Shown in pieces: positions 1 through 64,000 of a stretch of 64,000 nucleotides of DNA. Location: IMG/VR virus record IMGVR_UViG_3300040801_004532, positions 126,001-190,000 of that record, one strand, 5' to 3'. The notes beneath the pieces are model-generated. The model was not told the DNA's origin, did not search any database, and saw nothing but the letters and a program-made list of their open reading frames with translations. Made by a program: the position numbers and the translations under genes. Origin of the DNA: a virus. Numbering within the stretch: position 1 is the first letter of the stretch; each line of letters opens with the position of its first letter.

Positions 1-2
1 AA

Positions 3-209
3 GTTATAATCTTATCTGACCGTGGAATCAAATTACAAGATTATGAAAACCTTAAATTCTACAATAATCATATAATTGATACATTGAAAGTTTATTATAA
101 TAAAACTGGAAAAGATTTCAATGACTCTCCAGTTACTCCAGTAATGGAAGTTATAGATAATAAAAAAAGAAGGAGACGACCAAATGACAGACAGATCTTA
201 CATAAGTGA
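3..209 (+). CDS. C-terminal fragment of an unidentified protein (5' truncated by window)
   Basis: An open frame runs from the window edge to TGA at 207-209, about 68 codons, ending in a basic stretch (KKRRRRP) and QILHK. It overlaps the next gene by 26 bp, like other gene junctions here. The visible part has no recognisable domain, so no function is assigned. The start lies outside the window. Confidence 0.5.
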   Translation, partial: VIILSDRGIKLQDYENLKFYNNHIIDTLKVYYNKTGKDFNDSPVTPVMEVIDNKKRRRRPNDRQILHK

Positions 210-573
210 AAAGTTAAAAGAGATTTTTGAAGATACAGTTGAATCTGGTTTGATTTATGAAGGTGATTTAGATCAAATAGATTATTATTCTCTTTTTTGT
301 AAAACAGCAGCAAATAAGAAGCTGTATAAATTAATGGGTAATAATTTATGCATGTTAAAATGTAAATACGAAAATCAAGATTCAGTTTTGATAGTTTCAT
401 TTATTCCAATTAATGTAGATGAAACTGGAGCAAAAAGTATTGCCGAAAGAGTCATTGAGGTTGTTTCTAATTTGGAAAGTTGTTTTGTAACCTTAGATAG
501 TTTAAAATCAGAAGAGGTAAAAGAAGATAAATTCATCTATGTTACAGCAGTAAAAACCATAAAGGGAGACTAA
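184..573 (+). CDS. Hypothetical protein, 129 aa
   Basis: ATG is preceded by AAGGAGACGACCAA, a good ribosome site. The product is small and mildly acidic, without a signal peptide or membrane segment; a conserved-looking core reads VLIVSFIPINVDETG. I do not recognise the family. It opens a run of tightly spaced genes leading to the sliding clamp, so a role in early or replication functions is possible but only by position. Confidence 0.6.
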   Translation: MTDRSYISEKLKEIFEDTVESGLIYEGDLDQIDYYSLFCKTAANKKLYKLMGNNLCMLKCKYENQDSVLIVSFIPINVDETGAKSIAERVIEVVSNLESCFVTLDSLKSEEVKEDKFIYVTAVKTIKGD

Positions 574-574
574 A

Positions 575-742
575 ATGAACGAGAAGAAAGCTAAAAGACT
601 GAGAAAATATATATTAAAGAATATGGATGAAGTATTGTTTTTAATACGAAATGAATTTGGAGCATTAACTGAAGAGATGGGTCCCAGAGCTGTTTACCAA
701 AATGCTAAAAAATTATACTACCAAGGGAAACTAAATGTCTAA
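575..742 (+). CDS. Small hypothetical protein, 55 aa
   Basis: The ATG lies 1 base after the previous stop, with the site AAGGGAG just upstream. The product is basic at the N-terminus (MNEKKAKRLRKYILK) and looks helical. It ends inside the next gene, an 8-bp overlap. Gene-like spacing and a ribosome site support it. Function unknown. Confidence 0.5.
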   Translation: MNEKKAKRLRKYILKNMDEVLFLIRNEFGALTEEMGPRAVYQNAKKLYYQGKLNV

Positions 743-983
743 TGGGGTTTATGTGTGCCCGATTTGTGGTGGTGTCGGATGGCATTTGAATAATGATCAT
801 TATTATGCCTCATTGTGCTCATTATGTAATGGGAAGGGAGAAATTGATTGGGTAACAAAAATAATGAAACCCAAAAAGACAAAGGAACATGAAAATATAT
901 TATCCTTACATGATTTCATAAAAAAACAATATAAAGGATTTAACAAAACAAAAAATGAAGGAGAGACGAATGACAAGAATTGA
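735..983 (+). CDS. Small zinc-finger protein with two CxxCxGxG-type knuckles, 82 aa
   Basis: Residues about 8-40 hold CPICGGVG, then CSLCNGKGEIDW, a DnaJ-type cysteine-rich pattern expected to bind one zinc ion with four cysteines. A second gene at 51864-52214 has the same layout (CGLCNGY, CPRCNGFGTLDW), so the two are probable paralogues. The tail is lysine- and asparagine-rich. Zinc binding is inferred from the cysteines; the role is unknown. It overlaps the clamp gene by 14 bp. Confidence 0.6.
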   Translation: MSNGVYVCPICGGVGWHLNNDHYYASLCSLCNGKGEIDWVTKIMKPKKTKEHENILSLHDFIKKQYKGFNKTKNEGETNDKN

Positions 984-1734
984 ATTGGACGCAGAGGACT
1001 TTAATTCGTTGTTGAGATGTTTAATGAATCTAAAGGATCATTGTAATGATGTGGATATTAGGGGTGGATTTGTAAGACAAAGATCAAATGATGTAACCTC
1101 TGTTTTTGAATTTGATCTTACCTCAATAATTGGAGATATTAGTCTTCCCATTTCTGACCTAAAACAGAAACTGGATCTATTGAAAATTTTTGCTGGACAA
1201 GATGTTAGTGTTGAGGTTGAAGAAGGGGAAGATGAATCCAGCAGCTTTTTTACAATTGCTGATGAAATGTCTTCAATCAAATTTATGTTTCCTACCCTTC
1301 AATTTATGGATAATAAATATATGACAACTCAAGAACTTGAAAGTATTTTTAATCTTGATGATAATGATACATTTTTAAGTACAGAGATGACAAAGGTTAT
1401 TACTGACAGAATTAGAGTTATTTCTGAAAACTTCAATATTAAAGCGATTCAGGTTAAGTTTGAGAGAGACAAAGCTAGGGTCGTCTGTTCAACTCAATCA
1501 AAAGATCAGTTTGCATCATTTACACAAGATATCCCAACAACAATTGATTTTGAAGAAAACTATCTATCCAATTTGGGAACAGTTCCATTTTGTATTGACC
1601 ATGATACACCATTGACCTTTAAAATGTTCAAGGTCCCGGATCAAGAAATTTCATATAATAAATTTGAAACAGAACTAGGTTCAGTTGAGATAAAAATTTA
1701 TTCTAGATCATCTCTTGTTTCCGACGAAGAATAA
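970..1734 (+). CDS. Probable DNA polymerase sliding clamp (T4 gp45-like)
   Basis: 254 aa, acidic, no Cys-rich or membrane features. The strand-rich pattern with segments such as VFEFDLTSIIGDISLPISDLKQKLDLLKIF and IKFMFPTLQF resembles T4 gp45-type processivity clamps (about 228 aa), which encircle DNA and tether the polymerase. I chose ATG 970 because AAGGAGAGACGA precedes it; an in-frame ATG at 955 would place this site inside the gene. Its neighbours (FEN-like nuclease, RuvC-like protein, UvsX further on) fit a replication block. The family call is by overall look and context, not by a signature motif. Confidence 0.5.
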   Translation: MTRIELDAEDFNSLLRCLMNLKDHCNDVDIRGGFVRQRSNDVTSVFEFDLTSIIGDISLPISDLKQKLDLLKIFAGQDVSVEVEEGEDESSSFFTIADEMSSIKFMFPTLQFMDNKYMTTQELESIFNLDDNDTFLSTEMTKVITDRIRVISENFNIKAIQVKFERDKARVVCSTQSKDQFASFTQDIPTTIDFEENYLSNLGTVPFCIDHDTPLTFKMFKVPDQEISYNKFETELGSVEIKIYSRSSLVSDEE

Positions 1735-1745
1735 AGGGGTAAATA

Positions 1746-2873
1746 ATGCACCCATCTAGTCTTTTGTCGTATTATCCAACCTATGCAATTTTAGATGAAA
1801 TTGTTTCTTATGGACCATATAAAAAACTAAATGTTTTTATTGATTTGAAAAACGCATTACAAACAACATATATGGAACATGCGATCATTAATATTGTTGA
1901 GTCATCTAAAAAGTCAAAATATTTAGACACGTCAATTTTCTCGTCGTTAATATCCTTCCTTTCATTTCATAAAATATACGGGATTAAACGAGGAATTGAT
2001 ATTGATTTTTATATCTTTTTTGAAACAGGTCAATCTTTATATCATAAAAACATAAGCAAAAAATATAAGATTTCAAGAAAGATTGATAGTTTGTATGGAC
2101 TCGAGAGAGCAGATCGAGATTTGTTTTATCGAGTCCTACAATCAAATTTTAGATTGATTGAACAAGCATGTAATAAGATGCCTTCATTGAAGGTTATACG
2201 GATGCCAAATCTTGAGGCTGATTTTATACCATACTATTTAATCACAAGAAATAAAGTGATTCAAGGGGAAGAGGTTGCTAGTGTAATCTATTCTAACGAT
2301 CACGACCTTTGGCAGTGTGCGAATAAAGATGTTTATATTTTTTCAAAATCTGCAAAGAGAAAAAGAATCATAAAATGTGGAAATATAATGACCACCTTTT
2401 TAGGAAAGAAGTGTGAAATCAACGATTCATTTTTTCCTTTAGCAATGAGTGTAATAGGTGATCAAGGCGACGATGTTGATGGTATTAAGAATGTTGGTCC
2501 GTCAAGATTCATTGAAATTTTTTCGCAGTTGATTTCTTTAACTGGTGATATGGAATCAATATTCAATAAAGTTGAGAACAAACAACCCTTGTTGGATTCA
2601 ATTCCACCCAGCATCTCGAACAAACATTTGAAGAAAGTAGTAGATGAAGAAATTGCGAATGAGGTAATCACAAAAAATTTGAGATTGGTTTCGTTTGAGT
2701 TGATTTCAAGAGCATTAGACAATCCTGATAAAACTGAAATGATTGAGAAACGAACCATAATTGAGAATATAATTAACAACGATCAGATATATCCCGTCGA
2801 CGCTTTAAAAACTGCATTAGAAAAGACAGGGGTGTTTCTAGAAGAAAGTTCAATAGATTTCTTATATATATGA
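1746..2873 (+). CDS. FEN/T4 RNase H-like 5'-3' exonuclease
   Basis: 375 aa. A PIN-like nuclease region includes LEADFIPYYL (about 157-166) and YSNDHDLWQC (about 179-188), acidic residues typical of metal binding in FEN enzymes. It is followed by IGDQGDDVDGIKNVGPSRF (about 236-254), the helix-3-turn-helix DNA-binding signature with the IKNVGP turn. T4 RNase H is 305 aa, so this version is longer. Such enzymes remove RNA primers and 5' flaps from lagging-strand fragments. It follows the clamp gene by 11 bp. Confidence 0.75.
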   Translation: MHPSSLLSYYPTYAILDEIVSYGPYKKLNVFIDLKNALQTTYMEHAIINIVESSKKSKYLDTSIFSSLISFLSFHKIYGIKRGIDIDFYIFFETGQSLYHKNISKKYKISRKIDSLYGLERADRDLFYRVLQSNFRLIEQACNKMPSLKVIRMPNLEADFIPYYLITRNKVIQGEEVASVIYSNDHDLWQCANKDVYIFSKSAKRKRIIKCGNIMTTFLGKKCEINDSFFPLAMSVIGDQGDDVDGIKNVGPSRFIEIFSQLISLTGDMESIFNKVENKQPLLDSIPPSISNKHLKKVVDEEIANEVITKNLRLVSFELISRALDNPDKTEMIEKRTIIENIINNDQIYPVDALKTALEKTGVFLEESSIDFLYI

Positions 2874-2882
2874 GGTAAAAAT

Positions 2883-3605
2883 ATGCTTTCACAAAATGAG
2901 GTACTGACTTATATAAAGGATAATTTGGGGTGGCCATTTATGCACCTTGAACTTGAAGACGAAAAGATAGTTGAGTATACTACGGAACATACGTTGAAAG
3001 AATTTACATACTATGTTCCGCAGGTTTGGAAAACCAGTTTAAATCTTGACCTGGCCAGAAATAAGGTTCCTGGTGTTGCGAATGAATGGTATATTTTTGA
3101 CGACCAGGGATTAGAAATTTTAAACGTGATTGATTTTTATACGACATCTGGCGAGCTTTATCTTCATGGTCATCCACCTCTAGGGCCAATGAGTATGGGC
3201 GAGCTTCCTGACTGGGCACTGTCAGTAAGTAATGCTATGACTGTAAAGATGTTTTCATCCTTTGATTACACCTTTGAATTTAGACATCCAAATATAATCC
3301 GAATATCTCCATTACCATCTTCGACTTTGGGGATCATAACTGTTGAATATGAGAGAGAACAACCTCATGATTTAAGTGGTGTACCAAATGATTTACATGA
3401 ATATTTCAAGAAGTTAGCGTTAGCTGATATAATGATGGTTATCGGTAGAATCCGAAAACGATATGGTGGTGGAAATTTAAGAACTCCATTTGGGGAAATT
3501 CCGCTTGAAAGCGACATCTATGACGAGGGGAAAGAACTTAAAAGAGAAGTCATTGAAGTACTTGAGAGGTTGTACATCCCAAATGTCAGAATTGACCACG
3601 GGTAA
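2883..3605 (+). CDS. Putative virion structural (neck/connector-like) protein, 240 aa
   Basis: Soluble and mixed alpha/beta, with a proline/glycine-rich middle (HGHPPLGPMSMGELP) and a C-terminal segment, IPLESDIYDEGKELKREVIEVLERL, of a type I associate with phage neck or head-tail connector proteins. No catalytic motif is visible. It sits between nuclease genes, which is not typical for a structural gene, so the call is weak. The start ATG 2883 has AGGTAAAAAT upstream. Confidence 0.35.
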   Translation: MLSQNEVLTYIKDNLGWPFMHLELEDEKIVEYTTEHTLKEFTYYVPQVWKTSLNLDLARNKVPGVANEWYIFDDQGLEILNVIDFYTTSGELYLHGHPPLGPMSMGELPDWALSVSNAMTVKMFSSFDYTFEFRHPNIIRISPLPSSTLGIITVEYEREQPHDLSGVPNDLHEYFKKLALADIMMVIGRIRKRYGGGNLRTPFGEIPLESDIYDEGKELKREVIEVLERLYIPNVRIDHG

Positions 3606-3671
3606 AATATTTATATTCACAAGGATGAATACTATAGTAGAAATCTATTAAAAAAGAAGGTATGTTAAATC

Positions 3672-4172
3672 ATGGTTAAGAAAAAGGTTGATAAAAAGAA
3701 TTGTATGTTTGTTGGACTAGATCCATCTTACAATGCGTTTGGTATAATTGTCGTTGATCAAGATGGTGAAATTGTTGAGAAAAAACTCCTGAAAAGTAAT
3801 ACAAATGATGAAGCAGAAGATCGAATAATAGAGATGGAAAAAGAATTTAAATTCATCCCTAATATTTATTGTCTTGAAACTGTTTACATTGAGGGGCCAT
3901 CATACTCAAGCACTGGAGCATTTGTCTTGCAAATGGGGGCTTTGCATTACTATCTGAGAATTTTTTTTCGTAAAAAAAATATTGATTATAGGATTATTCC
4001 TCCCGGAACACTTAAAAAATTTGTTGCTGGCGAAGGAAAAGGTAATGCAAAAAAAGAATTGATGTTACTCAAAGTCTATAAGAAATGGGGGGTTGAATTT
4101 GATGATAACAACCTTGCTGATGCTTATAGTCTAGCCAGAATGGCACTGGAGGATTTTAAAAATGGGAGTTGA
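3672..4172 (+). CDS. RuvC-like Holliday junction resolvase (RNase H fold)
   Basis: 166 aa, close to the size of bacterial RuvC (about 170). FVGLDPSYNAFGIIVVD at residues 13-29 carries the first catalytic Asp. VYIEGPSYSSTGAF (about 73-86) carries the Glu, and NLADAYSLARMAL near the end carries the last Asp. IIPPGTLKKFVAG matches the RuvC-type segment before the final helix. The enzyme would cleave branched DNA before packaging. Start ATG 3672 follows AAGAAGGTATG. It overlaps the next gene by 11 bp. Confidence 0.75.
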   Translation: MVKKKVDKKNCMFVGLDPSYNAFGIIVVDQDGEIVEKKLLKSNTNDEAEDRIIEMEKEFKFIPNIYCLETVYIEGPSYSSTGAFVLQMGALHYYLRIFFRKKNIDYRIIPPGTLKKFVAGEGKGNAKKELMLLKVYKKWGVEFDDNNLADAYSLARMALEDFKNGS

Positions 4173-4593
4173 AAAATATCTAAATAAACTACAAGAAGCC
4201 ATTAAAAAAGGCGATCACCTAAAATGTGAAATTTGCGGCAGAACTGTAACCGTAAATAAAGCAGGTAGGGGACCCTTAATTTGCTGTGGTGAAGCAATGC
4301 AAAAAATTGGAATGGTTGTTGAGGCTGGATGGTCTGGAACACCAAAGGGTTGGGATGAAAAAAGCATAAAGAAATTTGCAAAAAGTCTTGTAAAGGGTGG
4401 CGCGAAGAAAGAAAACTTTTTTGATAAGTGCGTAAATAAAATGAAGGATGAAGCTGAGTTCAATGAAGATCGTGCGAAGAGATTTTGTGCGGGAATTAAA
4501 GATGAAGTGTATGGTTCTACTTATTGGAGGGGCAAAGGAAAGACTCCACAAGAAGTAGGCAAAGATGTTAAAAAACATAAAAATGTTGATTAA
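4162..4593 (+). CDS. Desulforedoxin-like metal-binding domain protein with N-terminal YLxxL tag
   Basis: 143 aa. Residues about 20-43 read KCEICGRTVTVNKAGRGPLICCGEAM, matching the desulforedoxin / desulfoferrodoxin N-terminal domain, where CxxC and CC ligate one iron (or zinc). The rest is basic and has FFDKCVNKMKDE...RAKRFCAGI, a Cys-containing helical segment seen in various phage proteins. The first ten residues (MGVEKYLNKL) share a YLxxL pattern with several other genes here. Desulforedoxin-type domains are typical of anaerobes, so this hints at the host. The fused architecture has no function I can name. Confidence 0.65.
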   Translation: MGVEKYLNKLQEAIKKGDHLKCEICGRTVTVNKAGRGPLICCGEAMQKIGMVVEAGWSGTPKGWDEKSIKKFAKSLVKGGAKKENFFDKCVNKMKDEAEFNEDRAKRFCAGIKDEVYGSTYWRGKGKTPQEVGKDVKKHKNVD

Positions 4594-4604
4594 GGAGTAA
4601 TGAG

Positions 4605-4919
4605 ATGAAATTAGTTGGTAACTATTTATCATATCTATATAGTGATCTTAGACCACAAGCTAAGGAATGGCGTGGTGCAAACAGACCCTATGGAGACGAT
4701 AGTTGTAGGCCCAATTTAATAATCAAATGCTTTGCACTTGAAAGTAGTCCGGCGAAGATAAGATGTTTGCGTAAACTACGAGATCAGGTAGCAATGAATC
4801 CATTTTATCAACATCGAATAGATCGGTTTATTGATGCAATAACACAGACATATGAGCCGACAGATTACCCCGGAACGATCCCGGGAAATGAATTTAAATA
4901 TCCAGAGGGCAAGGAGTAA
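4605..4919 (+). CDS. Hypothetical protein with N-terminal YLxxL tag, 104 aa
   Basis: ATG follows AAGGAGTAATGAG. The N-terminus MKLVGNYLSYLYSDL shares the YLxxL pattern with genes at 4162, 4922, 15047 and 17630. The remainder is basic, with a helical CLRKLRDQVAMNPFYQHRIDRFIDAI segment. No domain recognised. Ends 2 bp before the next gene, so probably cotranscribed. Confidence 0.55.
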   Translation: MKLVGNYLSYLYSDLRPQAKEWRGANRPYGDDSCRPNLIIKCFALESSPAKIRCLRKLRDQVAMNPFYQHRIDRFIDAITQTYEPTDYPGTIPGNEFKYPEGKE

Positions 4920-4921
4920 TC

Positions 4922-5257
4922 ATGACTATAGTTGATCGTTATTTAACTTATTTACATGAACGAGCATGGGACTATGATCAAAATTGGGAAAACCAAATTG
5001 ATATAAAACTTATACGTGATCTAATTGGCAAGAAAGATATTGATCAGGAAAAACTTAACAAAATTAGACATATAATACAACCAATGCTTATACAACTATT
5101 TATAAATGCGGGCGGTGATTACCGTGGACGAGCAACAACAAAAAATACAACGAGTGGTGATTTTTCTGGAATGGATTGGTTAGAAAAACAATTGCCCAAA
5201 GGATGGGAAGAAAAAGCCAAAAAATACATTGAGAAGGTTGCAAGGAAACATCAATAA
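4922..5257 (+). CDS. Hypothetical protein with N-terminal YLxxL tag, 111 aa
   Basis: ATG is preceded by AAGGAGTAATC. The N-terminus MTIVDRYLTYLHERA shares the YLxxL tag. The C-terminus (WLEKQLPKGWEEKAKKYIEKVARKH) is a basic amphipathic helix. The product is probably soluble and helical. It overlaps the phosphoesterase gene by 1 bp (TAATG). Function unknown; the shared leader suggests a common destination, such as the capsid interior. Confidence 0.55.
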   Translation: MTIVDRYLTYLHERAWDYDQNWENQIDIKLIRDLIGKKDIDQEKLNKIRHIIQPMLIQLFINAGGDYRGRATTKNTTSGDFSGMDWLEKQLPKGWEEKAKKYIEKVARKHQ

Positions 5258-5829
5258 TGGCTACTAGATCAGAGTTCGTAATTATCGAGCATAAAGCAAA
5301 GAGAGCGGGCCTACACTGGGATCTAAGGTTTAAAATGCCAGGATCCAATATGTGGGCTTCATTTGCAGTAAGAAAAGGTGTACCAACAGATACGGGTGTT
5401 AAGAGGTTGGCTATTAGAACACATGATCATTCAAGAAAAGAAGCATTAATGACAGGCAGAATTGAATCTGGGTATGGTGCAGGAGATTTGAAAAAATGGG
5501 ATAGTGGTTCTTGTGAAATTATTAAATATTCGATTTCACATATTGCAATTGATTTCAAGGGTAGAAAAATTAAAGGTATTTATCATCTTGTAAATACTGG
5601 TTTAAAAGATAAAAAATACGAAGGAAAACAATATTGGCTTTTCAAGGGAAAGATAAAAACTGAGTCTTGTGGAATGATAAGTCGAGTACCTCATACATGG
5701 GGTGATGAAGTAGAACGAAATGAAATTGATGATTATAGTAAGAAATTACCATGGAGTAATACAAATTCAACTGTTGGTAAACCACTTTATAAATCCCTCT
5801 CTAGTGAGGATGAGCAGGAGGAACCATGA
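5257..5829 (+). CDS. LigD-type 3'-phosphoesterase domain protein
   Basis: 190 aa. FVIIEHKAKRAGLHWDLRFKM (about 7-27), then WASFAVRKGVPTDTGVKRLAIRTHDHS, then GYGAGDLKKWDSG follow the conserved order of the phosphoesterase domain of bacterial ligase D (usual form EHxARRLHYDFRLE ... WAVPKG ... VEDHP ... GEYGAGxVxxWD). These enzymes trim 3' phosphates or ribonucleotides at DNA ends before ligation. Here the domain stands alone, as in some archaea and phages. It lies next to an HNH nuclease gene, in a DNA repair setting. Confidence 0.75.
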   Translation: MATRSEFVIIEHKAKRAGLHWDLRFKMPGSNMWASFAVRKGVPTDTGVKRLAIRTHDHSRKEALMTGRIESGYGAGDLKKWDSGSCEIIKYSISHIAIDFKGRKIKGIYHLVNTGLKDKKYEGKQYWLFKGKIKTESCGMISRVPHTWGDEVERNEIDDYSKKLPWSNTNSTVGKPLYKSLSSEDEQEEP

Positions 5830-5830
5830 A

Positions 5831-6334
5831 ATGAATCGGACCATAGTACTTAATGGAGATTATACATTCCTTAATACTGTAAATTGGAGAAGGGCAATTA
5901 CTCTAATTATGGCTGGCAAAGCTGAGGCCTTAAAGTATTCAGATAGAATTCTCCGATGTGCAGATGGTTCGTGTATTCGTGTTCCTTCAGTAATGAAATT
6001 ACTAAAAGTAATAAGAATGATTTATAGAAATCGTGTACCATATAGTAAAAAGAATGTTATGGTTCGTGATGGATTCAAGTGTGTATATTGTGGAATAGAT
6101 GATGGTTTAACAATTGACCATGTTATCCCACAATCACGAGGCGGCAAATCTAATTTTGAGAATTGTGTAACCTCTTGTTTTAATTGTAATAACAAAAAAG
6201 GAAACAGAACTCCAAATGAGGCAAATATGTATATGAAGCGTCGTCCTTATGCACCCACAATATCTGAGTTTTTTAGGATTAAAATGAAACAACTTGGCTT
6301 AGATAAATTTTTGAAAGAATTAGGAGTATTTTAA
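5831..6334 (+). CDS. HNH endonuclease
   Basis: 167 aa from ATG 5831; GAGGAGGAACC upstream decides this start over an in-frame ATG at 5720 inside the previous gene. The C-terminal half has CVYCGIDDGLTIDHVIPQSRGGKSNFENCVTSCFNCNNKKG: two CxxC zinc knuckles around the DH catalytic centre and a final N of a McrA-type HNH nuclease. The N-terminal region (LNGDYTFLNTVNWRRAITLIMAGKAEAL) matches the standard leader of this subfamily. Could be a free-standing homing or packaging nuclease. Confidence 0.8.
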   Translation: MNRTIVLNGDYTFLNTVNWRRAITLIMAGKAEALKYSDRILRCADGSCIRVPSVMKLLKVIRMIYRNRVPYSKKNVMVRDGFKCVYCGIDDGLTIDHVIPQSRGGKSNFENCVTSCFNCNNKKGNRTPNEANMYMKRRPYAPTISEFFRIKMKQLGLDKFLKELGVF

Positions 6335-6335
6335 A

Positions 6336-7091
6336 ATGGAAAAAAATGATTATTTAGATATACTTAAATCTACTGACTTAAGACCAAAAAGAATTAATGT
6401 TGAAGATAGACGTGAAACAATCATAATGGAACAAAAAAATGGAACTGATAAAATTCATTCAGATATAATTAAATGGTTTATGGAAAATCCTAATCCATCG
6501 GATAAGATGGTTCATACATTTGCTGATCAACTTGGAATTGCGCCAGATGAATTAGAGAGTCATATCTATATGATTCTAAGCGAAATTTTATCTGAAGGAA
6601 AATCAAAGGATTATAAAGGAAGCTACGATCCAAAAGAACTCGAAATGGGAATTAAGGTTGAAGTTGAACACACCCCAAACAAATTAGTTGCTGAAAAAAT
6701 TGCAAAGGACCATTTAGCAGAAATTAAAGATTATTATTCAAGATTAAAGAAAATGGAGGGTGAAGCTGGAGTTGTTCATGAAATTTTTGTTCAGGCAAAT
6801 GAAATTGAATCTATAGAACCAGGTCCAAGACGAGATATGCAGATCCTACGTTTATCAATTATAGCTGAATATGACGCAACAAATCTATATGAAAAATTTG
6901 CAGAGTTGACAGATAATATGGACATCCGAAGAGTCCTGCTTGAGGTCGCCAATGAAGAAAAAGCTCACATTGGAGAGTTTGAACTTTTACTTGAAGATAT
7001 AGATCCTGACCATGAAGAAAATAAGGAGGAAGGCGAGGAGGAAGTTGAAGACTTAACCGATTTGGGAGCGATGCCTGAAGAAGAAGAGTAA
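6336..7091 (+). CDS. DUF5661-like plus rubrerythrin/ferritin-like fusion with acidic tail
   Basis: 251 aa. The middle (about 104-140) has ELEMGIKVEVEHTPNKLVAEKIAKDHLAEIKDYYSRLKKME, the pattern of the DUF5661 family. About 165-230 has a ferritin-like helical pair with IIAEYDATNLYEKFAELT and VANEEKAHIGEFELLLEDID, with ExxxxY and EExxH metal-ligand spacing like rubrerythrins and encapsulated ferritins. The tail is a Glu-rich run. It may manage iron or peroxide, or be a structural use of the fold. An N-terminal winged-helix-like part (about 35-80) is possible. Metal binding is inferred. Confidence 0.6.
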   Translation: MEKNDYLDILKSTDLRPKRINVEDRRETIIMEQKNGTDKIHSDIIKWFMENPNPSDKMVHTFADQLGIAPDELESHIYMILSEILSEGKSKDYKGSYDPKELEMGIKVEVEHTPNKLVAEKIAKDHLAEIKDYYSRLKKMEGEAGVVHEIFVQANEIESIEPGPRRDMQILRLSIIAEYDATNLYEKFAELTDNMDIRRVLLEVANEEKAHIGEFELLLEDIDPDHEENKEEGEEEVEDLTDLGAMPEEEE

Positions 7092-7120
7092 ATTAAACTT
7101 TAGTATATTGTGAACTTTTT

Positions 7121-7147
7121 TAGAACAAATATATCTATAAAACGAAT
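7121..7147 (+). promoter_or_regulatory. Candidate phage promoter: TAGAACAAAT element plus AT-rich TATA-like stretch
   Basis: The 71-bp gap before the gene at 7163 contains TTTTTTAGAACAAATATATCTATAAAAC. The TAGAACAAA word recurs in four other intergenic gaps (10394, 12189, 25341, 29295), suggesting a promoter or processing element used by this phage. No experiment or exhaustive count supports it. Confidence 0.35.
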
Positions 7148-7162
7148 AATGAAGGGGGAAAA

Positions 7163-8017
7163 ATGAATGTAGTTGAACATGTATTTGAAATTGCTGAATC
7201 TTTTATGGAATGCCCAAGAGATGTTGTTATAAATGATTGGCAAATAAATTCTATTTCTAAACAATTAAAAAATTCTCAGAAACCAAAGTTTCCGACACCT
7301 GAAATTAATAACCCATTAGTTGGATGTATTCTTGAATTAACCGCTGCATCTATTAATTATTGTTATTGGTATGGTAAACATAATATTAGACCAGGCGGTT
7401 CGTCATCCACCTTGATGTATGAACTAATGCTTGAAAGTTTTAATGATTTTGAGCCTTGTCTTTACGATTTTAATAGGTGTATCAACAAATTCAAAGAGAC
7501 ATTGGCTTTAAATAGGTTTCCGCTTTTAGAAAAACGATGCCAACATCTAGATGAACTAGTTCAAAATGACGCAGTAGATTATTGCTCTAAAATTATTAAT
7601 GACCATGAATCTATAATGCCACACCTTAATGAATTAATTAGATTATTCCCAGGATTTGCATCAGATATATTTCTAAAGCGAGCCTCCCTATTCTTTATTC
7701 AATTATTTAGGAGATTTGGATGGTTTAATCATGACCTACACAAATTGCACGTACCTGCCGACTATCAAGTCCCAAAAATGCTGGAACATTTTGGCTGTTT
7801 CAGTTACTCACCTGAGCTATACAATAAGATTGAAAACGGACAGTTGATATTAAAAACTTCGTGGGAAGAGTGTGAGATTCGTTCGGCAACTATATTAGCA
7901 ATTAAACAATTATGTATAAACACTGGATGGAATGTTGCAGAAGTTGATGCGTTTTTCTTTCTAAAACGACGGGAAACTCAACGACCATTCCACCTGACTA
8001 TAACAACAGATTACTAG
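7163..8017 (+). CDS. Queuosine-salvage-like protein (Qng1/DUF2419 family resemblance)
   Basis: 284 aa. Several family-like segments appear in order: NYCYWYGKHNIRPGGSSSTLMYELML (about 70-95), then PLLEKRCQHLDEL, LFPGFASDIFLKRASLFFIQLFRRF, PADYQVPKMLEHFGCFSYSPELYNKI, and WEECEIRSATILAIKQL. This layout fits the queuosine 5'-phosphate glycohydrolase family, which releases queuine from salvaged nucleotide and folds like HhH DNA glycosylases. A QueD gene lies at 52219, so some 7-deazaguanine chemistry is plausible. AAGGGGGAAAA precedes the ATG. The family call rests on remembered consensus. Confidence 0.5.
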   Translation: MNVVEHVFEIAESFMECPRDVVINDWQINSISKQLKNSQKPKFPTPEINNPLVGCILELTAASINYCYWYGKHNIRPGGSSSTLMYELMLESFNDFEPCLYDFNRCINKFKETLALNRFPLLEKRCQHLDELVQNDAVDYCSKIINDHESIMPHLNELIRLFPGFASDIFLKRASLFFIQLFRRFGWFNHDLHKLHVPADYQVPKMLEHFGCFSYSPELYNKIENGQLILKTSWEECEIRSATILAIKQLCINTGWNVAEVDAFFFLKRRETQRPFHLTITTDY

Positions 8018-8028
8018 GAGATTAAAAT

Positions 8029-9759
8029 ATGAAGAAAATTAAGCTGTCTGAAAATGCTCAAGCAGTAGCTGAAAGTAGATATTTTTTAGACGGGGAGGAT
8101 TGGGAAAAATGTTCTCTTCGTGTAGCAAATACAATATCAACTCCAGAAGTAAACAACCGTGATAAAATCAGAGACATGTTTGGAGAAATGATTTACAACA
8201 TGGATGTTCTGCCTGGAGGTAGAATTTTAAGAAATTGTGGAAGACCCAGAGGATCATTATTTAATTGTTATCATCTTCCAATTGGAGATTCAATTGAAGA
8301 AATTGGTCAGTTTATTAAAGACTCTTTAATCCTTTGGTCGGAAGGAGGTGGGGTTGGATGTAATTTTACACCCCTAAGACCAAGGGGCGATACAATTTTA
8401 GGGAAGGGTGGGAAATCTTCTGGTCTTGTTAGTTTTATTGAGGCAGCAGACTCAGTTGCAAATACAATCGAAAGTGGTGGAGCAAGGCGAGCAGCAGCTA
8501 TTGGTCATGTGGATGTTTCTCATCCTGAAGTTATTGATTTCATTGATGCAAAAATTATGCATGGGCGTCTTTCACATTTTAATATTTCAGTTTCAGTAAC
8601 AAATGATTTTTTAGAAAAGGTTGAAACAGACGGCGAATGGACATTTAAATTTAAACAAAAAGATTATAGCACTGTAAAAGCAAGAGATATTTGGAATAAG
8701 ATTGTTTCAAATATGGTTTCGTGTGCTGAACCTGGTTTAATAAATTGGACATATTTTCAGAAGAATAACTCATATTATTTTGAACCTGTACTTGGAACCA
8801 ATCCTTGTGGAGAAACTACACTCGGGCCATATGGTGTTTGTGATCTTGGCTCATTGGTTCTTCCTAATTTCATCACTGGTAACATCAATACAAACTGGAA
8901 AAAACTTGAACTTGCAATTTCATTATTGGTAAGATTTTTAGATAACGTAATTGAGGTTAATAAATACACTTTAAAAGAGATTGATATTAATGCACATAAA
9001 TCCAGACGAATCGGCATTGGGGTAATTGGTCTTGCAGAATATTTATTTGCTAAAAAGGTAAGATATGGTTCAGAAAAGGCGGTAGCCGAAACAGAAAGAC
9101 TAATGAGATTTATCAGAGATGCTGCTTATAAATCATCAGTTGAACTAGCAATTGAAAAGGGAGCATTCCCACAATTTGATCCAGTTCAGTTTGGAAAAGC
9201 ATCATTCGTTAGAAAACTCCCTGCAATGATAAGAAAAGATATTAAGAAATTTGGTATAAGAAATTGTACATTGATGGCACTAGCTCCTACTGGAACAATT
9301 TCATTAATTGCTGATTATACAAGCGCAATTGAACCATTGTTTGCTAAAGCAATGATAAGGAAGGATCGAGTAAGCGAAAGGATGTATATTCATCCGAAAT
9401 TTCAAGAGATGATTTTAAACAATGAAGAAATTCCTGATTGGTTTGTTGACTCATTCGATCTTGAACCAAGAGATCATTTTGAAATGCAAGTTGCGTGTCA
9501 GCGTTATTGTGATGGCTCTGTAAGTAAAACTATTAATCTTCCAAAGGAAACAACCGAAGAAGATTTGAGTTCATTAATGCTTGAATATATTTATGATCTA
9601 AAAGGAGTTACAGTATATCGTGATGGCTCAAGAGAAGGGCAAATCCTAAATAGGGCTACAGAAGAACAAGTTAAGAAACATTTAATGAATGATAAAGCAT
9701 ATGAAGAAAATTTGGAAGTTGAAGATGTAAAATGTGTAAATGGAAAATGTGATCTATGA
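8029..9759 (+). CDS. nrdJ: Adenosylcobalamin-dependent (class II) ribonucleotide reductase
   Basis: 576 aa. FNCYHLPIGDS places Cys80 and GVCDLGSL Cys271 as the redox pair. NPCGE at 258-262 is the active-site loop with the thiyl Cys and Glu, and PTGTISLIADYTSAIEP the phosphate-binding loop. The C-terminus ends CVNGKCDL, a CxxxxC tail that would re-reduce the active site. Length and order fit class II enzymes, which need no oxygen and no small subunit; no NrdB gene is in the window. It converts ribonucleotides to deoxyribonucleotides for phage DNA synthesis. Confidence 0.88.
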   Translation: MKKIKLSENAQAVAESRYFLDGEDWEKCSLRVANTISTPEVNNRDKIRDMFGEMIYNMDVLPGGRILRNCGRPRGSLFNCYHLPIGDSIEEIGQFIKDSLILWSEGGGVGCNFTPLRPRGDTILGKGGKSSGLVSFIEAADSVANTIESGGARRAAAIGHVDVSHPEVIDFIDAKIMHGRLSHFNISVSVTNDFLEKVETDGEWTFKFKQKDYSTVKARDIWNKIVSNMVSCAEPGLINWTYFQKNNSYYFEPVLGTNPCGETTLGPYGVCDLGSLVLPNFITGNINTNWKKLELAISLLVRFLDNVIEVNKYTLKEIDINAHKSRRIGIGVIGLAEYLFAKKVRYGSEKAVAETERLMRFIRDAAYKSSVELAIEKGAFPQFDPVQFGKASFVRKLPAMIRKDIKKFGIRNCTLMALAPTGTISLIADYTSAIEPLFAKAMIRKDRVSERMYIHPKFQEMILNNEEIPDWFVDSFDLEPRDHFEMQVACQRYCDGSVSKTINLPKETTEEDLSSLMLEYIYDLKGVTVYRDGSREGQILNRATEEQVKKHLMNDKAYEENLEVEDVKCVNGKCDL

Positions 9760-9772
9760 AGGGGGATTAACA

Positions 9773-10168
9773 ATGTCTGAAAAAATAGCTCAATTAAAAG
9801 TTTGGTTAAATAACCTTATATTTCCAGGAAAATTTGATAACTTCATTGAAGTATTGAAGGAGTATGAAAACGACGACGAGACTTTTTTGAATCTTTGTTT
9901 TTATACAGAAGAACATCAATATTTCATACGAGCAATTGATAAAAAAGGCGACGATGGATATTTGGGATGCATGGCTTCTTGTAGAAAACCAAGGGCGGGC
10001 GAAGACTGGACAAGAGGTAATGATCTCCCCGATGGACCTTTCAATGAGGAAACTTGGCGTGATATTGTAAGAGCAATTGTAAGATATGAAATAGTTAAGC
10101 TTTCTGATTTTAGAAGACAAGATCAAATTCCAGATGAAGTTATTGAAGATAATAGTAAGGAGGACTAA
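9773..10168 (+). CDS. Hypothetical protein, 131 aa
   Basis: ATG 9773 is chosen because GAAGGGGGATTAACA precedes it; an earlier in-frame ATG at 9740 would lie inside nrdJ. Sequence features: CFYTEEHQYFIRAIDKKGDDGYLGCMASCRKPRAGEDWTRG, similar in style to phage proteins of unknown role that lie near nucleotide metabolism. Soluble. Ends 2 bp before the next gene. No function assigned. Confidence 0.6.
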   Translation: MSEKIAQLKVWLNNLIFPGKFDNFIEVLKEYENDDETFLNLCFYTEEHQYFIRAIDKKGDDGYLGCMASCRKPRAGEDWTRGNDLPDGPFNEETWRDIVRAIVRYEIVKLSDFRRQDQIPDEVIEDNSKED

Positions 10169-10170
10169 AT

Positions 10171-10386
10171 ATGACAATGATTTTAGAAGCTGGGCAAATT
10201 TGTCCTTATGGGAACGTTTGCCCATATAACAACAATTCTGTAATGTCTGGTCCCTGTTATGGTACTGTGGGCAGCAGAGAATCAAGATTTATTTGTGACT
10301 TTGTTGTAAATGGAAAAATTGTTGAAGGTAATGGAGTAAGGTTACCCGAAGATAAAACTGGGAGAATGAAAATCATTACAGAATAA
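10171..10386 (+). CDS. Small Cys-containing hypothetical protein, 71 aa
   Basis: Contains CPYGNVCPYNN and later Cys residues (GPCYG, FICDF), so four cysteines could bind metal. AAGGAGGACTAAAT precedes the ATG. No known family recognised. It is the last gene before a small gap with a TGGAACAAAA element. Confidence 0.55.
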   Translation: MTMILEAGQICPYGNVCPYNNNSVMSGPCYGTVGSRESRFICDFVVNGKIVEGNGVRLPEDKTGRMKIITE

Positions 10387-10393
10387 TTTTTTT

Positions 10394-10403
10394 TGGAACA
10401 AAA
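10394..10403 (+). promoter_or_regulatory. TGGAACAAAA element in gap
   Basis: Lies in a 52-bp gap after a T-run, preceding the coiled-coil gene and uvsX. One base differs from the TAGAACAAA word found in four other gaps. Candidate promoter or RNA processing element. Confidence 0.3.
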
Positions 10404-10438
10404 TAATGAGTAAATCAATATAGGTTGTGAGGTATAAT

Positions 10439-10909
10439 ATGGAATTAAATGAAGAATATATTCATGAGCAAGAAGAAAAAATCGACGCTCTGTTAGGTGA
10501 ATTTGAGTTACATCGTAATGAGATAAAGAAAATGATTAGCGAACTTGAAGACATTAGAAATAAAATTGATACGTTGATACCAACGTCTATTGATAAAAGA
10601 TACGTTAGATTTTTTGAAGAGAAGGTTAAATCTCTAACTAGCTTCTTTAATTCTTTACTAGAAATGAGAAAAGAAATTGCTAAAAGCGTTAAAGATGAAA
10701 TTGAAATTCGACGTAGAATTTCAAGAAGTGAAGATAAGTTAATTGATGTTGAAGATATGCTAGATGTAAGAAGCTTTGCAAATAAAATTGAAGAATTTAA
10801 AGGGGAGACAATTAATCTTAAAAAGAAAAGAAAAGAAAAATTTGGGAAACAGAAAATTGATCCTGAGATTGACATCCCTGGTTTAACAGGTGAAAATGAG
10901 GGGGTATAA
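10439..10909 (+). CDS. Coiled-coil protein upstream of UvsX, 156 aa
   Basis: Almost wholly charged and heptad-like from residue 1 to about 140 (EEKIDALLGEFELHRNEIKKMISELEDIRNKID, then EKVKSLTSFFNSLLEMRKEI), so a coiled coil is very likely. ATG 10439 follows GTGAGGTATAAT and is preferred over the in-frame ATG at 10427. Overlaps uvsX by 1 bp. May help recombination or replication complexes, by position only. Confidence 0.55.
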   Translation: MELNEEYIHEQEEKIDALLGEFELHRNEIKKMISELEDIRNKIDTLIPTSIDKRYVRFFEEKVKSLTSFFNSLLEMRKEIAKSVKDEIEIRRRISRSEDKLIDVEDMLDVRSFANKIEEFKGETINLKKKRKEKFGKQKIDPEIDIPGLTGENEGV

Positions 10910-12174
10910 TGACTGAAGAAGAAAAAGAAATTGGTGTCGGCGAAGATCTAGAAGGAGATGAAGTTCCTGAGGTTGAAATAGATCCCGACGAGGTTTTAAA
11001 AAGCGTATCTATTGATGTTGATGATGATGAACCACCTCCAAAGGACGATACCGCAAAGGAAAAAAAGAAAAATAAGGTAAAGGCCGAAGTTAAAGAAGTA
11101 GATGAGAATGAAAAAATATCTCAAGAGTTATTTAATGAGTTTAGTTCATTCCTTGAAACAAAAGCTGATATTAAACCTGACCGAGGTGTAAAAGATACAA
11201 TCCCAACAGGAATAGATCTTGTTGATGCAATTCTTGGTGGCGGGTTTGCCGTTGGAGCATTGAATATTGTTGTTGGGCAACCGGGAAGCGGAAAAACAAT
11301 GATCGCCATGCAAAGTCTCGGTCAAGGTCAGAGACAATTCAATGGTAAAATGTTGGGGGGTGTTTTAGATTCAGAAGAAGCAACAACAAAACTAAGGTTG
11401 GCAAATTTAGGTGTAAGACATCCGCCATTGACTCCATACGCTGATATAACCGTTGAGAAAGTCTTTAAATTTGTTGAGGGGTTATGTGTTTTCAAGAAAC
11501 AAAAAGATATTGTTGATACCCCTTCAATGGTTGTATGGGATAGTATTGCAAATACCCTATCACAAAAGGAACGAGAGACAGACGATCCAAACACAGTTAT
11601 TGGTTATAAAGCAAGATTGCTTTCTATCTTGATTCCAAAATATGTTGCTAAATGTGCTCAACATAATATTTGTTTCCTTGCAGTAAATCAACTTAGAGAT
11701 GTTTTGGCGATGGGTCAATTCGCTCCAGCAAGAGATTTAAAATTTATGAGTTCAACAAAGGATATGCCCGGGGGAAACGTATTGAAGTTTAACGCATTTC
11801 AATTAATTGAGATGAAAGTTAAATCTGCAATTGTTGGAGAAAATGCAGCAAAATATGGTTTCGAAGGTATTATCTCAAAAATCAAATGTGTAAAAAATAA
11901 ATTATTCCCACCAAATATTGAAATTGAAATTGTTGGTTCTTTTACAAGTGGGTTTTCAAATTTCTGGACGAATTATAACTTTTTGGCAACATCAAAACGG
12001 TTGAATACCGGGGCATGGAATTATTTGGTTTCATTACCTGATAAGAAATTTCGTACCAAAGATGCACCAAGCCTTTATAAAAATGACGAAGAGTTTAAAA
12101 AGGCGTTTGATGAAGCAGCAAAAGAAGCTATACAAAGCGAAATTATTGACAAATACAATCCAGCGGTTGACTAA
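10909..12174 (+). CDS. uvsX: RecA/UvsX-like recombinase
   Basis: 421 aa. Walker A GQPGSGKT at about 123-130 within GGGFAVGALNIVVGQPGSGKT; Walker B-like SMVVWDSIANTL at about 203-214; then NQLRDVLAMGQF and a STKDMPGGNVLKFNAFQLIEM stretch typical of RecA/UvsX loop regions. The N-terminal 70 residues are very acidic and lysine/glutamate-rich, an extension not found in T4 UvsX (391 aa). It forms filaments on ssDNA for strand exchange and recombination-dependent replication, with gp46/47-like and UvsW-like genes elsewhere in this window. Confidence 0.85.
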   Translation: MTEEEKEIGVGEDLEGDEVPEVEIDPDEVLKSVSIDVDDDEPPPKDDTAKEKKKNKVKAEVKEVDENEKISQELFNEFSSFLETKADIKPDRGVKDTIPTGIDLVDAILGGGFAVGALNIVVGQPGSGKTMIAMQSLGQGQRQFNGKMLGGVLDSEEATTKLRLANLGVRHPPLTPYADITVEKVFKFVEGLCVFKKQKDIVDTPSMVVWDSIANTLSQKERETDDPNTVIGYKARLLSILIPKYVAKCAQHNICFLAVNQLRDVLAMGQFAPARDLKFMSSTKDMPGGNVLKFNAFQLIEMKVKSAIVGENAAKYGFEGIISKIKCVKNKLFPPNIEIEIVGSFTSGFSNFWTNYNFLATSKRLNTGAWNYLVSLPDKKFRTKDAPSLYKNDEEFKKAFDEAAKEAIQSEIIDKYNPAVD

Positions 12175-12188
12175 TATTAATCTAGAAT

Positions 12189-12198
12189 TAGAACAAAT
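12189..12198 (+). promoter_or_regulatory. TAGAACAAAT element between uvsX and KH gene
   Basis: The 81-bp gap 12175-12255 contains AATTAGAACAAATAAAAAATATAG, another copy of the TAGAACAAA word. Possible promoter for the KH-domain gene. Nothing else is visible in the gap. Confidence 0.3.
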
Positions 12199-12255
12199 AA
12201 AAAATATAGTTAAACATGGAATTTTAAAAAGAAAATGGAGAAGGAGAAAACTACC

Positions 12256-12546
12256 ATGAGCGGAATGTCAGATCTACTTCGGGACTATGTTGAGGAAACA
12301 ACCAAGAAAATAGTTGATAAACCAGATGATGTTGAAATCGGTTCATCTGTATCAACGAAGGCAATAATTTTACAGATTAAGGTTGCTCAAAGCGATTGTG
12401 GTAAAATTATTGGCAAACGCGGAAGAACAATTGATGCGTTAAAGGTTCTGTGTTTAGCCATTAAAAACACAAATTTTCCAGAGGACTCAAGACGAGTTAT
12501 GCTTGAAGTCCTAGAAGACGAAGACAGTAGTTTTTCGTATAAATAA
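12256..12546 (+). CDS. KH-domain RNA-binding protein (KhpA-like), 96 aa
   Basis: GKIIGKRGRTIDALKVL is the type II KH signature (GxxG loop) as in bacterial KhpA and the RNA-binding phage homologues. Preceding strands IILQIKVAQSDC and following EDSRRVMLEVLED complete one KH fold. ATG 12256 is selected because AAGGAGAAAACTACC precedes it; an in-frame ATG at 12235 would put that site within the gene. It would bind single-stranded RNA or DNA; the target is unknown. Confidence 0.75.
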   Translation: MSGMSDLLRDYVEETTKKIVDKPDDVEIGSSVSTKAIILQIKVAQSDCGKIIGKRGRTIDALKVLCLAIKNTNFPEDSRRVMLEVLEDEDSSFSYK

Positions 12547-12563
12547 TGGGAGGAAACTCAAAA

Positions 12564-13130
12564 ATGTTATCAAAGGAAAGTAAAATTAGAGTCCTAGAAA
12601 ACTTCTACGGTGTTGACTATGTTCTCTTGGGCAAACCTGTGGGGAAAGTACAGAATTGTTGCCCGATTGTAAAGGAAGAGTATATCTCAATTAAGGGTGC
12701 TTTACTTTCTGTATTTGTTGAAATGTTGAGACTGATGGATCATTCTCCACAAAAACTGAAAGAAAAAGTAAATTCTTCAGACTTAAGAAGAATCGCAAAA
12801 GAGAACGCAAAGGTTTCTAGACTCGCTTCTAAAAAGATTGTAACGACAGAGCAAGCTAGACAGGATATTAAGGGAGAATTGAAAGCAGCTTTGACCGAAA
12901 ATAAAAAAGCTGACATTGCTTCCTTAGTCGAAACAAAAATCCGGGAGAAAGCTTTTAGGTTGGCAGTTGATCACCTATTGATTGCCAGAGCTTTAAATGA
13001 AGCCAAAAATTTGGAATCTATGAATGACTGGACAGGAAGGATCGTTGAAGATTCGTATAAGATTTTAAGAGACAGTCTATGCGAAACTGCAATGATGCTT
13101 TTAGACGATGAGGAACCAACAGATAACTAA
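12564..13130 (+). CDS. Hypothetical helical protein, 188 aa
   Basis: ATG 12564 follows GGGAGGAAACTCAAAA; an in-frame ATG at 12546 overlaps the previous stop. The protein is helical and charged, with CCPIVKEEYISIKGALLSVFVEMLRLM near residue 30 and a basic middle. No motif recognised. It overlaps the Cas4-like nuclease gene by 23 bp, so the two are probably translated together and may act together. Confidence 0.6.
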   Translation: MLSKESKIRVLENFYGVDYVLLGKPVGKVQNCCPIVKEEYISIKGALLSVFVEMLRLMDHSPQKLKEKVNSSDLRRIAKENAKVSRLASKKIVTTEQARQDIKGELKAALTENKKADIASLVETKIREKAFRLAVDHLLIARALNEAKNLESMNDWTGRIVEDSYKILRDSLCETAMMLLDDEEPTDN

Positions 13131-14058
13131 TGAGTATCAACAACTATTAGATTATCTTACAGCTCAAGAAAAACCTAAAAGAAAACCGCCTGTCAAGGAA
13201 AAGAAAGCGAAAAAGGAAGCGAACTCTGTAGAAATAAAAAAGCTCATTGAAGAATCAAAAATTCATAGCTTTGTACCCGGTCAAACGGAAATTATGCCGG
13301 CATCAGATGGGTTTACGGTCAGAAGATTTGAATCTATGATGCGGGCTAAATTGATTGAAGAACATAAAAAAGTCCAAAGTTATGAAAGACCATATATTTC
13401 TGTTACTGAACTGATTGGTTGTGTCAGACAATCATTTTATGTTAGATTAAGATATCCTGTTGATCTAACCAAAATGTATCAGTACCCATATCTATATTTA
13501 ATTCAAAAGATTGGGAATAGAATACACGAGGTTATACAGGAGTTATACGATTTTGAAGAAATTGAAAAAACAGTTGTAAGCGAACGATTCAAAGTTAAGG
13601 GGAGAGTTGATGGGATACGTGAAAATTTTATAATTGAGTTAAAGAGCATTGATACAAAGAAATTCGATAACAAGTATCAACCAGAACATTTTTTGCAAGC
13701 TGACATCTATGCTTACATACTTAATACTGAATACGATTATAAAATCAGGACTGTTACAATAGTTTATGTTACTAGAGATTTAAAAAGAATTGTAGCATTT
13801 GATTTGCCTTATGATGAAAAATTGGCAGAAGCGATTTTAAGTCGTGCACCCATCTTATTATCTTCCCTGAAAACCTCACAAGTTCCCGATCCATTTGGTT
13901 CTACTAAAGAGCACTGTAAATATTGCCTTTTTAAAGAACGATGTAAAAACGATAAGGGAAACGAGGTCTTGCCACCATTTATGAGAAAGAAAAAACAAAA
14001 AGAAGAACCAACCAAAGAAAATAAAAAAGACAATAAGAAAACGGCCTTTTTACTATAA
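13108..14058 (+). CDS. Cas4/RecB-like PD-(D/E)XK nuclease with Cys cluster
   Basis: 316 aa. KGRVDGIRENFIIELKSID holds the catalytic D...ExK of the PD-(D/E)XK fold, followed by QADIYAYIL (the QxxxY motif of RecB/Cas4 nucleases). A Cys near residue 107 (IGCVRQSFY) and CKYCLFKERC near the end give the four-Cys pattern that ligates an iron-sulfur cluster in Cas4 and AddB-type enzymes. Expected to degrade ssDNA ends. The C-terminus is a Lys-rich tail. No CRISPR array is in the window, so this is a phage recombination nuclease rather than a CRISPR component. Confidence 0.75.
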   Translation: MRNQQITNEYQQLLDYLTAQEKPKRKPPVKEKKAKKEANSVEIKKLIEESKIHSFVPGQTEIMPASDGFTVRRFESMMRAKLIEEHKKVQSYERPYISVTELIGCVRQSFYVRLRYPVDLTKMYQYPYLYLIQKIGNRIHEVIQELYDFEEIEKTVVSERFKVKGRVDGIRENFIIELKSIDTKKFDNKYQPEHFLQADIYAYILNTEYDYKIRTVTIVYVTRDLKRIVAFDLPYDEKLAEAILSRAPILLSSLKTSQVPDPFGSTKEHCKYCLFKERCKNDKGNEVLPPFMRKKKQKEEPTKENKKDNKKTAFLL

Positions 14059-14072
14059 CGGGGGAAAAGTTA

Positions 14073-15047
14073 ATGGTTATCATTTTTCCGATGCTGGTTT
14101 CTGAAGCTGTTTCTGAAAACTCAATACCAGCCATTGCAAAGACAGTTGAGGTATATCTCATAGGTAATGAGATGGATAGAATTATTAATCACCCCGACTT
14201 TGAGCAAAAAACCAATCTCAACTATAAGATAAAAGGGGGAGAAATAGTTGCTGAGCAGGGTGGACCTCCTGGGGCAACATCTGGGACAAAGAAACGAAGC
14301 CCTCAGTCACCGGCGTCCCCCCCAACACCAGCAGAAAAGGATACTGAGGAGAAAGATAAAAAAGCAACAGCCAAAATTACAGTCAGTGATTATAAAAGTA
14401 TTTCGTTGGAACCAACAACTATAACAATTAATGTTAAAGATCAACCTTATCGTCATATTGGTATAAAGGTTTTACCTCTAAGGGTTGAATCAGATGTTCG
14501 TCTATCACATCTAATCTTATATGATTATCATTTAAACTATTTTAATGCTAAAATAGTTTCTATTGGGCGATCTGTTATGAGATTTATTTGGAGGATGACT
14601 GACAGATGGGCAAAGAAATTGAGAATAGGAGAATTAACCCCCACTGGTGATCCAAGGAAAGATGTTCTAATGGGAAGAAGCGGACACAAAGGTCCTGCTT
14701 TTATCGTTCTAAACAAGTCAGAAGATATTGATGATGTATTTCTTAAAAATTATAAGAAGCTTCGTCGACTTTCAAAAATGGGATGGGGTAATTTTATCAT
14801 AGCTGATGATATAAACAGAATTGCATACTTTTGCATGGAAGAATTTAAAGGGGTCTGTAATGTCATTAGTTACGAGATGATGTATAATAAACTAGGACAA
14901 TTGAAGGTTTATGAATCTTTAGAGGATGCCAAAAAGAAAAGTAATTCGCTTTTCAAAGTCAGACAAAGATTTTCAAAAGTTATTGGGGAGTGGATTGCTA
15001 ATGATAAATTATCTAAATATAGCAATTTACAAGAGAGGATTAAATAA
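14073..15047 (+). CDS. Unidentified protein with a proline-rich linker, 324 aa
   Basis: N-terminal segment (1-55), a low-complexity Pro/Ser/Thr/Lys linker (about 62-100: GPPGATSGTKKRSPQSP and following), then a strand-rich C-terminal domain with HIGIKVLPLRVESDVRLSHLILYDYHLNYF. Looks like a structural or tail-assembly protein, since genes just downstream are baseplate-like. ATG follows CGGGGGAAAAGTTA. It overlaps the next gene by 1 bp. No family named. Confidence 0.5.
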   Translation: MVIIFPMLVSEAVSENSIPAIAKTVEVYLIGNEMDRIINHPDFEQKTNLNYKIKGGEIVAEQGGPPGATSGTKKRSPQSPASPPTPAEKDTEEKDKKATAKITVSDYKSISLEPTTITINVKDQPYRHIGIKVLPLRVESDVRLSHLILYDYHLNYFNAKIVSIGRSVMRFIWRMTDRWAKKLRIGELTPTGDPRKDVLMGRSGHKGPAFIVLNKSEDIDDVFLKNYKKLRRLSKMGWGNFIIADDINRIAYFCMEEFKGVCNVISYEMMYNKLGQLKVYESLEDAKKKSNSLFKVRQRFSKVIGEWIANDKLSKYSNLQERIK

Positions 15048-15700
15048 TGGATCTATTAAATGAATATATTTCAAATTTATATATTAGTGATGAATTAAAT
15101 AATCTTAATGAATTTGAAATCGAAAAAATAATGAAAAAGTTAATGCCTAAATCTAGGGGAATTTCATTAACCAACGAATTAATTAGTGCAGCCAATAATA
15201 AAGATCCAAAATCTATATTAACAATTGCTAATAAACTGGGAATAAAGAAAGTTAAGCAAAATACAATAGATGAGATTGGAAGTAAATCTGTAGATAATTA
15301 TCAAGAAAAGAAAGAACTTGCAATAAAAGTTCTTAAAAATTCCTTACGGGCAAAACCAAAAATTATTGAAGCGGCAGCGGCAACTTTAGCTTTTGCTAGC
15401 ATGATCAAACGACGGGGCGAAACTATAGATGATAATAGACGATTAAAATTGCTATTGAAAGACGTGGTTGAAAAGGCAAGGTCATTTTATGATGAAGAAG
15501 AAACGGAAGATCAAAAAACAAGGCAAGCAATTTCTTCTGATTGGGTTGTAGCTTGGGCAACAATAACTGTTACAACAGCTCTTCTGGGTTCCGTTCTTGT
15601 TTTAATTTATCTATTCTGGCCATTTGTTTTAGGAATTTTTCTTGGTATAATTTTGCTTGTGACATTCTTGGTTATAGGTAAGATTGTAGGACCAAAATAG
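15047..15700 (+). CDS. YLxxL-tagged protein with two C-terminal membrane segments, 217 aa
   Basis: N-terminus MDLLNEYISNLYISDELN resembles the YLxxL tag seen in four other genes. About residues 160-217 contain two hydrophobic spans (WVVAWATITVTTALLGSVLV and FWPFVLGIFLGIILLVTFLV), likely membrane helices. The middle is helical and basic. It could be an injected or tail-tip protein that enters the host membrane; inference from the tag and location only. Confidence 0.55.
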   Translation: MDLLNEYISNLYISDELNNLNEFEIEKIMKKLMPKSRGISLTNELISAANNKDPKSILTIANKLGIKKVKQNTIDEIGSKSVDNYQEKKELAIKVLKNSLRAKPKIIEAAAATLAFASMIKRRGETIDDNRRLKLLLKDVVEKARSFYDEEETEDQKTRQAISSDWVVAWATITVTTALLGSVLVLIYLFWPFVLGIFLGIILLVTFLVIGKIVGPK

Positions 15701-15711
15701 AGAGGGTTATA

Positions 15712-16335
15712 ATGAAAACAATTGAGATAAATCCATCTGAAGTTAAATCCAATGTTGAAAACTTAGAGTTATATAGTGATGCATACCCATTTCGCCTTTC
15801 TCTAAGAATCAAAAATTTTGAAAATGAGGCTGAATATAAAAAGTTTGTTAAAAACTGTGAGATGTTAGTTCGTCGTTGTAATGAATATAGATTATGGAAA
15901 AATTATATAATTGAGGTTCTACAAATTAATGAGTGTATGGTAACCCACGAAACATGCGAGGAAGTTTCAATTGAGGTTCATCATCACATTCCATCAATGT
16001 TTACTCTCGTTTCGGCAATAGTAAATAAGAAGATTGAAACAGATGAAGAATTTTGCGGTTTTGATATTGCGTACGAAGCAATTGAGCTTCATTTTAAAAA
16101 TAAGGTTGGTTATGTTACTTTAATCAAATCTATGCATGAAAAATTCCACAATGGATATCTAACCATTCCAGTAAGTTTTGTTAAGGGTGACTATAAATAT
16201 TTTATGGAAAACTATGGTAGATATTTAGATGAAACAGATATTGATACAATAAATTCAAGATTAGCAATAAATGAAAGTAACTGTACATGGAGTAAAGATG
16301 ACTATCCAGTAGCAGCGTCAGGGAGTTCTAGTTAA
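15712..16335 (+). CDS. Phage protein with HHH motif, 207 aa
   Basis: VSIEVHHHIPSMFTLVSAIV (about 85-104), then AYEAIELHFKNKVGYVTLIKSMHEKFHNGYLTIPVSF. The pattern of an HHH motif followed by H-x-N-x-VGY and a later H is one I recall from uncharacterised phage virion-region proteins; it may bind metal. No confident function. ATG follows GAGAGGGTTATA. It overlaps the next gene by 1 bp (TAATGG). Confidence 0.5.
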   Translation: MKTIEINPSEVKSNVENLELYSDAYPFRLSLRIKNFENEAEYKKFVKNCEMLVRRCNEYRLWKNYIIEVLQINECMVTHETCEEVSIEVHHHIPSMFTLVSAIVNKKIETDEEFCGFDIAYEAIELHFKNKVGYVTLIKSMHEKFHNGYLTIPVSFVKGDYKYFMENYGRYLDETDIDTINSRLAINESNCTWSKDDYPVAASGSSS

Positions 16336-16727
16336 TGGCGATTTTTATAGATGAAGAAGCCATACGAGGATTACAATCTCCATTAGACATAGAAAAGTTT
16401 GGAGAACGATTTAAAACCATAAATGAGTATTATTCGTTTCCGGATCCAAATCTTGTAGCAATTGATAGAAATCTTTATTATCTTTTACGTCACTCAGAAG
16501 AAGTTCCCTTTGAATCAAAATATAGATATAGACCAGATTATATGAGTGCTGACTATTACGGAACTACTATCCTATGGGAACTTTTGATGTATGTAAATAA
16601 TATTTTTTCGTTAGAAGATTTTGACCTGGAAACGATTATTGTTCCTTCACTCGATGCAATAATATTTACAATTCAAGACCAGTTTCCAAGAGAAGACGTC
16701 GATGATTTAAAAGCTATTGAATGGTAA
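16335..16727 (+). CDS. Baseplate wedge gp53-like protein, 130 aa
   Basis: DYMSADYYGTTILWELLMYVNNIFSLEDFDLETIIVPS (about 73-108) matches the LysM-like segment seen in T4 gp53-type wedge proteins (YG...LWWLLLxxN...). Placement between structural genes and upstream of the gp5-like hub, PAAR tip and amidase supports a baseplate role. Shorter than T4 gp53 (196 aa). Confidence 0.45.
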   Translation: MAIFIDEEAIRGLQSPLDIEKFGERFKTINEYYSFPDPNLVAIDRNLYYLLRHSEEVPFESKYRYRPDYMSADYYGTTILWELLMYVNNIFSLEDFDLETIIVPSLDAIIFTIQDQFPREDVDDLKAIEW

Positions 16728-16739
16728 TGAGGAATCATA

Positions 16740-17630
16740 ATGGTAATAAAAGATAAGTTTAGATTGGTAACCAATGCCCCCAATATCCTCAACCTTTCGT
16801 CGTCAATAATCAATGCAAATTCAATAGAAGAAAATAATCCAAGACATGTTTTTGCAGTTTTGGAATTGAAAAAGAAAAGTATAAACCATTTTACAAGCAA
16901 AAAGATTTTTAATTTAATCGGGGATGTAAATCGACGAGACTCAATTCAGGTTGTAAGATTGGATGAGTATCCATTACATGTTTCATATAACAGACCAACA
17001 AAGGGACTTCTTATCAATTTAAAACTGTTTGATATTGATGAAGTATCAAATATGAACCCAAACGATTTATATGCTTCATTAACATATGCTTATGCTTTTT
17101 CTCTTTTGGTTAACAAAAAATTCAAGATATCTGAAGCATATGCAAAACCAATAATCGACTATATGCTTTCATTTTATATTCAGGTTTTTGGAAAGGAATA
17201 TGGTCTTGTTGGGATATATGCATCTGGTATACCAAAATTAAAATTCTTGATTGCTTGTTATATACTTTCGTCATATTTTGGTTACCCAACAAACAAGAAT
17301 TTATTTAATAAGGTCTCGTCCTTAGCACCATATTCATATTCGGAAGAATATGGAGATCTGTTAAGATATGATTTTAGCAAGGTCGAAGATTTTATAAAAG
17401 CATTATCAGAATTGAAGGTAATGCCTGGATTGTCAGTTACAAAATTTACTTCAAAACTGTACAGATTTTTTGGAATAAATATACTTCCTGCGATTGAGGA
17501 TTGTTCTAGATTTTTCTGTACAATTTTAACATCAAGCATATCTGGAAATAGTATGGTACCAAAATTCTTATTTAAATATAATGAAAGCAAATATCATACC
17601 CTAATTGATATTACCCGGAGGATGTTTTAA
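16740..17630 (+). CDS. Unidentified tail-region protein, 296 aa
   Basis: No signal peptide. Aromatic-rich helical core (DLYASLTYAYAFSLLVNKKF, IIDYMLSFYIQVFGKEYGLVG). It resembles in style the 479-aa product at 27564 (same Tyr/Phe/Ser-rich helical composition), but I could not align them convincingly. The gene lies in the baseplate block and overlaps the protease gene by 1 bp. ATG follows GAGGAATCATA. Confidence 0.5.
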   Translation: MVIKDKFRLVTNAPNILNLSSSIINANSIEENNPRHVFAVLELKKKSINHFTSKKIFNLIGDVNRRDSIQVVRLDEYPLHVSYNRPTKGLLINLKLFDIDEVSNMNPNDLYASLTYAYAFSLLVNKKFKISEAYAKPIIDYMLSFYIQVFGKEYGLVGIYASGIPKLKFLIACYILSSYFGYPTNKNLFNKVSSLAPYSYSEEYGDLLRYDFSKVEDFIKALSELKVMPGLSVTKFTSKLYRFFGINILPAIEDCSRFFCTILTSSISGNSMVPKFLFKYNESKYHTLIDITRRMF

Positions 17631-18442
17631 TGGGTTATGATCTAGACAAATATCTTGATGAAATTCAAGGTGATGTTGTTGTTCAAGAATTTGAACCCAT
17701 TACGACAGGACTTGCTATTTCGACAATTGCCGCAATTGGAAGTATGGTCTCTATCCTTATAACTGTTGCATCTATTAGAAATTCTGTTAAGGTTGATAAA
17801 AAATGGAGCAAAAGACTAAATGAAATTTTAGAGACAAATGATTGGAAGGTTCATTTGATTCCAGATGATTCTTCAAATGCTTTTTCAGTTGGCGGAAAAC
17901 ATGTTTTTTTGACAAGCGGTTTAATAAAATTTCTTAAACAGCGAGAGATTGAGGCCGTAATGCTTCATGAGGTTTATCATAGTGAAGCAAAACATTTACA
18001 AAAATCTATTGCATATAAATTTCCATTTATCTTTATGTTATTCTATTTGGCTGTAACTACAAGCATTGCTGCAGCAACTCCCATATTGGGAATTTTGATT
18101 TATGTTATGTTGAAGGGAGTTCCAGATGCAGCATATGCAATTATTGCTGGCAAGAGACACGAAAAGAAAGCTGACGAATATGCTGTTAAATATGGGTATG
18201 GAAATGAATTAGAATCATCATTAAGAAAAATTGAGGATGCACAAAAGAGAGCCAGTAGAGGAAGACCTTGTGGAATAATCTGTAAGGCAAATAATAAACT
18301 TGAAGAAATATTCGATGAGCATCCCTCAACAGCAAAACGTATTGAAAATATTCTTAGAAAGAAGAGAGAACTTGAACAGGCAATTAAATCAAAAAGTTTT
18401 AAGAAAATCAAAGCCTTCGTCATGGGAGAACTTAAAAAATAA
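17630..18442 (+). CDS. M48-family membrane metalloprotease (HtpX-like) with YLxxL-type leader
   Basis: 270 aa. AVMLHEVYHSEAKHL (about 110-124) has the HExxH zinc site. KRHEKKADEYAVKYG downstream supplies the third ligand Glu. Hydrophobic spans at about 24-46 and 129-160 give membrane anchoring, as in HtpX. The fold order (strand, HExxH, hydrophobic pair, ExxxD) fits M48. The N-terminus MGYDLDKYLDEIQGD resembles the shared leader. A membrane protease inside a baseplate cluster is unusual; it may mature virion proteins or act on host envelope proteins at entry. Confidence 0.75.
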   Translation: MGYDLDKYLDEIQGDVVVQEFEPITTGLAISTIAAIGSMVSILITVASIRNSVKVDKKWSKRLNEILETNDWKVHLIPDDSSNAFSVGGKHVFLTSGLIKFLKQREIEAVMLHEVYHSEAKHLQKSIAYKFPFIFMLFYLAVTTSIAAATPILGILIYVMLKGVPDAAYAIIAGKRHEKKADEYAVKYGYGNELESSLRKIEDAQKRASRGRPCGIICKANNKLEEIFDEHPSTAKRIENILRKKRELEQAIKSKSFKKIKAFVMGELKK

Positions 18443-19459
18443 ATGGATAAGGGTGTAACTCAACGACTTTTTGGAAACTATAGAGCGAAAGTCGTATCGA
18501 ATCGAGACAATGAAAAATATGGTAGGGTTCTTGTTTGGATACCCGACCTAATGCCAGAAGTATCTGATACGCAAGGTATTTGGGCACGCCCTGCAAATAA
18601 TCCAATTGGCGGACGAAATAAGCAAAGTGGTTCAGATGAAAATTATTATATGGGAACATCATATATTCCAAGAAAAGGAAGTTGGGTTTGGATATTCTTT
18701 GAGGCGGGAAATATAAACAGACCATATTATTTTGGAGCATTGGATTTACAAAATGCAAAGGTGCTTCCAGAAAATCAACTTGGGAGCAACTATCAAGACA
18801 AATGGACAATTTTTAAAAGTCACGAAGGACGAACAATTGTTATCTCTGATGATCCTGATGATGCAAGAACAGAAATAACTGGAAAGAAAAGAGAACTAAA
18901 AGAACCACCTTCTGGAGATACAGATTCAGTTTATAAGATTGATGATAACCAGACAACAATTCTTCTTGATGAAAGAAATGGGAAACAGAAATTATTAATT
19001 AGGACATATCAAGGAGATTATCTCAACATTGATATTGATGATCGAAAATTATACGCTGAGTTTGAAAGTGATATTGAGATCAAAACAAATGGTTCATTTA
19101 AATTAACGGCTAAAGATGATATTGACATTAAATCAAATAGTGCTGTTAAACTAACAGCTCAGGATAATATTGACATCAAATCAAAAACTGGAGATATTTT
19201 TATTCAAGCTGAAGCTAGTGAAATCAATCTAAAAGGTGCCGCAGATATTAAAATTACAGCAGGCGGAAATTTGGATTCAAGTGCAGGCGGGAATTATACA
19301 TATTCTGGTGGTGGCAATGTTAGTGGTCAAGCAGGAGGAACAATGGCACATGATGGTTCACAATTGCTTGAGCAACAAGGATCATCAACTCCAGCTCAAC
19401 AAGCATCAAATGCAACTGATGCAACTGATGCAAACCCGAAAGGAGAACGTGATTCCTAA
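18443..19459 (+). CDS. Baseplate hub/spike protein, gp5/VgrG-like
   Basis: 338 aa. N-terminal OB-fold region: YRAKVVSNRDNEKYGRVLVWIPDLMP ... WARPAN ... YIPRKGSWVWIFFEAGNINRPYYFGA, typical of gp5/VgrG type VI domains. From about 200 to 290 there are short repeats (DIDIKSNSAVKLTAQDNIDIKSK; DIKITAGGNLDSSAGG) that form the triple beta-helix of the spike. Unlike T4 gp5 there is no lysozyme domain. A Gln/Ala/Thr-rich tail follows. PAAR and amidase genes downstream complete the puncturing device. Confidence 0.85.
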   Translation: MDKGVTQRLFGNYRAKVVSNRDNEKYGRVLVWIPDLMPEVSDTQGIWARPANNPIGGRNKQSGSDENYYMGTSYIPRKGSWVWIFFEAGNINRPYYFGALDLQNAKVLPENQLGSNYQDKWTIFKSHEGRTIVISDDPDDARTEITGKKRELKEPPSGDTDSVYKIDDNQTTILLDERNGKQKLLIRTYQGDYLNIDIDDRKLYAEFESDIEIKTNGSFKLTAKDDIDIKSNSAVKLTAQDNIDIKSKTGDIFIQAEASEINLKGAADIKITAGGNLDSSAGGNYTYSGGGNVSGQAGGTMAHDGSQLLEQQGSSTPAQQASNATDATDANPKGERDS

Positions 19460-20226
19460 TGGCACTGACACCAACTCAAACATCATTATGTAATAGTCTT
19501 TCACAACAATATGATACTCTTGTGGCTCCAGTGAAACTTTCAAAAAGTACCATAAGATCAAAAGTTAGAAATTTAGAATCATCTTTAAGAACTACTTCGT
19601 TTTCTCCTTTGAGTCAAGTTGAAAGTGCAGTAGATGATCTATTAACAGATACTCAGGCATCATTGCCTGGAGATACAGATGCTGATATGGAGGAGTTGAA
19701 AAATTTTATTGACGCATGTGATTTCTTTGGTACAGCATCTCCTGTATCTGCAGTTTTAGGAGCTGCAACTGGAGCATATGATGCTATTGATAATCTAGTA
19801 GATAATACATCACTTACCACACCAGAATTTGGTCTAGGAAGTATTGCTGATGAAATAAATAAACTTTTATCTGGAAGTGGTTTTCCAGGAGGTAGCAATC
19901 TCTCTGATCAATTGAAAAAAGCTGATAATCTATTGAATTGTCTATCAAGTCTTTGTCCCGGTTATAGCAGTCGTGTTAGTCAAATAGCTGCTGACCTTAC
20001 CGGACTTTATACTGATCTTAATATAGTTGATAATCCATTAGATCCAAATTATGGAAATCTTGATTATGATGCAATTTATTCAAACGCTGGAATTTCATCT
20101 GCCGATCAAGAGAAAGTCAATGTCGCAATAAATGGGATTGCCAATGCAAAATCTGCAGCAAAAACAGCAATTAGTAATGCTGCAGAAAAGGTTAAGGCAA
20201 CATTGAAGATTGGAGGATTATTCTAA
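19459..20226 (+). CDS. Tail/baseplate-associated protein, 255 aa
   Basis: Overlaps the hub gene by 1 bp (TAATGG) and is 0 bp from the next gene. Ala/Ser/Asp-rich and helical, with GSGFPGGSNLSDQLKKADNLLNCLSSLCPGYSSR in the middle. Probably a structural component assembled with the spike because it sits between hub and PAAR. No family recognised. Confidence 0.5.
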   Translation: MALTPTQTSLCNSLSQQYDTLVAPVKLSKSTIRSKVRNLESSLRTTSFSPLSQVESAVDDLLTDTQASLPGDTDADMEELKNFIDACDFFGTASPVSAVLGAATGAYDAIDNLVDNTSLTTPEFGLGSIADEINKLLSGSGFPGGSNLSDQLKKADNLLNCLSSLCPGYSSRVSQIAADLTGLYTDLNIVDNPLDPNYGNLDYDAIYSNAGISSADQEKVNVAINGIANAKSAAKTAISNAAEKVKATLKIGGLF

Positions 20227-20775
20227 ATGGCAGCGGCTGATAAACTACGAGAAATGATTAATGTTGCTCCAGATCAAGTTGAAAATCTAGATGGGAGCAT
20301 TGATCAAATAAACAATTTAATTGAGGACTTCAACGAAGAAATTGATGCAATTACAAACGCGTTATGTACTCCAGCTAAAAATGAACTAACAGACTACTTG
20401 AATAACACCAAGTTATCAGAGATTGAAGGACTATATGGGGATCCATTTAATACTCCCTTTACAGTTGATTATGGACCGAATTATGGCACTATCGCTTATT
20501 CAACTGGTGGGATTGATGATTTTAAAATAGCTGATTCAAGTGGTAATACAATGTACTCTTACGAAGGAGTGAATTGGGATGGAGATACTACAATAACCAA
20601 ATTAGTTGAGGATTATGCTTTTGGTAATGACTATTTAACAAGACCATTAACAACTGGTGCTAGTTATGGCATAATACCAAATCGTGATAATCTAAGTACT
20701 GCTAAAGCACTATTAACTGCGAACAAAACTAAAATTGATGAGTCAATAGATGTATTTGAGGACTATGCCAGTTAA
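20227..20775 (+). CDS. Tail/baseplate-associated protein, 182 aa
   Basis: Helical N-terminus (DKLREMINVAPDQVENLDGSIDQINNLIEDFNEEIDAIT), then a strand- and Gly/Tyr-rich region with repeated YG motifs (DYGPNYGTIAYSTGG). Located between the hub/spike gene and PAAR, so probably structural. The order helical then beta is like small baseplate or fibre-type proteins. Unknown family. Confidence 0.5.
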   Translation: MAAADKLREMINVAPDQVENLDGSIDQINNLIEDFNEEIDAITNALCTPAKNELTDYLNNTKLSEIEGLYGDPFNTPFTVDYGPNYGTIAYSTGGIDDFKIADSSGNTMYSYEGVNWDGDTTITKLVEDYAFGNDYLTRPLTTGASYGIIPNRDNLSTAKALLTANKTKIDESIDVFEDYAS

Positions 20776-20784
20776 GGAGACATT

Positions 20785-21087
20785 ATGCCATCTGTAGCAA
20801 GAATTGGAGATTTGTGGACTGGTATTTGTTGTTGTCACCCACCCATTCCATGTATTGGTATGTCAGGAACAATTATTACAGGAAGTGGTAACGCAAAATC
20901 TGGAGGTCCATCTGTGGCAAGACTGACTGATATTGTAATTGGGTATTGTGGTCATACTGGCGTAATTGTAACAGCCAGTGGTGTAAACTTAACAAATGCC
21001 TTAGGAAAAGCTAGAGTCGGAGATCAGGTAACAGGTTGTACAATTGGAACAATTGTAACAGGTAACCCAACTCATATAACAGGCTAA
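20785..21087 (+). CDS. PAAR-domain spike tip protein
   Basis: 100 aa. MPSVARIGDLWTGICCCHPPIPCIGMSGTIITGSGNAKSGGPSVARLTDIVIGYCGHTGVIVTASG: the PAAR pattern (RxGD ... H...G ... G...V.. G) repeats to form a zinc-binding cone that caps the spike. Cys and His residues (CCCH, CGH) provide metal ligands. About the usual size (95-105 aa). GGAGACATT lies upstream of the ATG. Confidence 0.88.
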   Translation: MPSVARIGDLWTGICCCHPPIPCIGMSGTIITGSGNAKSGGPSVARLTDIVIGYCGHTGVIVTASGVNLTNALGKARVGDQVTGCTIGTIVTGNPTHITG

Positions 21088-21100
21088 GAGGAAGTTTAGA

Positions 21101-21613
21101 ATGAAAATTCAATTAAGGCCATCTTTATTAAAAGTTAGAAGACAAAGTATAAAATGGATTGTTATCCATCATACAGTTGAGATCTATCCGCAACCAGCAG
21201 CTCGGATTGATAACTCACAATATCAATTGCCTGAGTTGTTTAAAGGTGTCCTTGAAGATAAAACTGGAGATATTAATTATCACTATGTCCTTGAAAAGAT
21301 TAAAGAAGATTATGTTCCTATTGTTACAAGACCCTTCGTATACTTGTGTGATTGGCCCGATATTGATGTTAATATTAATAACCGTGCTATCCATGTTGCT
21401 CTATTAGGAAGCTATGATTTCAAGGTACCCGAGAAAAGACTCTATGAGGTACTTGCATACCGCCTTCTAAATCCCTTCATGAAAATGTTTCATCTCAACC
21501 CAAAAAGAATAAAGTTTCACCGGGATGTTTCTAGTGAAGATATAACATGCCCCGGAGACTTTATGGAAATGGCAAGAGTTGAAGCCCTCGTCCGTAGATT
21601 TGTTATCAAATAA
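21101..21613 (+). CDS. N-acetylmuramoyl-L-alanine amidase (Amidase_2 type)
   Basis: 170 aa. IKWIVIHHTVEIYP (about 18-31) gives the first zinc His. DINYHYVLEK supplies the core, IHVALLGSYD and KRIKFHRDVSSEDITCPGDFM give the second His, DxxxxxCPG and the catalytic residues. Cleaves the bond between N-acetylmuramic acid and L-alanine in peptidoglycan. Sitting after the PAAR gene, it could be the tail-associated or lytic lysin. No signal peptide. GAGGAAGTTTAGA precedes the ATG. Confidence 0.82.
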   Translation: MKIQLRPSLLKVRRQSIKWIVIHHTVEIYPQPAARIDNSQYQLPELFKGVLEDKTGDINYHYVLEKIKEDYVPIVTRPFVYLCDWPDIDVNINNRAIHVALLGSYDFKVPEKRLYEVLAYRLLNPFMKMFHLNPKRIKFHRDVSSEDITCPGDFMEMARVEALVRRFVIK

Positions 21614-21635
21614 TTTCTTTATTTATTCACCTCTT

Positions 21636-21651
21636 ATCTATATATATAAAT
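21636..21651 (+). promoter_or_regulatory. Late-promoter-like element, 16-mer shared with RNA array
   Basis: ATCTATATATATAAAT is followed by TAGTGATAGG, 58 bp before the ATG of the first island gene. The identical 16-mer, with GATAGG downstream, is at 37773-37788 before the structured-RNA array. TATAAAT resembles the T4 late -10 (TATAAATA). No recognition factor is seen here, so it is a candidate only. Confidence 0.5.
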
Positions 21652-21708
21652 TAGTGATAGGCAGGGTTGGTTCGATTTTTTAGTTACCCATCAAAAGAGA
21701 GGTGATCA

Positions 21709-22263
21709 ATGTATCAAAAGATCATCGCGATTGTGTTGGCGTTGTTCATCGTGGGCTGCGCAACACAAAAGTACAATGTTGTTGACCCCGCAGGTCGAAA
21801 ATTGCCAAATCCACATTATGTTTTGAATGGTATTGGCAATGACATCTCCGTGATGTTTTACTACATGGAGGTAAGCGAGGTCAGGGATATCGACGGAACC
21901 TCTCTCAAAACCCCATCCTTTATTCCTCTCCATGAAAAGAAAATTTTTACATGGGAAGAGGATCATTCGTTGTTTCTCGTTACAGAGGTTCATAACCCAA
22001 AAAAGGTTAAATACTCTGTATATGAGAAATGGCAAATCAAGTATTGGAGTTTTGATCTGAGGACGGATGGGTTTTATCATAAGATTGCTGAAAGCCAAGC
22101 CCAATTCCGTCGGTATCAAATTCGTCTTCCTTATGTGGAAGATGGAATCAGGGAAGTACGCCATCATCTAGAAATACGTGTTGGTGATGGAGAAATTCCG
22201 TCTATGATGATTGGCGACTTCGTCTATCAAGTCAAAAAGAAAGGGGGTGAACAAACTAATTAA
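21709..22263 (+). CDS. Predicted lipoprotein, 184 aa
   Basis: MYQKIIAIVLALFIVGCATQK is a lipoprotein signal with lipobox IVGC and cleavage before Cys17. The mature part is hydrophilic and strand-rich, ending with basic KKKGG. GAGAGGTGATCA precedes the ATG. Codon use is intermediate between phage and island genes. Could alter the host surface or block superinfection, as some prophage lipoproteins do; inference. Confidence 0.65.
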   Translation: MYQKIIAIVLALFIVGCATQKYNVVDPAGRKLPNPHYVLNGIGNDISVMFYYMEVSEVRDIDGTSLKTPSFIPLHEKKIFTWEEDHSLFLVTEVHNPKKVKYSVYEKWQIKYWSFDLRTDGFYHKIAESQAQFRRYQIRLPYVEDGIREVRHHLEIRVGDGEIPSMMIGDFVYQVKKKGGEQTN

Positions 22264-22282
22264 CATCGAGAGGAGAATGAGT

Positions 22283-22573
22283 ATGAAAAACATCATCATC
22301 GTTTTACTGGCCCTCATGGTGGGCATCGGCACCGCCGGATTCGCTTTTGCGGATGAAGTTCCCGCGACAAACGTGGATCCCGTATTGCTGCAGAATGTGC
22401 CCACGGATGTGGATGATGAAACAGTGGCAAGTCGGTTGATTCATGACCGTGTGCTCCCGGAAGAGGCAAAAATGAATCTGAATCCGGAACCAAGAGCACT
22501 GGATGCCCCGTCCACATCGAAGAGTTCAAGAATCGAAAAACCTGTACGACCAACCAAACCTGCCCCCTGGTAG
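22283..22573 (+). CDS. Small secreted protein, 96 aa
   Basis: Signal peptide MKNIIIVLLALMVGIGTAGFAFA, cleavage before DEVP, then a proline- and charge-rich tail (NPEPRALDAPSTSKSSRIEKP). ATG 22283 is chosen because AGGAGAATGAGT precedes it; ATG 22277 would lie too close to AGGAG. Overall small, disordered-looking mature form. Role unknown. Confidence 0.6.
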   Translation: MKNIIIVLLALMVGIGTAGFAFADEVPATNVDPVLLQNVPTDVDDETVASRLIHDRVLPEEAKMNLNPEPRALDAPSTSKSSRIEKPVRPTKPAPW

Positions 22574-22584
22574 TACACAATTGA

Positions 22585-22602
22585 TTGTTTAGCGCTAAAC
22601 AA
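22585..22602. promoter_or_regulatory. Perfect 18-bp palindrome, candidate operator
   Basis: TTGTTTAGCGCTAAACAA is its own reverse complement, located 37 bp before the start of the glycine-rich secreted protein gene at 22640. The size and symmetry suit a dimeric regulator such as a TetR- or LacI-type repressor. No regulator gene is visible in the island. Confidence 0.4.
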
Positions 22603-22639
22603 CCAAAACAACAACTTACCAAAACACAAGGAGTTTTCA

Positions 22640-23764
22640 ATGAAGAAAATGTGGAAAGTATTTGCGGTATTTGCGGCAGTCGCCCTGATCAGCACCCCGA
22701 TGGCGTTTGCCGAACCGCCTCACTGGAGCGGCATCATCGGTGGAAATCCCGGAAACTTTGGGGGAAATCCCAACAATGGAAATGCCTTCTGGAAGGGCGG
22801 TCAGGATGAAGGTCCAGGAAATGGCCCCAGCGGTCAGACCGTGGCCTTCGGTGCCCTGGATGTGAAGTCCAAAGCCAAGGCGAAAGCCTTTGATGGTGAC
22901 CTGGAAGTGATCCCCAACGGCGCGGCCTTCGGGATCAGCGGAGCCAAGAGCAAGGCCGGCGCGGATGCCGATGGTTTCGTGCTCAATGGCGAAATCGAAG
23001 GTGAGGTCAATACGACCGCCGGCGCCCTGACCAACACCACGGCCTATACCTGGTTTCCGGGAGCGGGCGACCTCTCCATCGGAGTCGGAAGCTATACCCT
23101 GAATCAGACCTTTCTGGGTGCGGATGCCAAAATCAAGGCAGATCCGGATTTCGGTCTGGCCTTCACCGATGCCGATATGTATGGCAAGACCAGCCAGTTC
23201 TCCCTGAACGCCTCCGGGTTGGGCGAATCCCCGTTCTTCTTCCGTACCGATGGTTTTACCGGTGGTATTGCCACCCAGAATTCCAAGGGCGGATTCCATG
23301 GCGATGCCCATGCGGTAGATTTTATGATGGGAAAATCCGGCGCCGGAATGGGTGCTGAAATCGACATGCTCGGTCAGACCTGGTCCGAATCATATCGCTA
23401 CGTGGACTGGAACAACGGGGCCAGAACTGAAGGAATGGGCACCGTGGTCGGAGCCACCACCGATGTCGAAACCAATGGTTACGACTACGACTGGGATAAG
23501 GGCATTTTCAATTGCACAGACGCCGATGTTCATGGCGGTTTCAATGCCAGCGGCAACGTCGGAGCGATCACCGTCCAGGATACCCGGGGCGGCAAGGGAG
23601 TGGCCACAGCGACCGGGTTGTATGAAGGCGCGGGCCGTCTCGACGACGACTACAGTGGTTCGGCAATCGGCGGCACCTACACCAATATCACCACGGTTGA
23701 TGGCATGAAAGGTTCCGTGGTGAACTCCGGTGCCAACATGACGGTCCATAGTCAGATCGACTAA
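22640..23764 (+). CDS. Large secreted Gly/Ala/Asp-rich protein, 374 aa
   Basis: Signal MKKMWKVFAVFAAVALISTPMAFA, cleavage before EPPHW. The mature protein is extremely rich in Gly, Ala, Asp, Asn and Thr, with beta-type alternation (VKSKAKAKAFDGDLEVIPNG; GDLSIGVGSYTLN) and weak repeats of strands with NG/DG turns. This looks like a surface, filament or amyloid-like extracellular protein. AAGGAG lies upstream and a terminator follows at 23791. I cannot name the family; similarity to curli-like or adhesin strands is only an impression. Confidence 0.6.
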   Translation: MKKMWKVFAVFAAVALISTPMAFAEPPHWSGIIGGNPGNFGGNPNNGNAFWKGGQDEGPGNGPSGQTVAFGALDVKSKAKAKAFDGDLEVIPNGAAFGISGAKSKAGADADGFVLNGEIEGEVNTTAGALTNTTAYTWFPGAGDLSIGVGSYTLNQTFLGADAKIKADPDFGLAFTDADMYGKTSQFSLNASGLGESPFFFRTDGFTGGIATQNSKGGFHGDAHAVDFMMGKSGAGMGAEIDMLGQTWSESYRYVDWNNGARTEGMGTVVGATTDVETNGYDYDWDKGIFNCTDADVHGGFNASGNVGAITVQDTRGGKGVATATGLYEGAGRLDDDYSGSAIGGTYTNITTVDGMKGSVVNSGANMTVHSQID

Positions 23765-23790
23765 CCGGATCATTTTCAATTCGATTAACC

Positions 23791-23822
23791 CGGGGGCCTG
23801 ATCTTTAGGCCCCCATTTTTTC
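23791..23822 (+). terminator. Rho-independent terminator after secreted protein gene
   Basis: GGGGGCCT pairs with AGGCCCCC around a short GATCTTT loop, followed by ATTTTTT. It ends the transcript of the 22640 gene and separates it from the next secreted gene. Confidence 0.85.
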
Positions 23823-23855
23823 AAACCTCAAGATACACGAAGGGAGAAAGTACAA

Positions 23856-24314
23856 ATGAAGAAACTGTTTGCGGTATTGGCGCTCATTCTGTGCGTCGCT
23901 TTTGCCACACCCGCCATGGCTCAGGCCAATGACATCTGTTATGGCGGATGTTATGATGAAACCTACATGGATCAGCAAATGCTCGGACCTTTCAACCTGG
24001 TCGTCACCGGTGTCGAAATTGGCGGGATCGAAATGATCGACAACGACATCCGGGAATACTGCTGTGGATGCAAATACGACTACACCGAGTCCTTTACATG
24101 GGGCGGCCTTTCGGTGGATGTGATCATGCTTCAGGGTGCCGTCATGATGCAGGACATGCATACAACCAGCTGCTGCCCGGCCACCCAGATCCAGGGATAC
24201 GATGTGTCTCAGACCTTTACTTCCCCCGGCTTCACCGTTGAAATGAACGCGGAAGCCTTCCAGGTCCAGCACACCGGGTATTCTTACGGGTATGGAGATT
24301 TCGGCCCCCGGTAA
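23856..24314 (+). CDS. Secreted cysteine-containing protein, 152 aa
   Basis: Signal MKKLFAVLALILCVAFATPAMA, cleavage before QAND. Mature part has paired cysteines (CYGGCYD, YCCGCKYDY, TSCCP) that could form disulfides, with Gly/Met/Asp-rich strands between. AAGGGAGAAAGTACAA precedes the ATG. Size, signal and composition match its island neighbours. Family unknown. Confidence 0.6.
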   Translation: MKKLFAVLALILCVAFATPAMAQANDICYGGCYDETYMDQQMLGPFNLVVTGVEIGGIEMIDNDIREYCCGCKYDYTESFTWGGLSVDVIMLQGAVMMQDMHTTSCCPATQIQGYDVSQTFTSPGFTVEMNAEAFQVQHTGYSYGYGDFGPR

Positions 24315-24380
24315 CAACAATGTTACTAACATTTTGTATTTTGGTAACAGTTTGAACAACCTACACCAAGGAGAAATTCA

Positions 24381-25301
24381 ATGCGGAAACTTTTCGTGAT
24401 CGCAACAGCAGTAATGTTTCTTTTCGCAATCCCCATGATTGCCCTTGCGGATTCCAACCATGCAACGGCAACCTCGGGTTCCAGTGCCAACGGATACAAC
24501 AACGGCCAAAACCAAGGACAGGATCAGGGTCAAACCCAAATGCAGGGTGTGGGCCTGAACGATGTCGGGAACATCAAAGACTCATTCAACAGCCAAGGCA
24601 TGCGCGGATTCGCCATCCCCGGCGAGATCATGTACGGCCCCTTGCTCAACTACTACCAGCAGGGAACCGCCAGCGGCTCCTTTCAGCGAATCGAAAACCT
24701 CATTCTTTACAGCAACGTGTTCACCGAGGGATCCCTTGAAAGCATCCTTTCCGGGATCGATCATGTGAAAGCTGAAATGAAAGTCGCCGCCGATGTCGCC
24801 CCGGCCAAACCGGCCAAACAGGATGGCGCGACCCGTTTCATCATGGTCGTTGTCACCATGCCGGATCAGTCCGGAAATGTTGCCAAACTGGACAACGTGA
24901 AGTTCAAAGGCTTCGTCAACGCCTGGAGCAGGGACCAGTACACCGCAATGCCTGAAGTCATGGCGGCCGCCGCCCTGGAAGCCCTGAAAGCGGGCTGCAA
25001 TGTGATTCAGTTCACAGCACAGGGCGCCTCCCGAGACACCGTATCCAGTGGATGGGGTGTTGGGATTTCGGCCACTTCCGTGAGCGTTTCTGGTTCTCAG
25101 AGCAGTTCAACCACCGGTACCGCCGGCATCGGTTACTCCGCCGGTCAGGCCGGAATGCGGGACAAACCCTGGCTGCAAGCCTTCGGACTGGTCGCCCCCG
25201 AAATGGATTACCCGGGTGATCTGACCGCCGCTGCAATGCCAGCAGGCAAACCCCAAACCGGTAACCACACCAAGTACGGAAGCGCTCAGGCCAAGAAGTA
25301 A
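24381..25301 (+). CDS. Secreted protein with Gln/Asn-rich N-terminus, 306 aa
   Basis: Signal MRKLFVIATAVMFLFAIPMIALA, cleavage before DSNH. Then a low-complexity Gln/Asn/Gly segment (NGYNNGQNQGQDQGQTQMQG), a globular middle with VAPAKPAKQDGATRFIMVVVTMP, and a Ser/Gly/Thr-rich stretch (SVSVSGSQSSSTTGTAG). Cell-surface or extracellular-type. AAGGAG upstream. This is the last protein gene of the island and precedes the structured RNA. Confidence 0.6.
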   Translation: MRKLFVIATAVMFLFAIPMIALADSNHATATSGSSANGYNNGQNQGQDQGQTQMQGVGLNDVGNIKDSFNSQGMRGFAIPGEIMYGPLLNYYQQGTASGSFQRIENLILYSNVFTEGSLESILSGIDHVKAEMKVAADVAPAKPAKQDGATRFIMVVVTMPDQSGNVAKLDNVKFKGFVNAWSRDQYTAMPEVMAAAALEALKAGCNVIQFTAQGASRDTVSSGWGVGISATSVSVSGSQSSSTTGTAGIGYSAGQAGMRDKPWLQAFGLVAPEMDYPGDLTAAAMPAGKPQTGNHTKYGSAQAKK

Positions 25302-25340
25302 TCAACCGGCCTGGTGTTCTTAGATGCCATTCCGGTATCC

Positions 25341-25350
25341 TAGAACAAAA
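25341..25350 (+). promoter_or_regulatory. TAGAACAAAA element immediately before structured RNA
   Basis: TAGAACAAAA is one of five copies in gaps of this window. Here it lies 1 base before the first helix of the structured RNA at 25352, so it could be the promoter or start-associated element of that RNA. Confidence 0.35.
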
Positions 25351-25351
25351 T

Positions 25352-25519
25352 GAAAATGCTAGTCCCGATTGGGCTAAAGGCCGACGTCCGTGGGCCGCTG
25401 CCGCCCCGAATAAAAGCATCTGCGGCTTTAAGGTAGGGTGAAAGGGTGCTGCTAGCATTTTCAAATCTGAGGGGGTGGGAAGCACCAGCGCGTCTTCGCG
25501 ACCCCCTCAGATTTTTTTT
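25352..25519 (+). ncRNA. Structured RNA with closing helix and strong terminator
   Basis: GAAAATGCTAG (25352-25362) pairs perfectly with CTAGCATTTTC (25452-25462), enclosing about 89 nt that contains further helices: TAAAG(G)CCG with CGGCTTTA, GGGC with GCCC, and CCC with GGG. A terminator starts at the very next base (25463). No open frame of note. Architecture and GC-rich composition suggest a discrete RNA of about 165 nt. It matches none of the classes I know (checked mentally against RNase P, 6S, SRP, tmRNA, group I introns and common riboswitches). Confidence 0.6.
25463..25519 (+). terminator. Perfect terminator hairpin with U-tract
   Basis: AAATCTGAGGGGGT (25463-25476) pairs perfectly (14 bp) with ACCCCCTCAGATTT (25501-25514), followed by T's. 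The loop holds a smaller GCGCGTCTTCGCG hairpin. This ends the structured RNA. Confidence 0.9.
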
Positions 25520-25546
25520 GGTTAGAATATATGAAAGGAAATAATT

Positions 25547-26452
25547 ATGAAAATTGAAGACATACAAGTCCTAGTTGTTGGTGATATTATGATGGATAAA
25601 TACGTGGTTGGAAAAGTTGAAAGAATTTCTCCCGAAGCTCCAGTTCCGATTGTTAAAGTTACAGATGAATATGACACACTTGGTGGCTGCGGAAATGTTA
25701 CAAGGAATATTGCTGAGCTTGGAGCTAAAGTTGATTGTCTTGCATCAATTGGTCCGGATGAAGATGGTCTAATTATAAAGGGTGAATTATATGACATCGG
25801 CGCAAGACCACTATTATTTGAAGGTGCTGAAAGGACAATTGTAAAAGAAAGAATAATCTCTGATTATCGAGATGTTCAAATGTTAAGAATTGATCGAGAA
25901 GAAATTAAACCGGTTGATCCAAAATTATCAATTAATATGTTTAAGACAAATAGAAAAGTTGCTTATGATATTGTAATTATTTCTGATTATGCAAAGGGAA
26001 TGATTACTGATGGATTAATGACTTTTTTAAAGAAAGAATTGAAATGTAAAATAATAGTTGATCCAAAACCAATAAACAGACGACTTTATGATAATGTCTT
26101 CATGATTACTCCAAATGAAAAAGAATATATGGAAATGGCAATTCATAGTGACCCAACTCTCAAAAATATTGAATATATATTAAGGACTAGAGGAAAGCAT
26201 GGAATGGTTCTTGAAAGTAAAGGACAAGAATGGAACATTGAAGCTGAACCAGTTGAGGTTTATAATGTTTCTGGGGCCGGAGATACTGTTATTGCTACAA
26301 TGGGAGTTTGTTTATCTCTTGGATTGACTCCTATTCAATCTGCAAAAATTGCAAATAAATGTGCTAATTATGTAGTAACACAACCAGGGACATCGGTGGT
26401 TCCCAAGAACAAATATATGACCATCTTAGATAAGTGTTTATCGGAGGAGTAA
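25547..26452 (+). CDS. PfkB-family sugar kinase, HldE kinase-domain-like
   Basis: 301 aa. VLVVGDIMMDKYVVGKVERISPEAPVPIVKV at the N-terminus matches the heptose-7-phosphate kinase domain of HldE/RfaE (usual DVMLDRYxxGxxxRISPEAPVPVV). YDTLGGCGNVTRN carries the substrate loop, and NVSGAGDTVIATMGV the GAGD catalytic motif with Asp. Normal kinase-domain length. HldE primes ADP-heptose for lipopolysaccharide, so the phage could modify host LPS or its own glycans. The first AT-rich phage gene after the island; AAGGAAATAATT precedes it. Confidence 0.78.
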   Translation: MKIEDIQVLVVGDIMMDKYVVGKVERISPEAPVPIVKVTDEYDTLGGCGNVTRNIAELGAKVDCLASIGPDEDGLIIKGELYDIGARPLLFEGAERTIVKERIISDYRDVQMLRIDREEIKPVDPKLSINMFKTNRKVAYDIVIISDYAKGMITDGLMTFLKKELKCKIIVDPKPINRRLYDNVFMITPNEKEYMEMAIHSDPTLKNIEYILRTRGKHGMVLESKGQEWNIEAEPVEVYNVSGAGDTVIATMGVCLSLGLTPIQSAKIANKCANYVVTQPGTSVVPKNKYMTILDKCLSEE

Positions 26453-26457
26453 AACTA

Positions 26458-26634
26458 ATGTTTAAACTACTACACGAAGAAAGATCATATTTACAAGCAT
26501 TGAAAGAATCAGAACCAAAGGTTAAGATTCCGGTTGAAAATCCAGGTGTTCTTGAAGTTCCTGAAGGAAAAGATGTTGAAGATATGGGAGAGAATCATTT
26601 CAAAGGACTTATTAAAAAAAAAGTTGGGAAGTGA
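26458..26634 (+). CDS. Small hypothetical protein, 58 aa
   Basis: ATG 26458 sits after CGGAGGAGTAAAACTA; the longer frame from 26434 lies within the kinase gene. Basic and acidic patches, disordered-looking (VPEGKDVEDMGENHFKGLIKKKVGK). Overlaps the next small gene by 4 bp. Function unknown. Confidence 0.5.
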   Translation: MFKLLHEERSYLQALKESEPKVKIPVENPGVLEVPEGKDVEDMGENHFKGLIKKKVGK

Positions 26635-26780
26635 TTTCTAAAGCATTAACAAATCTTATTACGTGGAATAAATCAAAAGATCCAAAACTGTCAAAGTGGG
26701 CTGACAAGATGCAACAAAAATTGTCAGATTGGGTCGATAAACAAAGAGAAGAAAAGGATGACCCAGATCTATATGCATAA
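26631..26780 (+). CDS. Small helical hypothetical protein, 49 aa (GTG start)
   Basis: GTG at 26631 overlaps the previous TGA in a GTGA junction, common for translational coupling. Product: ISKALTNLITWNKSKDPKLS, then KWADKMQQKLSDWVDKQREEKDDPDLYA, an amphipathic helix with regular W and K. Ends 1 bp into the next gene. The length and good spacing support a true gene. Confidence 0.45.
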   Translation: MISKALTNLITWNKSKDPKLSKWADKMQQKLSDWVDKQREEKDDPDLYA

Positions 26781-27025
26781 TGGATACATTTGTTAAAAAT
26801 TCACTTAAACTGTTCAAGGCTTTTAGGGATGTCAAACCTAGGTCGTTGGGAGATAAATTACTATTAGAATACCATAGAAAATGTCATATGCTATATGCAG
26901 GCAATATCAAACGTACCCCACCAAATAAAACCTTCATAAACTCAATTGTTGAATATCACGATAGTTTAGTGAAAGAAATGCTAAGGAGAAATATGAGGCA
27001 CAATTCCCCCCTTAAAAAGATTTAA
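26780..27025 (+). CDS. Hypothetical basic protein, 81 aa
   Basis: Start ATG overlaps the stop of the previous gene (TAATGG). Strongly basic with tyrosines and histidines (LLLEYHRKCHMLYAGNIKRTPPNK). Helical, no motif. Followed by an 80-bp AT-rich gap with CTATATATATTAATT (about 27044-27058), similar to the promoter-like 16-mer elsewhere. Confidence 0.5.
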   Translation: MDTFVKNSLKLFKAFRDVKPRSLGDKLLLEYHRKCHMLYAGNIKRTPPNKTFINSIVEYHDSLVKEMLRRNMRHNSPLKKI

Positions 27026-27105
27026 ACCTTTAATAACCTACCACTATATATATTAATTTATGGAAGGACTATCTTGCATATTTTTTTATTGAAAGGAGGT
27101 GGGTT

Positions 27106-27552
27106 ATTTCTAAGTTTGAAGTTATACCAATTTCAATTTTTATTACCATAATTGTTATTACTATCAATTCGTTGTTGGTCTTATTTTTTGGAGATAATAT
27201 AACAGAGATTGGAATACCTTTAGTCGAAGAAGGTGCAAGATTAATCTCGGTAATTATCGGTCCCCCATTATTATATGTATATACTACAGTATTTGTGATA
27301 TTTGAAAATATTGTTATATTAAGCGAGTATCCAATTGAACAAGGATATGAATTTAGTACTATAACTATTAGAATTTTTGTTTCTATGTTTCATTTCTTTT
27401 TGTTATGGATACAATATAGATGGTATAAAAAATATAAGGAAACTAATGATAAAATGAAAATTTTTATTGGATTTTTATTAGCATATATTATACATGTTTA
27501 TTGGAACATTGTGATTGGTCATAGAATATTTAATATTCTAATCTCATTGTAG
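27106..27552 (+). CDS. Integral membrane protein with apparent ATT start; weak CPBP/PrsW-like motifs
   Basis: About 148 aa. No ATG lies at the front: AAAGGAGGT (27092-27100) is 5 bases before ATT 27106 in frame, giving MSKFEVIPISIFITIIVITI and hydrophobic helices; TTG 27172 is the next candidate but has no such site. EEGARL (about 46-51), FHFFLL and HVYWNI resemble EExxxR, FxxxH and HxxxN motifs of CPBP/PrsW membrane proteases. Unknown role; perhaps host membrane function or abortive-infection-like. Start and family uncertain. Confidence 0.45.
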   Translation: MSKFEVIPISIFITIIVITINSLLVLFFGDNITEIGIPLVEEGARLISVIIGPPLLYVYTTVFVIFENIVILSEYPIEQGYEFSTITIRIFVSMFHFFLLWIQYRWYKKYKETNDKMKIFIGFLLAYIIHVYWNIVIGHRIFNILISL

Positions 27553-27563
27553 GAGGAAACTTT

Positions 27564-29003
27564 TTGCTAAAATTTGAGCAGAACGGACCGAAAGAGTGGT
27601 TGCTTTCTTATGATGATAGCGAACCAATAAAACTTTCCCTTGAGGCCTCCTCTGTTACAAATAAGTATTATCTTGTAACAGATTACATCACAAGGGTTGC
27701 TGAATTTCACGGAGAGCCATTCAGCAAATGGTTCATCAAGCTAGTTAATGACTGTGCTGACTCTGAACAACGGGCAGAAATAATTTCTAACAATCTTGAA
27801 TTATTAAAGAATTATTCAGATGAATATTTGGATTCATTGCAAATTGATTACAGTCAGTTTGTTGATGAATCAAAAGCAAAGAAAAATTCTATCTTATTCA
27901 AAGGCGATGAAATAAAAGAAATCATACGACTTTCGTGTTATTTGAAATTATATTCAGTATTTTCAAATAATACTACACTATCATTAAGTCTTGGGATGCA
28001 CCGAGAAATTTATAACACTCTAGCATCAACTGTTGTCACATCAGATATTGCTTCAAAGATCTTTGATGTTATTAAAACAAAGACATTCAGATATAACATG
28101 ACAGATAGGTTTATGTGGGACTATATTAAAACAATCCAATGTAAAGACATTGGAGTTCATATAATTGAAATATTTAATTTTATTATGAATAACATCATTA
28201 TTCTATGTGAAGAAAACAAAAACCCAATCACTTATTTTGTTGGTGTAATTGATGAATCGGTTAAGTGGTTCCTTCGTTCAGTATATAAGGGAACTATCGT
28301 ATATGATGATGAAATTTCAACTGAAGATATTCATGGTATACATATTAACAATCTTCGGACATACAGTTTTAATGATACATTGGGACGACTAAAGGGCATT
28401 GCATTTAACAAAATATATAATACGCTTGAAAAAGAAAATGCGATGTCAACAAAAGATAACACTGACCAATACATAATTGATTTTAATGGTCGGTTATCTT
28501 CTATAAACTTTATTTCTCCATTGTGTTCATGTTTGGTATTTCCTGTATTGTCAAAGATCACACAGATTTCATATGTTCATTTTAAAACAATTTCGCCTGA
28601 GCATTCTGCTGTTTTATCATATTATCTAAACAGATTACTTCAAAAGGTATTTAAGGCAGACTACAAACATTTATTTTCGTTGTTGGATTTTTATCCTGAA
28701 TCACAACCATCATTAAACACAACATATAAGATCAAAGCAATTCATGAATTTATAAACATGCAAGATAACACTAAAAATTTCTTTGGGTTTAATGTCAAAA
28801 TTCCCCCTCATAATTTCATTTGTCATTATGTTGGGCGTGTTTCAAGAATTAACTTTAGAAATCTATTAACTGGTCAAAGACTTTCGGGTATTCCATTAAG
28901 CAAAGTTGAGACAGATATGGTTCATTTTTACACTTTGTTTTTCGCTGGAAAACTCGATGACAAATTAGACCAATTAACCAAATTGGTAAACGAAGATTTT
29001 TAA
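27564..29003 (+). CDS. Large hypothetical protein, 479 aa (TTG start)
   Basis: TTG 27564 follows AGGAGGAAACTTT and no better start is near. Soluble, Ile/Asn/Ser-rich, helical, with repeated Tyr/Phe-containing stretches such as KSSYS-type segments; ends KLDDKLDQLTKL. Composition resembles the tail-region product at 16740, but not convincingly. No domain recognised. Possibly virion-associated. Ends 10 bp before the next gene. Confidence 0.5.
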   Translation: MLKFEQNGPKEWLLSYDDSEPIKLSLEASSVTNKYYLVTDYITRVAEFHGEPFSKWFIKLVNDCADSEQRAEIISNNLELLKNYSDEYLDSLQIDYSQFVDESKAKKNSILFKGDEIKEIIRLSCYLKLYSVFSNNTTLSLSLGMHREIYNTLASTVVTSDIASKIFDVIKTKTFRYNMTDRFMWDYIKTIQCKDIGVHIIEIFNFIMNNIIILCEENKNPITYFVGVIDESVKWFLRSVYKGTIVYDDEISTEDIHGIHINNLRTYSFNDTLGRLKGIAFNKIYNTLEKENAMSTKDNTDQYIIDFNGRLSSINFISPLCSCLVFPVLSKITQISYVHFKTISPEHSAVLSYYLNRLLQKVFKADYKHLFSLLDFYPESQPSLNTTYKIKAIHEFINMQDNTKNFFGFNVKIPPHNFICHYVGRVSRINFRNLLTGQRLSGIPLSKVETDMVHFYTLFFAGKLDDKLDQLTKLVNEDF

Positions 29004-29013
29004 GGAGTTGAAG

Positions 29014-29229
29014 ATGATCAAAAAATTCAAAGTAAACCGAGACGTTACAAGAACCGAATGTGGGTGGTTAAGTGAAACAGTAGAGAAAGACTCCGTTGTA
29101 TATGAATGTATAATGACCACATACGGATGTATTAGTCCTTCGGGAATTGCAGTAACCATAGATCAAGATGGAGGTTATCCCTTTTTTGAATTGCCATATG
29201 ATTCTCTAGAAGAAATGGCGACCTCATAA
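29014..29229 (+). CDS. Small hypothetical protein, 71 aa
   Basis: ATG 29014 follows AAGGAGTTGAAG; an upstream TTG at 29008 is less likely because the ribosome site would be inside the gene. Single-domain beta-like (MIKKFKVNRDVTRTECGWLS ... YECIMTTYGCISPSGIAVTI). Ends immediately before a terminator hairpin at 29240. Function unknown. Confidence 0.55.
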   Translation: MIKKFKVNRDVTRTECGWLSETVEKDSVVYECIMTTYGCISPSGIAVTIDQDGGYPFFELPYDSLEEMATS

Positions 29230-29239
29230 ATATCTATGA

Positions 29240-29284
29240 TGTCTGGGGCGGTGTTATAAAAATCACCCCCCAGACATTTTTTTT
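29240..29284 (+). terminator. Rho-independent terminator before RNA polymerase operon
   Basis: TGTCTGGGG (29240-29248) pairs with CCCCAGACA (29268-29276); GGTG with CACC extends the stem, then eight T's. It separates the preceding gene block from the RNA polymerase operon. Confidence 0.85.
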
Positions 29285-29294
29285 GTAAAAAAAA

Positions 29295-29304
29295 TAGAAC
29301 AAAA
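29295..29304 (+). promoter_or_regulatory. TAGAACAAAA element, candidate promoter of RNA polymerase operon
   Basis: TAGAACAAAATATAAACATG lies 10 bases after the terminator and 32 bases before the first operon gene. It is the clearest placement of the repeated word as a promoter, because transcription must restart after the terminator. Confidence 0.45.
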
Positions 29305-29335
29305 TATAAACATGCCTCGCAATCAGGAGGGAACA

Positions 29336-29779
29336 ATGGCAGAAAAAAAATTACAACAACTTGAAGAGCTGATTAGAACAGCAACTGACCATCTACTAAC
29401 TGTAGATGAAAAAATTGGTTATCTAAAATATCCGGAGCTTAAAAAACGTCTTCATGGAAAATTTCCCGAGTGCTTTATTTCTCTAAAACGAATGGGACGA
29501 GATACTTCAGATTATTTGCTTCCATTATGCAATAGAGCGGGAATCATCGATCCAAAGGTTATCCACATTTCAATTTCAGCAGTAAAAAAATTAATGGCAG
29601 ACACCACAGGCATGTATGATACAAATGATCTTCAATCAATACTTAGCAAATTGGATCGAATCAAAGCTAGATACCAAAAAAATATACCAAAACCACCCCA
29701 ACAAGCAGGGAGAAAAGCAGTTGTGACAAGAATGTTTAACAACATCAAAGGTCACCTTGTAGTTCATGCAAAGGATTAA
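29336..29779 (+). CDS. Hypothetical protein preceding RNA polymerase genes, 147 aa
   Basis: ATG 29336 follows AGGAGGGAACA and is preferred to the in-frame ATG at 29312. Helical (KKLQQLEELIRTATDHLLTVDEKIGYLKYPELKKRL), then basic tail. Only 3 bp separate it from the beta-prime gene, so it is in the same operon. Possibly an RNA polymerase-associated factor; nothing in the sequence proves it. Confidence 0.55.
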   Translation: MAEKKLQQLEELIRTATDHLLTVDEKIGYLKYPELKKRLHGKFPECFISLKRMGRDTSDYLLPLCNRAGIIDPKVIHISISAVKKLMADTTGMYDTNDLQSILSKLDRIKARYQKNIPKPPQQAGRKAVVTRMFNNIKGHLVVHAKD

Positions 29780-29782
29780 TAG

Positions 29783-32782
29783 ATGAAACTTTTAAATGTT
29801 GAAAGCTTTACAAGGGGGCTAACTCCCGTAACTTCCACTGAATTAAAAACCAGATCTGGAGAACCACATCCAGAAGGATTATTTAGTGAAAAGATTTTTG
29901 GTGTGGAAGGTTCGTTGGACCGAAGCAAACGATATTCTTACATCAATTTAAATTCAAAAATCGTTCATCCTGCAGCATATAAACTCTTGAAACGTATTGA
30001 CTCACGAATTGAAAAATTCCTTAACACAGAGGAAAGTTATTCAGTAGATTCGGAAGGGAAAATGATAGCAGATGATAATGGAGTATCAGGAATTTCAGAG
30101 TTTATCGAAATATTTCCCAAAATAAAATTAAGGGGCGGAACAGCGGCCAGAGATAAGATTAATAAGGTTATAACTGATAGCTACAAAACAGGAACTCTAT
30201 TCATTGATAAACTCCCTGTTGTTCCGCCAGATTTCCGTCCGATGTACACAGACGAGGGAGGTAACTTAATTGTTGATGAACTAAATACATATTATCAAAA
30301 AATAATTAGAAAGGCTGCTCAAGTTAAAAGTGTTGGATCAGGAGGAGCACTTTTTAATCTATTGAATTTTTATTTGCAAATTGCAGTAAATGAACACGAT
30401 GAATATGTAAGGACAAAAATTGCAAAAAAGTCTGGACTAATTCGTTCTAACATGTTAGGAAAACGAGTTGATTTTAGTGCCCGTGGTGTTATTACTCCCG
30501 GACCACAATTAGATGTAAATGAAATAGGCGTTCCACTAAGATCAGCTGTAACTCTTTTTCAACCTTTTCTTATTCATTATTTCTTATTCTCAAAAAAATA
30601 TCCATATAAAGATATACTTGAGGAAGAAGTTAAAAAATTTACAGACTCCGAATTATCAGTTGATACACTTAACCGAGTGATTAAATCAATAAGAGTTGGA
30701 GATAAAGTTCCAGATAGACTTGAAAATTTATTTAAGCAAGCCGCTGAAGTTGTAATGAAGGGACGAGTTGTATTAGCAAAACGAGACCCTGCTCTTCATG
30801 AGGGTTCATACAGAGCTTTTAGACCAGTATTAGTTGATGGGCATACCATTCAAATGTGTACTCTCCAGGTTGGAGGTTTCAATGCGGATTTTGATGGTGA
30901 TATGATGGCATTATATCACCCTCTAACTAAAGAATCACAACAAGAAGCCAAAGAGAGAATGATGCGTGGGGTTGGCAGCAAGAATAGTAGACATGTAACA
31001 TTTGAACTTTCAAAAGAAATGGCTGTTGGACTTTATACTATGACAAAAAATGTTAGACGAGGGTCATCTCCAATTGCAGTTAGTGAGGAGGATCTTGAAA
31101 AAGCCAATGATCCATATATTCCCGTAAAGTATAGAGGAAAAGCTACAACAATGGGGCGAGCGATTTTCAATAGTGTATTTCCAACAAACTTTAGATTTAT
31201 TGATCAATTAGTAACAAAGAAAACAGTGAATAACTTGATACCTGAAATTATTGATCAATATGGCGATGAAGTGGCTGAAAAGGTTTTTTCAAAACTAGAA
31301 AAAATTGGCTTTAAATTTGCAACCATTATTTCTCCCACATTAACACTTGATATGATTGATATGCCTGATAGTATCGAACGAATCAGAGAAAAATTAAAAA
31401 ATTCAAGCCCGGGTGAAGCTGATAAACTACTTCGGGATGGCGAAAAAATAATGATTCAACATTTAAAAGATACTGGTTTATATGATCTCATTGAGTCAGG
31501 AGCAGGAAAGGGATGGGGACAACCAAGACAGATATTAGTTTCAAAGGGTGTAATATCAGATCCAAAAGGAAATGTTCTTCCGCCAATTGAAGGATCATTT
31601 GCTGAGGGTTTGAAAACAACAGAATTTTTTAATGCTGCATCCGGTGCTAGAAAAGGTATGGCGGACCGTGCATTGAATACAGCAGACACTGGTTATTTTA
31701 CAAGACAGCTTGTTTATGTTTTATCCCCAGTTGAAGCAAGCCCAACTATAAGAGATTGTAAAACAAAAAGAACTTTAAATTTAAGATTGACAAATGATCT
31801 AATAGATCGACTATCTGGACGATATATAATCGAGAGAGGAAGAGTTGAAAAATTTTCGTCAAGATATAAGGCTGGGGATACTATTAGATTAAGAACTCCA
31901 ATATTTTGTGAAACAAAAAAGATTTGTCATACCTGTTACGGAGATCTTTTAAAGAGACATAAAAGTCCCTTTGTTGGAATCATTGCTGGAGCATCAATTG
32001 GCGAGCGTGGAACACAGTTAATCATGAGAACATTCCATACTGGTGGTGCTGCAACATTTGCTCAATATGATGTTTTACAAGATATTTTTGACAATGATCC
32101 ATTAATTGAAGTAGACTTGAAGAAATACCTTACTCAATATGAGGATAAACTTATAGCTGCAAAACCATGTAAATTAACAATTGATTTGACCAATTATGAT
32201 ATGAATAATAATATCCAAATTAAAAGAGATTTAGTTTGGGTAAATCATTTGTTATCAAGAATTGAATATGATGATACAATCTTTAACATATCATTAGATT
32301 ATCCCGTTGAATTAACAAGAACTACAATGAATCAGATTGGAAAAGAATATTTAGAGTTTACATTTGCAAAGGATGATATAATGCTTGAAATTCCATTGCA
32401 AACTACAGAAATCAAAGAGCAGGTAAATTATGTTGGCAGGTTGTTGGGAGGAAAGGTTGTTTATAAAGATCCATCCCATTTATTGACAAAGATATTAAAA
32501 ATTTATGGTGGTAAGGTTTCTGATTTGGACCTTGTACATTTTGAGGTCTTGCTTTCACAAGTTTTACGAGATAAAAGAAATGATATGTTGCCAGCTCGAT
32601 TGGGACCAACTTGGGATCCAGTAATGATGAATATTAAAAATGTAGTATTTTCTTCAGGGTTCCTTCAGGGGTTGGCATTTGAAAATGTAAATAAGGCGAT
32701 AGAGACTGGGCTCATTTCAGAAGGAGAGCTTGAACCATCTATTCTCGGAAGGGTGTTGACAGGCGAGGTTATAACAAGATAA
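29783..32782 (+). CDS. rpoC: Multisubunit RNA polymerase beta-prime-like subunit
   Basis: 999 aa, shorter than bacterial beta-prime (about 1400). NADFDGD at about 367-373 is the catalytic Mg-binding loop. Upstream: KRVDFSARGVITPGP (switch region, about 230) and RAFRPVLVDGHTIQMC. Downstream: CETKKICHTCYGDL (zinc-ligand-like cysteines), GIIAGASIGERGTQLIMRTFHTGG (trigger-loop/bridge region, about 730). All core motifs lie in one chain, unlike split phiKZ-type subunits. Makes phage RNA independent of host polymerase. Confidence 0.9.
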   Translation: MKLLNVESFTRGLTPVTSTELKTRSGEPHPEGLFSEKIFGVEGSLDRSKRYSYINLNSKIVHPAAYKLLKRIDSRIEKFLNTEESYSVDSEGKMIADDNGVSGISEFIEIFPKIKLRGGTAARDKINKVITDSYKTGTLFIDKLPVVPPDFRPMYTDEGGNLIVDELNTYYQKIIRKAAQVKSVGSGGALFNLLNFYLQIAVNEHDEYVRTKIAKKSGLIRSNMLGKRVDFSARGVITPGPQLDVNEIGVPLRSAVTLFQPFLIHYFLFSKKYPYKDILEEEVKKFTDSELSVDTLNRVIKSIRVGDKVPDRLENLFKQAAEVVMKGRVVLAKRDPALHEGSYRAFRPVLVDGHTIQMCTLQVGGFNADFDGDMMALYHPLTKESQQEAKERMMRGVGSKNSRHVTFELSKEMAVGLYTMTKNVRRGSSPIAVSEEDLEKANDPYIPVKYRGKATTMGRAIFNSVFPTNFRFIDQLVTKKTVNNLIPEIIDQYGDEVAEKVFSKLEKIGFKFATIISPTLTLDMIDMPDSIERIREKLKNSSPGEADKLLRDGEKIMIQHLKDTGLYDLIESGAGKGWGQPRQILVSKGVISDPKGNVLPPIEGSFAEGLKTTEFFNAASGARKGMADRALNTADTGYFTRQLVYVLSPVEASPTIRDCKTKRTLNLRLTNDLIDRLSGRYIIERGRVEKFSSRYKAGDTIRLRTPIFCETKKICHTCYGDLLKRHKSPFVGIIAGASIGERGTQLIMRTFHTGGAATFAQYDVLQDIFDNDPLIEVDLKKYLTQYEDKLIAAKPCKLTIDLTNYDMNNNIQIKRDLVWVNHLLSRIEYDDTIFNISLDYPVELTRTTMNQIGKEYLEFTFAKDDIMLEIPLQTTEIKEQVNYVGRLLGGKVVYKDPSHLLTKILKIYGGKVSDLDLVHFEVLLSQVLRDKRNDMLPARLGPTWDPVMMNIKNVVFSSGFLQGLAFENVNKAIETGLISEGELEPSILGRVLTGEVITR

Positions 32783-32794
32783 CGGAGAATTTGA

Positions 32795-35700
32795 ATGATC
32801 AAATATGACTCATTAATTCAGTACACAAGAGTTGTAGATTCATTAAGGTTTCCTCTAGATCGAGACAAGCCATTTTTAATGGTCTATTTCTCTGAAAACT
32901 CCTTGTTTGCAAAAGATTATCCAAAGCTTAATTTGAGGAGAGTTGATTTTCGGCATGTGATTGTTCCGTTTACAAGATTGCCTGTCACAAGGTTGACTCC
33001 AGAAGTACGCGCAGCTTATAAAGAGTACAACCTTCGTCCATATAGTATGCAAATGAAATTCCCCAGTGATAAAAATCTTATCTTTGATACTACATTTTAT
33101 ACCAACACAGTTGATAAAACATATAAACCAAATACATACAGACAAAGAGCTGGATTCTTAATTCAAAATATTCTTAGTAAATCTTTTCAATCATTTCCTG
33201 ATAATTATAGAAAGATTCTTGCATATGCGGTCGATAAAAACGAGCCTCTCAATACATTTGTAAATAGAAAAATTTTCCCGATTTTAAGACAACTACGTTC
33301 AAAAGAAATTTATTTTGATGATCTTCTTTTGATTGTCATTGGTGATACAGATGCCAGATATAGACTTTTGGTAAAAGATCAAGATTATAAATTTCAACGC
33401 GTGGTTCAGTATGTAAAAACAATAAAGGCTGATGATACAGAAGAAGAAAAAGAACAGGAAGTTATCAATGCAACAATGAAGATAATGAAGCATGTAGGGT
33501 CCGATGTTGCTAAACCAGATACTGTTAAATATGCTGTTAAGGATTATCTTGACAAGAATCCAAGTATGGTTGATAAAATTGCTAATGGTGAATTAAGTAG
33601 CGAAGAGATGGAAAAGCTTACTGCTGCATCAATATTTTTTAGAACAAGTGGGGATTTAAGCAAAGCCAATCGGTTGGCAAAAGCGATACCAGCAGGAAAG
33701 GCAAAGACAGCCGTTCAGAGAATTAGCAGACAATATGAAGATGACCTTCTTAAGAAACAACCATCAGAGAATTTAAGCGACTATATTTATAATCAAACTG
33801 AACCTTTGGCAGAAATGGTTGATAAAAAAACACCTGAGCATATCTTTGATAAACGGAGAATCGACTTTGAAACAAATTTGAAAAAAGATATGTCTAATGC
33901 ATTTAAGGTTCTTGAGAATAGGGATATCCCGTTATCATTTCAGTCAATATCAATTAAACCAAAACCTCAAAAGGCCGGGGAGCTTTCAAAGTCTGATGAA
34001 GCCTTAGTTGAAATCAAACTAAAAGATAAGAGCGGTAGGGTTCACGACGTTCAACTTTCAATCCCTAGAATTGATCCGAATACAGGAACATTCAGGGTTA
34101 ATGGTAAACGAAAATGTATGATCAATCAAATTGTCCTGAATCCAATTAGTTTTCCCAAGGCATATGACTCAAAATTTGAAAGTTCGTATTCAAGTTTTCA
34201 TATTTATAGCAAACGAACCAAAAAATTAAAATACCTTGAAGTGTATATGGGTTCATTTAGGATGCCTCTTATGATCCTACTTTGCTACGCATTTGGTTTT
34301 CAGGAAATCTTGCAGCAATATGGAATAAAAGCACAAATAGTAAAAGAAAAGCCAAATAAAGATAAATATTTTTCAGAAGTTCCTAGTTCATATCTACTTT
34401 TTGAAAATGTTGATACAGAATTAAAAGAAGAATTAGTATCTTCATTTATCCATGCAAAGATTAATCAATATGAAATTGATAAGGAATTTTTATCTAAAAA
34501 ATATTTTAATGATTTGATTATGAAGATGACTGGACGTGTTGATGCTACATACCTAATTTCAAATAACATTGAAAATATAGTTGATCCAATAGTAAGGCAG
34601 GTCTTGATAAACCAACAATTACCATTTGAGTTACCACACATCATTCAATATATGTCAGAAAAGGTTGTAGCTGGTTTTGTTCAAGATAGAAACGATCTGA
34701 CAAATCAACGAATACGAAATTCGGAACTTCTTGTTCATTTGGCTCAAAAGCAATTATTAACAGCATATACTGAATACAGGCAACAATATTTAGCAGGAAA
34801 CAAAGATGCAACATTAAATGTTCCAGAGGGAAAAGTTTTAAGACAATTCGTTGGTCTGGAAATTGTACAAGATATGGAGTATGCGAATCCTGCTGAGGAG
34901 ATGGCTGCTATTACAAAAACGTCTCCGGTAGGTAAAACTGTTGGAGGTATTCCCGATAAACAAGCTGTCCAGTTAGATGCAAGAAATGTTCATACAACAT
35001 ATTTCGGAAATATTGATCCGCTTGATACAGCAGAAGGACCAAACATTGGTATTACCCAACAATTAACTGTTGATGCATATGTCACATCGGCTCGTGGATT
35101 GTTTGGAAGAAAGGCAATGTTGGATTCTGAATCCTCGGGGATTCTTTCAACATCTTCAGCTCTTGTCCCATTTATTGAAAACAATGAAGGTGCAAGAATT
35201 ATCATGTCTTGTAACCAGGTTAAACAGATGTTGCCTTTAAAAAACCCAGAGCCACCAATAGTCCAAACAGGTTATGAGTCATTATTAACAAATGTTCTAT
35301 CTGACAGCTTTGTTAAAAAATCACCATGTAAAGGAAAAATTGATAAAATAACTAATGATTATATTGACATAATTTGTACTGGCAATAAGAAACAGAGAAT
35401 AGATATTTCGCCTGTTCAATTGAAGTCTGGTAGCGGTAAAAACACCTTAAGTACATTCAAACCAATTGTTTCAAAGAATCAGTCTGTTAAAGAAAAGCAG
35501 ATTATTGCTGAGGGGAGTTGTATCTCTGGCGGAACAATTTCAATGGGTAGAAATTTGGCTTGTGCATATATGCCATACAAAGGATATAACTTTGAGGATG
35601 GTTTAGTAATAAATGAAAAATTGGTTAGCCAAAATAAACTAACATCGCTTCATGGTATTGATGTTGAGGCAACAGTCGAAAAAAATGATCGAGTAATTAG

Positions 35701-36880
35701 TATTGTTGAGCTGGGAAAACACACAGAAAAGGGCGACCCACTTTTTAGAAAATTTCCTGGTGATATTGATGAACTATTGGGTTATGACCAAGAAGAGGAT
35801 GAAAGTGTTGATACATATGATGGTCAAATTATTATCAAAAGTCCAGGTGGTCGTGTAGTTGATATTGATGTTTTCTCTAATCTTCCGCCTGATCATTTTC
35901 CAGCATTAAAACCTTTGATTGAAAGAACCAATAAAAAATTCAAAAAGCCAGCAAAAGATAAATTTACAGATAGGGGTATATCAATCAAAGGTATAAAAAT
36001 AGTTTTTAAAGTAGAACAAGAATTGCCAATTGGAATTGGAGATAAACTGTGTAATAGATTTGGTAATAAGGGAATAATTTCTTTAATTGAAAAAGATGAA
36101 TTAATGCCAAGAACTCCTTGGGGTGAAAGGCTTGATATTATTCTTAATCCCCTTGGGGTAATAAGCAGAATGAATATGGGCCAAATTTATGAGTTGTATT
36201 GTGGGTTGATTTCAAGATATGTTGCCAATCAAATTAAACGAGGAGCAAACAAATCTGAAGTAATCTCAATGTTTAGCGCAGTTGTAAAGGGGCTTGACAC
36301 CTCTCCAAATAATAAATTCAGTACAAAATTTTTAGCGAATTTGAAAAAATTAAGTACAGCTCAATATAATAAAATGATTGATCAAATTAAAAATGCAGGA
36401 TATATTCCAATTATTGTACCTCCATTTAAGGCGCCTTCTCACAAACAAATATTGCCCTTACTGAAAAAATTTAATCTGAAAACTGGATATAATTTATCAT
36501 TGCCTGAGTTTAATACAAAAACAAAAAACTCTGTTCCGTTTGGTTATTTGTATATTGCAAAGTTGGAGCATATTGGTAAGGATAAATTACACTCAAGATC
36601 AACCGGACCAACTGTTGGGAAGATATTACAACCAACCGGAGGGAAAAGAAGGGAGGGCGGACAAAGAATGGGAGAAGGTGATACATGGTCATTAGCATCA
36701 TATAATTGTCCACATTTATTATCAGAATTCTTTGGGCCACTATCAGATGACGTGGTAACAAAAAATGAAATCCTTACTGATATAATTCAAACTGGTGAAG
36801 CTGATTTTAGAGCTACAAAATCATCACCAACCAAAGATTTACTAAACGCATATTTCACATCGTTGATGTTGGGGGGATAA
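32795..36880 (+). CDS. rpoB: Multisubunit RNA polymerase beta-like subunit
   Basis: 1361 aa, near bacterial beta (about 1340). PLDTAEGPNIGI at about 743-754 (beta D region), NLACAYMPYKGYNFEDGLVI, IGDKLCNRFGNKGIISLI and GGKRREGGQRMGEGDTW near the C-terminus are hallmark beta motifs, with the Lys/Arg that contact the catalytic centre. N-terminal 300 residues are phage-like, with Lys/Asp-rich helices. Order beta-prime then beta is the reverse of bacterial rpoB-rpoC. 12 bp after rpoC, same operon. Confidence 0.92.
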   Translation: MIKYDSLIQYTRVVDSLRFPLDRDKPFLMVYFSENSLFAKDYPKLNLRRVDFRHVIVPFTRLPVTRLTPEVRAAYKEYNLRPYSMQMKFPSDKNLIFDTTFYTNTVDKTYKPNTYRQRAGFLIQNILSKSFQSFPDNYRKILAYAVDKNEPLNTFVNRKIFPILRQLRSKEIYFDDLLLIVIGDTDARYRLLVKDQDYKFQRVVQYVKTIKADDTEEEKEQEVINATMKIMKHVGSDVAKPDTVKYAVKDYLDKNPSMVDKIANGELSSEEMEKLTAASIFFRTSGDLSKANRLAKAIPAGKAKTAVQRISRQYEDDLLKKQPSENLSDYIYNQTEPLAEMVDKKTPEHIFDKRRIDFETNLKKDMSNAFKVLENRDIPLSFQSISIKPKPQKAGELSKSDEALVEIKLKDKSGRVHDVQLSIPRIDPNTGTFRVNGKRKCMINQIVLNPISFPKAYDSKFESSYSSFHIYSKRTKKLKYLEVYMGSFRMPLMILLCYAFGFQEILQQYGIKAQIVKEKPNKDKYFSEVPSSYLLFENVDTELKEELVSSFIHAKINQYEIDKEFLSKKYFNDLIMKMTGRVDATYLISNNIENIVDPIVRQVLINQQLPFELPHIIQYMSEKVVAGFVQDRNDLTNQRIRNSELLVHLAQKQLLTAYTEYRQQYLAGNKDATLNVPEGKVLRQFVGLEIVQDMEYANPAEEMAAITKTSPVGKTVGGIPDKQAVQLDARNVHTTYFGNIDPLDTAEGPNIGITQQLTVDAYVTSARGLFGRKAMLDSESSGILSTSSALVPFIENNEGARIIMSCNQVKQMLPLKNPEPPIVQTGYESLLTNVLSDSFVKKSPCKGKIDKITNDYIDIICTGNKKQRIDISPVQLKSGSGKNTLSTFKPIVSKNQSVKEKQIIAEGSCISGGTISMGRNLACAYMPYKGYNFEDGLVINEKLVSQNKLTSLHGIDVEATVEKNDRVISIVELGKHTEKGDPLFRKFPGDIDELLGYDQEEDESVDTYDGQIIIKSPGGRVVDIDVFSNLPPDHFPALKPLIERTNKKFKKPAKDKFTDRGISIKGIKIVFKVEQELPIGIGDKLCNRFGNKGIISLIEKDELMPRTPWGERLDIILNPLGVISRMNMGQIYELYCGLISRYVANQIKRGANKSEVISMFSAVVKGLDTSPNNKFSTKFLANLKKLSTAQYNKMIDQIKNAGYIPIIVPPFKAPSHKQILPLLKKFNLKTGYNLSLPEFNTKTKNSVPFGYLYIAKLEHIGKDKLHSRSTGPTVGKILQPTGGKRREGGQRMGEGDTWSLASYNCPHLLSEFFGPLSDDVVTKNEILTDIIQTGEADFRATKSSPTKDLLNAYFTSLMLGG

Positions 36881-37501
36881 ATGGCTGATAACTCAAATGA
36901 ATTATTAATTGGAAATTCGATTCCTCTGCCAGGACCTGGAGATGGTCCAGAATTTAATAACTATTCAGAGGGGTTGATTGAGCAAGATCAATATGCCATT
37001 TATACATCTACAAAAGATGCTCTAATAAATAATTTGGGTACAGAAAAATTTAAAAATTTGTGGCAATCGCTTAATGATGATATTAAGTTTAATACTCATG
37101 AACGTCAAAGAATTTTTTCAGAACAAATATTAGACAAAATTGGTGAAGTATATGATTTTCAATTTCCGACGAATATTTCATTAGAAACTGAATATGAAAT
37201 GAAGGATTTTTATAAATTTTTAGAATTTTTGGAGTATGATAATATCGAATTTATTTCATCGGTTTGGAGATTCGTTAAACCTGTCAATCTAATGAGATTT
37301 GATATTGAGAAATTTTGCAACGAAAACAAACAAAAGATTATAGATGAAATTGAAGAACAAGTTGATGCTCACCCTCAAACAGAGTTGATTACTATATTTT
37401 CCAGAACATATTATAAAGATGGAATGATCAATTGGTTTATTAAGAATACAAAAAGATCGAAGATTGATATAACGATCAATATCTTTGAAAGCGAGGGATA
37501 A
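36881..37501 (+). CDS. Hypothetical protein in RNA polymerase operon, 206 aa
   Basis: ATG directly follows the beta stop (TAAATGG). Helical, acidic, aromatic-rich (LEYDNIEFISSVWRFVKPVNLMRFD; FSRTYYKDGMINWFIKNTKRSK). Cotranscribed with the polymerase by spacing. Could be a third polymerase component or specificity factor; no sigma-like motif is visible. Confidence 0.5.
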   Translation: MADNSNELLIGNSIPLPGPGDGPEFNNYSEGLIEQDQYAIYTSTKDALINNLGTEKFKNLWQSLNDDIKFNTHERQRIFSEQILDKIGEVYDFQFPTNISLETEYEMKDFYKFLEFLEYDNIEFISSVWRFVKPVNLMRFDIEKFCNENKQKIIDEIEEQVDAHPQTELITIFSRTYYKDGMINWFIKNTKRSKIDITINIFESEG

Positions 37502-37504
37502 CGA

Positions 37505-37753
37505 ATGTCAGAGATTACAGTAAAGGTTGGAAATGTTAGTTTAACCGCATCGAACAATGACTTGGTTTCTGTTGACGAAACACCAGATGGAGTTTCGTTT
37601 AGTTTTAAAGGTGGCCTTCAACTGCTCTTTACCGACCCATACATGCCATCTTCAGCAAAACAAATTATCAAAAATACTGCAGATAACATGAGCGGAAAAT
37701 TGGTTTTTGAATTAGACAATGCAAAACGTCCTGCCAGAGTTGAAGCAGTTTAA
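37505..37753 (+). CDS. Small beta-type protein, 82 aa
   Basis: TVKVGNVSLTASNNDLVSVDETPDGVSFSFKGGLQLLFTDPY then helical KQIIKNTADNMSGKLVF. Single domain, soluble. Last gene before the structured-RNA array; 3 bp after the previous gene. Function unknown. Confidence 0.55.
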   Translation: MSEITVKVGNVSLTASNNDLVSVDETPDGVSFSFKGGLQLLFTDPYMPSSAKQIIKNTADNMSGKLVFELDNAKRPARVEAV

Positions 37754-37772
37754 ATTTCATTTAATCAAATAC

Positions 37773-37788
37773 ATCTATATATATAAAT
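37773..37788 (+). promoter_or_regulatory. Late-promoter-like element before RNA array (16-mer shared with island)
   Basis: ATCTATATATATAAAT then AACTGAGATAGG: the same 16 bases, followed by GATAGG, as at 21636-21651 before the GC-rich island. RNA 1 starts 24 bases after this 16-mer, a suitable distance for a start site. Confidence 0.5.
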
Positions 37789-37812
37789 AACTGAGATAGG
37801 TGATTTATAACT

Positions 37813-37899
37813 AAAAAATTGGAAGACTTGTTTGTAGATTCAGGAATGCCACCGTTGAGGTAACCAACTCCAACTACAACAACCAGCTTCCAATTTTTT
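37813..37899 (+). ncRNA. Y-RNA-like structured RNA 1
   Basis: Outer helix: AAAAAATTGGAAG (37813-37825) pairs perfectly with CTTCCAATTTTTT (37887-37899). It contains the block GGAAGACT...TGTAGATTCAGG, then CTACAAC near the 3' side, and a small internal hairpin GTTG/CAAC. No tRNA-like T-arm. Ends in T's. It is the first of four RNAs with the same outline, upstream of the Ro60-like gene. Confidence 0.75.
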
Positions 37900-37908
37900 C
37901 ACTTTTTT

Positions 37909-38017
37909 AATCAGAAGACTTTGTGTAATTTCAGAGGTGATTGGTTCACCATTGCTCTACAAAAGCGACGCACCCGTTCGACTCGGGATAATAATTACAC
38001 GTTTTACTTCTGATTTT
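37909..38017 (+). ncRNA. Y-RNA-like structured RNA 2 with tRNA-like core
   Basis: Outer helix AATCAGAAG (37909-37917) with CTTCTGATT (38007-38015); inner helix GTGTAATT with AATTACAC. The enclosed part forms a D-arm-like GGTG-ATTGGTTC-ACC (37936-37950), an anticodon-arm-like TTGCT-CTACAAA-AGCGA with 7-nt loop (37952-37968), and a T-arm CCCG-TTCGACT-CGGG (37973-37987). No CCA. A tRNA-like fold inside a closed RNA, as described for bacterial Y RNAs. Confidence 0.8.
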
Positions 38018-38023
38018 AATTTT

Positions 38024-38121
38024 ATTCTAGAAGACTATTTGTAGTTTCAGAAGATACTTGAACGTATCACGCACTTGTAAATGCGCAAACCTACTACATT
38101 CAATTCTTCTAGAATCCTTTT
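38024..38121 (+). ncRNA. Y-RNA-like structured RNA 3
   Basis: Outer helix ATTCTAGAAG (38024-38033) with CTTCTAGAAT (38106-38115), block AGAAGACT...TGTAGTTTCAG. Inside: hairpin GATAC-TTGAAC-GTATC (D-arm-like) and CGCA-CTTGTAAA-TGCG (anticodon-arm-like). No clear T-arm. Ends CCTTTT. Confidence 0.75.
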
Positions 38122-38123
38122 CA

Positions 38124-38265
38124 AACCTGAAAGACTGTTGGTGGTTCCAGACAAAGAAGCTCGATTGGTTGAGCATTTGCTTAATGTGCAAACGGTTGTG
38201 GGTTCAAGTCCCATCATTGTCACCAAAAGGTGTAAACCACTGTCCTAACTTTCAGGTTCCATTTT
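38124..38265 (+). ncRNA. Y-RNA-like structured RNA 4, contains a 76-nt tRNA-shaped domain with CCA
   Basis: Outer helix AACCTGAAAG (38124-38133) with CTTTCAGGTT (38249-38258). Between them 38150-38225 folds as a 76-nt tRNA: acceptor GACAAAG/CATTGTC (one A-A mismatch), D-arm GCTC-GATTGGTT-GAGC, anticodon arm TTTGC-TTAATGT-GCAAA, 5-nt variable loop, T-arm GTGGG-TTCAAGT-CCCAT, A plus CCA. Positions 8 and 14 deviate from normal tRNA (A and G). Probably a tRNA mimic carried by a longer RNA. Confidence 0.8.
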
Positions 38266-38270
38266 GATTG

Positions 38271-38329
38271 ATGGGCTGAGTGTGATTTTAGTGATCTTTC
38301 GGGGAGGGCTTGATCACATTCAGACCCAT
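38271..38329 (+). ncRNA. Additional hairpin RNA element 5
   Basis: ATGGG..TGAGTGTGAT pairs with ATCACATTCAGACCCAT with one bulge; alternatively GTGATC pairs with GATCAC. It lacks the GAAGACT block of RNAs 1-4, so it may be a leader structure or separate RNA. A second small hairpin, AACC/GGTT (38343-38364), follows. The remaining 75 bases to the Ro60 ATG hold the ribosome site AAAGGAGGAAGG. Confidence 0.5.
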
Positions 38330-38439
38330 TAGTCATAACACAAACCTTTTAGCGAAAGAGGGTTCATTTGCAACATTCTAATTTCTAAAAAAATTGGATA
38401 TAAGAGTTTTACGTCGAAATTACGAAAGGAGGAAGGCGA

Positions 38440-39957
38440 ATGACGAGACAGCAGTTATCTATTGATTCTGGGATACTTCAGTTTGCGCCAAAAGGGGCGT
38501 TCTATGAAGAAACTGATGAACAATTCCAACAGGTTTCAAGGATGTGGAATGAGCTATTCAATTATGACAGAACCCTTTTTTGTTTAATCACTCTTCTTGG
38601 AGGGACAGGATTTTCAAAGGGGGTAATGAGCCACATTCTATTGTCAAATCCCCAAAGCTCCACAGGAAGAGAACTTATCCCAGAAGGTCTTTCGGTTGAT
38701 TATGAAACCGAGGTAATTCTATACAATCTATCAAAGGAGAAAACCCCAAGAGCATTAAAAAATCTTTTGATGTTGACCGGCCGTGAAGGTCAAACAAAAG
38801 TAAATAATGCAAGAACAAGGAAACTAATCCTTGAATATATCTTTAATCGAGGTCATGATTCCCTCGACAATTTGGCTGTAAATTATAAAGGAAAATTAAA
38901 AACTCTTGTTCGTCATGCCCTTGGAAGACAAGATCTGGCAAAGATTCTAATGGGCGACGACCAACTTTTTCAAAAGTGGATTGGTCGTTATCATAAAAAT
39001 GCACTTCCGGTTGTTTTATACCTTTTCGATAGACCAATACCAAACGATCAAGTGTTTGCATATTATAAGAAAGTTGAACAGGTGTTAAAGCTAAAGGAAG
39101 CAGCACAAAGACGTGACGTTGAAGCGTTTCGACATTTCATGGATGGGCTTCCGAGACTAACAGTTCTCGGATATCGAAATACATATAAGGTTCCAATCGA
39201 AAAAAGTGAAATTTTTGAAAAAACCCAAATGTCAAATCGTCAAGCCATTCAGATGGAAGCAGCGGCGAAACGATCTGGCACAAAGGTCAAGGTAAACTAT
39301 AAAAACCAAGACGTTTATGATTTATGGAAAGCATTGTATTTTAAGCTACAGCAAAGCGACGATGAAAATTTGGATAAGATTGTTGAGGCAATCGGAGAGA
39401 AGGATGGAAATAAACTTGACATCGGCGAAGTGAGTGTTGTATTTGATGTGTCAAGATCCATGGTTGGTAGCGACCAACGACCCCTTCATCCATTCCTTAC
39501 AGGGTTATCCATATTGTCTGTGCTGGATAATATCCAAAATGTTTTCTATGTTGGCGGAACATCAATTCCAACAAAAATCAATGACAAAGAAATGTACTTT
39601 GTTTTTCCATCAAACGAAACAGCATTGTGGAAGGGACTGGTAGATGCTGTAGCGTCTGGGTCAAAGAAAATTATTGTCATTTCAGATGCTTATGAAAATT
39701 CTCCAAAGGGTATGTTTCAACATGTATATAACCATTTCAAAGACAAGGAGAACATAGAGATTATTCATATTAACCCAGTATTCTCGGCTGATTCACAACA
39801 AGGGTCTGCTAGAAAATTAGCAGATGATATTGAGCCGCTTCCTGTCTCAAGTTATAAATTTCTCGAGACAGAAATTATTTTTAAAAGAATGTTGGAAAAT
39901 AAGGATCTCGTGAAAAACTTACTCGTTGGGAAATACAGAAAACTGATAGGAGGTTAA
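38440..39957 (+). CDS. Ro60/TROVE-type ring protein (TROVE + vWA domains)
   Basis: 505 aa, about the size of human Ro60 (538) and bacterial Rsr. The N-terminal 300 residues are helical and HEAT-like as in TROVE, opening with a FAPKGAFYEETDEQFQQV-type segment and including KLILEYIFNRGHDSLDNLAVNYKGKLKTLVRHALG. The C-terminal vWA domain starts EVSVVFDVSRSMVG, with DVSRS (about 336-340) as the metal-binding DxSxS motif. Ro proteins bind Y RNAs and misfolded RNAs and assist RNA processing. The Y-RNA-like array directly upstream strengthens the call. AAGGAGGAAGGCGA precedes the ATG. Confidence 0.85.
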   Translation: MTRQQLSIDSGILQFAPKGAFYEETDEQFQQVSRMWNELFNYDRTLFCLITLLGGTGFSKGVMSHILLSNPQSSTGRELIPEGLSVDYETEVILYNLSKEKTPRALKNLLMLTGREGQTKVNNARTRKLILEYIFNRGHDSLDNLAVNYKGKLKTLVRHALGRQDLAKILMGDDQLFQKWIGRYHKNALPVVLYLFDRPIPNDQVFAYYKKVEQVLKLKEAAQRRDVEAFRHFMDGLPRLTVLGYRNTYKVPIEKSEIFEKTQMSNRQAIQMEAAAKRSGTKVKVNYKNQDVYDLWKALYFKLQQSDDENLDKIVEAIGEKDGNKLDIGEVSVVFDVSRSMVGSDQRPLHPFLTGLSILSVLDNIQNVFYVGGTSIPTKINDKEMYFVFPSNETALWKGLVDAVASGSKKIIVISDAYENSPKGMFQHVYNHFKDKENIEIIHINPVFSADSQQGSARKLADDIEPLPVSSYKFLETEIIFKRMLENKDLVKNLLVGKYRKLIGG

Positions 39958-39961
39958 TTAT

Positions 39962-40930
39962 ATGGCAAATATCTTTGAAACCCTAAAAATCAAAGGAGTT
40001 GGAATCGGTTCTATTCAGAGCGTTGATGAAATGACAGTCATCCCTTTGATTGGTGAAGACCGTGGGGATGTTGCCAGTCCGTCCAGTTTAAAATTTCAAA
40101 GAACCACAAGTTATGGTTCAATGCAGTTTAAAAATGAAGACAGTCGCCCAGCTATTGTGCCATCCAATTTCATGATACGAGGTCGGGGAGCACAAGATCA
40201 TGCAATGGCCTCATCTGGAGTTCTGAAATCAAGGGAAGTGAAAACATTTGAAACTGCTTGTTGTATTGAAGAAACACAGGGCGGCTTCCTAACTCATGAA
40301 GGAAATGAAGAAGATATTCTACCTATAGAACTACGTCGAAATCTCTTGGATGCAAACAAGAGACGAGACAGAAACTATGGAAAATTGTGGAGCAATATTA
40401 AAGATTGGCTCAATGGGCTTACCCTACAAAGAAAAAGTCATGGCGCCCATTTAAGAAATTTCTATGATGATCATAACGTAAGAACAGCACTTGAAGCATT
40501 TGCTGCTGAGTTTGAACCGGTTGATGGTCAAATCGGGGCAATCATTATGTTTTCTGGGATCCCTGTCGGCATTGAGATTATGCCAACAGCAGATCATTGG
40601 AACTCATATTGGCAGCAGCTTCTGCGAGGGTGTTATGGTTCAGAACTTCTAAGGATGAAGATGTTGGGCAAAGTTTCACAGTCAACTCTAATTTTGCCTG
40701 ATATTCCAGATGATGCAAATCCTATGGAAGTCAAAAATATTTTAGAAACATTTATGAACCACATTCAACAGGAAGTTCTGCCTGTAATTCAGAACATTAA
40801 TATCACATCCAACACAAGAGTATCATCAGATGGATCACTTAGAACTCAGTTAGTTAGAACTGATGGCGGGGGTGGAGGAGATGTTATTATTCAAGAATCA
40901 ACCCCAATTTATGTCTCAATTATTTTATAG
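39962..40930 (+). CDS. ARPP-1-like protein next to Ro60 gene, 322 aa
   Basis: GVGIGSIQSVDEMTVIPLIGE, then AIVPSNFMIRGRGAQDHAMASSGVL and FETACCIEETQGGFL follow the pattern of the ARPP-1 domain (PF20208), in which an N-terminal strand, a ..GxGxQD segment and CCxEExxGG recur. ARPP-1 has been linked by computational work to prokaryotic conflict systems. It starts 4 bp after the Ro60 stop (GGAGGTTAATTATATGG), so the two are in one operon. C-terminus is Gly-rich (TDGGGGGD). Family call by memory. Confidence 0.6.
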   Translation: MANIFETLKIKGVGIGSIQSVDEMTVIPLIGEDRGDVASPSSLKFQRTTSYGSMQFKNEDSRPAIVPSNFMIRGRGAQDHAMASSGVLKSREVKTFETACCIEETQGGFLTHEGNEEDILPIELRRNLLDANKRRDRNYGKLWSNIKDWLNGLTLQRKSHGAHLRNFYDDHNVRTALEAFAAEFEPVDGQIGAIIMFSGIPVGIEIMPTADHWNSYWQQLLRGCYGSELLRMKMLGKVSQSTLILPDIPDDANPMEVKNILETFMNHIQQEVLPVIQNINITSNTRVSSDGSLRTQLVRTDGGGGGDVIIQESTPIYVSIIL

Positions 40931-40939
40931 GAACGGTCC

Positions 40940-41119
40940 ATGAGCGAAAATGATGAACTAACTCAAAAACAATTAAAGAATCTAAAAAGAAAGATGGTTT
41001 CATTTATTTGGGAAACCACACCATCAAAGATTATTGAGTTGGCAATTATTTGCAAACTTAAACCACCAAAGCACTTACTTGACAAGTACTTGTCAGAGGA
41101 TTTGGATGAATCATCCTAA
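40940..41119 (+). CDS. Small hypothetical protein, 59 aa
   Basis: ATG at 40940 lies 9 bases after the ARPP-1-like stop. Basic helical N-terminus (ELTQKQLKNLKRKM), then TTPSKIIELAIICKLKPPKHLLDKYLSEDLDESS. The spacing and position in the Ro60 gene cluster support it, though the ribosome site (AGGAACGGTCC) is weak. Followed immediately by the hairpin RNA at 41121. Confidence 0.45.
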   Translation: MSENDELTQKQLKNLKRKMVSFIWETTPSKIIELAIICKLKPPKHLLDKYLSEDLDESS

Positions 41120-41120
41120 T

Positions 41121-41266
41121 TCAGCGACAACGCTTGTGTCAGAGTAAAGGAACGCCTCTCCACATAGTGGTGATCGGCAACACTTTATTTAGATCATTTA
41201 AATAATGTGTTTGCTGATCCCATTGTGTGCTGAGGCGTTTCCCAAATTTAACCCTGACCATTTTTT
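41121..41266 (+). ncRNA. Long-hairpin RNA with U-tract, downstream of Ro60 operon
   Basis: A leading AGCG-ACAA-CGCT hairpin (41123-41134) is followed by outer GTCAG (41138-41142)/CTGAC (41254-41258), then AACGCCTC/GAGGCGTT, CACATAGTGG/CCATTGTGTG (10 bp, two wobbles), GATC/GATC, GCAA/TTGC, CAC/GTG, and TTATTT/AAATAA around a 9-nt loop. T6 follows. Nearly continuous pairing with small bulges marks a real RNA. It lacks the GAAGACT block, so it is either another Ro ligand or a separate regulator. Confidence 0.7.
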
Positions 41267-41283
41267 GTTTAAGGAGAATTTAA

Positions 41284-41859
41284 ATGGAACAAGTTTCTAC
41301 TGAAAGATTTATTGAAAAATTAGGGGTGGATGTTTATCCAATCACAATTGTAAAGTTTCTATTGAATAAGAAACGAATTTTGTCTTATTTTAAAAAGGCA
41401 ACCGAAGAAGATTTTGAAATTAGAGTCAAATATTTAGTTGATCACTCTGACTGTGAAACCTGCAAGGAGAAAGCTCCAGAAGGAATTCTATGCAGGCAAC
41501 ACACATCAATCGATCGAGTTTTAAAAGCTCCAGAGGTTATGTATGATCTGGATACAAATACATATTTTTATAAAAATGAGATATTTAGAATGGTTGGAAA
41601 ACGTCTTGTTATTGTTTATTGTCCGCATCCAAAATTGATTTCGGGTGACATCACAGATTCAAAGGTAAGAAAAATCAATCCGATTACGATTGAAGATCCA
41701 GCTTTAACAGAACTCCCGCCATATGAACGGGTTCAAGAGTTTATTTCATCTGAGCTCTTAGATCAGCATTTAAGATGTTGGTTTAATTATGAGTTTTCGA
41801 TTGTAACTATCCCAAGGGATAGGAACGGGCAAGACTGGTGCTTGCTATCAAATAGATAA
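41284..41859 (+). CDS. Hypothetical protein with Cys cluster, 191 aa
   Basis: DHSDCETCKEKAPEGILCRQHTS at about 57-79 gives CxxC and a later C and H that may bind zinc. N-terminus helical with basic Lys. Then YPPHYERVQEF-type features (ELPPYERVQEFISSELLDQHLRCWFN). AAGGAGAATTTAA precedes the ATG. No known family. Confidence 0.55.
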   Translation: MEQVSTERFIEKLGVDVYPITIVKFLLNKKRILSYFKKATEEDFEIRVKYLVDHSDCETCKEKAPEGILCRQHTSIDRVLKAPEVMYDLDTNTYFYKNEIFRMVGKRLVIVYCPHPKLISGDITDSKVRKINPITIEDPALTELPPYERVQEFISSELLDQHLRCWFNYEFSIVTIPRDRNGQDWCLLSNR

Positions 41860-41877
41860 TCAGGAGGATTACATTCT

Positions 41878-42831
41878 ATGGGTTTTGAAGAGTATACCGA
41901 TCTAGTTGACACAGGATTTCAGGGTGGGTCTGGCGCAGAACAAGTTCCGCCAGAGGAAGAATTTTTTCATAGTGTTTATGTTTCCGGATCAGACAGAAAG
42001 AATCATATTAACATTACCGAGAATGCCGGAAAGCTACAAATCAGAGGCGTTCAGTATAATTTAGATGAAGTTCATTTGGTCATTACACACACCAAAGAAA
42101 TTCTGTGCAACGTAAAAAATGAAAAAGGGAAAGAAAGTATTGTTTGTTTCTCGTTTAAAGAAGGAGCTCCCCCCTGGTTTGGTACCACAACACTTCCAGA
42201 TGGGTCAAAGCGGCAATGTCCGCAAACTTCCGCTGAACGAGCTATCAATGATTTCTGTAGTCCTTGTAGGGCACAAATTCTTGTAGCTGGTATTTATTGC
42301 AAACCAGATGGTTCCCCAATTCTCACAGAAGACAAGAAACCAATTTTTGTCTTTATGCGCGGCAAGGGAATGAGATATTCAAATATATCAACGTATCTGA
42401 GTGAAAGATTCAACGAGGATCTTCCTCCTATTTTTGAGCCTGTCACAGAACAGAGCAAAGAATTTGAAAAACGAGTTGTGAATAACAAACGATTCGTTAT
42501 AAAAGTTACAAGGGGTCAAGAGCAATCCAGTTATGGAAGCATGGTAAATGTCTTTGTATTAGAAAAAGGATCCGAGCTTCCCAAAGAATCAGTATTCACA
42601 ATTCTGAAGTTATCGAAACAAACAGTAGGAAAATTCAATGAAAAATTCGACTGGTCAAAAGGGAAACAGGCAGTCGGCTATGGAAGCAATCAAGCACCAG
42701 AAGGTGTAATGAGAATTGAGGATGAGCAAAAATCAGGCGAATCTAAATCTAAAGATGAAGGTTCTTCTGAGCAATCTTCAAGTGGCGGTGAACAGGGAAA
42801 AGTGTTTAGTTTCGATGATATTAATTTCTAA
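41878..42831 (+). CDS. Possible ssDNA-binding protein with SSB-like acidic tail
   Basis: 317 aa. Beta-rich core (FHSVYVSGSDRKNHINITENAGKLQIRGVQYNLDEVHLVI), a Cys set RQCPQTSAERAINDFCSPC, then an acidic, Ser/Gln-rich tail ending FSFDDINF, resembling the DDDIPF tip of SSB proteins. T4 gp32 also has a zinc-bound core and acidic tail. Spacing of Cys differs from gp32, so this is a candidate only. Sits upstream of the MoxR/vWA pair. Confidence 0.4.
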   Translation: MGFEEYTDLVDTGFQGGSGAEQVPPEEEFFHSVYVSGSDRKNHINITENAGKLQIRGVQYNLDEVHLVITHTKEILCNVKNEKGKESIVCFSFKEGAPPWFGTTTLPDGSKRQCPQTSAERAINDFCSPCRAQILVAGIYCKPDGSPILTEDKKPIFVFMRGKGMRYSNISTYLSERFNEDLPPIFEPVTEQSKEFEKRVVNNKRFVIKVTRGQEQSSYGSMVNVFVLEKGSELPKESVFTILKLSKQTVGKFNEKFDWSKGKQAVGYGSNQAPEGVMRIEDEQKSGESKSKDEGSSEQSSSGGEQGKVFSFDDINF

Positions 42832-42851
42832 CCTTTTAGAGAGGGATACTA

Positions 42852-44108
42852 ATGACCGACGACACAGCCAAAGAAGAATTTAAATACCATGAACGATTGA
42901 ACATCCCCGTCCTTACAATCGAAAAGATCAAACAGCTTTTGAAGAATGATATTGCTGACACGCTACATGCGTGGAAGGAAGGGAGAAAAGTAGACAAACA
43001 ATGTTACAGGATCATTGGCCCTGCTGGTGTCGGCAAGACACAAATTTGTGGTCAAATCGCTGCTGAATTGACAAATGAACTATTCGGGGAGTGGAACAAG
43101 GCACGACCCACTCCAGAACATAAACTATTTGATATGATTATGGTCAAAGCTCCTGTTCTATCAAGGGATGACTTTATCATTCCGTTTCCGGTAACAGATG
43201 GCAAGGACTTTTCATTCAGAATGCTATATTCTGACTTTGTTCCGAAAGAGGTTGGATCATTTGGAATATTTGTCATTGATGAAGTATCAAGAGGTGATCA
43301 TCAACTCCAGCAGCTTCTATGGCAGGTCCAAAATGAGTACGCCGTCCACAATCTGCAATTCCCAGAAGGATGGTTTGTGATCTCAGTAGACAACCCTGAT
43401 GACTCAGAGTACTCCATGGATACGCTTGAAGATGCTGCTGGTTTACGAAGGCAATTGCATCTATACGTTGAGGTAAGTCCTATCGACTTCCTCAACTATG
43501 CAATTGCAAATGATTTTCACCCTCTTGTCATTGAGTGGATTCAGATGCGTCCGGAATATCTATACGATTTCAACGCTCAAAAGGTCGGGTCGGTTTATGC
43601 AAACCCAGCCAGCTATGAGAAGCTTTCGGATCATTTGTGGAAAATGCAAATGAGACGAGGAAGCTTGGATTATGATGAAATCGAAAACAAAGCATCTGGG
43701 CTTCTCAATACCAATATGTCCCAACTCTTTGTCTCGTTTGCAAGAGACAAGAAAGACATCAATCCAAAAGATGTATTCTATGAATTTGATAAGGTTGAAA
43801 AACAAATCAAGGCTCTATTAAAAGAAAACAATATGTCCAAATTGGGCGAGCTTATGATCGGGTTCTGTACGTTTATGACAACATCAATGCCCGAGTATGA
43901 CGATAGAAAGTTAGAAAACGTCTATAAGTTCCTATTGATGATGCCCATTGATACAGCGGCTCTTTTTATCTCACAAATTGATGGCTTTGACCGGTCATCA
44001 AAAGCATTTAAATACATGACTCAAATCCATCTCACTCTTCTGAAAAAGCATCCACAATACAAGAAAGAGTTCTATGATCCAATCGTAAGAGCTGGCGATG
44101 GACGATAG
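42852..44108 (+). CDS. MoxR-type AAA+ ATPase
   Basis: 418 aa. Walker A GPAGVGKTQI at about 56-65; Walker B IFVIDEVSRGDHQLQQLLWQ at about 139-158 with the arginine/ sensor region AAGLRRQLHLYVEV. Typical AAA+ ATPase of MoxR style. Directly upstream of a vWA-domain gene, the usual partner: MoxR-vWA pairs act as chaperones for metal insertion or complex assembly. AGAGGGATACTA precedes the ATG. Confidence 0.75.
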   Translation: MTDDTAKEEFKYHERLNIPVLTIEKIKQLLKNDIADTLHAWKEGRKVDKQCYRIIGPAGVGKTQICGQIAAELTNELFGEWNKARPTPEHKLFDMIMVKAPVLSRDDFIIPFPVTDGKDFSFRMLYSDFVPKEVGSFGIFVIDEVSRGDHQLQQLLWQVQNEYAVHNLQFPEGWFVISVDNPDDSEYSMDTLEDAAGLRRQLHLYVEVSPIDFLNYAIANDFHPLVIEWIQMRPEYLYDFNAQKVGSVYANPASYEKLSDHLWKMQMRRGSLDYDEIENKASGLLNTNMSQLFVSFARDKKDINPKDVFYEFDKVEKQIKALLKENNMSKLGELMIGFCTFMTTSMPEYDDRKLENVYKFLLMMPIDTAALFISQIDGFDRSSKAFKYMTQIHLTLLKKHPQYKKEFYDPIVRAGDGR

Positions 44109-44117
44109 GGGGAAAAC

Positions 44118-45374
44118 ATGCAACCCTCAAGTTCAGTTACAAGTGAACGAATAAAGGTTCTGATTGCCAAATTCGTCCTAAAATACAATTATTGGGGGTA
44201 TCTATTTTCTCGAGTCAGGAGACAGGCGGATCCAAACATGCCATCAATTATGGGCATTGCACCTGAACCTGACGGATCAATTTGTTTATATTATAACCCC
44301 CCATTGATTGATAATACAGACGATGAAAACATCACCAAGGTGATTGAGCATGAAGGACTGCATCTATTAAATAAGCATGTTCCAAGGCTTATTAGAATTC
44401 TTGCAAATGATCCTGATCCATTAAGAAGGGAATCTAAAGCAGAAATATGGAATATTGCAGCTGATTGCTGTGTAAACACACAAGGGAAACTAGGTGAAAG
44501 TCTTACCATTAATGGCAAACCCTGGCCCATGTGTCTCCCCGCAAGATATAAAATGCCTGAGGGACAAATAACCGAGTTTTATTATAACTGGTTGCTTGAA
44601 AATGCAAAAAGCCAACCTATGCCAATGATCGGGGACCATGGAAAATGGACCAAAAATCTAAAGGGAGTTGCTGATCTTAGTGCTCTCAGTAGAAAAGTAG
44701 ATCAACATATAAGATCAATAATCAAAGAATCAGCAAAGACCTTCAACAAGGATCGTGGAAGGTTGCCGTCACATATTGCTGATCTTATTCAGGGAGCTCT
44801 AGCTCCACCAAAAGCACCATACTATCAAATCATTAGAAAATTAATCAAGGGGTCAAGATTAACAAAATTCAAAAGATCCCCAACCAAAATAAATAGAAAA
44901 CGAACTTATACATTTCATTTGGCGTCAATGCCAGATCTCCCTCAAATTTCGCCCTTTCCTGGAAAGAGTCGAGATTTTACATTTGATATTGTCGTTATGA
45001 TTGATACATCAGGAAGTATGTCAAACGATGATATAAAAGAGGGATTGAGTGGTATTAAAAATATCGTTGAAAATGATAGACATTGTCATACCACAGTCCT
45101 GGAAGTTGATGCTGGCGTTGAAAAAGAATATGAATGTAAAAAAATAAGGGATATTCAATTTAATGTAAAGGGACGAGGCGGAACAACACTAACCCCTGGT
45201 TTAGAAAGAGCCAGAGAACTTGGTTGTGATGTTTGTCTTGCATTTACGGATGGGTATACCGAAAATATCAATGCCTTAAGCAGAAAAAGGCTACCTAAGA
45301 AACTTATTTGGGTTATAACCAAAGGTGGGTCGCCTAATCAGATTAATAAAACAGGATTTGTGGTGAAAATATGA
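44118..45374 (+). CDS. vWA protein with HExxH metallopeptidase-like N-terminus
   Basis: 418 aa. N-terminal VIEHEGLHLLNKH (about 73-85) has the HExxH zinc signature, as in the VWA-like DUF2201 family. C-terminal vWA: VVMIDTSGSMSNDDIKEGL (DxSxS, DTSGS) and later FTDGYTE, typical MIDAS. Fits the MoxR partner. A second vWA gene (Ro60) lies 4 kb upstream. Overlaps the next small gene by 4 bp. Confidence 0.72.
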   Translation: MQPSSSVTSERIKVLIAKFVLKYNYWGYLFSRVRRQADPNMPSIMGIAPEPDGSICLYYNPPLIDNTDDENITKVIEHEGLHLLNKHVPRLIRILANDPDPLRRESKAEIWNIAADCCVNTQGKLGESLTINGKPWPMCLPARYKMPEGQITEFYYNWLLENAKSQPMPMIGDHGKWTKNLKGVADLSALSRKVDQHIRSIIKESAKTFNKDRGRLPSHIADLIQGALAPPKAPYYQIIRKLIKGSRLTKFKRSPTKINRKRTYTFHLASMPDLPQISPFPGKSRDFTFDIVVMIDTSGSMSNDDIKEGLSGIKNIVENDRHCHTTVLEVDAGVEKEYECKKIRDIQFNVKGRGGTTLTPGLERARELGCDVCLAFTDGYTENINALSRKRLPKKLIWVITKGGSPNQINKTGFVVKI

Positions 45375-45532
45375 ATCTATTTATATTCCGATTTGCTTTG
45401 ATATGGGTTTGGATAACCCTATTTCAACTCGCTGCAGCAGCAGGAAAAATGGGAGAACCAATCTATCTATACTTTAGTATATTTATGGCATATCTATTAT
45501 GTGTAAAATATTTTCCATTCTATAAAAAATAA
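45371..45532 (+). CDS. Small membrane protein, 53 aa
   Basis: ATG at 45371 overlaps the preceding TGA (ATGA). Two hydrophobic helices (LFIFRFALIWVWITLFQLAAAA; IYLYFSIFMAYLLCVKYF) separated by a short loop with KMGEP. Holin-like or regulatory small membrane protein possible; no proof. Ends 12 bases before the topoisomerase ATG. Confidence 0.5.
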   Translation: MNLFIFRFALIWVWITLFQLAAAAGKMGEPIYLYFSIFMAYLLCVKYFPFYKK

Positions 45533-45544
45533 CCGGAGGTCTTG

Positions 45545-47335
45545 ATGACGAGTTCGTATAGTGCAAAAGATGTTAGAGTTCTAGAAGAGGTAGAACATAT
45601 AAGATTGAATCCTGGGATGTACATCGGCGAGACAAGTAACCCAGTACATTTAATAGAAGAAGCCCTTGATAATGCACTAGACGAAGCGTTGGCAGGCTAT
45701 GCAAAAATAATTGCGGTCATGATAAACTCGAAAGAGAATAAATTCTCTATATTAGATAACGGTCGGGGTATACCATTATCAAATGATACCCCGATCGTTA
45801 TCTCCACTAAGTTATTTTCTGGAGCTAAGTTCCAAGATAAAAAGGCTGCATACGAGATCAGTTCTGGTCTTCACGGAGTTGGTCTCGTTGCAGTCAATGC
45901 TCTAAGCAAATTTTACAAGGTTGAAATATATCGAAATAAAAAGAGGGCAATTTATGAGTTTCAAAATACAAAATTAAAGAAAACAAAAATTGACCCATTT
46001 ACAGACGAACCACCTTTTTCAACCAAAATTGAATTTATTCCAGATAAGAAATATTTTGATGATCTGTTTCCTGATACAGAACGAATTAGGGATCGCCTGA
46101 CAACTGCTTCAGCAGAAATGCCAAATGATGTAACATGTGTTTTGATTATTGATGATAACCGCGAAGTAATAAAACGTGATACAGTAACTCATTTCGTTGA
46201 GGAATGTTTAGCTGAAAAGAAAAGCTCAGTTAATGTTACTCATCTTCATTCAGAGAAAAAACCTGAAAAATTTGATGTAATGTTTACATATGAGGATGCT
46301 GGACCCGTTTCTCCAAAGATAATATCATCAGTGAATCTACTTCCTGTTAAATCAGGGGGTACACATGTGAATGTATTTTATGATGTGCTAAAAGATTTCT
46401 TCTCTGCAAAGGCGAAGAAACATGGTTTTCGATTTCAACCAAATGATTGTTTATATAGGTTGAGAGCGTATCTGATGTTAAGTCTTGTTGAACCCAAATT
46501 CTCTGGACAAACAAAAGATACTCTTATAAATAGAAAAGGTTATTTTGATAAGTTTGCAAAGGACTTCAGACAACAACTGGACGAATTTGCACAACAATTT
46601 GAACCATTGATGATTGAGTATCTTCAAAGATTTCATGATTACAGAACCAAGCTAGATTCAAAGAAAATTACAAAAACCGGAACGAATGGGAAACGAGCTT
46701 CAACAAAATTCACTAAACTACGAGATTGTACAAGTCGTAATGGTGAGCTATATATTGTTGAAGGTGAATCTGCTGGTGGTTCTATTATTCAATCTAGAGA
46801 TCCCAACAAGCACGCAATCCTGCCATTAAAAGGAAAATCTATTCCTAATGCTATTACCAAAAAAGATATTATCAAAAACAAAGAAATATCCGAATTGATA
46901 ATGGCTTTGGGTACAGGAGTAGGTCCACATTTTGACATATCCAAAATGAGGTATGACAAGATCATCTGTGCATCAGATGCGGACCCCGATGGTGGACATA
47001 TCACATGCCTTGTAACAATGGCGATTGCAACCTTGATGCCTGAAGTAATCAAGCAGGGAAGGTATTTCATAGCACAAACACCACTGTTTGCGATAAATGA
47101 AAAGAAAACCTTCTTGCCATTGTGGGATGAAAAATCTCTAAAAGAAGCCAGAGAGAATAACAGATCAATAACTCGTTTTAAAGGATTGGGAGAATTATCA
47201 CCCTTTCAATTAAAGATATGTTTATTAGAAGAAAAGACAAGACGAATAGAACCAATAACATATAGCGAAGACATTAATAGTCTTGAAAAGTTGTTTTCAG
47301 AAGCGAGCGAAAAAAGAAAGTTGGTGAGCGAATGA
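45545..47335 (+). CDS. Type II DNA topoisomerase, GyrB/ParE-like (T4 gp39-like)
   Basis: 596 aa. ATP-binding EEALDNALDEALAGYAK and DNGRGIPL (GHKL motifs), ISSGLHGVGLVAVNALS; then TOPRIM with IVEGESAGGSI (about 403-413) and DADPDGGHI (about 477-485). Full-length, not split as in T4 (gp39 + gp60). GGAGGTCTTG precedes ATG 45545 (in-frame TTG at 45542 is unlikely). The partner GyrA-like subunit is at 50576. Relaxes and segregates phage DNA. Confidence 0.88.
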   Translation: MTSSYSAKDVRVLEEVEHIRLNPGMYIGETSNPVHLIEEALDNALDEALAGYAKIIAVMINSKENKFSILDNGRGIPLSNDTPIVISTKLFSGAKFQDKKAAYEISSGLHGVGLVAVNALSKFYKVEIYRNKKRAIYEFQNTKLKKTKIDPFTDEPPFSTKIEFIPDKKYFDDLFPDTERIRDRLTTASAEMPNDVTCVLIIDDNREVIKRDTVTHFVEECLAEKKSSVNVTHLHSEKKPEKFDVMFTYEDAGPVSPKIISSVNLLPVKSGGTHVNVFYDVLKDFFSAKAKKHGFRFQPNDCLYRLRAYLMLSLVEPKFSGQTKDTLINRKGYFDKFAKDFRQQLDEFAQQFEPLMIEYLQRFHDYRTKLDSKKITKTGTNGKRASTKFTKLRDCTSRNGELYIVEGESAGGSIIQSRDPNKHAILPLKGKSIPNAITKKDIIKNKEISELIMALGTGVGPHFDISKMRYDKIICASDADPDGGHITCLVTMAIATLMPEVIKQGRYFIAQTPLFAINEKKTFLPLWDEKSLKEARENNRSITRFKGLGELSPFQLKICLLEEKTRRIEPITYSEDINSLEKLFSEASEKRKLVSE

Positions 47336-47547
47336 AAAAGATAATTCTTCTGATGATCATTTTTCTATTATTTGGATGCACTGTATCAATGAAACCGGAT
47401 GGTTACGATACAGAAATGCGAAATACAAAGCGAGAATATATTTATGATAGGCATGGATATTATCAAGGCTACATTGAAAAAACAGACTATGGAACAACCT
47501 TTTATTATGATAAAGATGGAAGGTTGAAAGGATTTTCAAGAAAGTAG
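47332..47547 (+). CDS. Predicted small lipoprotein, 71 aa
   Basis: MKKIILLMIIFLLFGCTVSMK is a lipoprotein signal with lipobox LFGC and lipidated Cys16. Mature part is charged and Tyr-rich (GYYQGYIEKTDYGTTFYYDKDG), resembling a repeat-like module. It overlaps the topoisomerase gene by 4 bp. Phage lipoproteins often act in superinfection exclusion; inference. Confidence 0.6.
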   Translation: MKKIILLMIIFLLFGCTVSMKPDGYDTEMRNTKREYIYDRHGYYQGYIEKTDYGTTFYYDKDGRLKGFSRK

Positions 47548-47561
47548 GAGGTAACATTAAG

Positions 47562-49001
47562 TTGAATGGAACAGAAAATTCTCTTTACTTAGCTGATTGT
47601 ATTGATCTTTTGAGAGAATGGTACTCAAAAGGTCAAACAAACTTTATTGATCTTATTTATATTGATCCTCCGTTTAACAGCAACAGAAATTATAATGTTC
47701 TGTTCAACTCAAAATTAACGGAGGAAGCATTCCAAGATACATGGTCAAGTGTATCATATTTGGATGAATTAGAAGGCATCGCTACAATGTCCCCAAATCT
47801 ATATAACTTTCTGAAGATGTTAGAAACAACAGGTCTTCCAAAATCATATATTTCATATTTAACAAAGATGAGTATTCGATGTTGGTATATGAAGGAAATG
47901 TTGAAAGATACGGGAAGTTTTTATTATCATTGTGATCCAACAGCTGGTCACTATATTAAAATAATTTTAGATTATATATTTGGAATGAATAATTTTAAAA
48001 ATGAAATTATATGGTGTTATAAAACTGGTGGACTTTCTACAGAATATTTTCCTAAAAAACATGATACTATATTTTTCTATACAAAAACAAATTCATATAC
48101 TTTTAATCCACAAAAAGAAACGAAATTATCAAATGAGATGCAAAGAGCTTTAAAAATACACCCAGAAGAATTTTTTGATGATAACGATGGAAAAGGTATA
48201 TACACATGGTATTATAGACCGGGACATAAAAAATATCCAAATGGACTAAAACAATACCTTGAAGCATACGTTAGAGATTATTGGGACATACCTGCTCTAA
48301 CAAATACATCAAAAGAACGTCTTGGATACCCAACTCAAAAACCAGAGAATCTATTAGAAAGAATAATTTTAGCATCTTCAAATGAAGACGATCTTGTAGC
48401 AGATTTCTTCATGGGTGGAGGAACAACAATTACAGTTTCTGAAAAGTTGAATAGAAAATGGCTGGGTGTTGATATTAACAACAGATCAATACAAATAACA
48501 CATGATCGAATAACATCTCTAAAGAAAATTTTGAAAAAAGATTATTTTATATATGGCATCCCAAGATCATCAGAAGAATTACGAAAACTTGTTGATGAAA
48601 ATGTTTTAGGAAAAGAGAAAAACAGCCGTTTTGCTTTTGAAGATGTTATTGTCAAATACTATCTTAATGATGTAATTGGTAATGAAAAGAAAGTGGGTGA
48701 TCATTCTATTGATGGTCGCTTTATGTTTAAATACAACGGAAAAATGAGAAATGGTCTTGTTCAGGTAACAACTGGAGCAGGTATTGGTCATTTCAAATCA
48801 TTCTGTTCTGAAATTGGAAAAGGTACTGGAAATCTTGGTGTTTATATTACATTTAAAGATAAAGTTTCTTCTGGTATGATCCGTGAAGCAAAGAGTTATG
48901 GAAAATTGGGTCATGTTGATAAGATCCAAATATTGACAGTTGAAGAACTAGTTGATGAACGAAAAATGTTTGAAGTACCAAAAGATGTAATGACAATTTA
49001 A
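47562..49001 (+). CDS. DNA adenine methyltransferase fused to a nuclease-like C-terminal domain lacking its Lys
   Basis: 479 aa; TTG start 47562 follows AGGAGGTAACATTAAG. DPPFNSNRNYN at about 35-45 is the catalytic DPPY-type motif; VADFFMGGGTTITVSEKLNRKWLGVD is motif I (F-G-G loop), in beta-class order. The C-terminal 145 aa (FEDVIVKYYLNDV ... DHSIDGRFMFK ... GLVQVTTGAGIGH) resembles the Mrr/restriction-like domain with GIDG and QVK, but the expected Lys is Thr. So modification without restriction is likely. Methylation would protect phage DNA. Confidence 0.75.
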   Translation: MNGTENSLYLADCIDLLREWYSKGQTNFIDLIYIDPPFNSNRNYNVLFNSKLTEEAFQDTWSSVSYLDELEGIATMSPNLYNFLKMLETTGLPKSYISYLTKMSIRCWYMKEMLKDTGSFYYHCDPTAGHYIKIILDYIFGMNNFKNEIIWCYKTGGLSTEYFPKKHDTIFFYTKTNSYTFNPQKETKLSNEMQRALKIHPEEFFDDNDGKGIYTWYYRPGHKKYPNGLKQYLEAYVRDYWDIPALTNTSKERLGYPTQKPENLLERIILASSNEDDLVADFFMGGGTTITVSEKLNRKWLGVDINNRSIQITHDRITSLKKILKKDYFIYGIPRSSEELRKLVDENVLGKEKNSRFAFEDVIVKYYLNDVIGNEKKVGDHSIDGRFMFKYNGKMRNGLVQVTTGAGIGHFKSFCSEIGKGTGNLGVYITFKDKVSSGMIREAKSYGKLGHVDKIQILTVEELVDERKMFEVPKDVMTI

Positions 49002-49012
49002 AAGGGTGATAA

Positions 49013-49216
49013 ATGTCGATTGAAGATTGGCCATGCGAAACTTGTATAGTCCAAGCATGTTGTGGCAAAAGCGTATTTTTTGAAGATTGTGATCTTATCA
49101 GGGATCACTTTGCAAAAATAGTGTTTGGAAAGCCTGCGTATAAAGGAGGAAATATTTCCTTTGACCCGCGAAAAAATATGGTTCAAAATAGTCGAAAAGA
49201 AAAACGGTCAGTATAA
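49013..49216 (+). CDS. Small Cys-rich protein, 67 aa
   Basis: MSIEDWPCETCIVQACCGKSVFFEDCDLI has CxxC and later Cys, possible zinc binding. AAAGGGTGATAA precedes the ATG. It runs 56 bases into the next gene in another frame; the codon pattern of the first part is the more convincing. Function unknown. Confidence 0.45.
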   Translation: MSIEDWPCETCIVQACCGKSVFFEDCDLIRDHFAKIVFGKPAYKGGNISFDPRKNMVQNSRKEKRSV

Positions 49217-49526
49217 AACTCTTTATCATGGAGTAAATAAAAGTCGAATATTAGAAATTGGCAAATGGATTGCCTCTGAACAAAAAACAGTAAAAGATGG
49301 GCAAAGTACAAATAGATATACATCTGGGTGGCATATACTACCAAATCTTGCTGAGACATTAGAATATTTGAAAAAATTTAAGAAAGAGCGTGAGCTCAAA
49401 ATAATGTTATGTAAAGCCAAAGGAACTTGGAAAAAAGAACATAGCAGGAATGATGTATATTTGGCAAAGAAAATTTACATTTTGGGAGAATACGATGCAG
49501 CATTGTCATGTGTCGATTTCGTTTGA
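49161..49526 (+). CDS. Hypothetical protein, 121 aa (TTG start)
   Basis: TTG 49161 is chosen because AAAGGAGG (49142-49149) precedes it; the longer frame to 49125 includes the ribosome site. MTREKIWFKIVEKKNGQYKTLYHGVNKSRILEIGKWI: one globular domain, basic. GWHILPNLAETLEYLKKFKKERELKIMLCKAKG follows. No family. Overlaps neighbours on both sides by 32-56 bp. Confidence 0.5.
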   Translation: MTREKIWFKIVEKKNGQYKTLYHGVNKSRILEIGKWIASEQKTVKDGQSTNRYTSGWHILPNLAETLEYLKKFKKERELKIMLCKAKGTWKKEHSRNDVYLAKKIYILGEYDAALSCVDFV

Positions 49527-49722
49527 TCTAAATAAATTAGGGCAAGAAGGACTTGAAAAATTATCTAAAATTGAAAAGTTATTTGGTGAACTTGGAATCT
49601 ATTTCGATACCGGATCAGGTTTAGGAGGTAGAGATTGGGAATGGGATTGGAGTTTGACTGGACCTATAACAGTCCATTTAGTAGATGAAAGTATTTTAGA
49701 CAGATTAGAAAGGGTTAAATAA
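49495..49722 (+). CDS. Hypothetical protein, 75 aa
   Basis: ATG 49495 after TTTGGGAGAATACG. MQHCHVSISFDLNKLGQEGLEKLSKIEKLFGELGIYFDTGSGLGGRDWEWDWSLTGPITVHLVDE: a compact ferredoxin-like alpha/beta pattern. The GSGLGGRDWEWDWSL part resembles small phage proteins I have seen next to other small genes. Overlaps the previous gene by 32 bp. Function unknown. Confidence 0.5.
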   Translation: MQHCHVSISFDLNKLGQEGLEKLSKIEKLFGELGIYFDTGSGLGGRDWEWDWSLTGPITVHLVDESILDRLERVK

Positions 49723-49883
49723 TGGGGCATAAAAAAGCATTAACGTCAGATTGTCCTTCATGTGACTTATGTAAAGTCGATGAAAATAATAACTTTGTAT
49801 GTCATTGGGGTAAAGGGAAACCAAAAATCATGTTTCCAAAAAAGGGTAAAAAGCCCTTATTCTGTAAATTAGAAAGGAAATAG
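49722..49883 (+). CDS. Small Cys-rich zinc-binding-like protein, 53 aa
   Basis: ATG overlaps the preceding stop (TAATGG). Cysteines at CPSCDLC, FVCHW and LFCK could bind zinc. Lys-rich middle. Too short for certainty, but coupling and cysteine pattern favour a real gene. Confidence 0.45.
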   Translation: MGHKKALTSDCPSCDLCKVDENNNFVCHWGKGKPKIMFPKKGKKPLFCKLERK

Positions 49884-49885
49884 TA

Positions 49886-50200
49886 ATGCCGTATATTAAA
49901 GACGAAGATAAAAAAGAAATGCATAAAAAAGAAATGACAGCTGCAATTCATGACCTAAGCATATGGATAAAATCAAAGGGTGATTTGAATTATGCAATCT
50001 GCGAATTGATTGGTCAACTTATATTAGACACTAAAATTTCATATACACAAATATCAGAGTGGATTGATACTCTTCCGGATGCTGAAGCAGAATTAAGACG
50101 AAGAATATTAAATCCATATGAAGATCTTAAAATAATCGAGAATGGCGATGTTCCCAGCTTTGTTAAAATTCTTGAGAAAATTCAACCCCCAAAAGTCTAA
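49886..50200 (+). CDS. Hypothetical protein, 104 aa
   Basis: GAAAGGAAATAGTA precedes the ATG. Helical with a charged N-terminus (MPYIKDEDKKEMHKKEMTAAIHDLS) and LIGQLILDTKISYTQISEWIDTLPDAEAELRRRIL. No domain recognised. In a cluster of small genes between topoisomerase subunits. Confidence 0.5.
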   Translation: MPYIKDEDKKEMHKKEMTAAIHDLSIWIKSKGDLNYAICELIGQLILDTKISYTQISEWIDTLPDAEAELRRRILNPYEDLKIIENGDVPSFVKILEKIQPPKV

Positions 50201-50211
50201 GAGGTTTCACA

Positions 50212-50604
50212 ATGAAAGCTGATTTCTACAATGGTCTAGAATGGATTGGCAGTATAAAAGAAGGTGGAGAAATATGGAATGTTCCCCTTTTAATATTAAT
50301 CCAGGTAAATCCAATAACTTTTGAAGAAGATGTATTTGATTACATTAGAAAATGTGATGGAATCATTGCAAATCATCCTTGTCAATGGCCTTGGGATTGG
50401 CCAGATAGTCGTATGACAGATTATACATATATCTTTCATCCTTCATATGGAAAGGTTTTTGTAAGTCTTGAAGGTAGCGATTTATTAGATCCCATTAAAA
50501 TATATCAGGGGTTTTCAATTGATGAAGCTGAAGCAGGAATAGTTGCATTATTCCCGACTATAAAAGAGGTAATGAATGGACAAACATCTTCCACGGTTGT
50601 ATAA
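50212..50604 (+). CDS. Hypothetical protein, 130 aa
   Basis: ATG 50212 follows AAGAGGTTTCACA. Rich in Trp/Asp/Tyr (IIANHPCQWPWDWPDSRMTDYTYIFH; KVFVSLEGSDLLDP). Possible beta fold. It overlaps the GyrA-like gene by 29 bp. Function unknown. Confidence 0.55.
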   Translation: MKADFYNGLEWIGSIKEGGEIWNVPLLILIQVNPITFEEDVFDYIRKCDGIIANHPCQWPWDWPDSRMTDYTYIFHPSYGKVFVSLEGSDLLDPIKIYQGFSIDEAEAGIVALFPTIKEVMNGQTSSTVV

Positions 50605-51874
50605 GGATTATGGATCTTATTCAAATTATCGGAATTTTCCTTTAGATCTCGATGGTTTAAAACCAGTTGAACGTCGAGTTTTGTTAGCAGCATTTAAGAT
50701 TTCAAAGAGTAAATTTGTAAAATCAAGACGTGTGGATTCTCATACAACAGGACATTATCATCCTCACGGTGAATGTTACGGAACAATTGTTCAATTGGTC
50801 AGACAGGGATTTCTAGACGGTCAAGGAAATTTCGGTACAAATGTTGGGGTTGAACCTGTGGGTGCAGCAGCACCAAGATACACAGAATGTAAAATTTCAG
50901 AAAATACAGTTGATCTTGCTTTTAAATATGTTAATTTCGTCCCGTGGGGCGACACTGAGTTGGAGGATAAAGAACCATTATTTCTTCCGACAAGATATCC
51001 ACTTTGTCTTATGGGGAATGATTATACTCAGGGTATTGGGTTTGGGTATAAAACATTTATCCCTTGTTATAAACGAGAGGACCTTTATAAAAGATTACTT
51101 TGGCTTTTGGGAATCAGAAAGAGAAAACCGATCATTCATCCGATAACAGATTGTACAATTGTTTCTGACCAAAAGGTTTTAGATCAGCTTCTCACAACTG
51201 GTTCAGCAAAAATTGATGTTGAAGGCATCATTGAAGAAATCCCAACCAAAAACAAAGTGGTTTTAAAATCATGGCCTCCAGGAAAAAGGTTTGCTTCATT
51301 TTTAAATAAATTTGCAACAGAACTTGATTCAAATATGATTGGTTTCACTGATTTGTCTGTCTCGGAAACACAAATTGTTTTTCAAGTTTTGAGGGAACGA
51401 AATCGAGATAAGATTTACAATGAATTTGTTGAGAAATTAAAAGAGGTTATAAAAGGGACAATTTCATTTGAAACAACGGTTGTTGACATTGACCACAAAG
51501 TTTTGGTAAAACCAATCGACCAAATGCTTCTCGATACATTCAAAATGTTTTCAGAAGCAAATGAAGCAATGCTTAAATATGAGATAGCAAAGTTTGATGA
51601 AAAGATAAACGAATATCAAATTCTTGAAAAGATTAGACAACCGATAAGTCATTGTGTTAGCAAAAGTTTGGATATAAAAGATACATTAAAATTTGTTCAG
51701 GATAAGACGGGAATATTACAAAAAGAAATATTGGAATTAATAAATAAATACCGAATAAGTAAAATGATGTCTTTAAATACTGATACAACAGAATTGAAGG
51801 AAAAACAAAAAGAGTTTAAAAATAATCTTAAAAATCTAAATAATTTTGTATTGGAGCAATATAATGAGTTTTAA
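50576..51874 (+). CDS. Type II DNA topoisomerase, GyrA/ParC-like (T4 gp52-like)
   Basis: 432 aa, near T4 gp52 (442). DLDGLKPVERRVLLAAFKI, HTTGHYHPHGE (about 58-68), NFGTNVGVEPVGAAAPRYTECKIS with the catalytic Tyr near residue 102 (RYTE), then the breakage-reunion core. C-terminal coiled coil without the GyrA beta-propeller, as in gp52. Start ATG follows AGAGGTA. Works with the subunit at 45545, separated by about 3.2 kb of other genes. Confidence 0.87.
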   Translation: MDKHLPRLYKDYGSYSNYRNFPLDLDGLKPVERRVLLAAFKISKSKFVKSRRVDSHTTGHYHPHGECYGTIVQLVRQGFLDGQGNFGTNVGVEPVGAAAPRYTECKISENTVDLAFKYVNFVPWGDTELEDKEPLFLPTRYPLCLMGNDYTQGIGFGYKTFIPCYKREDLYKRLLWLLGIRKRKPIIHPITDCTIVSDQKVLDQLLTTGSAKIDVEGIIEEIPTKNKVVLKSWPPGKRFASFLNKFATELDSNMIGFTDLSVSETQIVFQVLRERNRDKIYNEFVEKLKEVIKGTISFETTVVDIDHKVLVKPIDQMLLDTFKMFSEANEAMLKYEIAKFDEKINEYQILEKIRQPISHCVSKSLDIKDTLKFVQDKTGILQKEILELINKYRISKMMSLNTDTTELKEKQKEFKNNLKNLNNFVLEQYNEF

Positions 51875-52214
51875 TGAAAACGGAAGCACCACATGTGGTT
51901 TATGTAATGGTTATAACGCTATTGAAAAAGAAATTAAGATATATCAATGTTGTCCAAGATGTAATGGCTTTGGTACTCTTGATTGGGTAGAGAACGCAAC
52001 AAGAAAAATAAAAAGAGCAAATATGGACGTAAAGTCTAAAATTGCGTATAACAATATACATCTATTAATGCAGGCCATTAGAGAAGAGGGACAACATATA
52101 GGGGTAGATATAAAGGTATCAGTAGAAAGGGTTAATCTTATGTATGATCCAATAGAAAATTATCACACTTTTCAACCATATATGATCAAGCCATATACAT
52201 TCAACGGGAGCTAA
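51864..52214 (+). CDS. Zinc-finger protein with two CxxCxG knuckles (paralogue of the gene at 735)
   Basis: 116 aa. TCGLCNGYNAIEKEI ... CCPRCNGFGTLDWVENATRKIKR. The CxxCxG pairs and the DW that follows match the protein at 735-983 (CPICGGVG ... CSLCNGKGEIDW). ATG 51864 has TTGGAGCAAT upstream and overlaps the stop of gyrA by 11 bp; the C-terminal half is helical and Tyr/His-containing. Role unknown. Confidence 0.6.
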   Translation: MSFNENGSTTCGLCNGYNAIEKEIKIYQCCPRCNGFGTLDWVENATRKIKRANMDVKSKIAYNNIHLLMQAIREEGQHIGVDIKVSVERVNLMYDPIENYHTFQPYMIKPYTFNGS

Positions 52215-52218
52215 AAAT

Positions 52219-52641
52219 ATGTATAGAATTGAAAAGAAGTTTTCATTTCCAATGGGACACAGATTGAGCAAACACAGTGGAAGGTGCCATTCGATCCATG
52301 GCCACAATTTTATAGTTCTGATTGGGGTAAAATCTGAACAGTTAAATGAAAATGATATGGTTATTGACTTTTCTCACCTGAAGGCTTTGGCATCTAGTTT
52401 TCTTGACGGATTTGATCATTGTCTTTTACTTAACGAAACAGATCAGGAAATACATGATCAATTTGAGAAACTTGGAATGCGAGTAATGACAATTAAAACT
52501 GATCCAACAGCCGAAAGGTTATGCAAATTAATCTATAAAGCACTACAGGATAGATTTGCTTATGATAAGTTGGATATACTAATGGATTATGTAACAGTTT
52601 ATGAGAACGAAAATTCAAAAGCCACGTATTCGGAGGATTAA
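52219..52641 (+). CDS. queD: QueD-like 6-carboxytetrahydropterin / 6-pyruvoyl-tetrahydropterin synthase
   Basis: 140 aa. FSFPMGHRLSKHSGRCHSIHGHNF (about 8-31) carries catalytic Cys23 and zinc His14, His27 and His29. MVIDFSHLKALASSFLDGFDHCLLLNE follows the classic pattern with DH (catalytic Asp/His). TDPTAERLCKLIYKAL and VYENENSKATY end the domain. Typical length. It makes the pterin intermediate for preQ0/queuosine. No QueC, QueE or QueF is seen in the window; they could lie outside. GGGAGCTAAAAAT precedes it. Confidence 0.87.
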   Translation: MYRIEKKFSFPMGHRLSKHSGRCHSIHGHNFIVLIGVKSEQLNENDMVIDFSHLKALASSFLDGFDHCLLLNETDQEIHDQFEKLGMRVMTIKTDPTAERLCKLIYKALQDRFAYDKLDILMDYVTVYENENSKATYSED

Positions 52642-52655
52642 TACCGAGGTATAAA

Positions 52656-54065
52656 ATGGATATCTTAAAGCGTTCAGGAATTCTAATTCCTACAAAATAT
52701 AGAAATAATAGATGGTATGTGAGGATTAAGGATAAATTAGAAAGACGAACGCAATCATACGACAGAAGTAATATTCAGTTTAATATATTTTATCTGGAGT
52801 CAGAAAAATTCCTTTTGATTCCCAGACACTTTCCATTACATAAATTTATTTTCGAACCATATGAGATTCATGATCATAGTCACACCGGCGAGAAAATTAA
52901 GATCGATCACAGAATCGAACCGAGAGATGAATTACAGAAAAATGCGATGGAAAAGTTAATGACATCTGAGAATTGTATTCTTCAACTTCCGCCTGGTGTT
53001 GGTAAAACGGTAATATCAATCTATATGATTGCAGAGAGAAAATTAAAAAGTTTTATCTTAGTGCACCGAGATGGTCTTGCTGATCAATGGAGAGATCGGC
53101 TATTAACATTTACAGATCTAGAAGAAGATCAAATTGCAAGACTCACAAGCCAAACATTTGAAGATGATTTACAAAAACCAATAATCATTTCTACAAATCA
53201 GACATTTACATCGCTATTAAAAAGACACAGAAGAAACTTTCTTACTAAATTGAATGAGGCGAACATTGGTATATTCGTTGCAGATGAAGTTCATACATCA
53301 GTTGGAGCGCCTACCTTTTCTGAATGTTCGATTCATATCCCTGCAAGGTATACATATGGATTAAGTGCAACTCCATATAGATATGACGGCAATGGGGATA
53401 TTATTGAATATCACTTAGGTCCAATATTTTCAAACGATGACTCATCTGGAACAATGGAATCAAATGTAACAGTTATACTATTGGATTATGAAATAGACAC
53501 ACCACGCAGGAGGATGTATGTGCGTTGGGGAGGTGAGTTTCAGCGATCCCGATATCTTAATCTATTAAAGAAATCAAAACCCTTTAGAGAGGTCCTCCGG
53601 GGTTTGTTGAGGCGATTAATAAAGGATGACCGGAATCTTCTCTGTATTTCAGAGAGAATCAATTTAATTGATGAGGTTTTTAACGAAACAAAAAGTAGTA
53701 GCAAATCTAGATTCTATAGAAATGCAAAATTAGACGAATTGAATCATAAAGTTACGTTTGCAACCCCAGGAAAATGTAGGGATGGTATTGACGCACCATG
53801 GAAAGATAGTGTGGTAATGACTTCGCCAATTACGAATATTGAGCAATTAACCGGAAGAGTTGTTAGAAAAAAGGAAGGAAAGAAAACACCCATAATAATT
53901 GATATGGTTGATTTCGGATGTGATGATATGTCGAAATCGTTCTTTCCAAGAAAAACTTTTTATGAAAGAAAAGGTTGGTCAATGCAATATATTCTATATC
54001 ACAATAATAAATTAAAACAAATTGATGAGGAGACAGCATTGGCAATCATCAGGAGAGAGCAGTGA
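52656..54065 (+). CDS. UvsW-like SF2 DNA/RNA helicase
   Basis: 469 aa. Motif I LPPGVGKTVIS (about 111-121), motif Ia/Ib FILVHRDGLADQW, motif II ADEVH (about 209-213), motif III LSATPYR (about 236-242), motif VI TGRVVRKKEG. N-terminal extension of about 95 residues precedes a Q-motif-like QKNAMEKLM. Similar to T4 UvsW (503 aa), which processes recombination intermediates and R-loops. Overlaps the next gene by 4 bp. Confidence 0.82.
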   Translation: MDILKRSGILIPTKYRNNRWYVRIKDKLERRTQSYDRSNIQFNIFYLESEKFLLIPRHFPLHKFIFEPYEIHDHSHTGEKIKIDHRIEPRDELQKNAMEKLMTSENCILQLPPGVGKTVISIYMIAERKLKSFILVHRDGLADQWRDRLLTFTDLEEDQIARLTSQTFEDDLQKPIIISTNQTFTSLLKRHRRNFLTKLNEANIGIFVADEVHTSVGAPTFSECSIHIPARYTYGLSATPYRYDGNGDIIEYHLGPIFSNDDSSGTMESNVTVILLDYEIDTPRRRMYVRWGGEFQRSRYLNLLKKSKPFREVLRGLLRRLIKDDRNLLCISERINLIDEVFNETKSSSKSRFYRNAKLDELNHKVTFATPGKCRDGIDAPWKDSVVMTSPITNIEQLTGRVVRKKEGKKTPIIIDMVDFGCDDMSKSFFPRKTFYERKGWSMQYILYHNNKLKQIDEETALAIIRREQ

Positions 54066-54406
54066 AAATCAAATCTGATTTTGTAACTAACAGTAGCTCA
54101 ACCGCGTTTATTATAACAAATCTAAGCGATAAAATTTTAACAATCGCTGATTTTGTAAATGAAAATCCTCAATTATTAGAAGAATTTATTGACACATATG
54201 GTACCTATAGCACACATGAACTTACTCAGGAAAATCTATTACAATCGGCAAGAGAAGAGGGTATTGTATTTAAACCCGGGGAATCAAAATATTGCATCTT
54301 CGGAGATGAACAAGACACCTTGATTGGAAGCGTCTTTGATTATATACTCAGAGATGGCGGGGTATCTAAAAATTTTAGATGGAGATTCGATGAATATCTG
54401 AGGTAA
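54062..54406 (+). CDS. MKIKxDFVTNSSS-family protein 1, 114 aa (GTG start)
   Basis: Starts GTG at 54062, overlapping the helicase stop. N-terminus MKIKSDFVTNSSSTAFIITN. The rest is acidic and helical with KPGESKYCIFGDEQDT. The same leader recurs at 54410, 54884 and 58753. Unknown function; the leader may be a targeting or maturation signal. Confidence 0.7.
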   Translation: MKIKSDFVTNSSSTAFIITNLSDKILTIADFVNENPQLLEEFIDTYGTYSTHELTQENLLQSAREEGIVFKPGESKYCIFGDEQDTLIGSVFDYILRDGGVSKNFRWRFDEYLR

Positions 54407-54409
54407 CAT

Positions 54410-54706
54410 ATGAAAATTAAAAATGATTTTGTTACAAATAGTTCATCAGCATCTTTTGTTATTTTACGTGAAAAGTTAACTGATTTTCAAATTCATGCAA
54501 TTGAGAATCATATAGAAGTTGCTTTAGCTATAATGAAAGTACGAGATATATCATTCTATGCTCATAGGCACGACAAATGGGATATAAAAATGGGCGGGAA
54601 TAAAATTACCGGATATACAACCATGGATAACTTTGACATGCTTGAGTTTTTAAAAATGATTGGTGTCAAAGAGGAGGACATGGACTTTGACGAATCAAAC
54701 TATTAA
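54410..54706 (+). CDS. MKIKxDFVTNSSS-family protein 2, 98 aa
   Basis: MKIKNDFVTNSSSASFVILR, then helical, acidic sequence with AHRHDKWDIKMGGNKITGYTTMDN. Starts 3 bases after its neighbour stops. No domain recognised. Belongs to the shared-leader family; C-terminal parts of the four members do not resemble one another. Confidence 0.7.
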   Translation: MKIKNDFVTNSSSASFVILREKLTDFQIHAIENHIEVALAIMKVRDISFYAHRHDKWDIKMGGNKITGYTTMDNFDMLEFLKMIGVKEEDMDFDESNY

Positions 54707-54887
54707 AAGCTATATGGAGTTATTTGTAACAAGAAAAGGCAGTCCGTGTATTAAATGCCTCGTTAGATCTACCTGTACTTACTCATTTATTAGTGGATCT
54801 GGATGTAAAAAATTAGCAGAATTTATAGTCGAAACTATAGAAAATGAATCTGGAAAACCAATTAAGGATAAAAAGGATTCAGAATGA
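54687..54887 (+). CDS. Small Cys-rich protein, 66 aa (TTG start likely)
   Basis: GAGGAGG (54671-54677) is 9 bases before TTG 54687, so this is the likely start (an ATG at 54714 lacks a site). Sequence MTNQTIKSYMELFVTRKGSPCIKCLVRSTCTYSFISGSGCKKLAEF: four Cys (CxxC, C, C), possible zinc or iron-sulfur. Overlaps neighbours by 20 and 4 bp. Function unknown. Confidence 0.5.
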   Translation: MTNQTIKSYMELFVTRKGSPCIKCLVRSTCTYSFISGSGCKKLAEFIVETIENESGKPIKDKKDSE

Positions 54888-55315
54888 AAATAAAGCAGGA
54901 CTTTGTAACAAATAGTTCATCCACATGTTATATAGTTTATATCCCTCATGATTTTGTTATTAAAGAACAAGATATTTCAAAAAAAATAATAGAGTTACAA
55001 CTATATTATGGACCTCCAAAGATACCAGATAAAATATTCTATACCGAAATACCAGAAGCATTTGAGCATTTAAAACAAGGGCGAGATATATGGTCAGGGG
55101 GAAAATGGAACGGAAATGTATATCATACTTTGGTAGATCTTTGTAACCATTTTGGTTTTATATTGAAACAATTTGAAATTTCAGGCGACGGAGAAAATAG
55201 AATAGTTCCAATCTCAACAAAGGAAATTGAAAATATAATCATAAACCAAACCGGTCTTTGTAACCTCATACAAACCTTTTCTGGAGGAGTCAATGTTACT
55301 TCAAAAGATTCGTAG
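54884..55315 (+). CDS. MKIKxDFVTNSSS-family protein 3, 143 aa
   Basis: MKIKQDFVTNSSSTCYIVYIPHDF, then a mixed alpha/beta domain (RDIWSGGKWNGNVYHTLVDLCNHFGFILKQFEI). The DNA shares the 14-mer ACAAATAGTTCATC with members 2 and 4. Overlaps the prepilin-like gene by 23 bp. Confidence 0.7.
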   Translation: MKIKQDFVTNSSSTCYIVYIPHDFVIKEQDISKKIIELQLYYGPPKIPDKIFYTEIPEAFEHLKQGRDIWSGGKWNGNVYHTLVDLCNHFGFILKQFEISGDGENRIVPISTKEIENIIINQTGLCNLIQTFSGGVNVTSKDS

Positions 55316-55541
55316 GAAAGCAGGATTTGCATTTATAGAACTAATGATTGTAACTGCAATTTTTGGAATTTTAGCTGCAATCGTTATCCCAGCTTTTTTA
55401 GCGGCAACATATAACAACAATGATAATGGAGATAAAAATATTACTGTACAAGAGGAAGTCATTCAACAACCTCAAAAGGAAGAGCATCAACAGGAGCAAG
55501 TTCAAAAAGACGAATCAAAAGGAGAATCAAACAAGCTATGA
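55293..55541 (+). CDS. Type IV prepilin-like protein, 82 aa
   Basis: MLLQKIRRKAG then FAFIELMIVTAIFGILAAIVIPAF is a classic class III prepilin signal: short basic leader, Gly before the cut, Phe at +1 and Glu at +5, then a hydrophobic helix of about 20 residues. The mature protein would be about 71 aa, much shorter than true pilins, with an acidic Gln/Glu/Lys tail (EEVIQQPQKEEHQQEQ). It could enter the host pilus machinery as a decoy or blocker. GGAGGAGTCA precedes the ATG. Confidence 0.75.
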   Translation: MLLQKIRRKAGFAFIELMIVTAIFGILAAIVIPAFLAATYNNNDNGDKNITVQEEVIQQPQKEEHQQEQVQKDESKGESNKL

Positions 55542-56566
55542 TCTTTGCCTTTATCGCTGATATTCACCTTTCACGCTACAGTCAAGACAAGGTAGAGGAC
55601 AAAACAAATCTTCCTGAGCGATTGCATAGCATTAAAAACGCAATTTATGATACCGCCAAATATTGTGTTCAAAATAATATTTGGAATATCGTAATCGGCG
55701 GTGATATTCTTCATGGGAAATCAATAATATATGCAATCGCTCAGGATATTATGTTACAATACTTTGAAGATTTTAAAGATAAACTAACCTTCTATGTTAT
55801 AGATGGAAACCATGATTTGTCTGGTAAAAGCGAAAGTGTTGTATCAGCACTAAGACCACTGAAAAATATATCAAATGTAAAATGGATACCACACTCAGAG
55901 ATATATCATAAAGAAGACGACGATATATTATTTGTCCCTTATTCAACAAAACTTCCAGAAATCATTAAAGATCAAAGAAGCAAAATTTTAATTTCTCATT
56001 TTGGATTAAGTGAAGGAATGCTAAATTCAGGAATGAGTATTGTCTCTGATATTAGTTTAAAAGATCTAATTGGAAGGTACCGGTTAGTATTGCTTGGCCA
56101 TTATCATAAACCCCAAGAAATTATAAGAGATGACATTTCTTTATATTATGTTGGTTCTTCTGTTCAATTGGACTGGGGCGAGAAAAATGATGAAAAACGA
56201 TTCTTGATAGTTGACTCTGATACCCTTGAAGTGGAGAGTATTCCAACAACAGGATATAAGAAACATGTTGAAATTGAGTTAACCGAAAACTCCAAAGAGG
56301 AATCGTTTAAATTGGCTGAAGCAGCAAGGGCTTCAGGCGATCATGTTAAACTTGTAATGAAGGAAAAAGTTGATTTAACAGATATAGATAAAGACTTCAA
56401 TATTATTGACAAAACAGAAAGAGATATTACAGATAGAGGCATTACAAGCTCAATGTCAGAGAACGATAAACTAAATAGATATCTAGAGATTAGAGAGATT
56501 CCAGAAGCAAAAAGGGAGCAATATCTAAAAGTAGCCCTAGAAAGCATTCAAAATTGTGAGGTATAA
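55538..56566 (+). CDS. Mre11/SbcD/T4 gp47-like nuclease subunit
   Basis: 342 aa. FAFIADIHLSRYSQDK (about 3-18), IVIGGDILHGKS, YVIDGNHDLSG, LISHFGLSEGM and LLGHYHKPQE give the five metallophosphatase motifs in order (DxH, GDxxH, GNHD, H, GHxH). The C-terminus (ENDKLNRYLEIREIPEAKREQYL) resembles the gp47 linker. It forms a complex with the next gene, adjacent with no gap. Ends 0 bp before it. Confidence 0.88.
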   Translation: MIFAFIADIHLSRYSQDKVEDKTNLPERLHSIKNAIYDTAKYCVQNNIWNIVIGGDILHGKSIIYAIAQDIMLQYFEDFKDKLTFYVIDGNHDLSGKSESVVSALRPLKNISNVKWIPHSEIYHKEDDDILFVPYSTKLPEIIKDQRSKILISHFGLSEGMLNSGMSIVSDISLKDLIGRYRLVLLGHYHKPQEIIRDDISLYYVGSSVQLDWGEKNDEKRFLIVDSDTLEVESIPTTGYKKHVEIELTENSKEESFKLAEAARASGDHVKLVMKEKVDLTDIDKDFNIIDKTERDITDRGITSSMSENDKLNRYLEIREIPEAKREQYLKVALESIQNCEV

Positions 56567-58753
56567 ATGCGAAATATAGAATTTCAAGAAGTCGGGATGG
56601 AAAATTTTGGACCATATATAGAACCGATGATTCTTAATTTTAAAAATGACTCCCTTGTATTAATGACAGGCCCAAATGGTATTGGTAAAACCATGGCACT
56701 GGATGCAATTCCATTTACATTATACGGAGTAACAAGCAAAAAAGCAAGAGGCGATGATGTTGTAAATAATGTAACAGGAAAAAATTGCAAAACATGGGTC
56801 ACGTTTAAAATTAATGAGGACCAGTATATAATAACAAGATACCATAAATATACACGTCTTGGTAATACAGTGGTTTTAAATAAAAATGGGGTTGATATTA
56901 AAACCGGTCACAAAGAAGTATTGCCGGAGATCGAGAAATTAGTCCGTCCACAAAAAACATTTATGAATACATTATTTTTCGGACAGAAGGTTAAGGATTT
57001 CTTTACTGATTTGGTAGATTCAGAAAAGAAAGAAATCTTTAGGAAAATAATTTATCTTGATAGATATTCAGAATTTTATAAAGAAATTGATTCTCGGTTG
57101 AAAAAATTAAACGAAACCATTTCAGAAATAGAGAAAAAGATCGGGATCAATGCTGGTTTGATTCAAGATTCCAAAGAAAATATTGAAGAGTTGAAGAAAA
57201 AGCAAGAACAGTTTTATATTGATAAAGCCAAAGAACTAGAAGAAGTTAAGAAACAAGTAAGGGACAACGAAAGACTTTTAGAAAAGTGGAAAAAGTCTTT
57301 GAAAGAATTTAACATCGAATATAACATTGACGAAATTAACCAGTCAATTTCAGAAATATCCAACCAAATAAATCAACTTGAAACAAAAACTCAATCAAAG
57401 CTGCAAGAATTACAAATTCAAAAACAACAAAAGATATCTGAATTGAAGGAGGTTGCATCACAAAAGATTGAGGAAGTCCGAGATGAAATTTTAGAAAAAG
57501 AAGAGAATTATAGACACGCAATACTTGTATTGCAAACAGAACAACATGGATTCGTTAAGAAAAAAGACGATGAAATCAACAGCGTCAATTCGGAAATTAC
57601 AAAGATCAAAACTGATATAAAATACTTCAATGAAAGAATTTCTGAAATTGAAAGTAATATATTAGAAAAAGATATTTCATCATGCCCTACATGTGAACAA
57701 GAGGTAGATGAAACTACAAAAGAAAAGTTGATAAAAAAGATAAACAAATATAAATCAGAAATTGAGTTATTATCAGAATCAATACCACCTTTGGAACAAG
57801 ACATCATGGTTCTGAAAAATCGAAAAGTTGAAGGTAAAAACGAGTATGAGTCAAAGATACAAAAAATAAATGATGATTTAACAGAAGCTAAAGCCGAGAA
57901 AGATCGACGAGTTAAAGAGGTAAATGATAGACTCAATGAAACAATACAGAAGGTGGAGCTGGTCGAGGATTCACAAAAGAAAGAGATCAGAAACGAAATC
58001 GAGGAAGAAAAAAATTCTCTCCTTGACCAAAAAGACAAGCTATCTAAGGAAAAAGAAGAAGCAACAAAACAGTTAACCGAAAAAGAATCATATGAGAATT
58101 CTTTAAAAGAATGTGAGACAGCAAAAAATTCGCTAGAATTAAAATACAATTCTGTTGAAGAGTCTGAATTTGATAAAAGCTATCTTGAAAATTATCAAAA
58201 CAAATTGCATCGTTTAGCCGAAACGGCATCTTCTCTCAACATGGAATTAAAAGAGAGCAACGAACTTGCTGAAATCCTTTTGTTCTGGAAAACCGGATTT
58301 TCTCCATCTGGTATCCCATCAATGTTGATTGATGAAGCGATTCCTTTTATGAATGAGAAAATTTCAGAATATTTGGATATGATTACAAACGGAAGATATG
58401 TTGTTTCATTTGATACATTAGCTGAAACAAAAGCCGGAGAATTTCGTGATAAGATTTCTGTTCATGTTTTAGATACCTTTACAAGGGCAAATTCAAGAAC
58501 ACAACTTTCAGGCGGTCAAACTAGAATTATTGATATTGCTACAATTTTGACTCTGGCGGATTTAAATTCAATGATTCAAGATGTCAAAATAAACATCATG
58601 CTTTTTGATGAAATCTTTGATAGTTTGGATGATGAAAATGTTGGTTATGTTGCAAAAGTTTTAAATAAGTTAAAAATAGGAAAATCAATTTATATTATTT
58701 CACACCAACATCAAGATCATTTGGAGGCTGATGAAACGCTGAGATTTAACTAA
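56567..58753 (+). CDS. Rad50/SbcC/T4 gp46-like ATPase
   Basis: 728 aa (T4 gp46 is 560). Walker A TGPNGIGKTMAL (about 34-45). Long coiled coils from about 170 to 580, with the zinc hook CPTC (about 372-375). Signature LSGGQ (about 645) and Walker B INIMLFDEIFD (about 682-692). Complete SMC-like architecture. With gp47-like partner it resects DNA ends for recombination. Overlaps the following gene by 1 bp (TAATG). Confidence 0.88.
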   Translation: MRNIEFQEVGMENFGPYIEPMILNFKNDSLVLMTGPNGIGKTMALDAIPFTLYGVTSKKARGDDVVNNVTGKNCKTWVTFKINEDQYIITRYHKYTRLGNTVVLNKNGVDIKTGHKEVLPEIEKLVRPQKTFMNTLFFGQKVKDFFTDLVDSEKKEIFRKIIYLDRYSEFYKEIDSRLKKLNETISEIEKKIGINAGLIQDSKENIEELKKKQEQFYIDKAKELEEVKKQVRDNERLLEKWKKSLKEFNIEYNIDEINQSISEISNQINQLETKTQSKLQELQIQKQQKISELKEVASQKIEEVRDEILEKEENYRHAILVLQTEQHGFVKKKDDEINSVNSEITKIKTDIKYFNERISEIESNILEKDISSCPTCEQEVDETTKEKLIKKINKYKSEIELLSESIPPLEQDIMVLKNRKVEGKNEYESKIQKINDDLTEAKAEKDRRVKEVNDRLNETIQKVELVEDSQKKEIRNEIEEEKNSLLDQKDKLSKEKEEATKQLTEKESYENSLKECETAKNSLELKYNSVEESEFDKSYLENYQNKLHRLAETASSLNMELKESNELAEILLFWKTGFSPSGIPSMLIDEAIPFMNEKISEYLDMITNGRYVVSFDTLAETKAGEFRDKISVHVLDTFTRANSRTQLSGGQTRIIDIATILTLADLNSMIQDVKINIMLFDEIFDSLDDENVGYVAKVLNKLKIGKSIYIISHQHQDHLEADETLRFN

Positions 58754-59136
58754 TGAAAATAAAAACAGATTTTGTCACAAATAGTTCATCAACATGCTAT
58801 ATATTTTCATGTAAAAAATATATTCCCAAGGAAGAATTTGGGTTTAAAAGATTCTTAGCCTTTGATAGCTTTATATGCACAAATAAAAGAGAAGAACTAA
58901 TTGCATATGCAGATTGTATCCCCGTTAAGAAATGTGATTGGATAATGTCTGCAATAGGACCATCGAATTTTTATCAACTTTCAGAAAAAGAATTTAGCAT
59001 GTGTATTGATCTAATAAATGCAGGAAAACACGTAGTTACCGTAAGATTAGATCGTTCACAAGAATATAATATTAACTGTCTTATAGAAAAAATGGAGGAA
59101 ACAAATTCAGTATTGGTACTCAAGGAGGAACATTGA
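58753..59136 (+). CDS. MKIKxDFVTNSSS-family protein 4, 127 aa
   Basis: MKIKTDFVTNSSSTCYIFSCKKY, then a mixed domain with CIPVKKCDWIMSAIGPSNFYQLSEK. It shares the leader with three proteins near 54-55 kb and the DNA 14-mer with two. Separated from them by the prepilin and nuclease genes. Overlaps the radical SAM gene by 4 bp. Confidence 0.7.
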   Translation: MKIKTDFVTNSSSTCYIFSCKKYIPKEEFGFKRFLAFDSFICTNKREELIAYADCIPVKKCDWIMSAIGPSNFYQLSEKEFSMCIDLINAGKHVVTVRLDRSQEYNINCLIEKMEETNSVLVLKEEH

Positions 59137-60197
59137 AATCATTAAATACAGCAAAGAGTCCGATAGCAATTGTAAATTGGTTGCTTACAAGAAAATGTAA
59201 TCTTGAGTGCGACTATTGTGCAATTGTAAAAAATTATCCAGACATGCCAAAAAGCTATCCGTTTGTGGGGCATTATTATCAAAATGAAATGTCAACTGAG
59301 GTTGTTCTTAAAGCCCTAGAAAAATTTCATAAATATAATCCAAATACTTTTCATATCTTTTATGGAGGGGAACCCTTATTAAGAAAAGATTTAGCAACAA
59401 TAATAAGTTTCTGTAATAACTTGGAGATTCCATATACAATAATTAGTAATAACAGCGAAGCTGTGCAGCCTCTAATAGAAAAGCTTTTTGAAGAAGTTGG
59501 ATTTGTTGAGGGGTTTACAAGCTCTGTTGATCCTATTGTCTATACTCAAGAGGATTATGTTGATCCCTCAAGATTACACAAAAGCACTGAAGGATTATCT
59601 CGTTTAAAGCATATGAAGAAATGGGCAAATGTTAGGGACGTGGTTGCTGAAATAACAATTTCACAAGGCATGGAAAATTATTTAATTCCTTTAATTAAAG
59701 ATTTGAGCGAAAACCAAATTTATAGCGATATTACTTTCGTTGATATTGCTAAAAATGACTTTTACGATTTTTCAAATGTTAGAGACGAGGAGTTTTTAGT
59801 TAAACCAACATTGAAATTAGCAAAGATTTTTCTGGAGTTACTTGAAAGCGATTATCTAATTCATATGAAAGATCTTCTTCTCCCAGAAATGTTTGATACA
59901 CTCCCATCAAATTTTGATTGTGATCTTGAAAATCGAGTCCATAATGTTACAGTTGATGCAGATGGTAGTATGCGCTTATGTCTTAGAATAAAAGGTGAGG
60001 TAACTCCAACAATCCATGTTTCAAATTTGTTTGACTCATCAGGAGCCGTATCAAAAGATTTTTACGATTTAATGTGTGTTGATAAGAGAAGACATTGTGA
60101 ATTATGCAATCACTCGTGTTTAATGATGAGCAAACATATATCCAAAAGACCATCAAAGAAAGATATAATAGATAGTTTATTCCATAGGGAGGACTAA
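59133..60197 (+). CDS. Radical SAM enzyme with C-terminal Cys cluster
   Basis: 354 aa; TTG start with AAGGAGGAACA upstream. LTRKCNLECDYCAIVKN has CxxxCxxC at residues 22-29 for the iron-sulfur cluster and S-adenosylmethionine. HIFYGGEPLLRKDL is the GGE-type SAM contact. C-terminal CLRIKGEVTP and RRHCELCNHSC suggest a second cluster, as in SPASM-like enzymes that modify peptides. Substrate unknown; a leader-peptide-like target in the DFVTNSSS family is a speculation based on adjacency. Confidence 0.75.
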   Translation: MKSLNTAKSPIAIVNWLLTRKCNLECDYCAIVKNYPDMPKSYPFVGHYYQNEMSTEVVLKALEKFHKYNPNTFHIFYGGEPLLRKDLATIISFCNNLEIPYTIISNNSEAVQPLIEKLFEEVGFVEGFTSSVDPIVYTQEDYVDPSRLHKSTEGLSRLKHMKKWANVRDVVAEITISQGMENYLIPLIKDLSENQIYSDITFVDIAKNDFYDFSNVRDEEFLVKPTLKLAKIFLELLESDYLIHMKDLLLPEMFDTLPSNFDCDLENRVHNVTVDADGSMRLCLRIKGEVTPTIHVSNLFDSSGAVSKDFYDLMCVDKRRHCELCNHSCLMMSKHISKRPSKKDIIDSLFHRED

Positions 60198-60200
60198 AAG

Positions 60201-60536
60201 ATGCCACAAGCTGACCAAGATGTTATTCGTAGCGCCATTGAGTTTTGGGAAAAGGTATATCAGGCGGGAGAAGCAAAGGTAAAATTTACTAAGAAAACAG
60301 ATGGAACAATCAGAATCATGCGGTTCACTCTTGATTTTAGCAGGATCCCAAAAAAGCAACATCCAAAAAGTGTAAATATGGCACAGATCCTAAGGTTAAT
60401 TCAAAAGAGTGGAATTATCCATGTTTATGATTTGGACAAAAAAGAGTGGAGATCGGTTCCTTTTAGAAGCGTTGATTGGCTTGAGATCGGAGATGAACGA
60501 TACAAGATAAGACCATTTAAAAGGGGTGAGAAATGA
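60201..60536 (+). CDS. WYL_2/DUF2693-like protein, 111 aa
   Basis: AKVKFTKKTDGTIRIMRFTLDF and VYDLDKKEWRSVPFRSVDWLEI fit the phage SH3/Sm-like barrel of PF10902 (formerly DUF2693): positive strand pair, MRFTL, then YDL...WRSxP. May bind RNA or DNA. It overlaps the next gene by 4 bp. AGGGAGGACTAAAAG precedes the ATG. Confidence 0.6.
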   Translation: MPQADQDVIRSAIEFWEKVYQAGEAKVKFTKKTDGTIRIMRFTLDFSRIPKKQHPKSVNMAQILRLIQKSGIIHVYDLDKKEWRSVPFRSVDWLEIGDERYKIRPFKRGEK

Positions 60537-60913
60537 CAGTTATAAATGATATTTTGAAAGAAATGAAAACAACAGATCTGACCCAACAGGTCAGACAATT
60601 TTGTGATATAATAACAAAAGAAGAAAGAGAAAAATTTAAAAATCCGGAACTATTACCGAGAGGTGCCAATGTTTTCCTTTCAATTGAAGTACCAGGGAGA
60701 AGCGATAAGGAAATCGGTTTTTTAACATTAGAACGTGAAGGAGAAGAAGACTATTTAATTGTCTATCATACCCTGGAAAAATATAGAGTTTCATCTGATC
60801 CAGAGAATATGATACCACCAAGACGAAGAAAAGTATGGGCAGTTAATGAAAACAAGGCTGAAAAAATTTTAACCCAGTTTGCTAAAACCGTGAAACTTTT
60901 AAGAGGTGAATAA
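60533..60913 (+). CDS. Hypothetical protein, 126 aa
   Basis: Helical N-terminus (DILKEMKTTDLTQQVRQFCDIITKEEREKF), then a beta region (NVFLSIEVPGRSDKEIGFLTLEREGEEDYLIVYHTLEKYRVS). Overlaps its upstream neighbour and abuts the next gene, so the three are coexpressed. In a PRTRC-type context this could be a small partner protein; no family recognised. Confidence 0.55.
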   Translation: MTVINDILKEMKTTDLTQQVRQFCDIITKEEREKFKNPELLPRGANVFLSIEVPGRSDKEIGFLTLEREGEEDYLIVYHTLEKYRVSSDPENMIPPRRRKVWAVNENKAEKILTQFAKTVKLLRGE

Positions 60914-63487
60914 ATGAAAGATGTTCTGTTAGGTACTTCGAATCTAGGAGAAAATCGAGCAGTTGAAGAGATAAGGATTAGCCCAAATTATGCAAATCTG
61001 ATAATATCAACATTCGAAGGTACAAAGGAGGATGATTCTACCCCAGCTATTAAACGAAAAACTATATTCACTAAAGATTATATTTCCAAATTAAATGAGT
61101 CAAATAAATTATTTACTGGAAATGTTATGCCTCCGAATTGCAGATATATAGAACCAATCAACAGAGGGGTCATTGCAGTTATTGAAGAACCCCCTTCATT
61201 TAGGACAATTTTTGTTGATAGAGACCTCCGGGAGGAATTTAATGTATTATCAAAACAAGGACGCTTGGATGAATATGAAATACCAAAGAATTTCTTAGAG
61301 AAAAACAGACAACCATACTACCTTAATTTAGCAATACCTTATACCATCTTTCTTATGTGGATAACGGAATATTTCAGCGTTGGAATAACTGAAGTATATT
61401 TTCGTACAAATCAATTGATGGGTCTTTCAGACAACCTTCTTTTAGCTCCATTTTTAAATATACCAACTGAGCAACGAATTTGCTATCAATCTGGAAATAA
61501 ATGTATATCCCTAACTGCAGCTATACAACAAGGGATTAAGGCCTTTTGGGAATCAACATTTAACTCAGATTATACACACAATTATGAAAGTTATAAAGAA
61601 ACCCCAGTCGTTGGAAATTATCTTGAATGGCAAGCTATGTCTAAAATAAATCCATTGTTTATCTATAACGCAGACTGGCAAGTTAGGCCTTATAATTTAG
61701 GTCAAAGAATTAACAATTTAATTGAGCAGGCAGGAGGAAGGTCAAAAAATAAATTCGGTTATGCAGAACTTGCTGACTTATTTTATTCAAGACTAGATTC
61801 AGGCGTTGATATAAAACCTTCTCCAAGATCTAAAAATAAATATAGATTGTTTTTTGATATAGCAAATAGTCTATATTTAGATGATATACTTCATATTGAA
61901 GTTGGCGATACATTTAAAACACATGATGGAAAGATAGCATATATTGACTCTCTTGCTGGATTTTCAGATGGGAGCGAAATTAAATATATCCAAATAGATA
62001 TTAATGGAAAAAAACATCTGATGAAATATACAAAGGAATGTAAAAAATTCCTTTTTGATAAAGTAAAAGAAGACCGATTTGCCAAAGAATATACGTTATC
62101 AAATGGCCAGGTGATTAAGGAAGGTGATATACTTATTATAAAACCAACTAAATCTATGGAAATTTTCAGACGAGTTGAATATATAAGAAAAAGCCGTGGC
62201 CTTGAAGAAGATGCAGAAATAAGAGTTGGTCGAAATTATTACCTTGCATCAAGATTAAAAGCTGAAAAGTTAGATGCTGATGAACCCATATATAAAGGTG
62301 TAAAACTAATAAAAGATAAAGAGTATATTATCTCTACTGGTGGAGGTGGTATATTTTCTGAGGGTTATAGATGTAAATTTGAAAAACTTGATGCTCACAG
62401 AGATTCGTTAGTAGCATCATTTATTCAAAGTGGGGGACGAAGACGAACTCTAAACCTGTCGGTTCCAAGACAAACCCAACTAGCTTATCCACTTGATCAA
62501 ACTAAGCCACTTAAGACAGGAATCTCAAAAATAGGGAGAAAAGTCTTCACAGTAACTAAAAATGGATCTCATCCAAGCAAAGAAGGAATGTGGCAAGTGG
62601 GTCCATCTCTAATATTTGACGGCAGTTATGCAGTAAATGCTTTAACTGTTGGGGATTTTATTAAAGAACTATATGATGACGATAAATTTCATATATCCGG
62701 GGTAGATTTTGATATTGATTTTGCAATTGGTGAAAAGGTTGTCGTAGCCAATTGGGAAGACCCCCTTTCTGTTCTATCTGTAAAAACTATTCAGGGGTTT
62801 AAGGAAACAGATAATCATTTCGATTTTGTCCTTTCAGATAAAGCAGGCAATTTAACAACAGAGCAATTTATTGATCCCCAATCAAATATCTATTCTGGCA
62901 AAATTAGAAAGGTTACAAATAAATGGGGACGATTATCAGTTGGTACAAAAATTATTGCTGATGTACCAGGAATCCCCAACTTTCCGAAGAAGGACGTAAA
63001 TATTATTGTTGCTTTCATTATTGATATACCAGACGAACCGTTAGTATTGTGTTCAAATGGTTGTACGTTATGGTATAACGATGTCGTAGAAAAATTTAAG
63101 AAGATAAAGATGGGATCAAAACAATGGGAAAAGCTACAACATGTTCCCCTAGATTTATCAAAGATTAAATTTCAGGCAGGGGATGTGGTTAACGGATTCT
63201 CTGACTTTAGAGAGTCTGGTGGATACCTTTTATATGACCCATCACCAACCAGATCACTGAAAGCAATGCCAATGAATGTTATGCATATTGGAGACGAAGG
63301 ATATCATTATGTTGCTGATAAATATTTTATGAATGATATGATTTTCGATTGTATTCCAGCTCCAAGAGTCGCAACAACTAAAGTTGCCGATTCTGATATA
63401 GTTAAGGGATATTTAAATATTAATAGTTACCAGATTGAAGAAGATGATAGTTCAATATTTTCATTTCTGAAACCAAAGGAGAATTAA
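60914..63487 (+). CDS. Large protein with E2-like / PRTRC-B-like N-terminal region, 857 aa
   Basis: The N-terminal 260 residues include IEPINRGVIAVIEEPPSFRTIFVD, YYLNLAIPYTIFLMWI and LLAPFLNIPTEQRICYQSGNK ... AFWESTFNSDYTHNY, which resemble PRTRC protein B, an E2-like (UBC) fold seen beside JAB and ThiF genes. The 600-aa remainder has strand-rich segments repeating VGDxxxxxxGKxAxIxx and is unassigned. The JAB protease gene overlaps it by 1 bp. An E2-like activity would need a Cys; Cys near residue 192 (RICYQS) is a candidate. Uncertain. Confidence 0.5.
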   Translation: MKDVLLGTSNLGENRAVEEIRISPNYANLIISTFEGTKEDDSTPAIKRKTIFTKDYISKLNESNKLFTGNVMPPNCRYIEPINRGVIAVIEEPPSFRTIFVDRDLREEFNVLSKQGRLDEYEIPKNFLEKNRQPYYLNLAIPYTIFLMWITEYFSVGITEVYFRTNQLMGLSDNLLLAPFLNIPTEQRICYQSGNKCISLTAAIQQGIKAFWESTFNSDYTHNYESYKETPVVGNYLEWQAMSKINPLFIYNADWQVRPYNLGQRINNLIEQAGGRSKNKFGYAELADLFYSRLDSGVDIKPSPRSKNKYRLFFDIANSLYLDDILHIEVGDTFKTHDGKIAYIDSLAGFSDGSEIKYIQIDINGKKHLMKYTKECKKFLFDKVKEDRFAKEYTLSNGQVIKEGDILIIKPTKSMEIFRRVEYIRKSRGLEEDAEIRVGRNYYLASRLKAEKLDADEPIYKGVKLIKDKEYIISTGGGGIFSEGYRCKFEKLDAHRDSLVASFIQSGGRRRTLNLSVPRQTQLAYPLDQTKPLKTGISKIGRKVFTVTKNGSHPSKEGMWQVGPSLIFDGSYAVNALTVGDFIKELYDDDKFHISGVDFDIDFAIGEKVVVANWEDPLSVLSVKTIQGFKETDNHFDFVLSDKAGNLTTEQFIDPQSNIYSGKIRKVTNKWGRLSVGTKIIADVPGIPNFPKKDVNIIVAFIIDIPDEPLVLCSNGCTLWYNDVVEKFKKIKMGSKQWEKLQHVPLDLSKIKFQAGDVVNGFSDFRESGGYLLYDPSPTRSLKAMPMNVMHIGDEGYHYVADKYFMNDMIFDCIPAPRVATTKVADSDIVKGYLNINSYQIEEDDSSIFSFLKPKEN

Positions 63488-64000
63488 TGTTTACAGTATT
63501 CGTGAATGATGGCACACAGGAAATGCCAGACGATGATATTATGTATATTGTTGGGAAAGAGGGTATATTCCTAAAGAAAAAAATGGGAATTATGGAAAGC
63601 ATTGCTCCCGTTAAAAACATTTCTATTCTAGAGAGTGTCGGTTCAATGGCGAAAATGCATATTCCGCCCATTCCTGGTCCAACATTTGCAAAGGCGGTTT
63701 CCTTTTTCAGAGAAGTTTATAAAGAACATTTTGGAGAGTCGATTGTTCTTATATTCTTCAATGAAAAAAGTGGAAGATATAAATTATTTCCGCCACATCA
63801 AAAGGTTACATCTGCATCATTAGATTACAATAGAGGCATTACCATCGAAGGATGGACTATGGTTGGAACAATTCATAGTCATGGAGGTATGTCAGCATTC
63901 CATTCGGGTGTTGATGATGATGATGAAAAAACATTCGATGGATTGCATATTACAGTTGGAAATGTAAAAGATGAGGATGTAAGCATCTCTGCATCTATTG
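63487..64000 (+). CDS. JAB/MPN+ metalloprotease, PRTRC-A-like (3' truncated by window)
   Basis: Starts ATG 63487 (GGAGAATTA upstream) and is open to the edge. GTIHSHGGMSAFHSGVDDDDEKTFDGLHITVG near residues 126-157 is the JAMM signature HxH...S..D with a trailing D, typical of PRTRC protein A and deubiquitinase-like JAB domains. An N-terminal ~70-residue region precedes it. Such proteases cleave Ub-like proteins. E1/ThiF and Ub-like genes, if present, would lie beyond the window. Confidence 0.8.
   Translation, partial: MFTVFVNDGTQEMPDDDIMYIVGKEGIFLKKKMGIMESIAPVKNISILESVGSMAKMHIPPIPGPTFAKAVSFFREVYKEHFGESIVLIFFNEKSGRYKLFPPHQKVTSASLDYNRGITIEGWTMVGTIHSHGGMSAFHSGVDDDDEKTFDGLHITVGNVKDEDVSISASI

What the first reader, a model, noticed from the sequence alone, without database searches (positions are those of the whole stretch)
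37773..39957. Phage-encoded Ro60 protein with an array of four Y-RNA-like RNAs
Four tandem RNAs (37813-37899, 37909-38017, 38024-38121, 38124-38265) each have a perfect 9-13 bp closing helix with different sequence, yet share an inner block: GAAGACT, then TGTA(G/A), then TTCAG (RNA 4: GAAAGACT, GTGG, CCAG), with a matching CTACA/AACCAC-type strand near the 3' end. All end in T-rich tracts. Differing but complementary end sequences across four copies are compensatory evidence for structure. The gene right after them encodes a TROVE+vWA Ro60-like protein. Bacterial Ro/Y-RNA pairs are known, usually with one or two Y RNAs; an array of four in a phage would be unusual.
Basis: partly seen in the sequence, partly recalled or inferred. 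Interest (0 to 1): 0.96.

Follow-up and report, generated by a model that had tools for sequence, protein, structure and literature searches.

The report
Phage Ro60-like RNP with tRNA mimics
A large uncultured phage carries five small hairpin RNAs in a row, at least one with a whole tRNA-shaped domain inside it, next to a very distant relative of the human lupus antigen Ro60 and an ARPP-type gene; the same gene set recurs in dozens of other phages, in plasmids and in some bacterial chromosomes, which points to an unrecognised branch of the Ro/Y-RNA machines.

Summary
Upstream of ORF 38440-39957 lie five, not four, tandem RNAs (37813-38335) sharing one architecture: closing helix, ACU/YUA internal loop, inner helix, UUCAG. 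Close relatives carry 3-9 copies, and all 15 helix pairs show compensatory changes. YrlA RNAs are permuted and lack that arm. The protein misses Pfam TROVE, yet its AlphaFold model's nine best PDB hits are all Ro60, profile-profile comparison with canonical Ro60 gives 96% probability, and its MIDAS is intact. Of 89 Ro-like loci collected (some duplicates), 87 have an ARPP-family gene downstream and most have tRNA-like RNAs upstream. Phage Ro60 is known (340 phage records matched), so this is a new variant of a known kind: a divergent Ro60 subfamily, ARPP-linked, with unpermuted tRNA-mimic Y RNAs. Function is inferred: a Ro RNP for RNA surveillance or tRNA protection. No expression or binding data exist.

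The parts
37774..37794 (+). Promoter-like motif TCTATATATATAAATAACTGA, 18 nt before RNA 1
   Evidence: exact match; 0.01 expected at up to 2 mismatches; 12 sites in the 248-kb record, all on the + strand; present before the array in L020, L022, L025 (twice) and L027
37813..37899 (+). RNA 1: 13-bp closing helix, inner helix TTGTAG/CTACAA (U bulge), no T-arm found
   Evidence: z -3.67; E 0.0013
37909..38015 (+). RNA 2: 9-bp closing helix, inner helix TGTGTAATT/AATTACACG taking the place of an acceptor stem; encloses D-like, anticodon-like and T arms in tRNA order
   Evidence: z -4.04; E 4.4e-7; T-loop at 37977, D-arm 5' of it
38024..38115 (+). RNA 3: 10-bp closing helix, inner helix TGTAGT/ACTACA, two small hairpins, no T-arm
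   Evidence: z -5.20; E 2.9e-7
38124..38258 (+). RNA 4: 10-bp closing helix AACCTGAAAG/CTTTCAGGTT, inner helix TGGTGGTT/AACCACTG, encloses a complete tRNA
   Evidence: (z -3.10); not found by the covariance model
38150..38225 (+). tRNA-like domain inside RNA 4: acceptor, D, anticodon (AAT) and T arms in normal order, ACCA at its 3' edge
   Evidence: Rfam RF00005 53.2 bits, ARAGORN, alignment
38265..38335 (+).
   Evidence: E 0.01
38387..38416 (+). Leader element AAAAAAATTGGATATAAGAGTTTTACGTCG before the Ro-like ORF, conserved in close relatives; promoter or regulatory site (unknown)
   Evidence: single site in the record; recognisable in 7 of 8 close relatives
38440..39957 (+). Ro60-like protein, 505 aa: helical-repeat region plus vWA domain with intact MIDAS (D336, S338, S340, T394, D416)
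   Evidence: (pLDDT 88.5); no Pfam TROVE hit
39962..40930 (+). ARPP-1 family protein, 322 aa, 4 nt after the Ro-like gene; invariant Q78 and C101
   Evidence: PF20208 E 2.5e-25

Best explanation
The locus encodes a Ro ribonucleoprotein of a divergent type. One phage promoter probably drives five tandem Y-RNA-like RNAs, a Ro60-like ring/vWA protein and an ARPP-family protein. Shown by sequence and comparison: the array, its conserved two-helix base, the tRNA-like domains, the Ro60 relationship of the protein and the near-invariant gene order RNA, Ro-like, ARPP. Inferred: the Ro-like protein binds the basal stem around the conserved ACU/YUA internal loop, as Rsr binds the lower stem of bacterial Y RNAs; the RNAs stabilise the protein and gate its cavity; the tRNA-shaped head recruits or decoys host enzymes that recognise tRNA (host PNPase, tRNA-modifying enzymes or anticodon nucleases); and ARPP acts on RNA or nucleotide ends. 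The likely benefit is surveillance or protection of RNA, especially tRNA, during infection by phages that carry tRNA gene clusters of their own. Confidence is about 0.88 that it is a Ro60-type RNP locus, about 0.4 for RNA surveillance or tRNA protection as the role, and lower for any single target.
For: RNAs: 5 in the window against 0.33 per shuffle. In close relatives, sites chosen by sequence alone have a closing helix of 8 bp or more in 62% of cases, against 7% when the downstream bases are shuffled. RNAalifold on 39 cores from nine genomes finds exactly two helices, all 15 pairs with double changes; covariation 0.659 against 0.276 shuffled (0/500) and 0.12-0.22 when slid. In 723 kb of loci the covariance model hits essentially only these arrays and recovers two members absent from its training set. 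tRNA head; in distant phages and bacterial chromosomes flanking helices sit mostly 11-20 and 15-24 nt from the tRNA-like domain. Protein: AlphaFold pLDDT 88.5, nine best PDB hits all Ro60, hhalign 95.9% with canonical Ro60 across TROVE and vWA, MIDAS D/S/S in 89 of 89. Operon: ARPP-family gene downstream in 87 of 89 loci. Literature: bacterial Y RNA is a basal stem bound by Rsr plus a tRNA-like domain that binds PNPase (PMC8394870). RtcB RNA ligase is present in 4 of 15 records.
Against: No expression, binding or activity data. Global TM-scores to Ro60 are only 0.38-0.48, so domain placement differs or the model is imperfect. The 39 cores were picked by a scan that requires pairing, which inflates pair counts (one search is the check without that bias). 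RNAs 1, 3 and 5 lack a recognisable T-arm, and RNA 4 is not found by the covariance model. In some distant loci my scan finds no Y-like RNA. No PNPase-type gene in 15 records, so that partner would have to be the host's. The window is a metagenomic contig with unknown host.
Confidence: 0.82

Rival explanations
1. The tRNA-like parts are ordinary tRNA genes inside hairpin precursors; RNase P and RNase Z release working tRNAs, and the hairpins are processing or transcription signals.
For: RNA 4 scores 53 bits as a tRNA and keeps ACCA at its 3' edge; embedded anticodon loops keep U33 (20/26) and a purine at 37 (23/26); many distant loci also carry normal tRNA clusters.
Against: The record already has about 28 tRNA genes 80-110 kb away, including Ile tRNAs. 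Embedded anticodons are erratic, 20 triplets in 26, with TTA (stop) twice and AAT or unreadable ones elsewhere. RNAs 1-3 and 5 share the base but are not tRNAs, and RNA 2-type heads use the inner helix instead of an acceptor stem. The outer helices covary.
Confidence: 0.1
2. The RNAs are cis-acting leader elements (attenuators or processing sites) that regulate the Ro-like/ARPP mRNA and have no trans function.
For: They lie in the 5' leader on the same strand, 6-9 nt apart, with one promoter-like motif upstream.
Against: Copy number varies from about 3 to 9. No terminator or anti-terminator alternation is seen: the one terminator-like match is the D-arm of the tRNA domain. In L001 the tRNA-containing RNA is 1.4 kb and several genes upstream of the Ro-like gene.
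Confidence: 0.07
3. A type III toxin-antitoxin-like locus: tandem structured RNAs neutralise the protein encoded just downstream.
For: Tandem RNA repeats directly upstream of a protein gene.
Against: The protein has the Ro60 fold, not a known type III toxin fold; repeats are 70-135 nt with tRNA heads; the second gene is an ARPP in 87 of 89 loci.
Confidence: 0.02

Closest known systems
Bacterial Ro60 orthologue (Rsr) with Y RNA / YrlA (Deinococcus radiodurans, Salmonella)
   Same: Ro60 fold with vWA MIDAS, RNA genes beside the protein gene, basal stem plus tRNA-like effector domain
   Different: Protein is undetectable by Pfam TROVE; RNA scores far below the YrlA cut-off; tRNA arms are in normal order and include an anticodon arm, whereas YrlA has T-arm, capped stem, D-arm and no anticodon arm; arrays of 3-9; ARPP gene downstream
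Canonical phage 'Ro-like RNA binding protein' of mycobacteriophages, Gordonia and Streptomyces phages (e.g. Bigswole, Sixama, Yaboi)
   Same: Phage-borne Ro60 near tRNA genes, with YrlA-like RNAs nearby in those examined
   Different: Full Pfam-TROVE-type proteins found by tblastn from a canonical Ro60, which does not find the family studied here; nearby RNAs have the permuted T-then-D order; no ARPP annotated in the four regions viewed
[quoted passage not shown]
   Same: The downstream gene is an ARPP-1 with the invariant cysteine and glutamine
   Different: The paper describes ARPP with ADP-ribosylglycohydrolase, HIRAN, WYL or deacetylase partners; pairing with a Ro60-like gene and Y-like RNAs is not among them in the passages read
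TROVE genes in archaeal tRNA gene clusters (20 of 29 clusters, PMC6333295)
   Same: A Ro60-family gene in a tRNA array, as at the Minicystis locus
   Different: Concerns TROVE-domain proteins and ordinary tRNA clusters; no Y-like RNAs described in the passage read

Membership tests
Ro60 / TROVE | Match to Pfam TROVE PF05731 | tested here: not met
   no hit at E up to 10
Ro60 / TROVE | Ro60 fold: helical-repeat ring plus C-terminal vWA | tested here: met
   pLDDT 88.5 model; nine best PDB hits all Ro60, E 8.8e-7 to 6.6e-4, full-length alignments; TM 0.38-0.48
Ro60 / TROVE | Homology to canonical Ro60 by profile-profile comparison | tested here: met
   95.9%, E 5.1e-9 against five canonical sequences; only 4.6% against a single one
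Ro60 / TROVE | MIDAS metal site in the vWA domain | tested here: met
   D336, S338, S340 in 89/89; T394 T or S in 89/89; D416 88/89
Ro60 / TROVE | Binds Y RNA and misfolded RNA | not testable with these tools
   needs biochemistry
YrlA (Rfam RF02553) | Covariance score at or above 69 bits | tested here: not met
   no YrlA match in the array at E up to 10; relatives reach 37.3 bits; canonical phage Y RNAs reach 46.8
YrlA (Rfam RF02553) | tRNA-like domain with T-arm 5' of D-arm (permuted) and no anticodon arm | tested here: not met
   RNA 4 and RNA 2, like all classified domains of the close clade, have D before T and an anticodon arm; permuted forms occur in distant relatives such as L052 and L034
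YrlA (Rfam RF02553) | Basal stem, internal loop, second helix, effector domain; gene near a Ro60 gene | tested here: met
Metazoan Y RNA (Rfam) | Rfam match | tested here: not met
tRNA gene | Cloverleaf covariance score at or above 29 bits | tested here: met
   38150-38222, 53.2 bits
tRNA gene | Released with free 5' and 3' ends and charged | not testable with these tools
   sequence shows it enclosed by two further helices; processing unknown
ARPP-1 (PF20208) | Pfam match and conserved Cys and Gln | tested here: met
   E 2.5e-25; Q78 and C101 in 82/82

The most novel reading that the evidence does not exclude
A distinct class of Ro RNP in which Y RNAs present complete, unpermuted cloverleaf tRNA mimics with interchangeable anticodon loops, working with ARPP as a decoy or sensor for tRNA-cutting (anticodon nuclease) defences, kept as RNA arrays by jumbo phages, megaplasmids and bacterial chromosomes.
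Probability: 0.22. Interest if true: 0.9.

Novelty: new variant of a known kind. Interest (0 to 1): 0.74.

Why it matters
It extends Ro60/Y-RNA biology to a protein branch that standard family models miss, with a gene partner (ARPP) found in 87 of 89 loci that suggests an enzyme acting with Ro RNPs. The unpermuted tRNA heads, present beside permuted ones within one protein family, make it possible to ask what the tRNA mimicry is for: YrlA lacks an anticodon arm, these RNAs have one. Cultured carriers of the module (Alkaliphilus sp. B6464 plasmid, Minicystis rosea, Rhodopirellula and Stieleria relatives) make it testable without the phage.

Tried and rejected
Single-sequence AlphaFold (pLDDT 38.7) was useless and not interpreted. 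Early scans of viral contigs with one or two sequences found nothing or only the copy of the LR756500 phage; the five-sequence alignment opened the family. PDB sequence searches gave no real hit. hhalign against one canonical TROVE sequence gave 4.6%, against five 95.9%. The Rfam YrlA search rings in 12 of 14 control genomes because it matches tRNA parts, so only full-length matches inside the arrays were used. A looser architecture scan gave a false hit at window 37384 and more background (106 upstream, 39 downstream, 25 shuffled), so numbers are quoted from the strict scan. Searching for partner enzymes: no PNPase family in 15 records, RtcB in 4 of 15 but not in this record. TAG recoding was considered because of a CUA tRNA and dropped: TAG ends 5 of 57 long frames and long genes are intact.
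Full report
WHAT IS THERE. The window is part of a 248,136-base IMG/VR virus record (positions 126001-190000), a jumbo-type phage with RNA polymerase subunit genes (29783-32782, 32795-36880). Between an 82-aa gene ending at 37753 and the ORF at 38440-39957 lie five tandem hairpin RNAs, 6-9 nt apart: 37813-37899, 37909-38015, 38024-38115, 38124-38258 and 38265-38335. Each has a perfect closing helix (13, 9, 10, 10, 10 bp) of different sequence, an internal loop beginning ACU (GCU in RNA 5) on the 5' side, a second helix of 6-11 bp, and a block such as UUCAG opening the head. RNAs 1-4 fold better than almost all shuffles (z -3.1 to -5.2). A strict scan for this architecture finds 5 upstream of the gene, 0 downstream and 0.33 per shuffle.

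THE HEAD IS A tRNA. RNA 2 encloses a D-like arm, an anticodon-like arm and a T-arm, with the inner helix in the place of an acceptor stem (sequence; for arm order). RNAs 1, 3 and 5 have reduced heads without a T-arm. The record's ordinary tRNAs, about 28 of them including Ile tRNAs, with a tmRNA, lie far away at 53-83 kb.

RELATIVES. tblastn and degenerate-peptide scans found the protein in an uncultured 462-kb phage, Alkaliphilus and Nostoc plasmids, 62 IMG/VR loci and 22 bacterial genome contigs, among them Planctomycetes, Deltaproteobacteria, Minicystis, Kapabacteria, Bacteroidota and gammaproteobacteria; one contig is labelled Pacearchaeota. Counts include duplicates of some contigs. Nine loci (L019-L027, two of them duplicates of each other) are close (37-62% identity) and carry arrays of about 3 to 9 RNAs. 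The Ro-like gene is followed by an ARPP-family gene in 87 of 89 loci; Pfam confirms ARPP-1 for the window, L001, L016, L019 and L071 and ARPP-2 for the Nostoc plasmids.

COVARIATION. From the window and its close relatives, 39 trimmed cores were aligned. RNAalifold, given no structure, returned exactly the two helices, with both-side changes in all 15 pairs. The covariation score is 0.659 against 0.276 for shuffles (0/500) and 0.12-0.22 for slid partners. These cores had been chosen by a pairing scan, so an unbiased check was made: 52 sites chosen by the 5' sequence motif alone have a perfect closing helix of at least 8 bp in 62% of cases, against 7% when the downstream bases are shuffled. A covariance model from the cores, run over 723 kb, returned 31 matches at E up to 1. 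All but one borderline match (L079) lie in the arrays; L025:3670-3735 and L019:3368-3434 were not in the training set. RNA 4 is not among the matches.

DISTANT LOCI SHOW THE SAME PLAN. ARAGORN finds tRNA-like genes upstream of most Ro-like genes, often with odd anticodons (TTA 'stop', TCA, ACA, ATA, unreadable). In 34 of 110 the flanks form a helix of score 8 or more, against 4 of 31 for tRNAs of the phage's own cluster; in most of these the helix lies 11-20 nt before and 15-24 nt after the cloverleaf. Examples: Planctomycetes (GAUUCGAGG)ACUAGCACGUCAUUACAG-cloverleaf-...CCUA(CCUCGAAUC); a deltaproteobacterium (GAUCGAGGC)ACUGUU...; phage L047 (GUACCGAGA)ACUGUGG.... Anticodon loops keep U33 (20/26), a purine at 37 (23/26) and 20 different triplets in 26; ARAGORN's own preferences may contribute.

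TOPOLOGY. The Rfam YrlA alignment printed runs T-arm, capped stem, D-arm, and a review states that YrlA resembles the D, T and acceptor arms of tRNA (PMC8394870). Canonical phage Y RNAs next to canonical Ro60 have that order too (L115:4916-5014, L113:1735-1812). In the window clade every classified domain has D before T, with an anticodon arm. In some distant relatives, notably L052 and L034, the upstream RNAs are of the YrlA type (37.3, 34.3 and 31 bits). One protein family thus pairs with both kinds, which links it to classical Y RNAs.

THE PROTEIN. Pfam, NCBIfam, PHROGs and PDB sequence searches give nothing, and PF05731 is absent from this and 14 related records. With a 44-sequence alignment AlphaFold gives pLDDT 88.5 and pTM 0.84. 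The nine PDB hits below E 0.001 are all Ro60 (9nfa E 8.8e-7, 1yvp, 2i91, 1yvr, 9nen and others), aligned end to end at 10-13% identity, TM 0.38-0.48; vWA-only proteins follow from 2.8e-3. A predicted 'Ro-like RNA binding protein' of Gordonia phage VanLee is among the viral hits. hhalign against five canonical Ro60 sequences gives 95.9%, E 5.1e-9, spanning TROVE and vWA. MIDAS residues are invariant or nearly so. I therefore call it a distant Ro60 homologue outside the Pfam TROVE model.

CONTEXT. The array starts 18 nt after an exact TCTATATATATAAATAACTGA (37774-37794). This motif has 12 sites in the record, all on the + strand, one just before the tRNA cluster, and precedes the array in several close relatives; it is most likely a phage promoter. 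A second element, AAAAAAATTGGATATAAGAGTTTTACGTCG (38387-38416), is unique in the record yet recognisable in seven of eight close relatives just before the Ro-like ORF. In Minicystis rosea a canonical TROVE gene lies about 4 kb upstream of the divergent one, in a stretch with about 50 tRNA genes, which recalls TROVE genes in archaeal tRNA clusters (PMC6333295).

MECHANISM. By analogy with Rsr/Y RNA (PMC8394870, PMC7790460), the basal stem should hold the Ro-like ring and the head should engage a partner. Host PNPase is possible, since none of 15 records encodes the family. Because these heads keep an anticodon arm, which YrlA lacks, decoying or sensing anticodon nucleases is an attractive alternative; PMC7790460 already floated competitive inhibition for YrlA. 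ARPP is predicted to act on sugar moieties (PMC9503650), and RtcB occurs in 4 of 15 records, so an RNA-end repair setting fits. These functional steps are inference.

NOVELTY. Phage Ro60 is known: a canonical Ro60 matches 340 phage records, mostly annotated 'Ro-like RNA binding protein' among those listed, and jumbo phages with TROVE proteins are discussed in PMC7824862. From my own knowledge, Chen et al. 2014 (RNA 20:1715, not held here) reported Y RNAs near Ro60 in many bacteria and some phages. What I did not find described: a Ro60 branch outside Pfam, its near-constant pairing with ARPP, and unpermuted tRNA heads in long arrays. The literature library is incomplete, so 'not found' is not proof. 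Verdict: new variant of a known kind.

Noticed in passing
G000:C1 53842-82765 (outside the window): Cluster of about 28 tRNA genes, all on one strand, including a CUA-anticodon tRNA, with a tmRNA whose predicted tag is ADDYYTEVALAA.
   Followed up: partly
window 37774-37794 and 21637-21657; G000 14642, 49154, 52871, 91273 and others: AT-rich promoter-like motif TCTATATATATWAATAWSTGA, 12 sites in the record with up to 3 mismatches, all on the + strand; probably a phage-specific promoter class.
   Followed up: partly
window 38387-38416: Conserved element AAAAAAATTGGATATAAGAGTTTTACGTCG between the RNA array and the Ro-like ORF, unique in the record; could be a second promoter or a site for autoregulation.
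   Followed up: partly
window 42852-45374: AAA ATPase (phrog_1297) and DUF2201 metallopeptidase/vWA gene pair, resembling the MoxR/vWA-peptidase pair described in jumbo phages (PMC7824862).
   Followed up: no
window 29783-36880: Adjacent RNA polymerase beta'-like and beta-like genes, in that order.
   Followed up: no
window 45542-49001: GyrB/ParE-type topoisomerase subunit followed by a small ORF and an N6/N4 DNA methyltransferase.
   Followed up: no
L112 (Minicystis rosea, 13 kb): About 50 tRNA genes in 13 kb enclosing both a canonical TROVE gene and the divergent Ro-like/ARPP pair.
   Followed up: partly
L052 2117-2818, L034 3752-3886: YrlA-type (permuted) Y RNAs, below the Rfam cut-off, upstream of the divergent Ro-like gene in other phages.
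   Followed up: partly
L016 4262-4727 (Alkaliphilus plasmid pB6464): Apparently three Y-like RNAs in the 829-nt gap before the Ro-like gene, next to a TerD gene; read by eye, one also found by the scan.
   Followed up: partly
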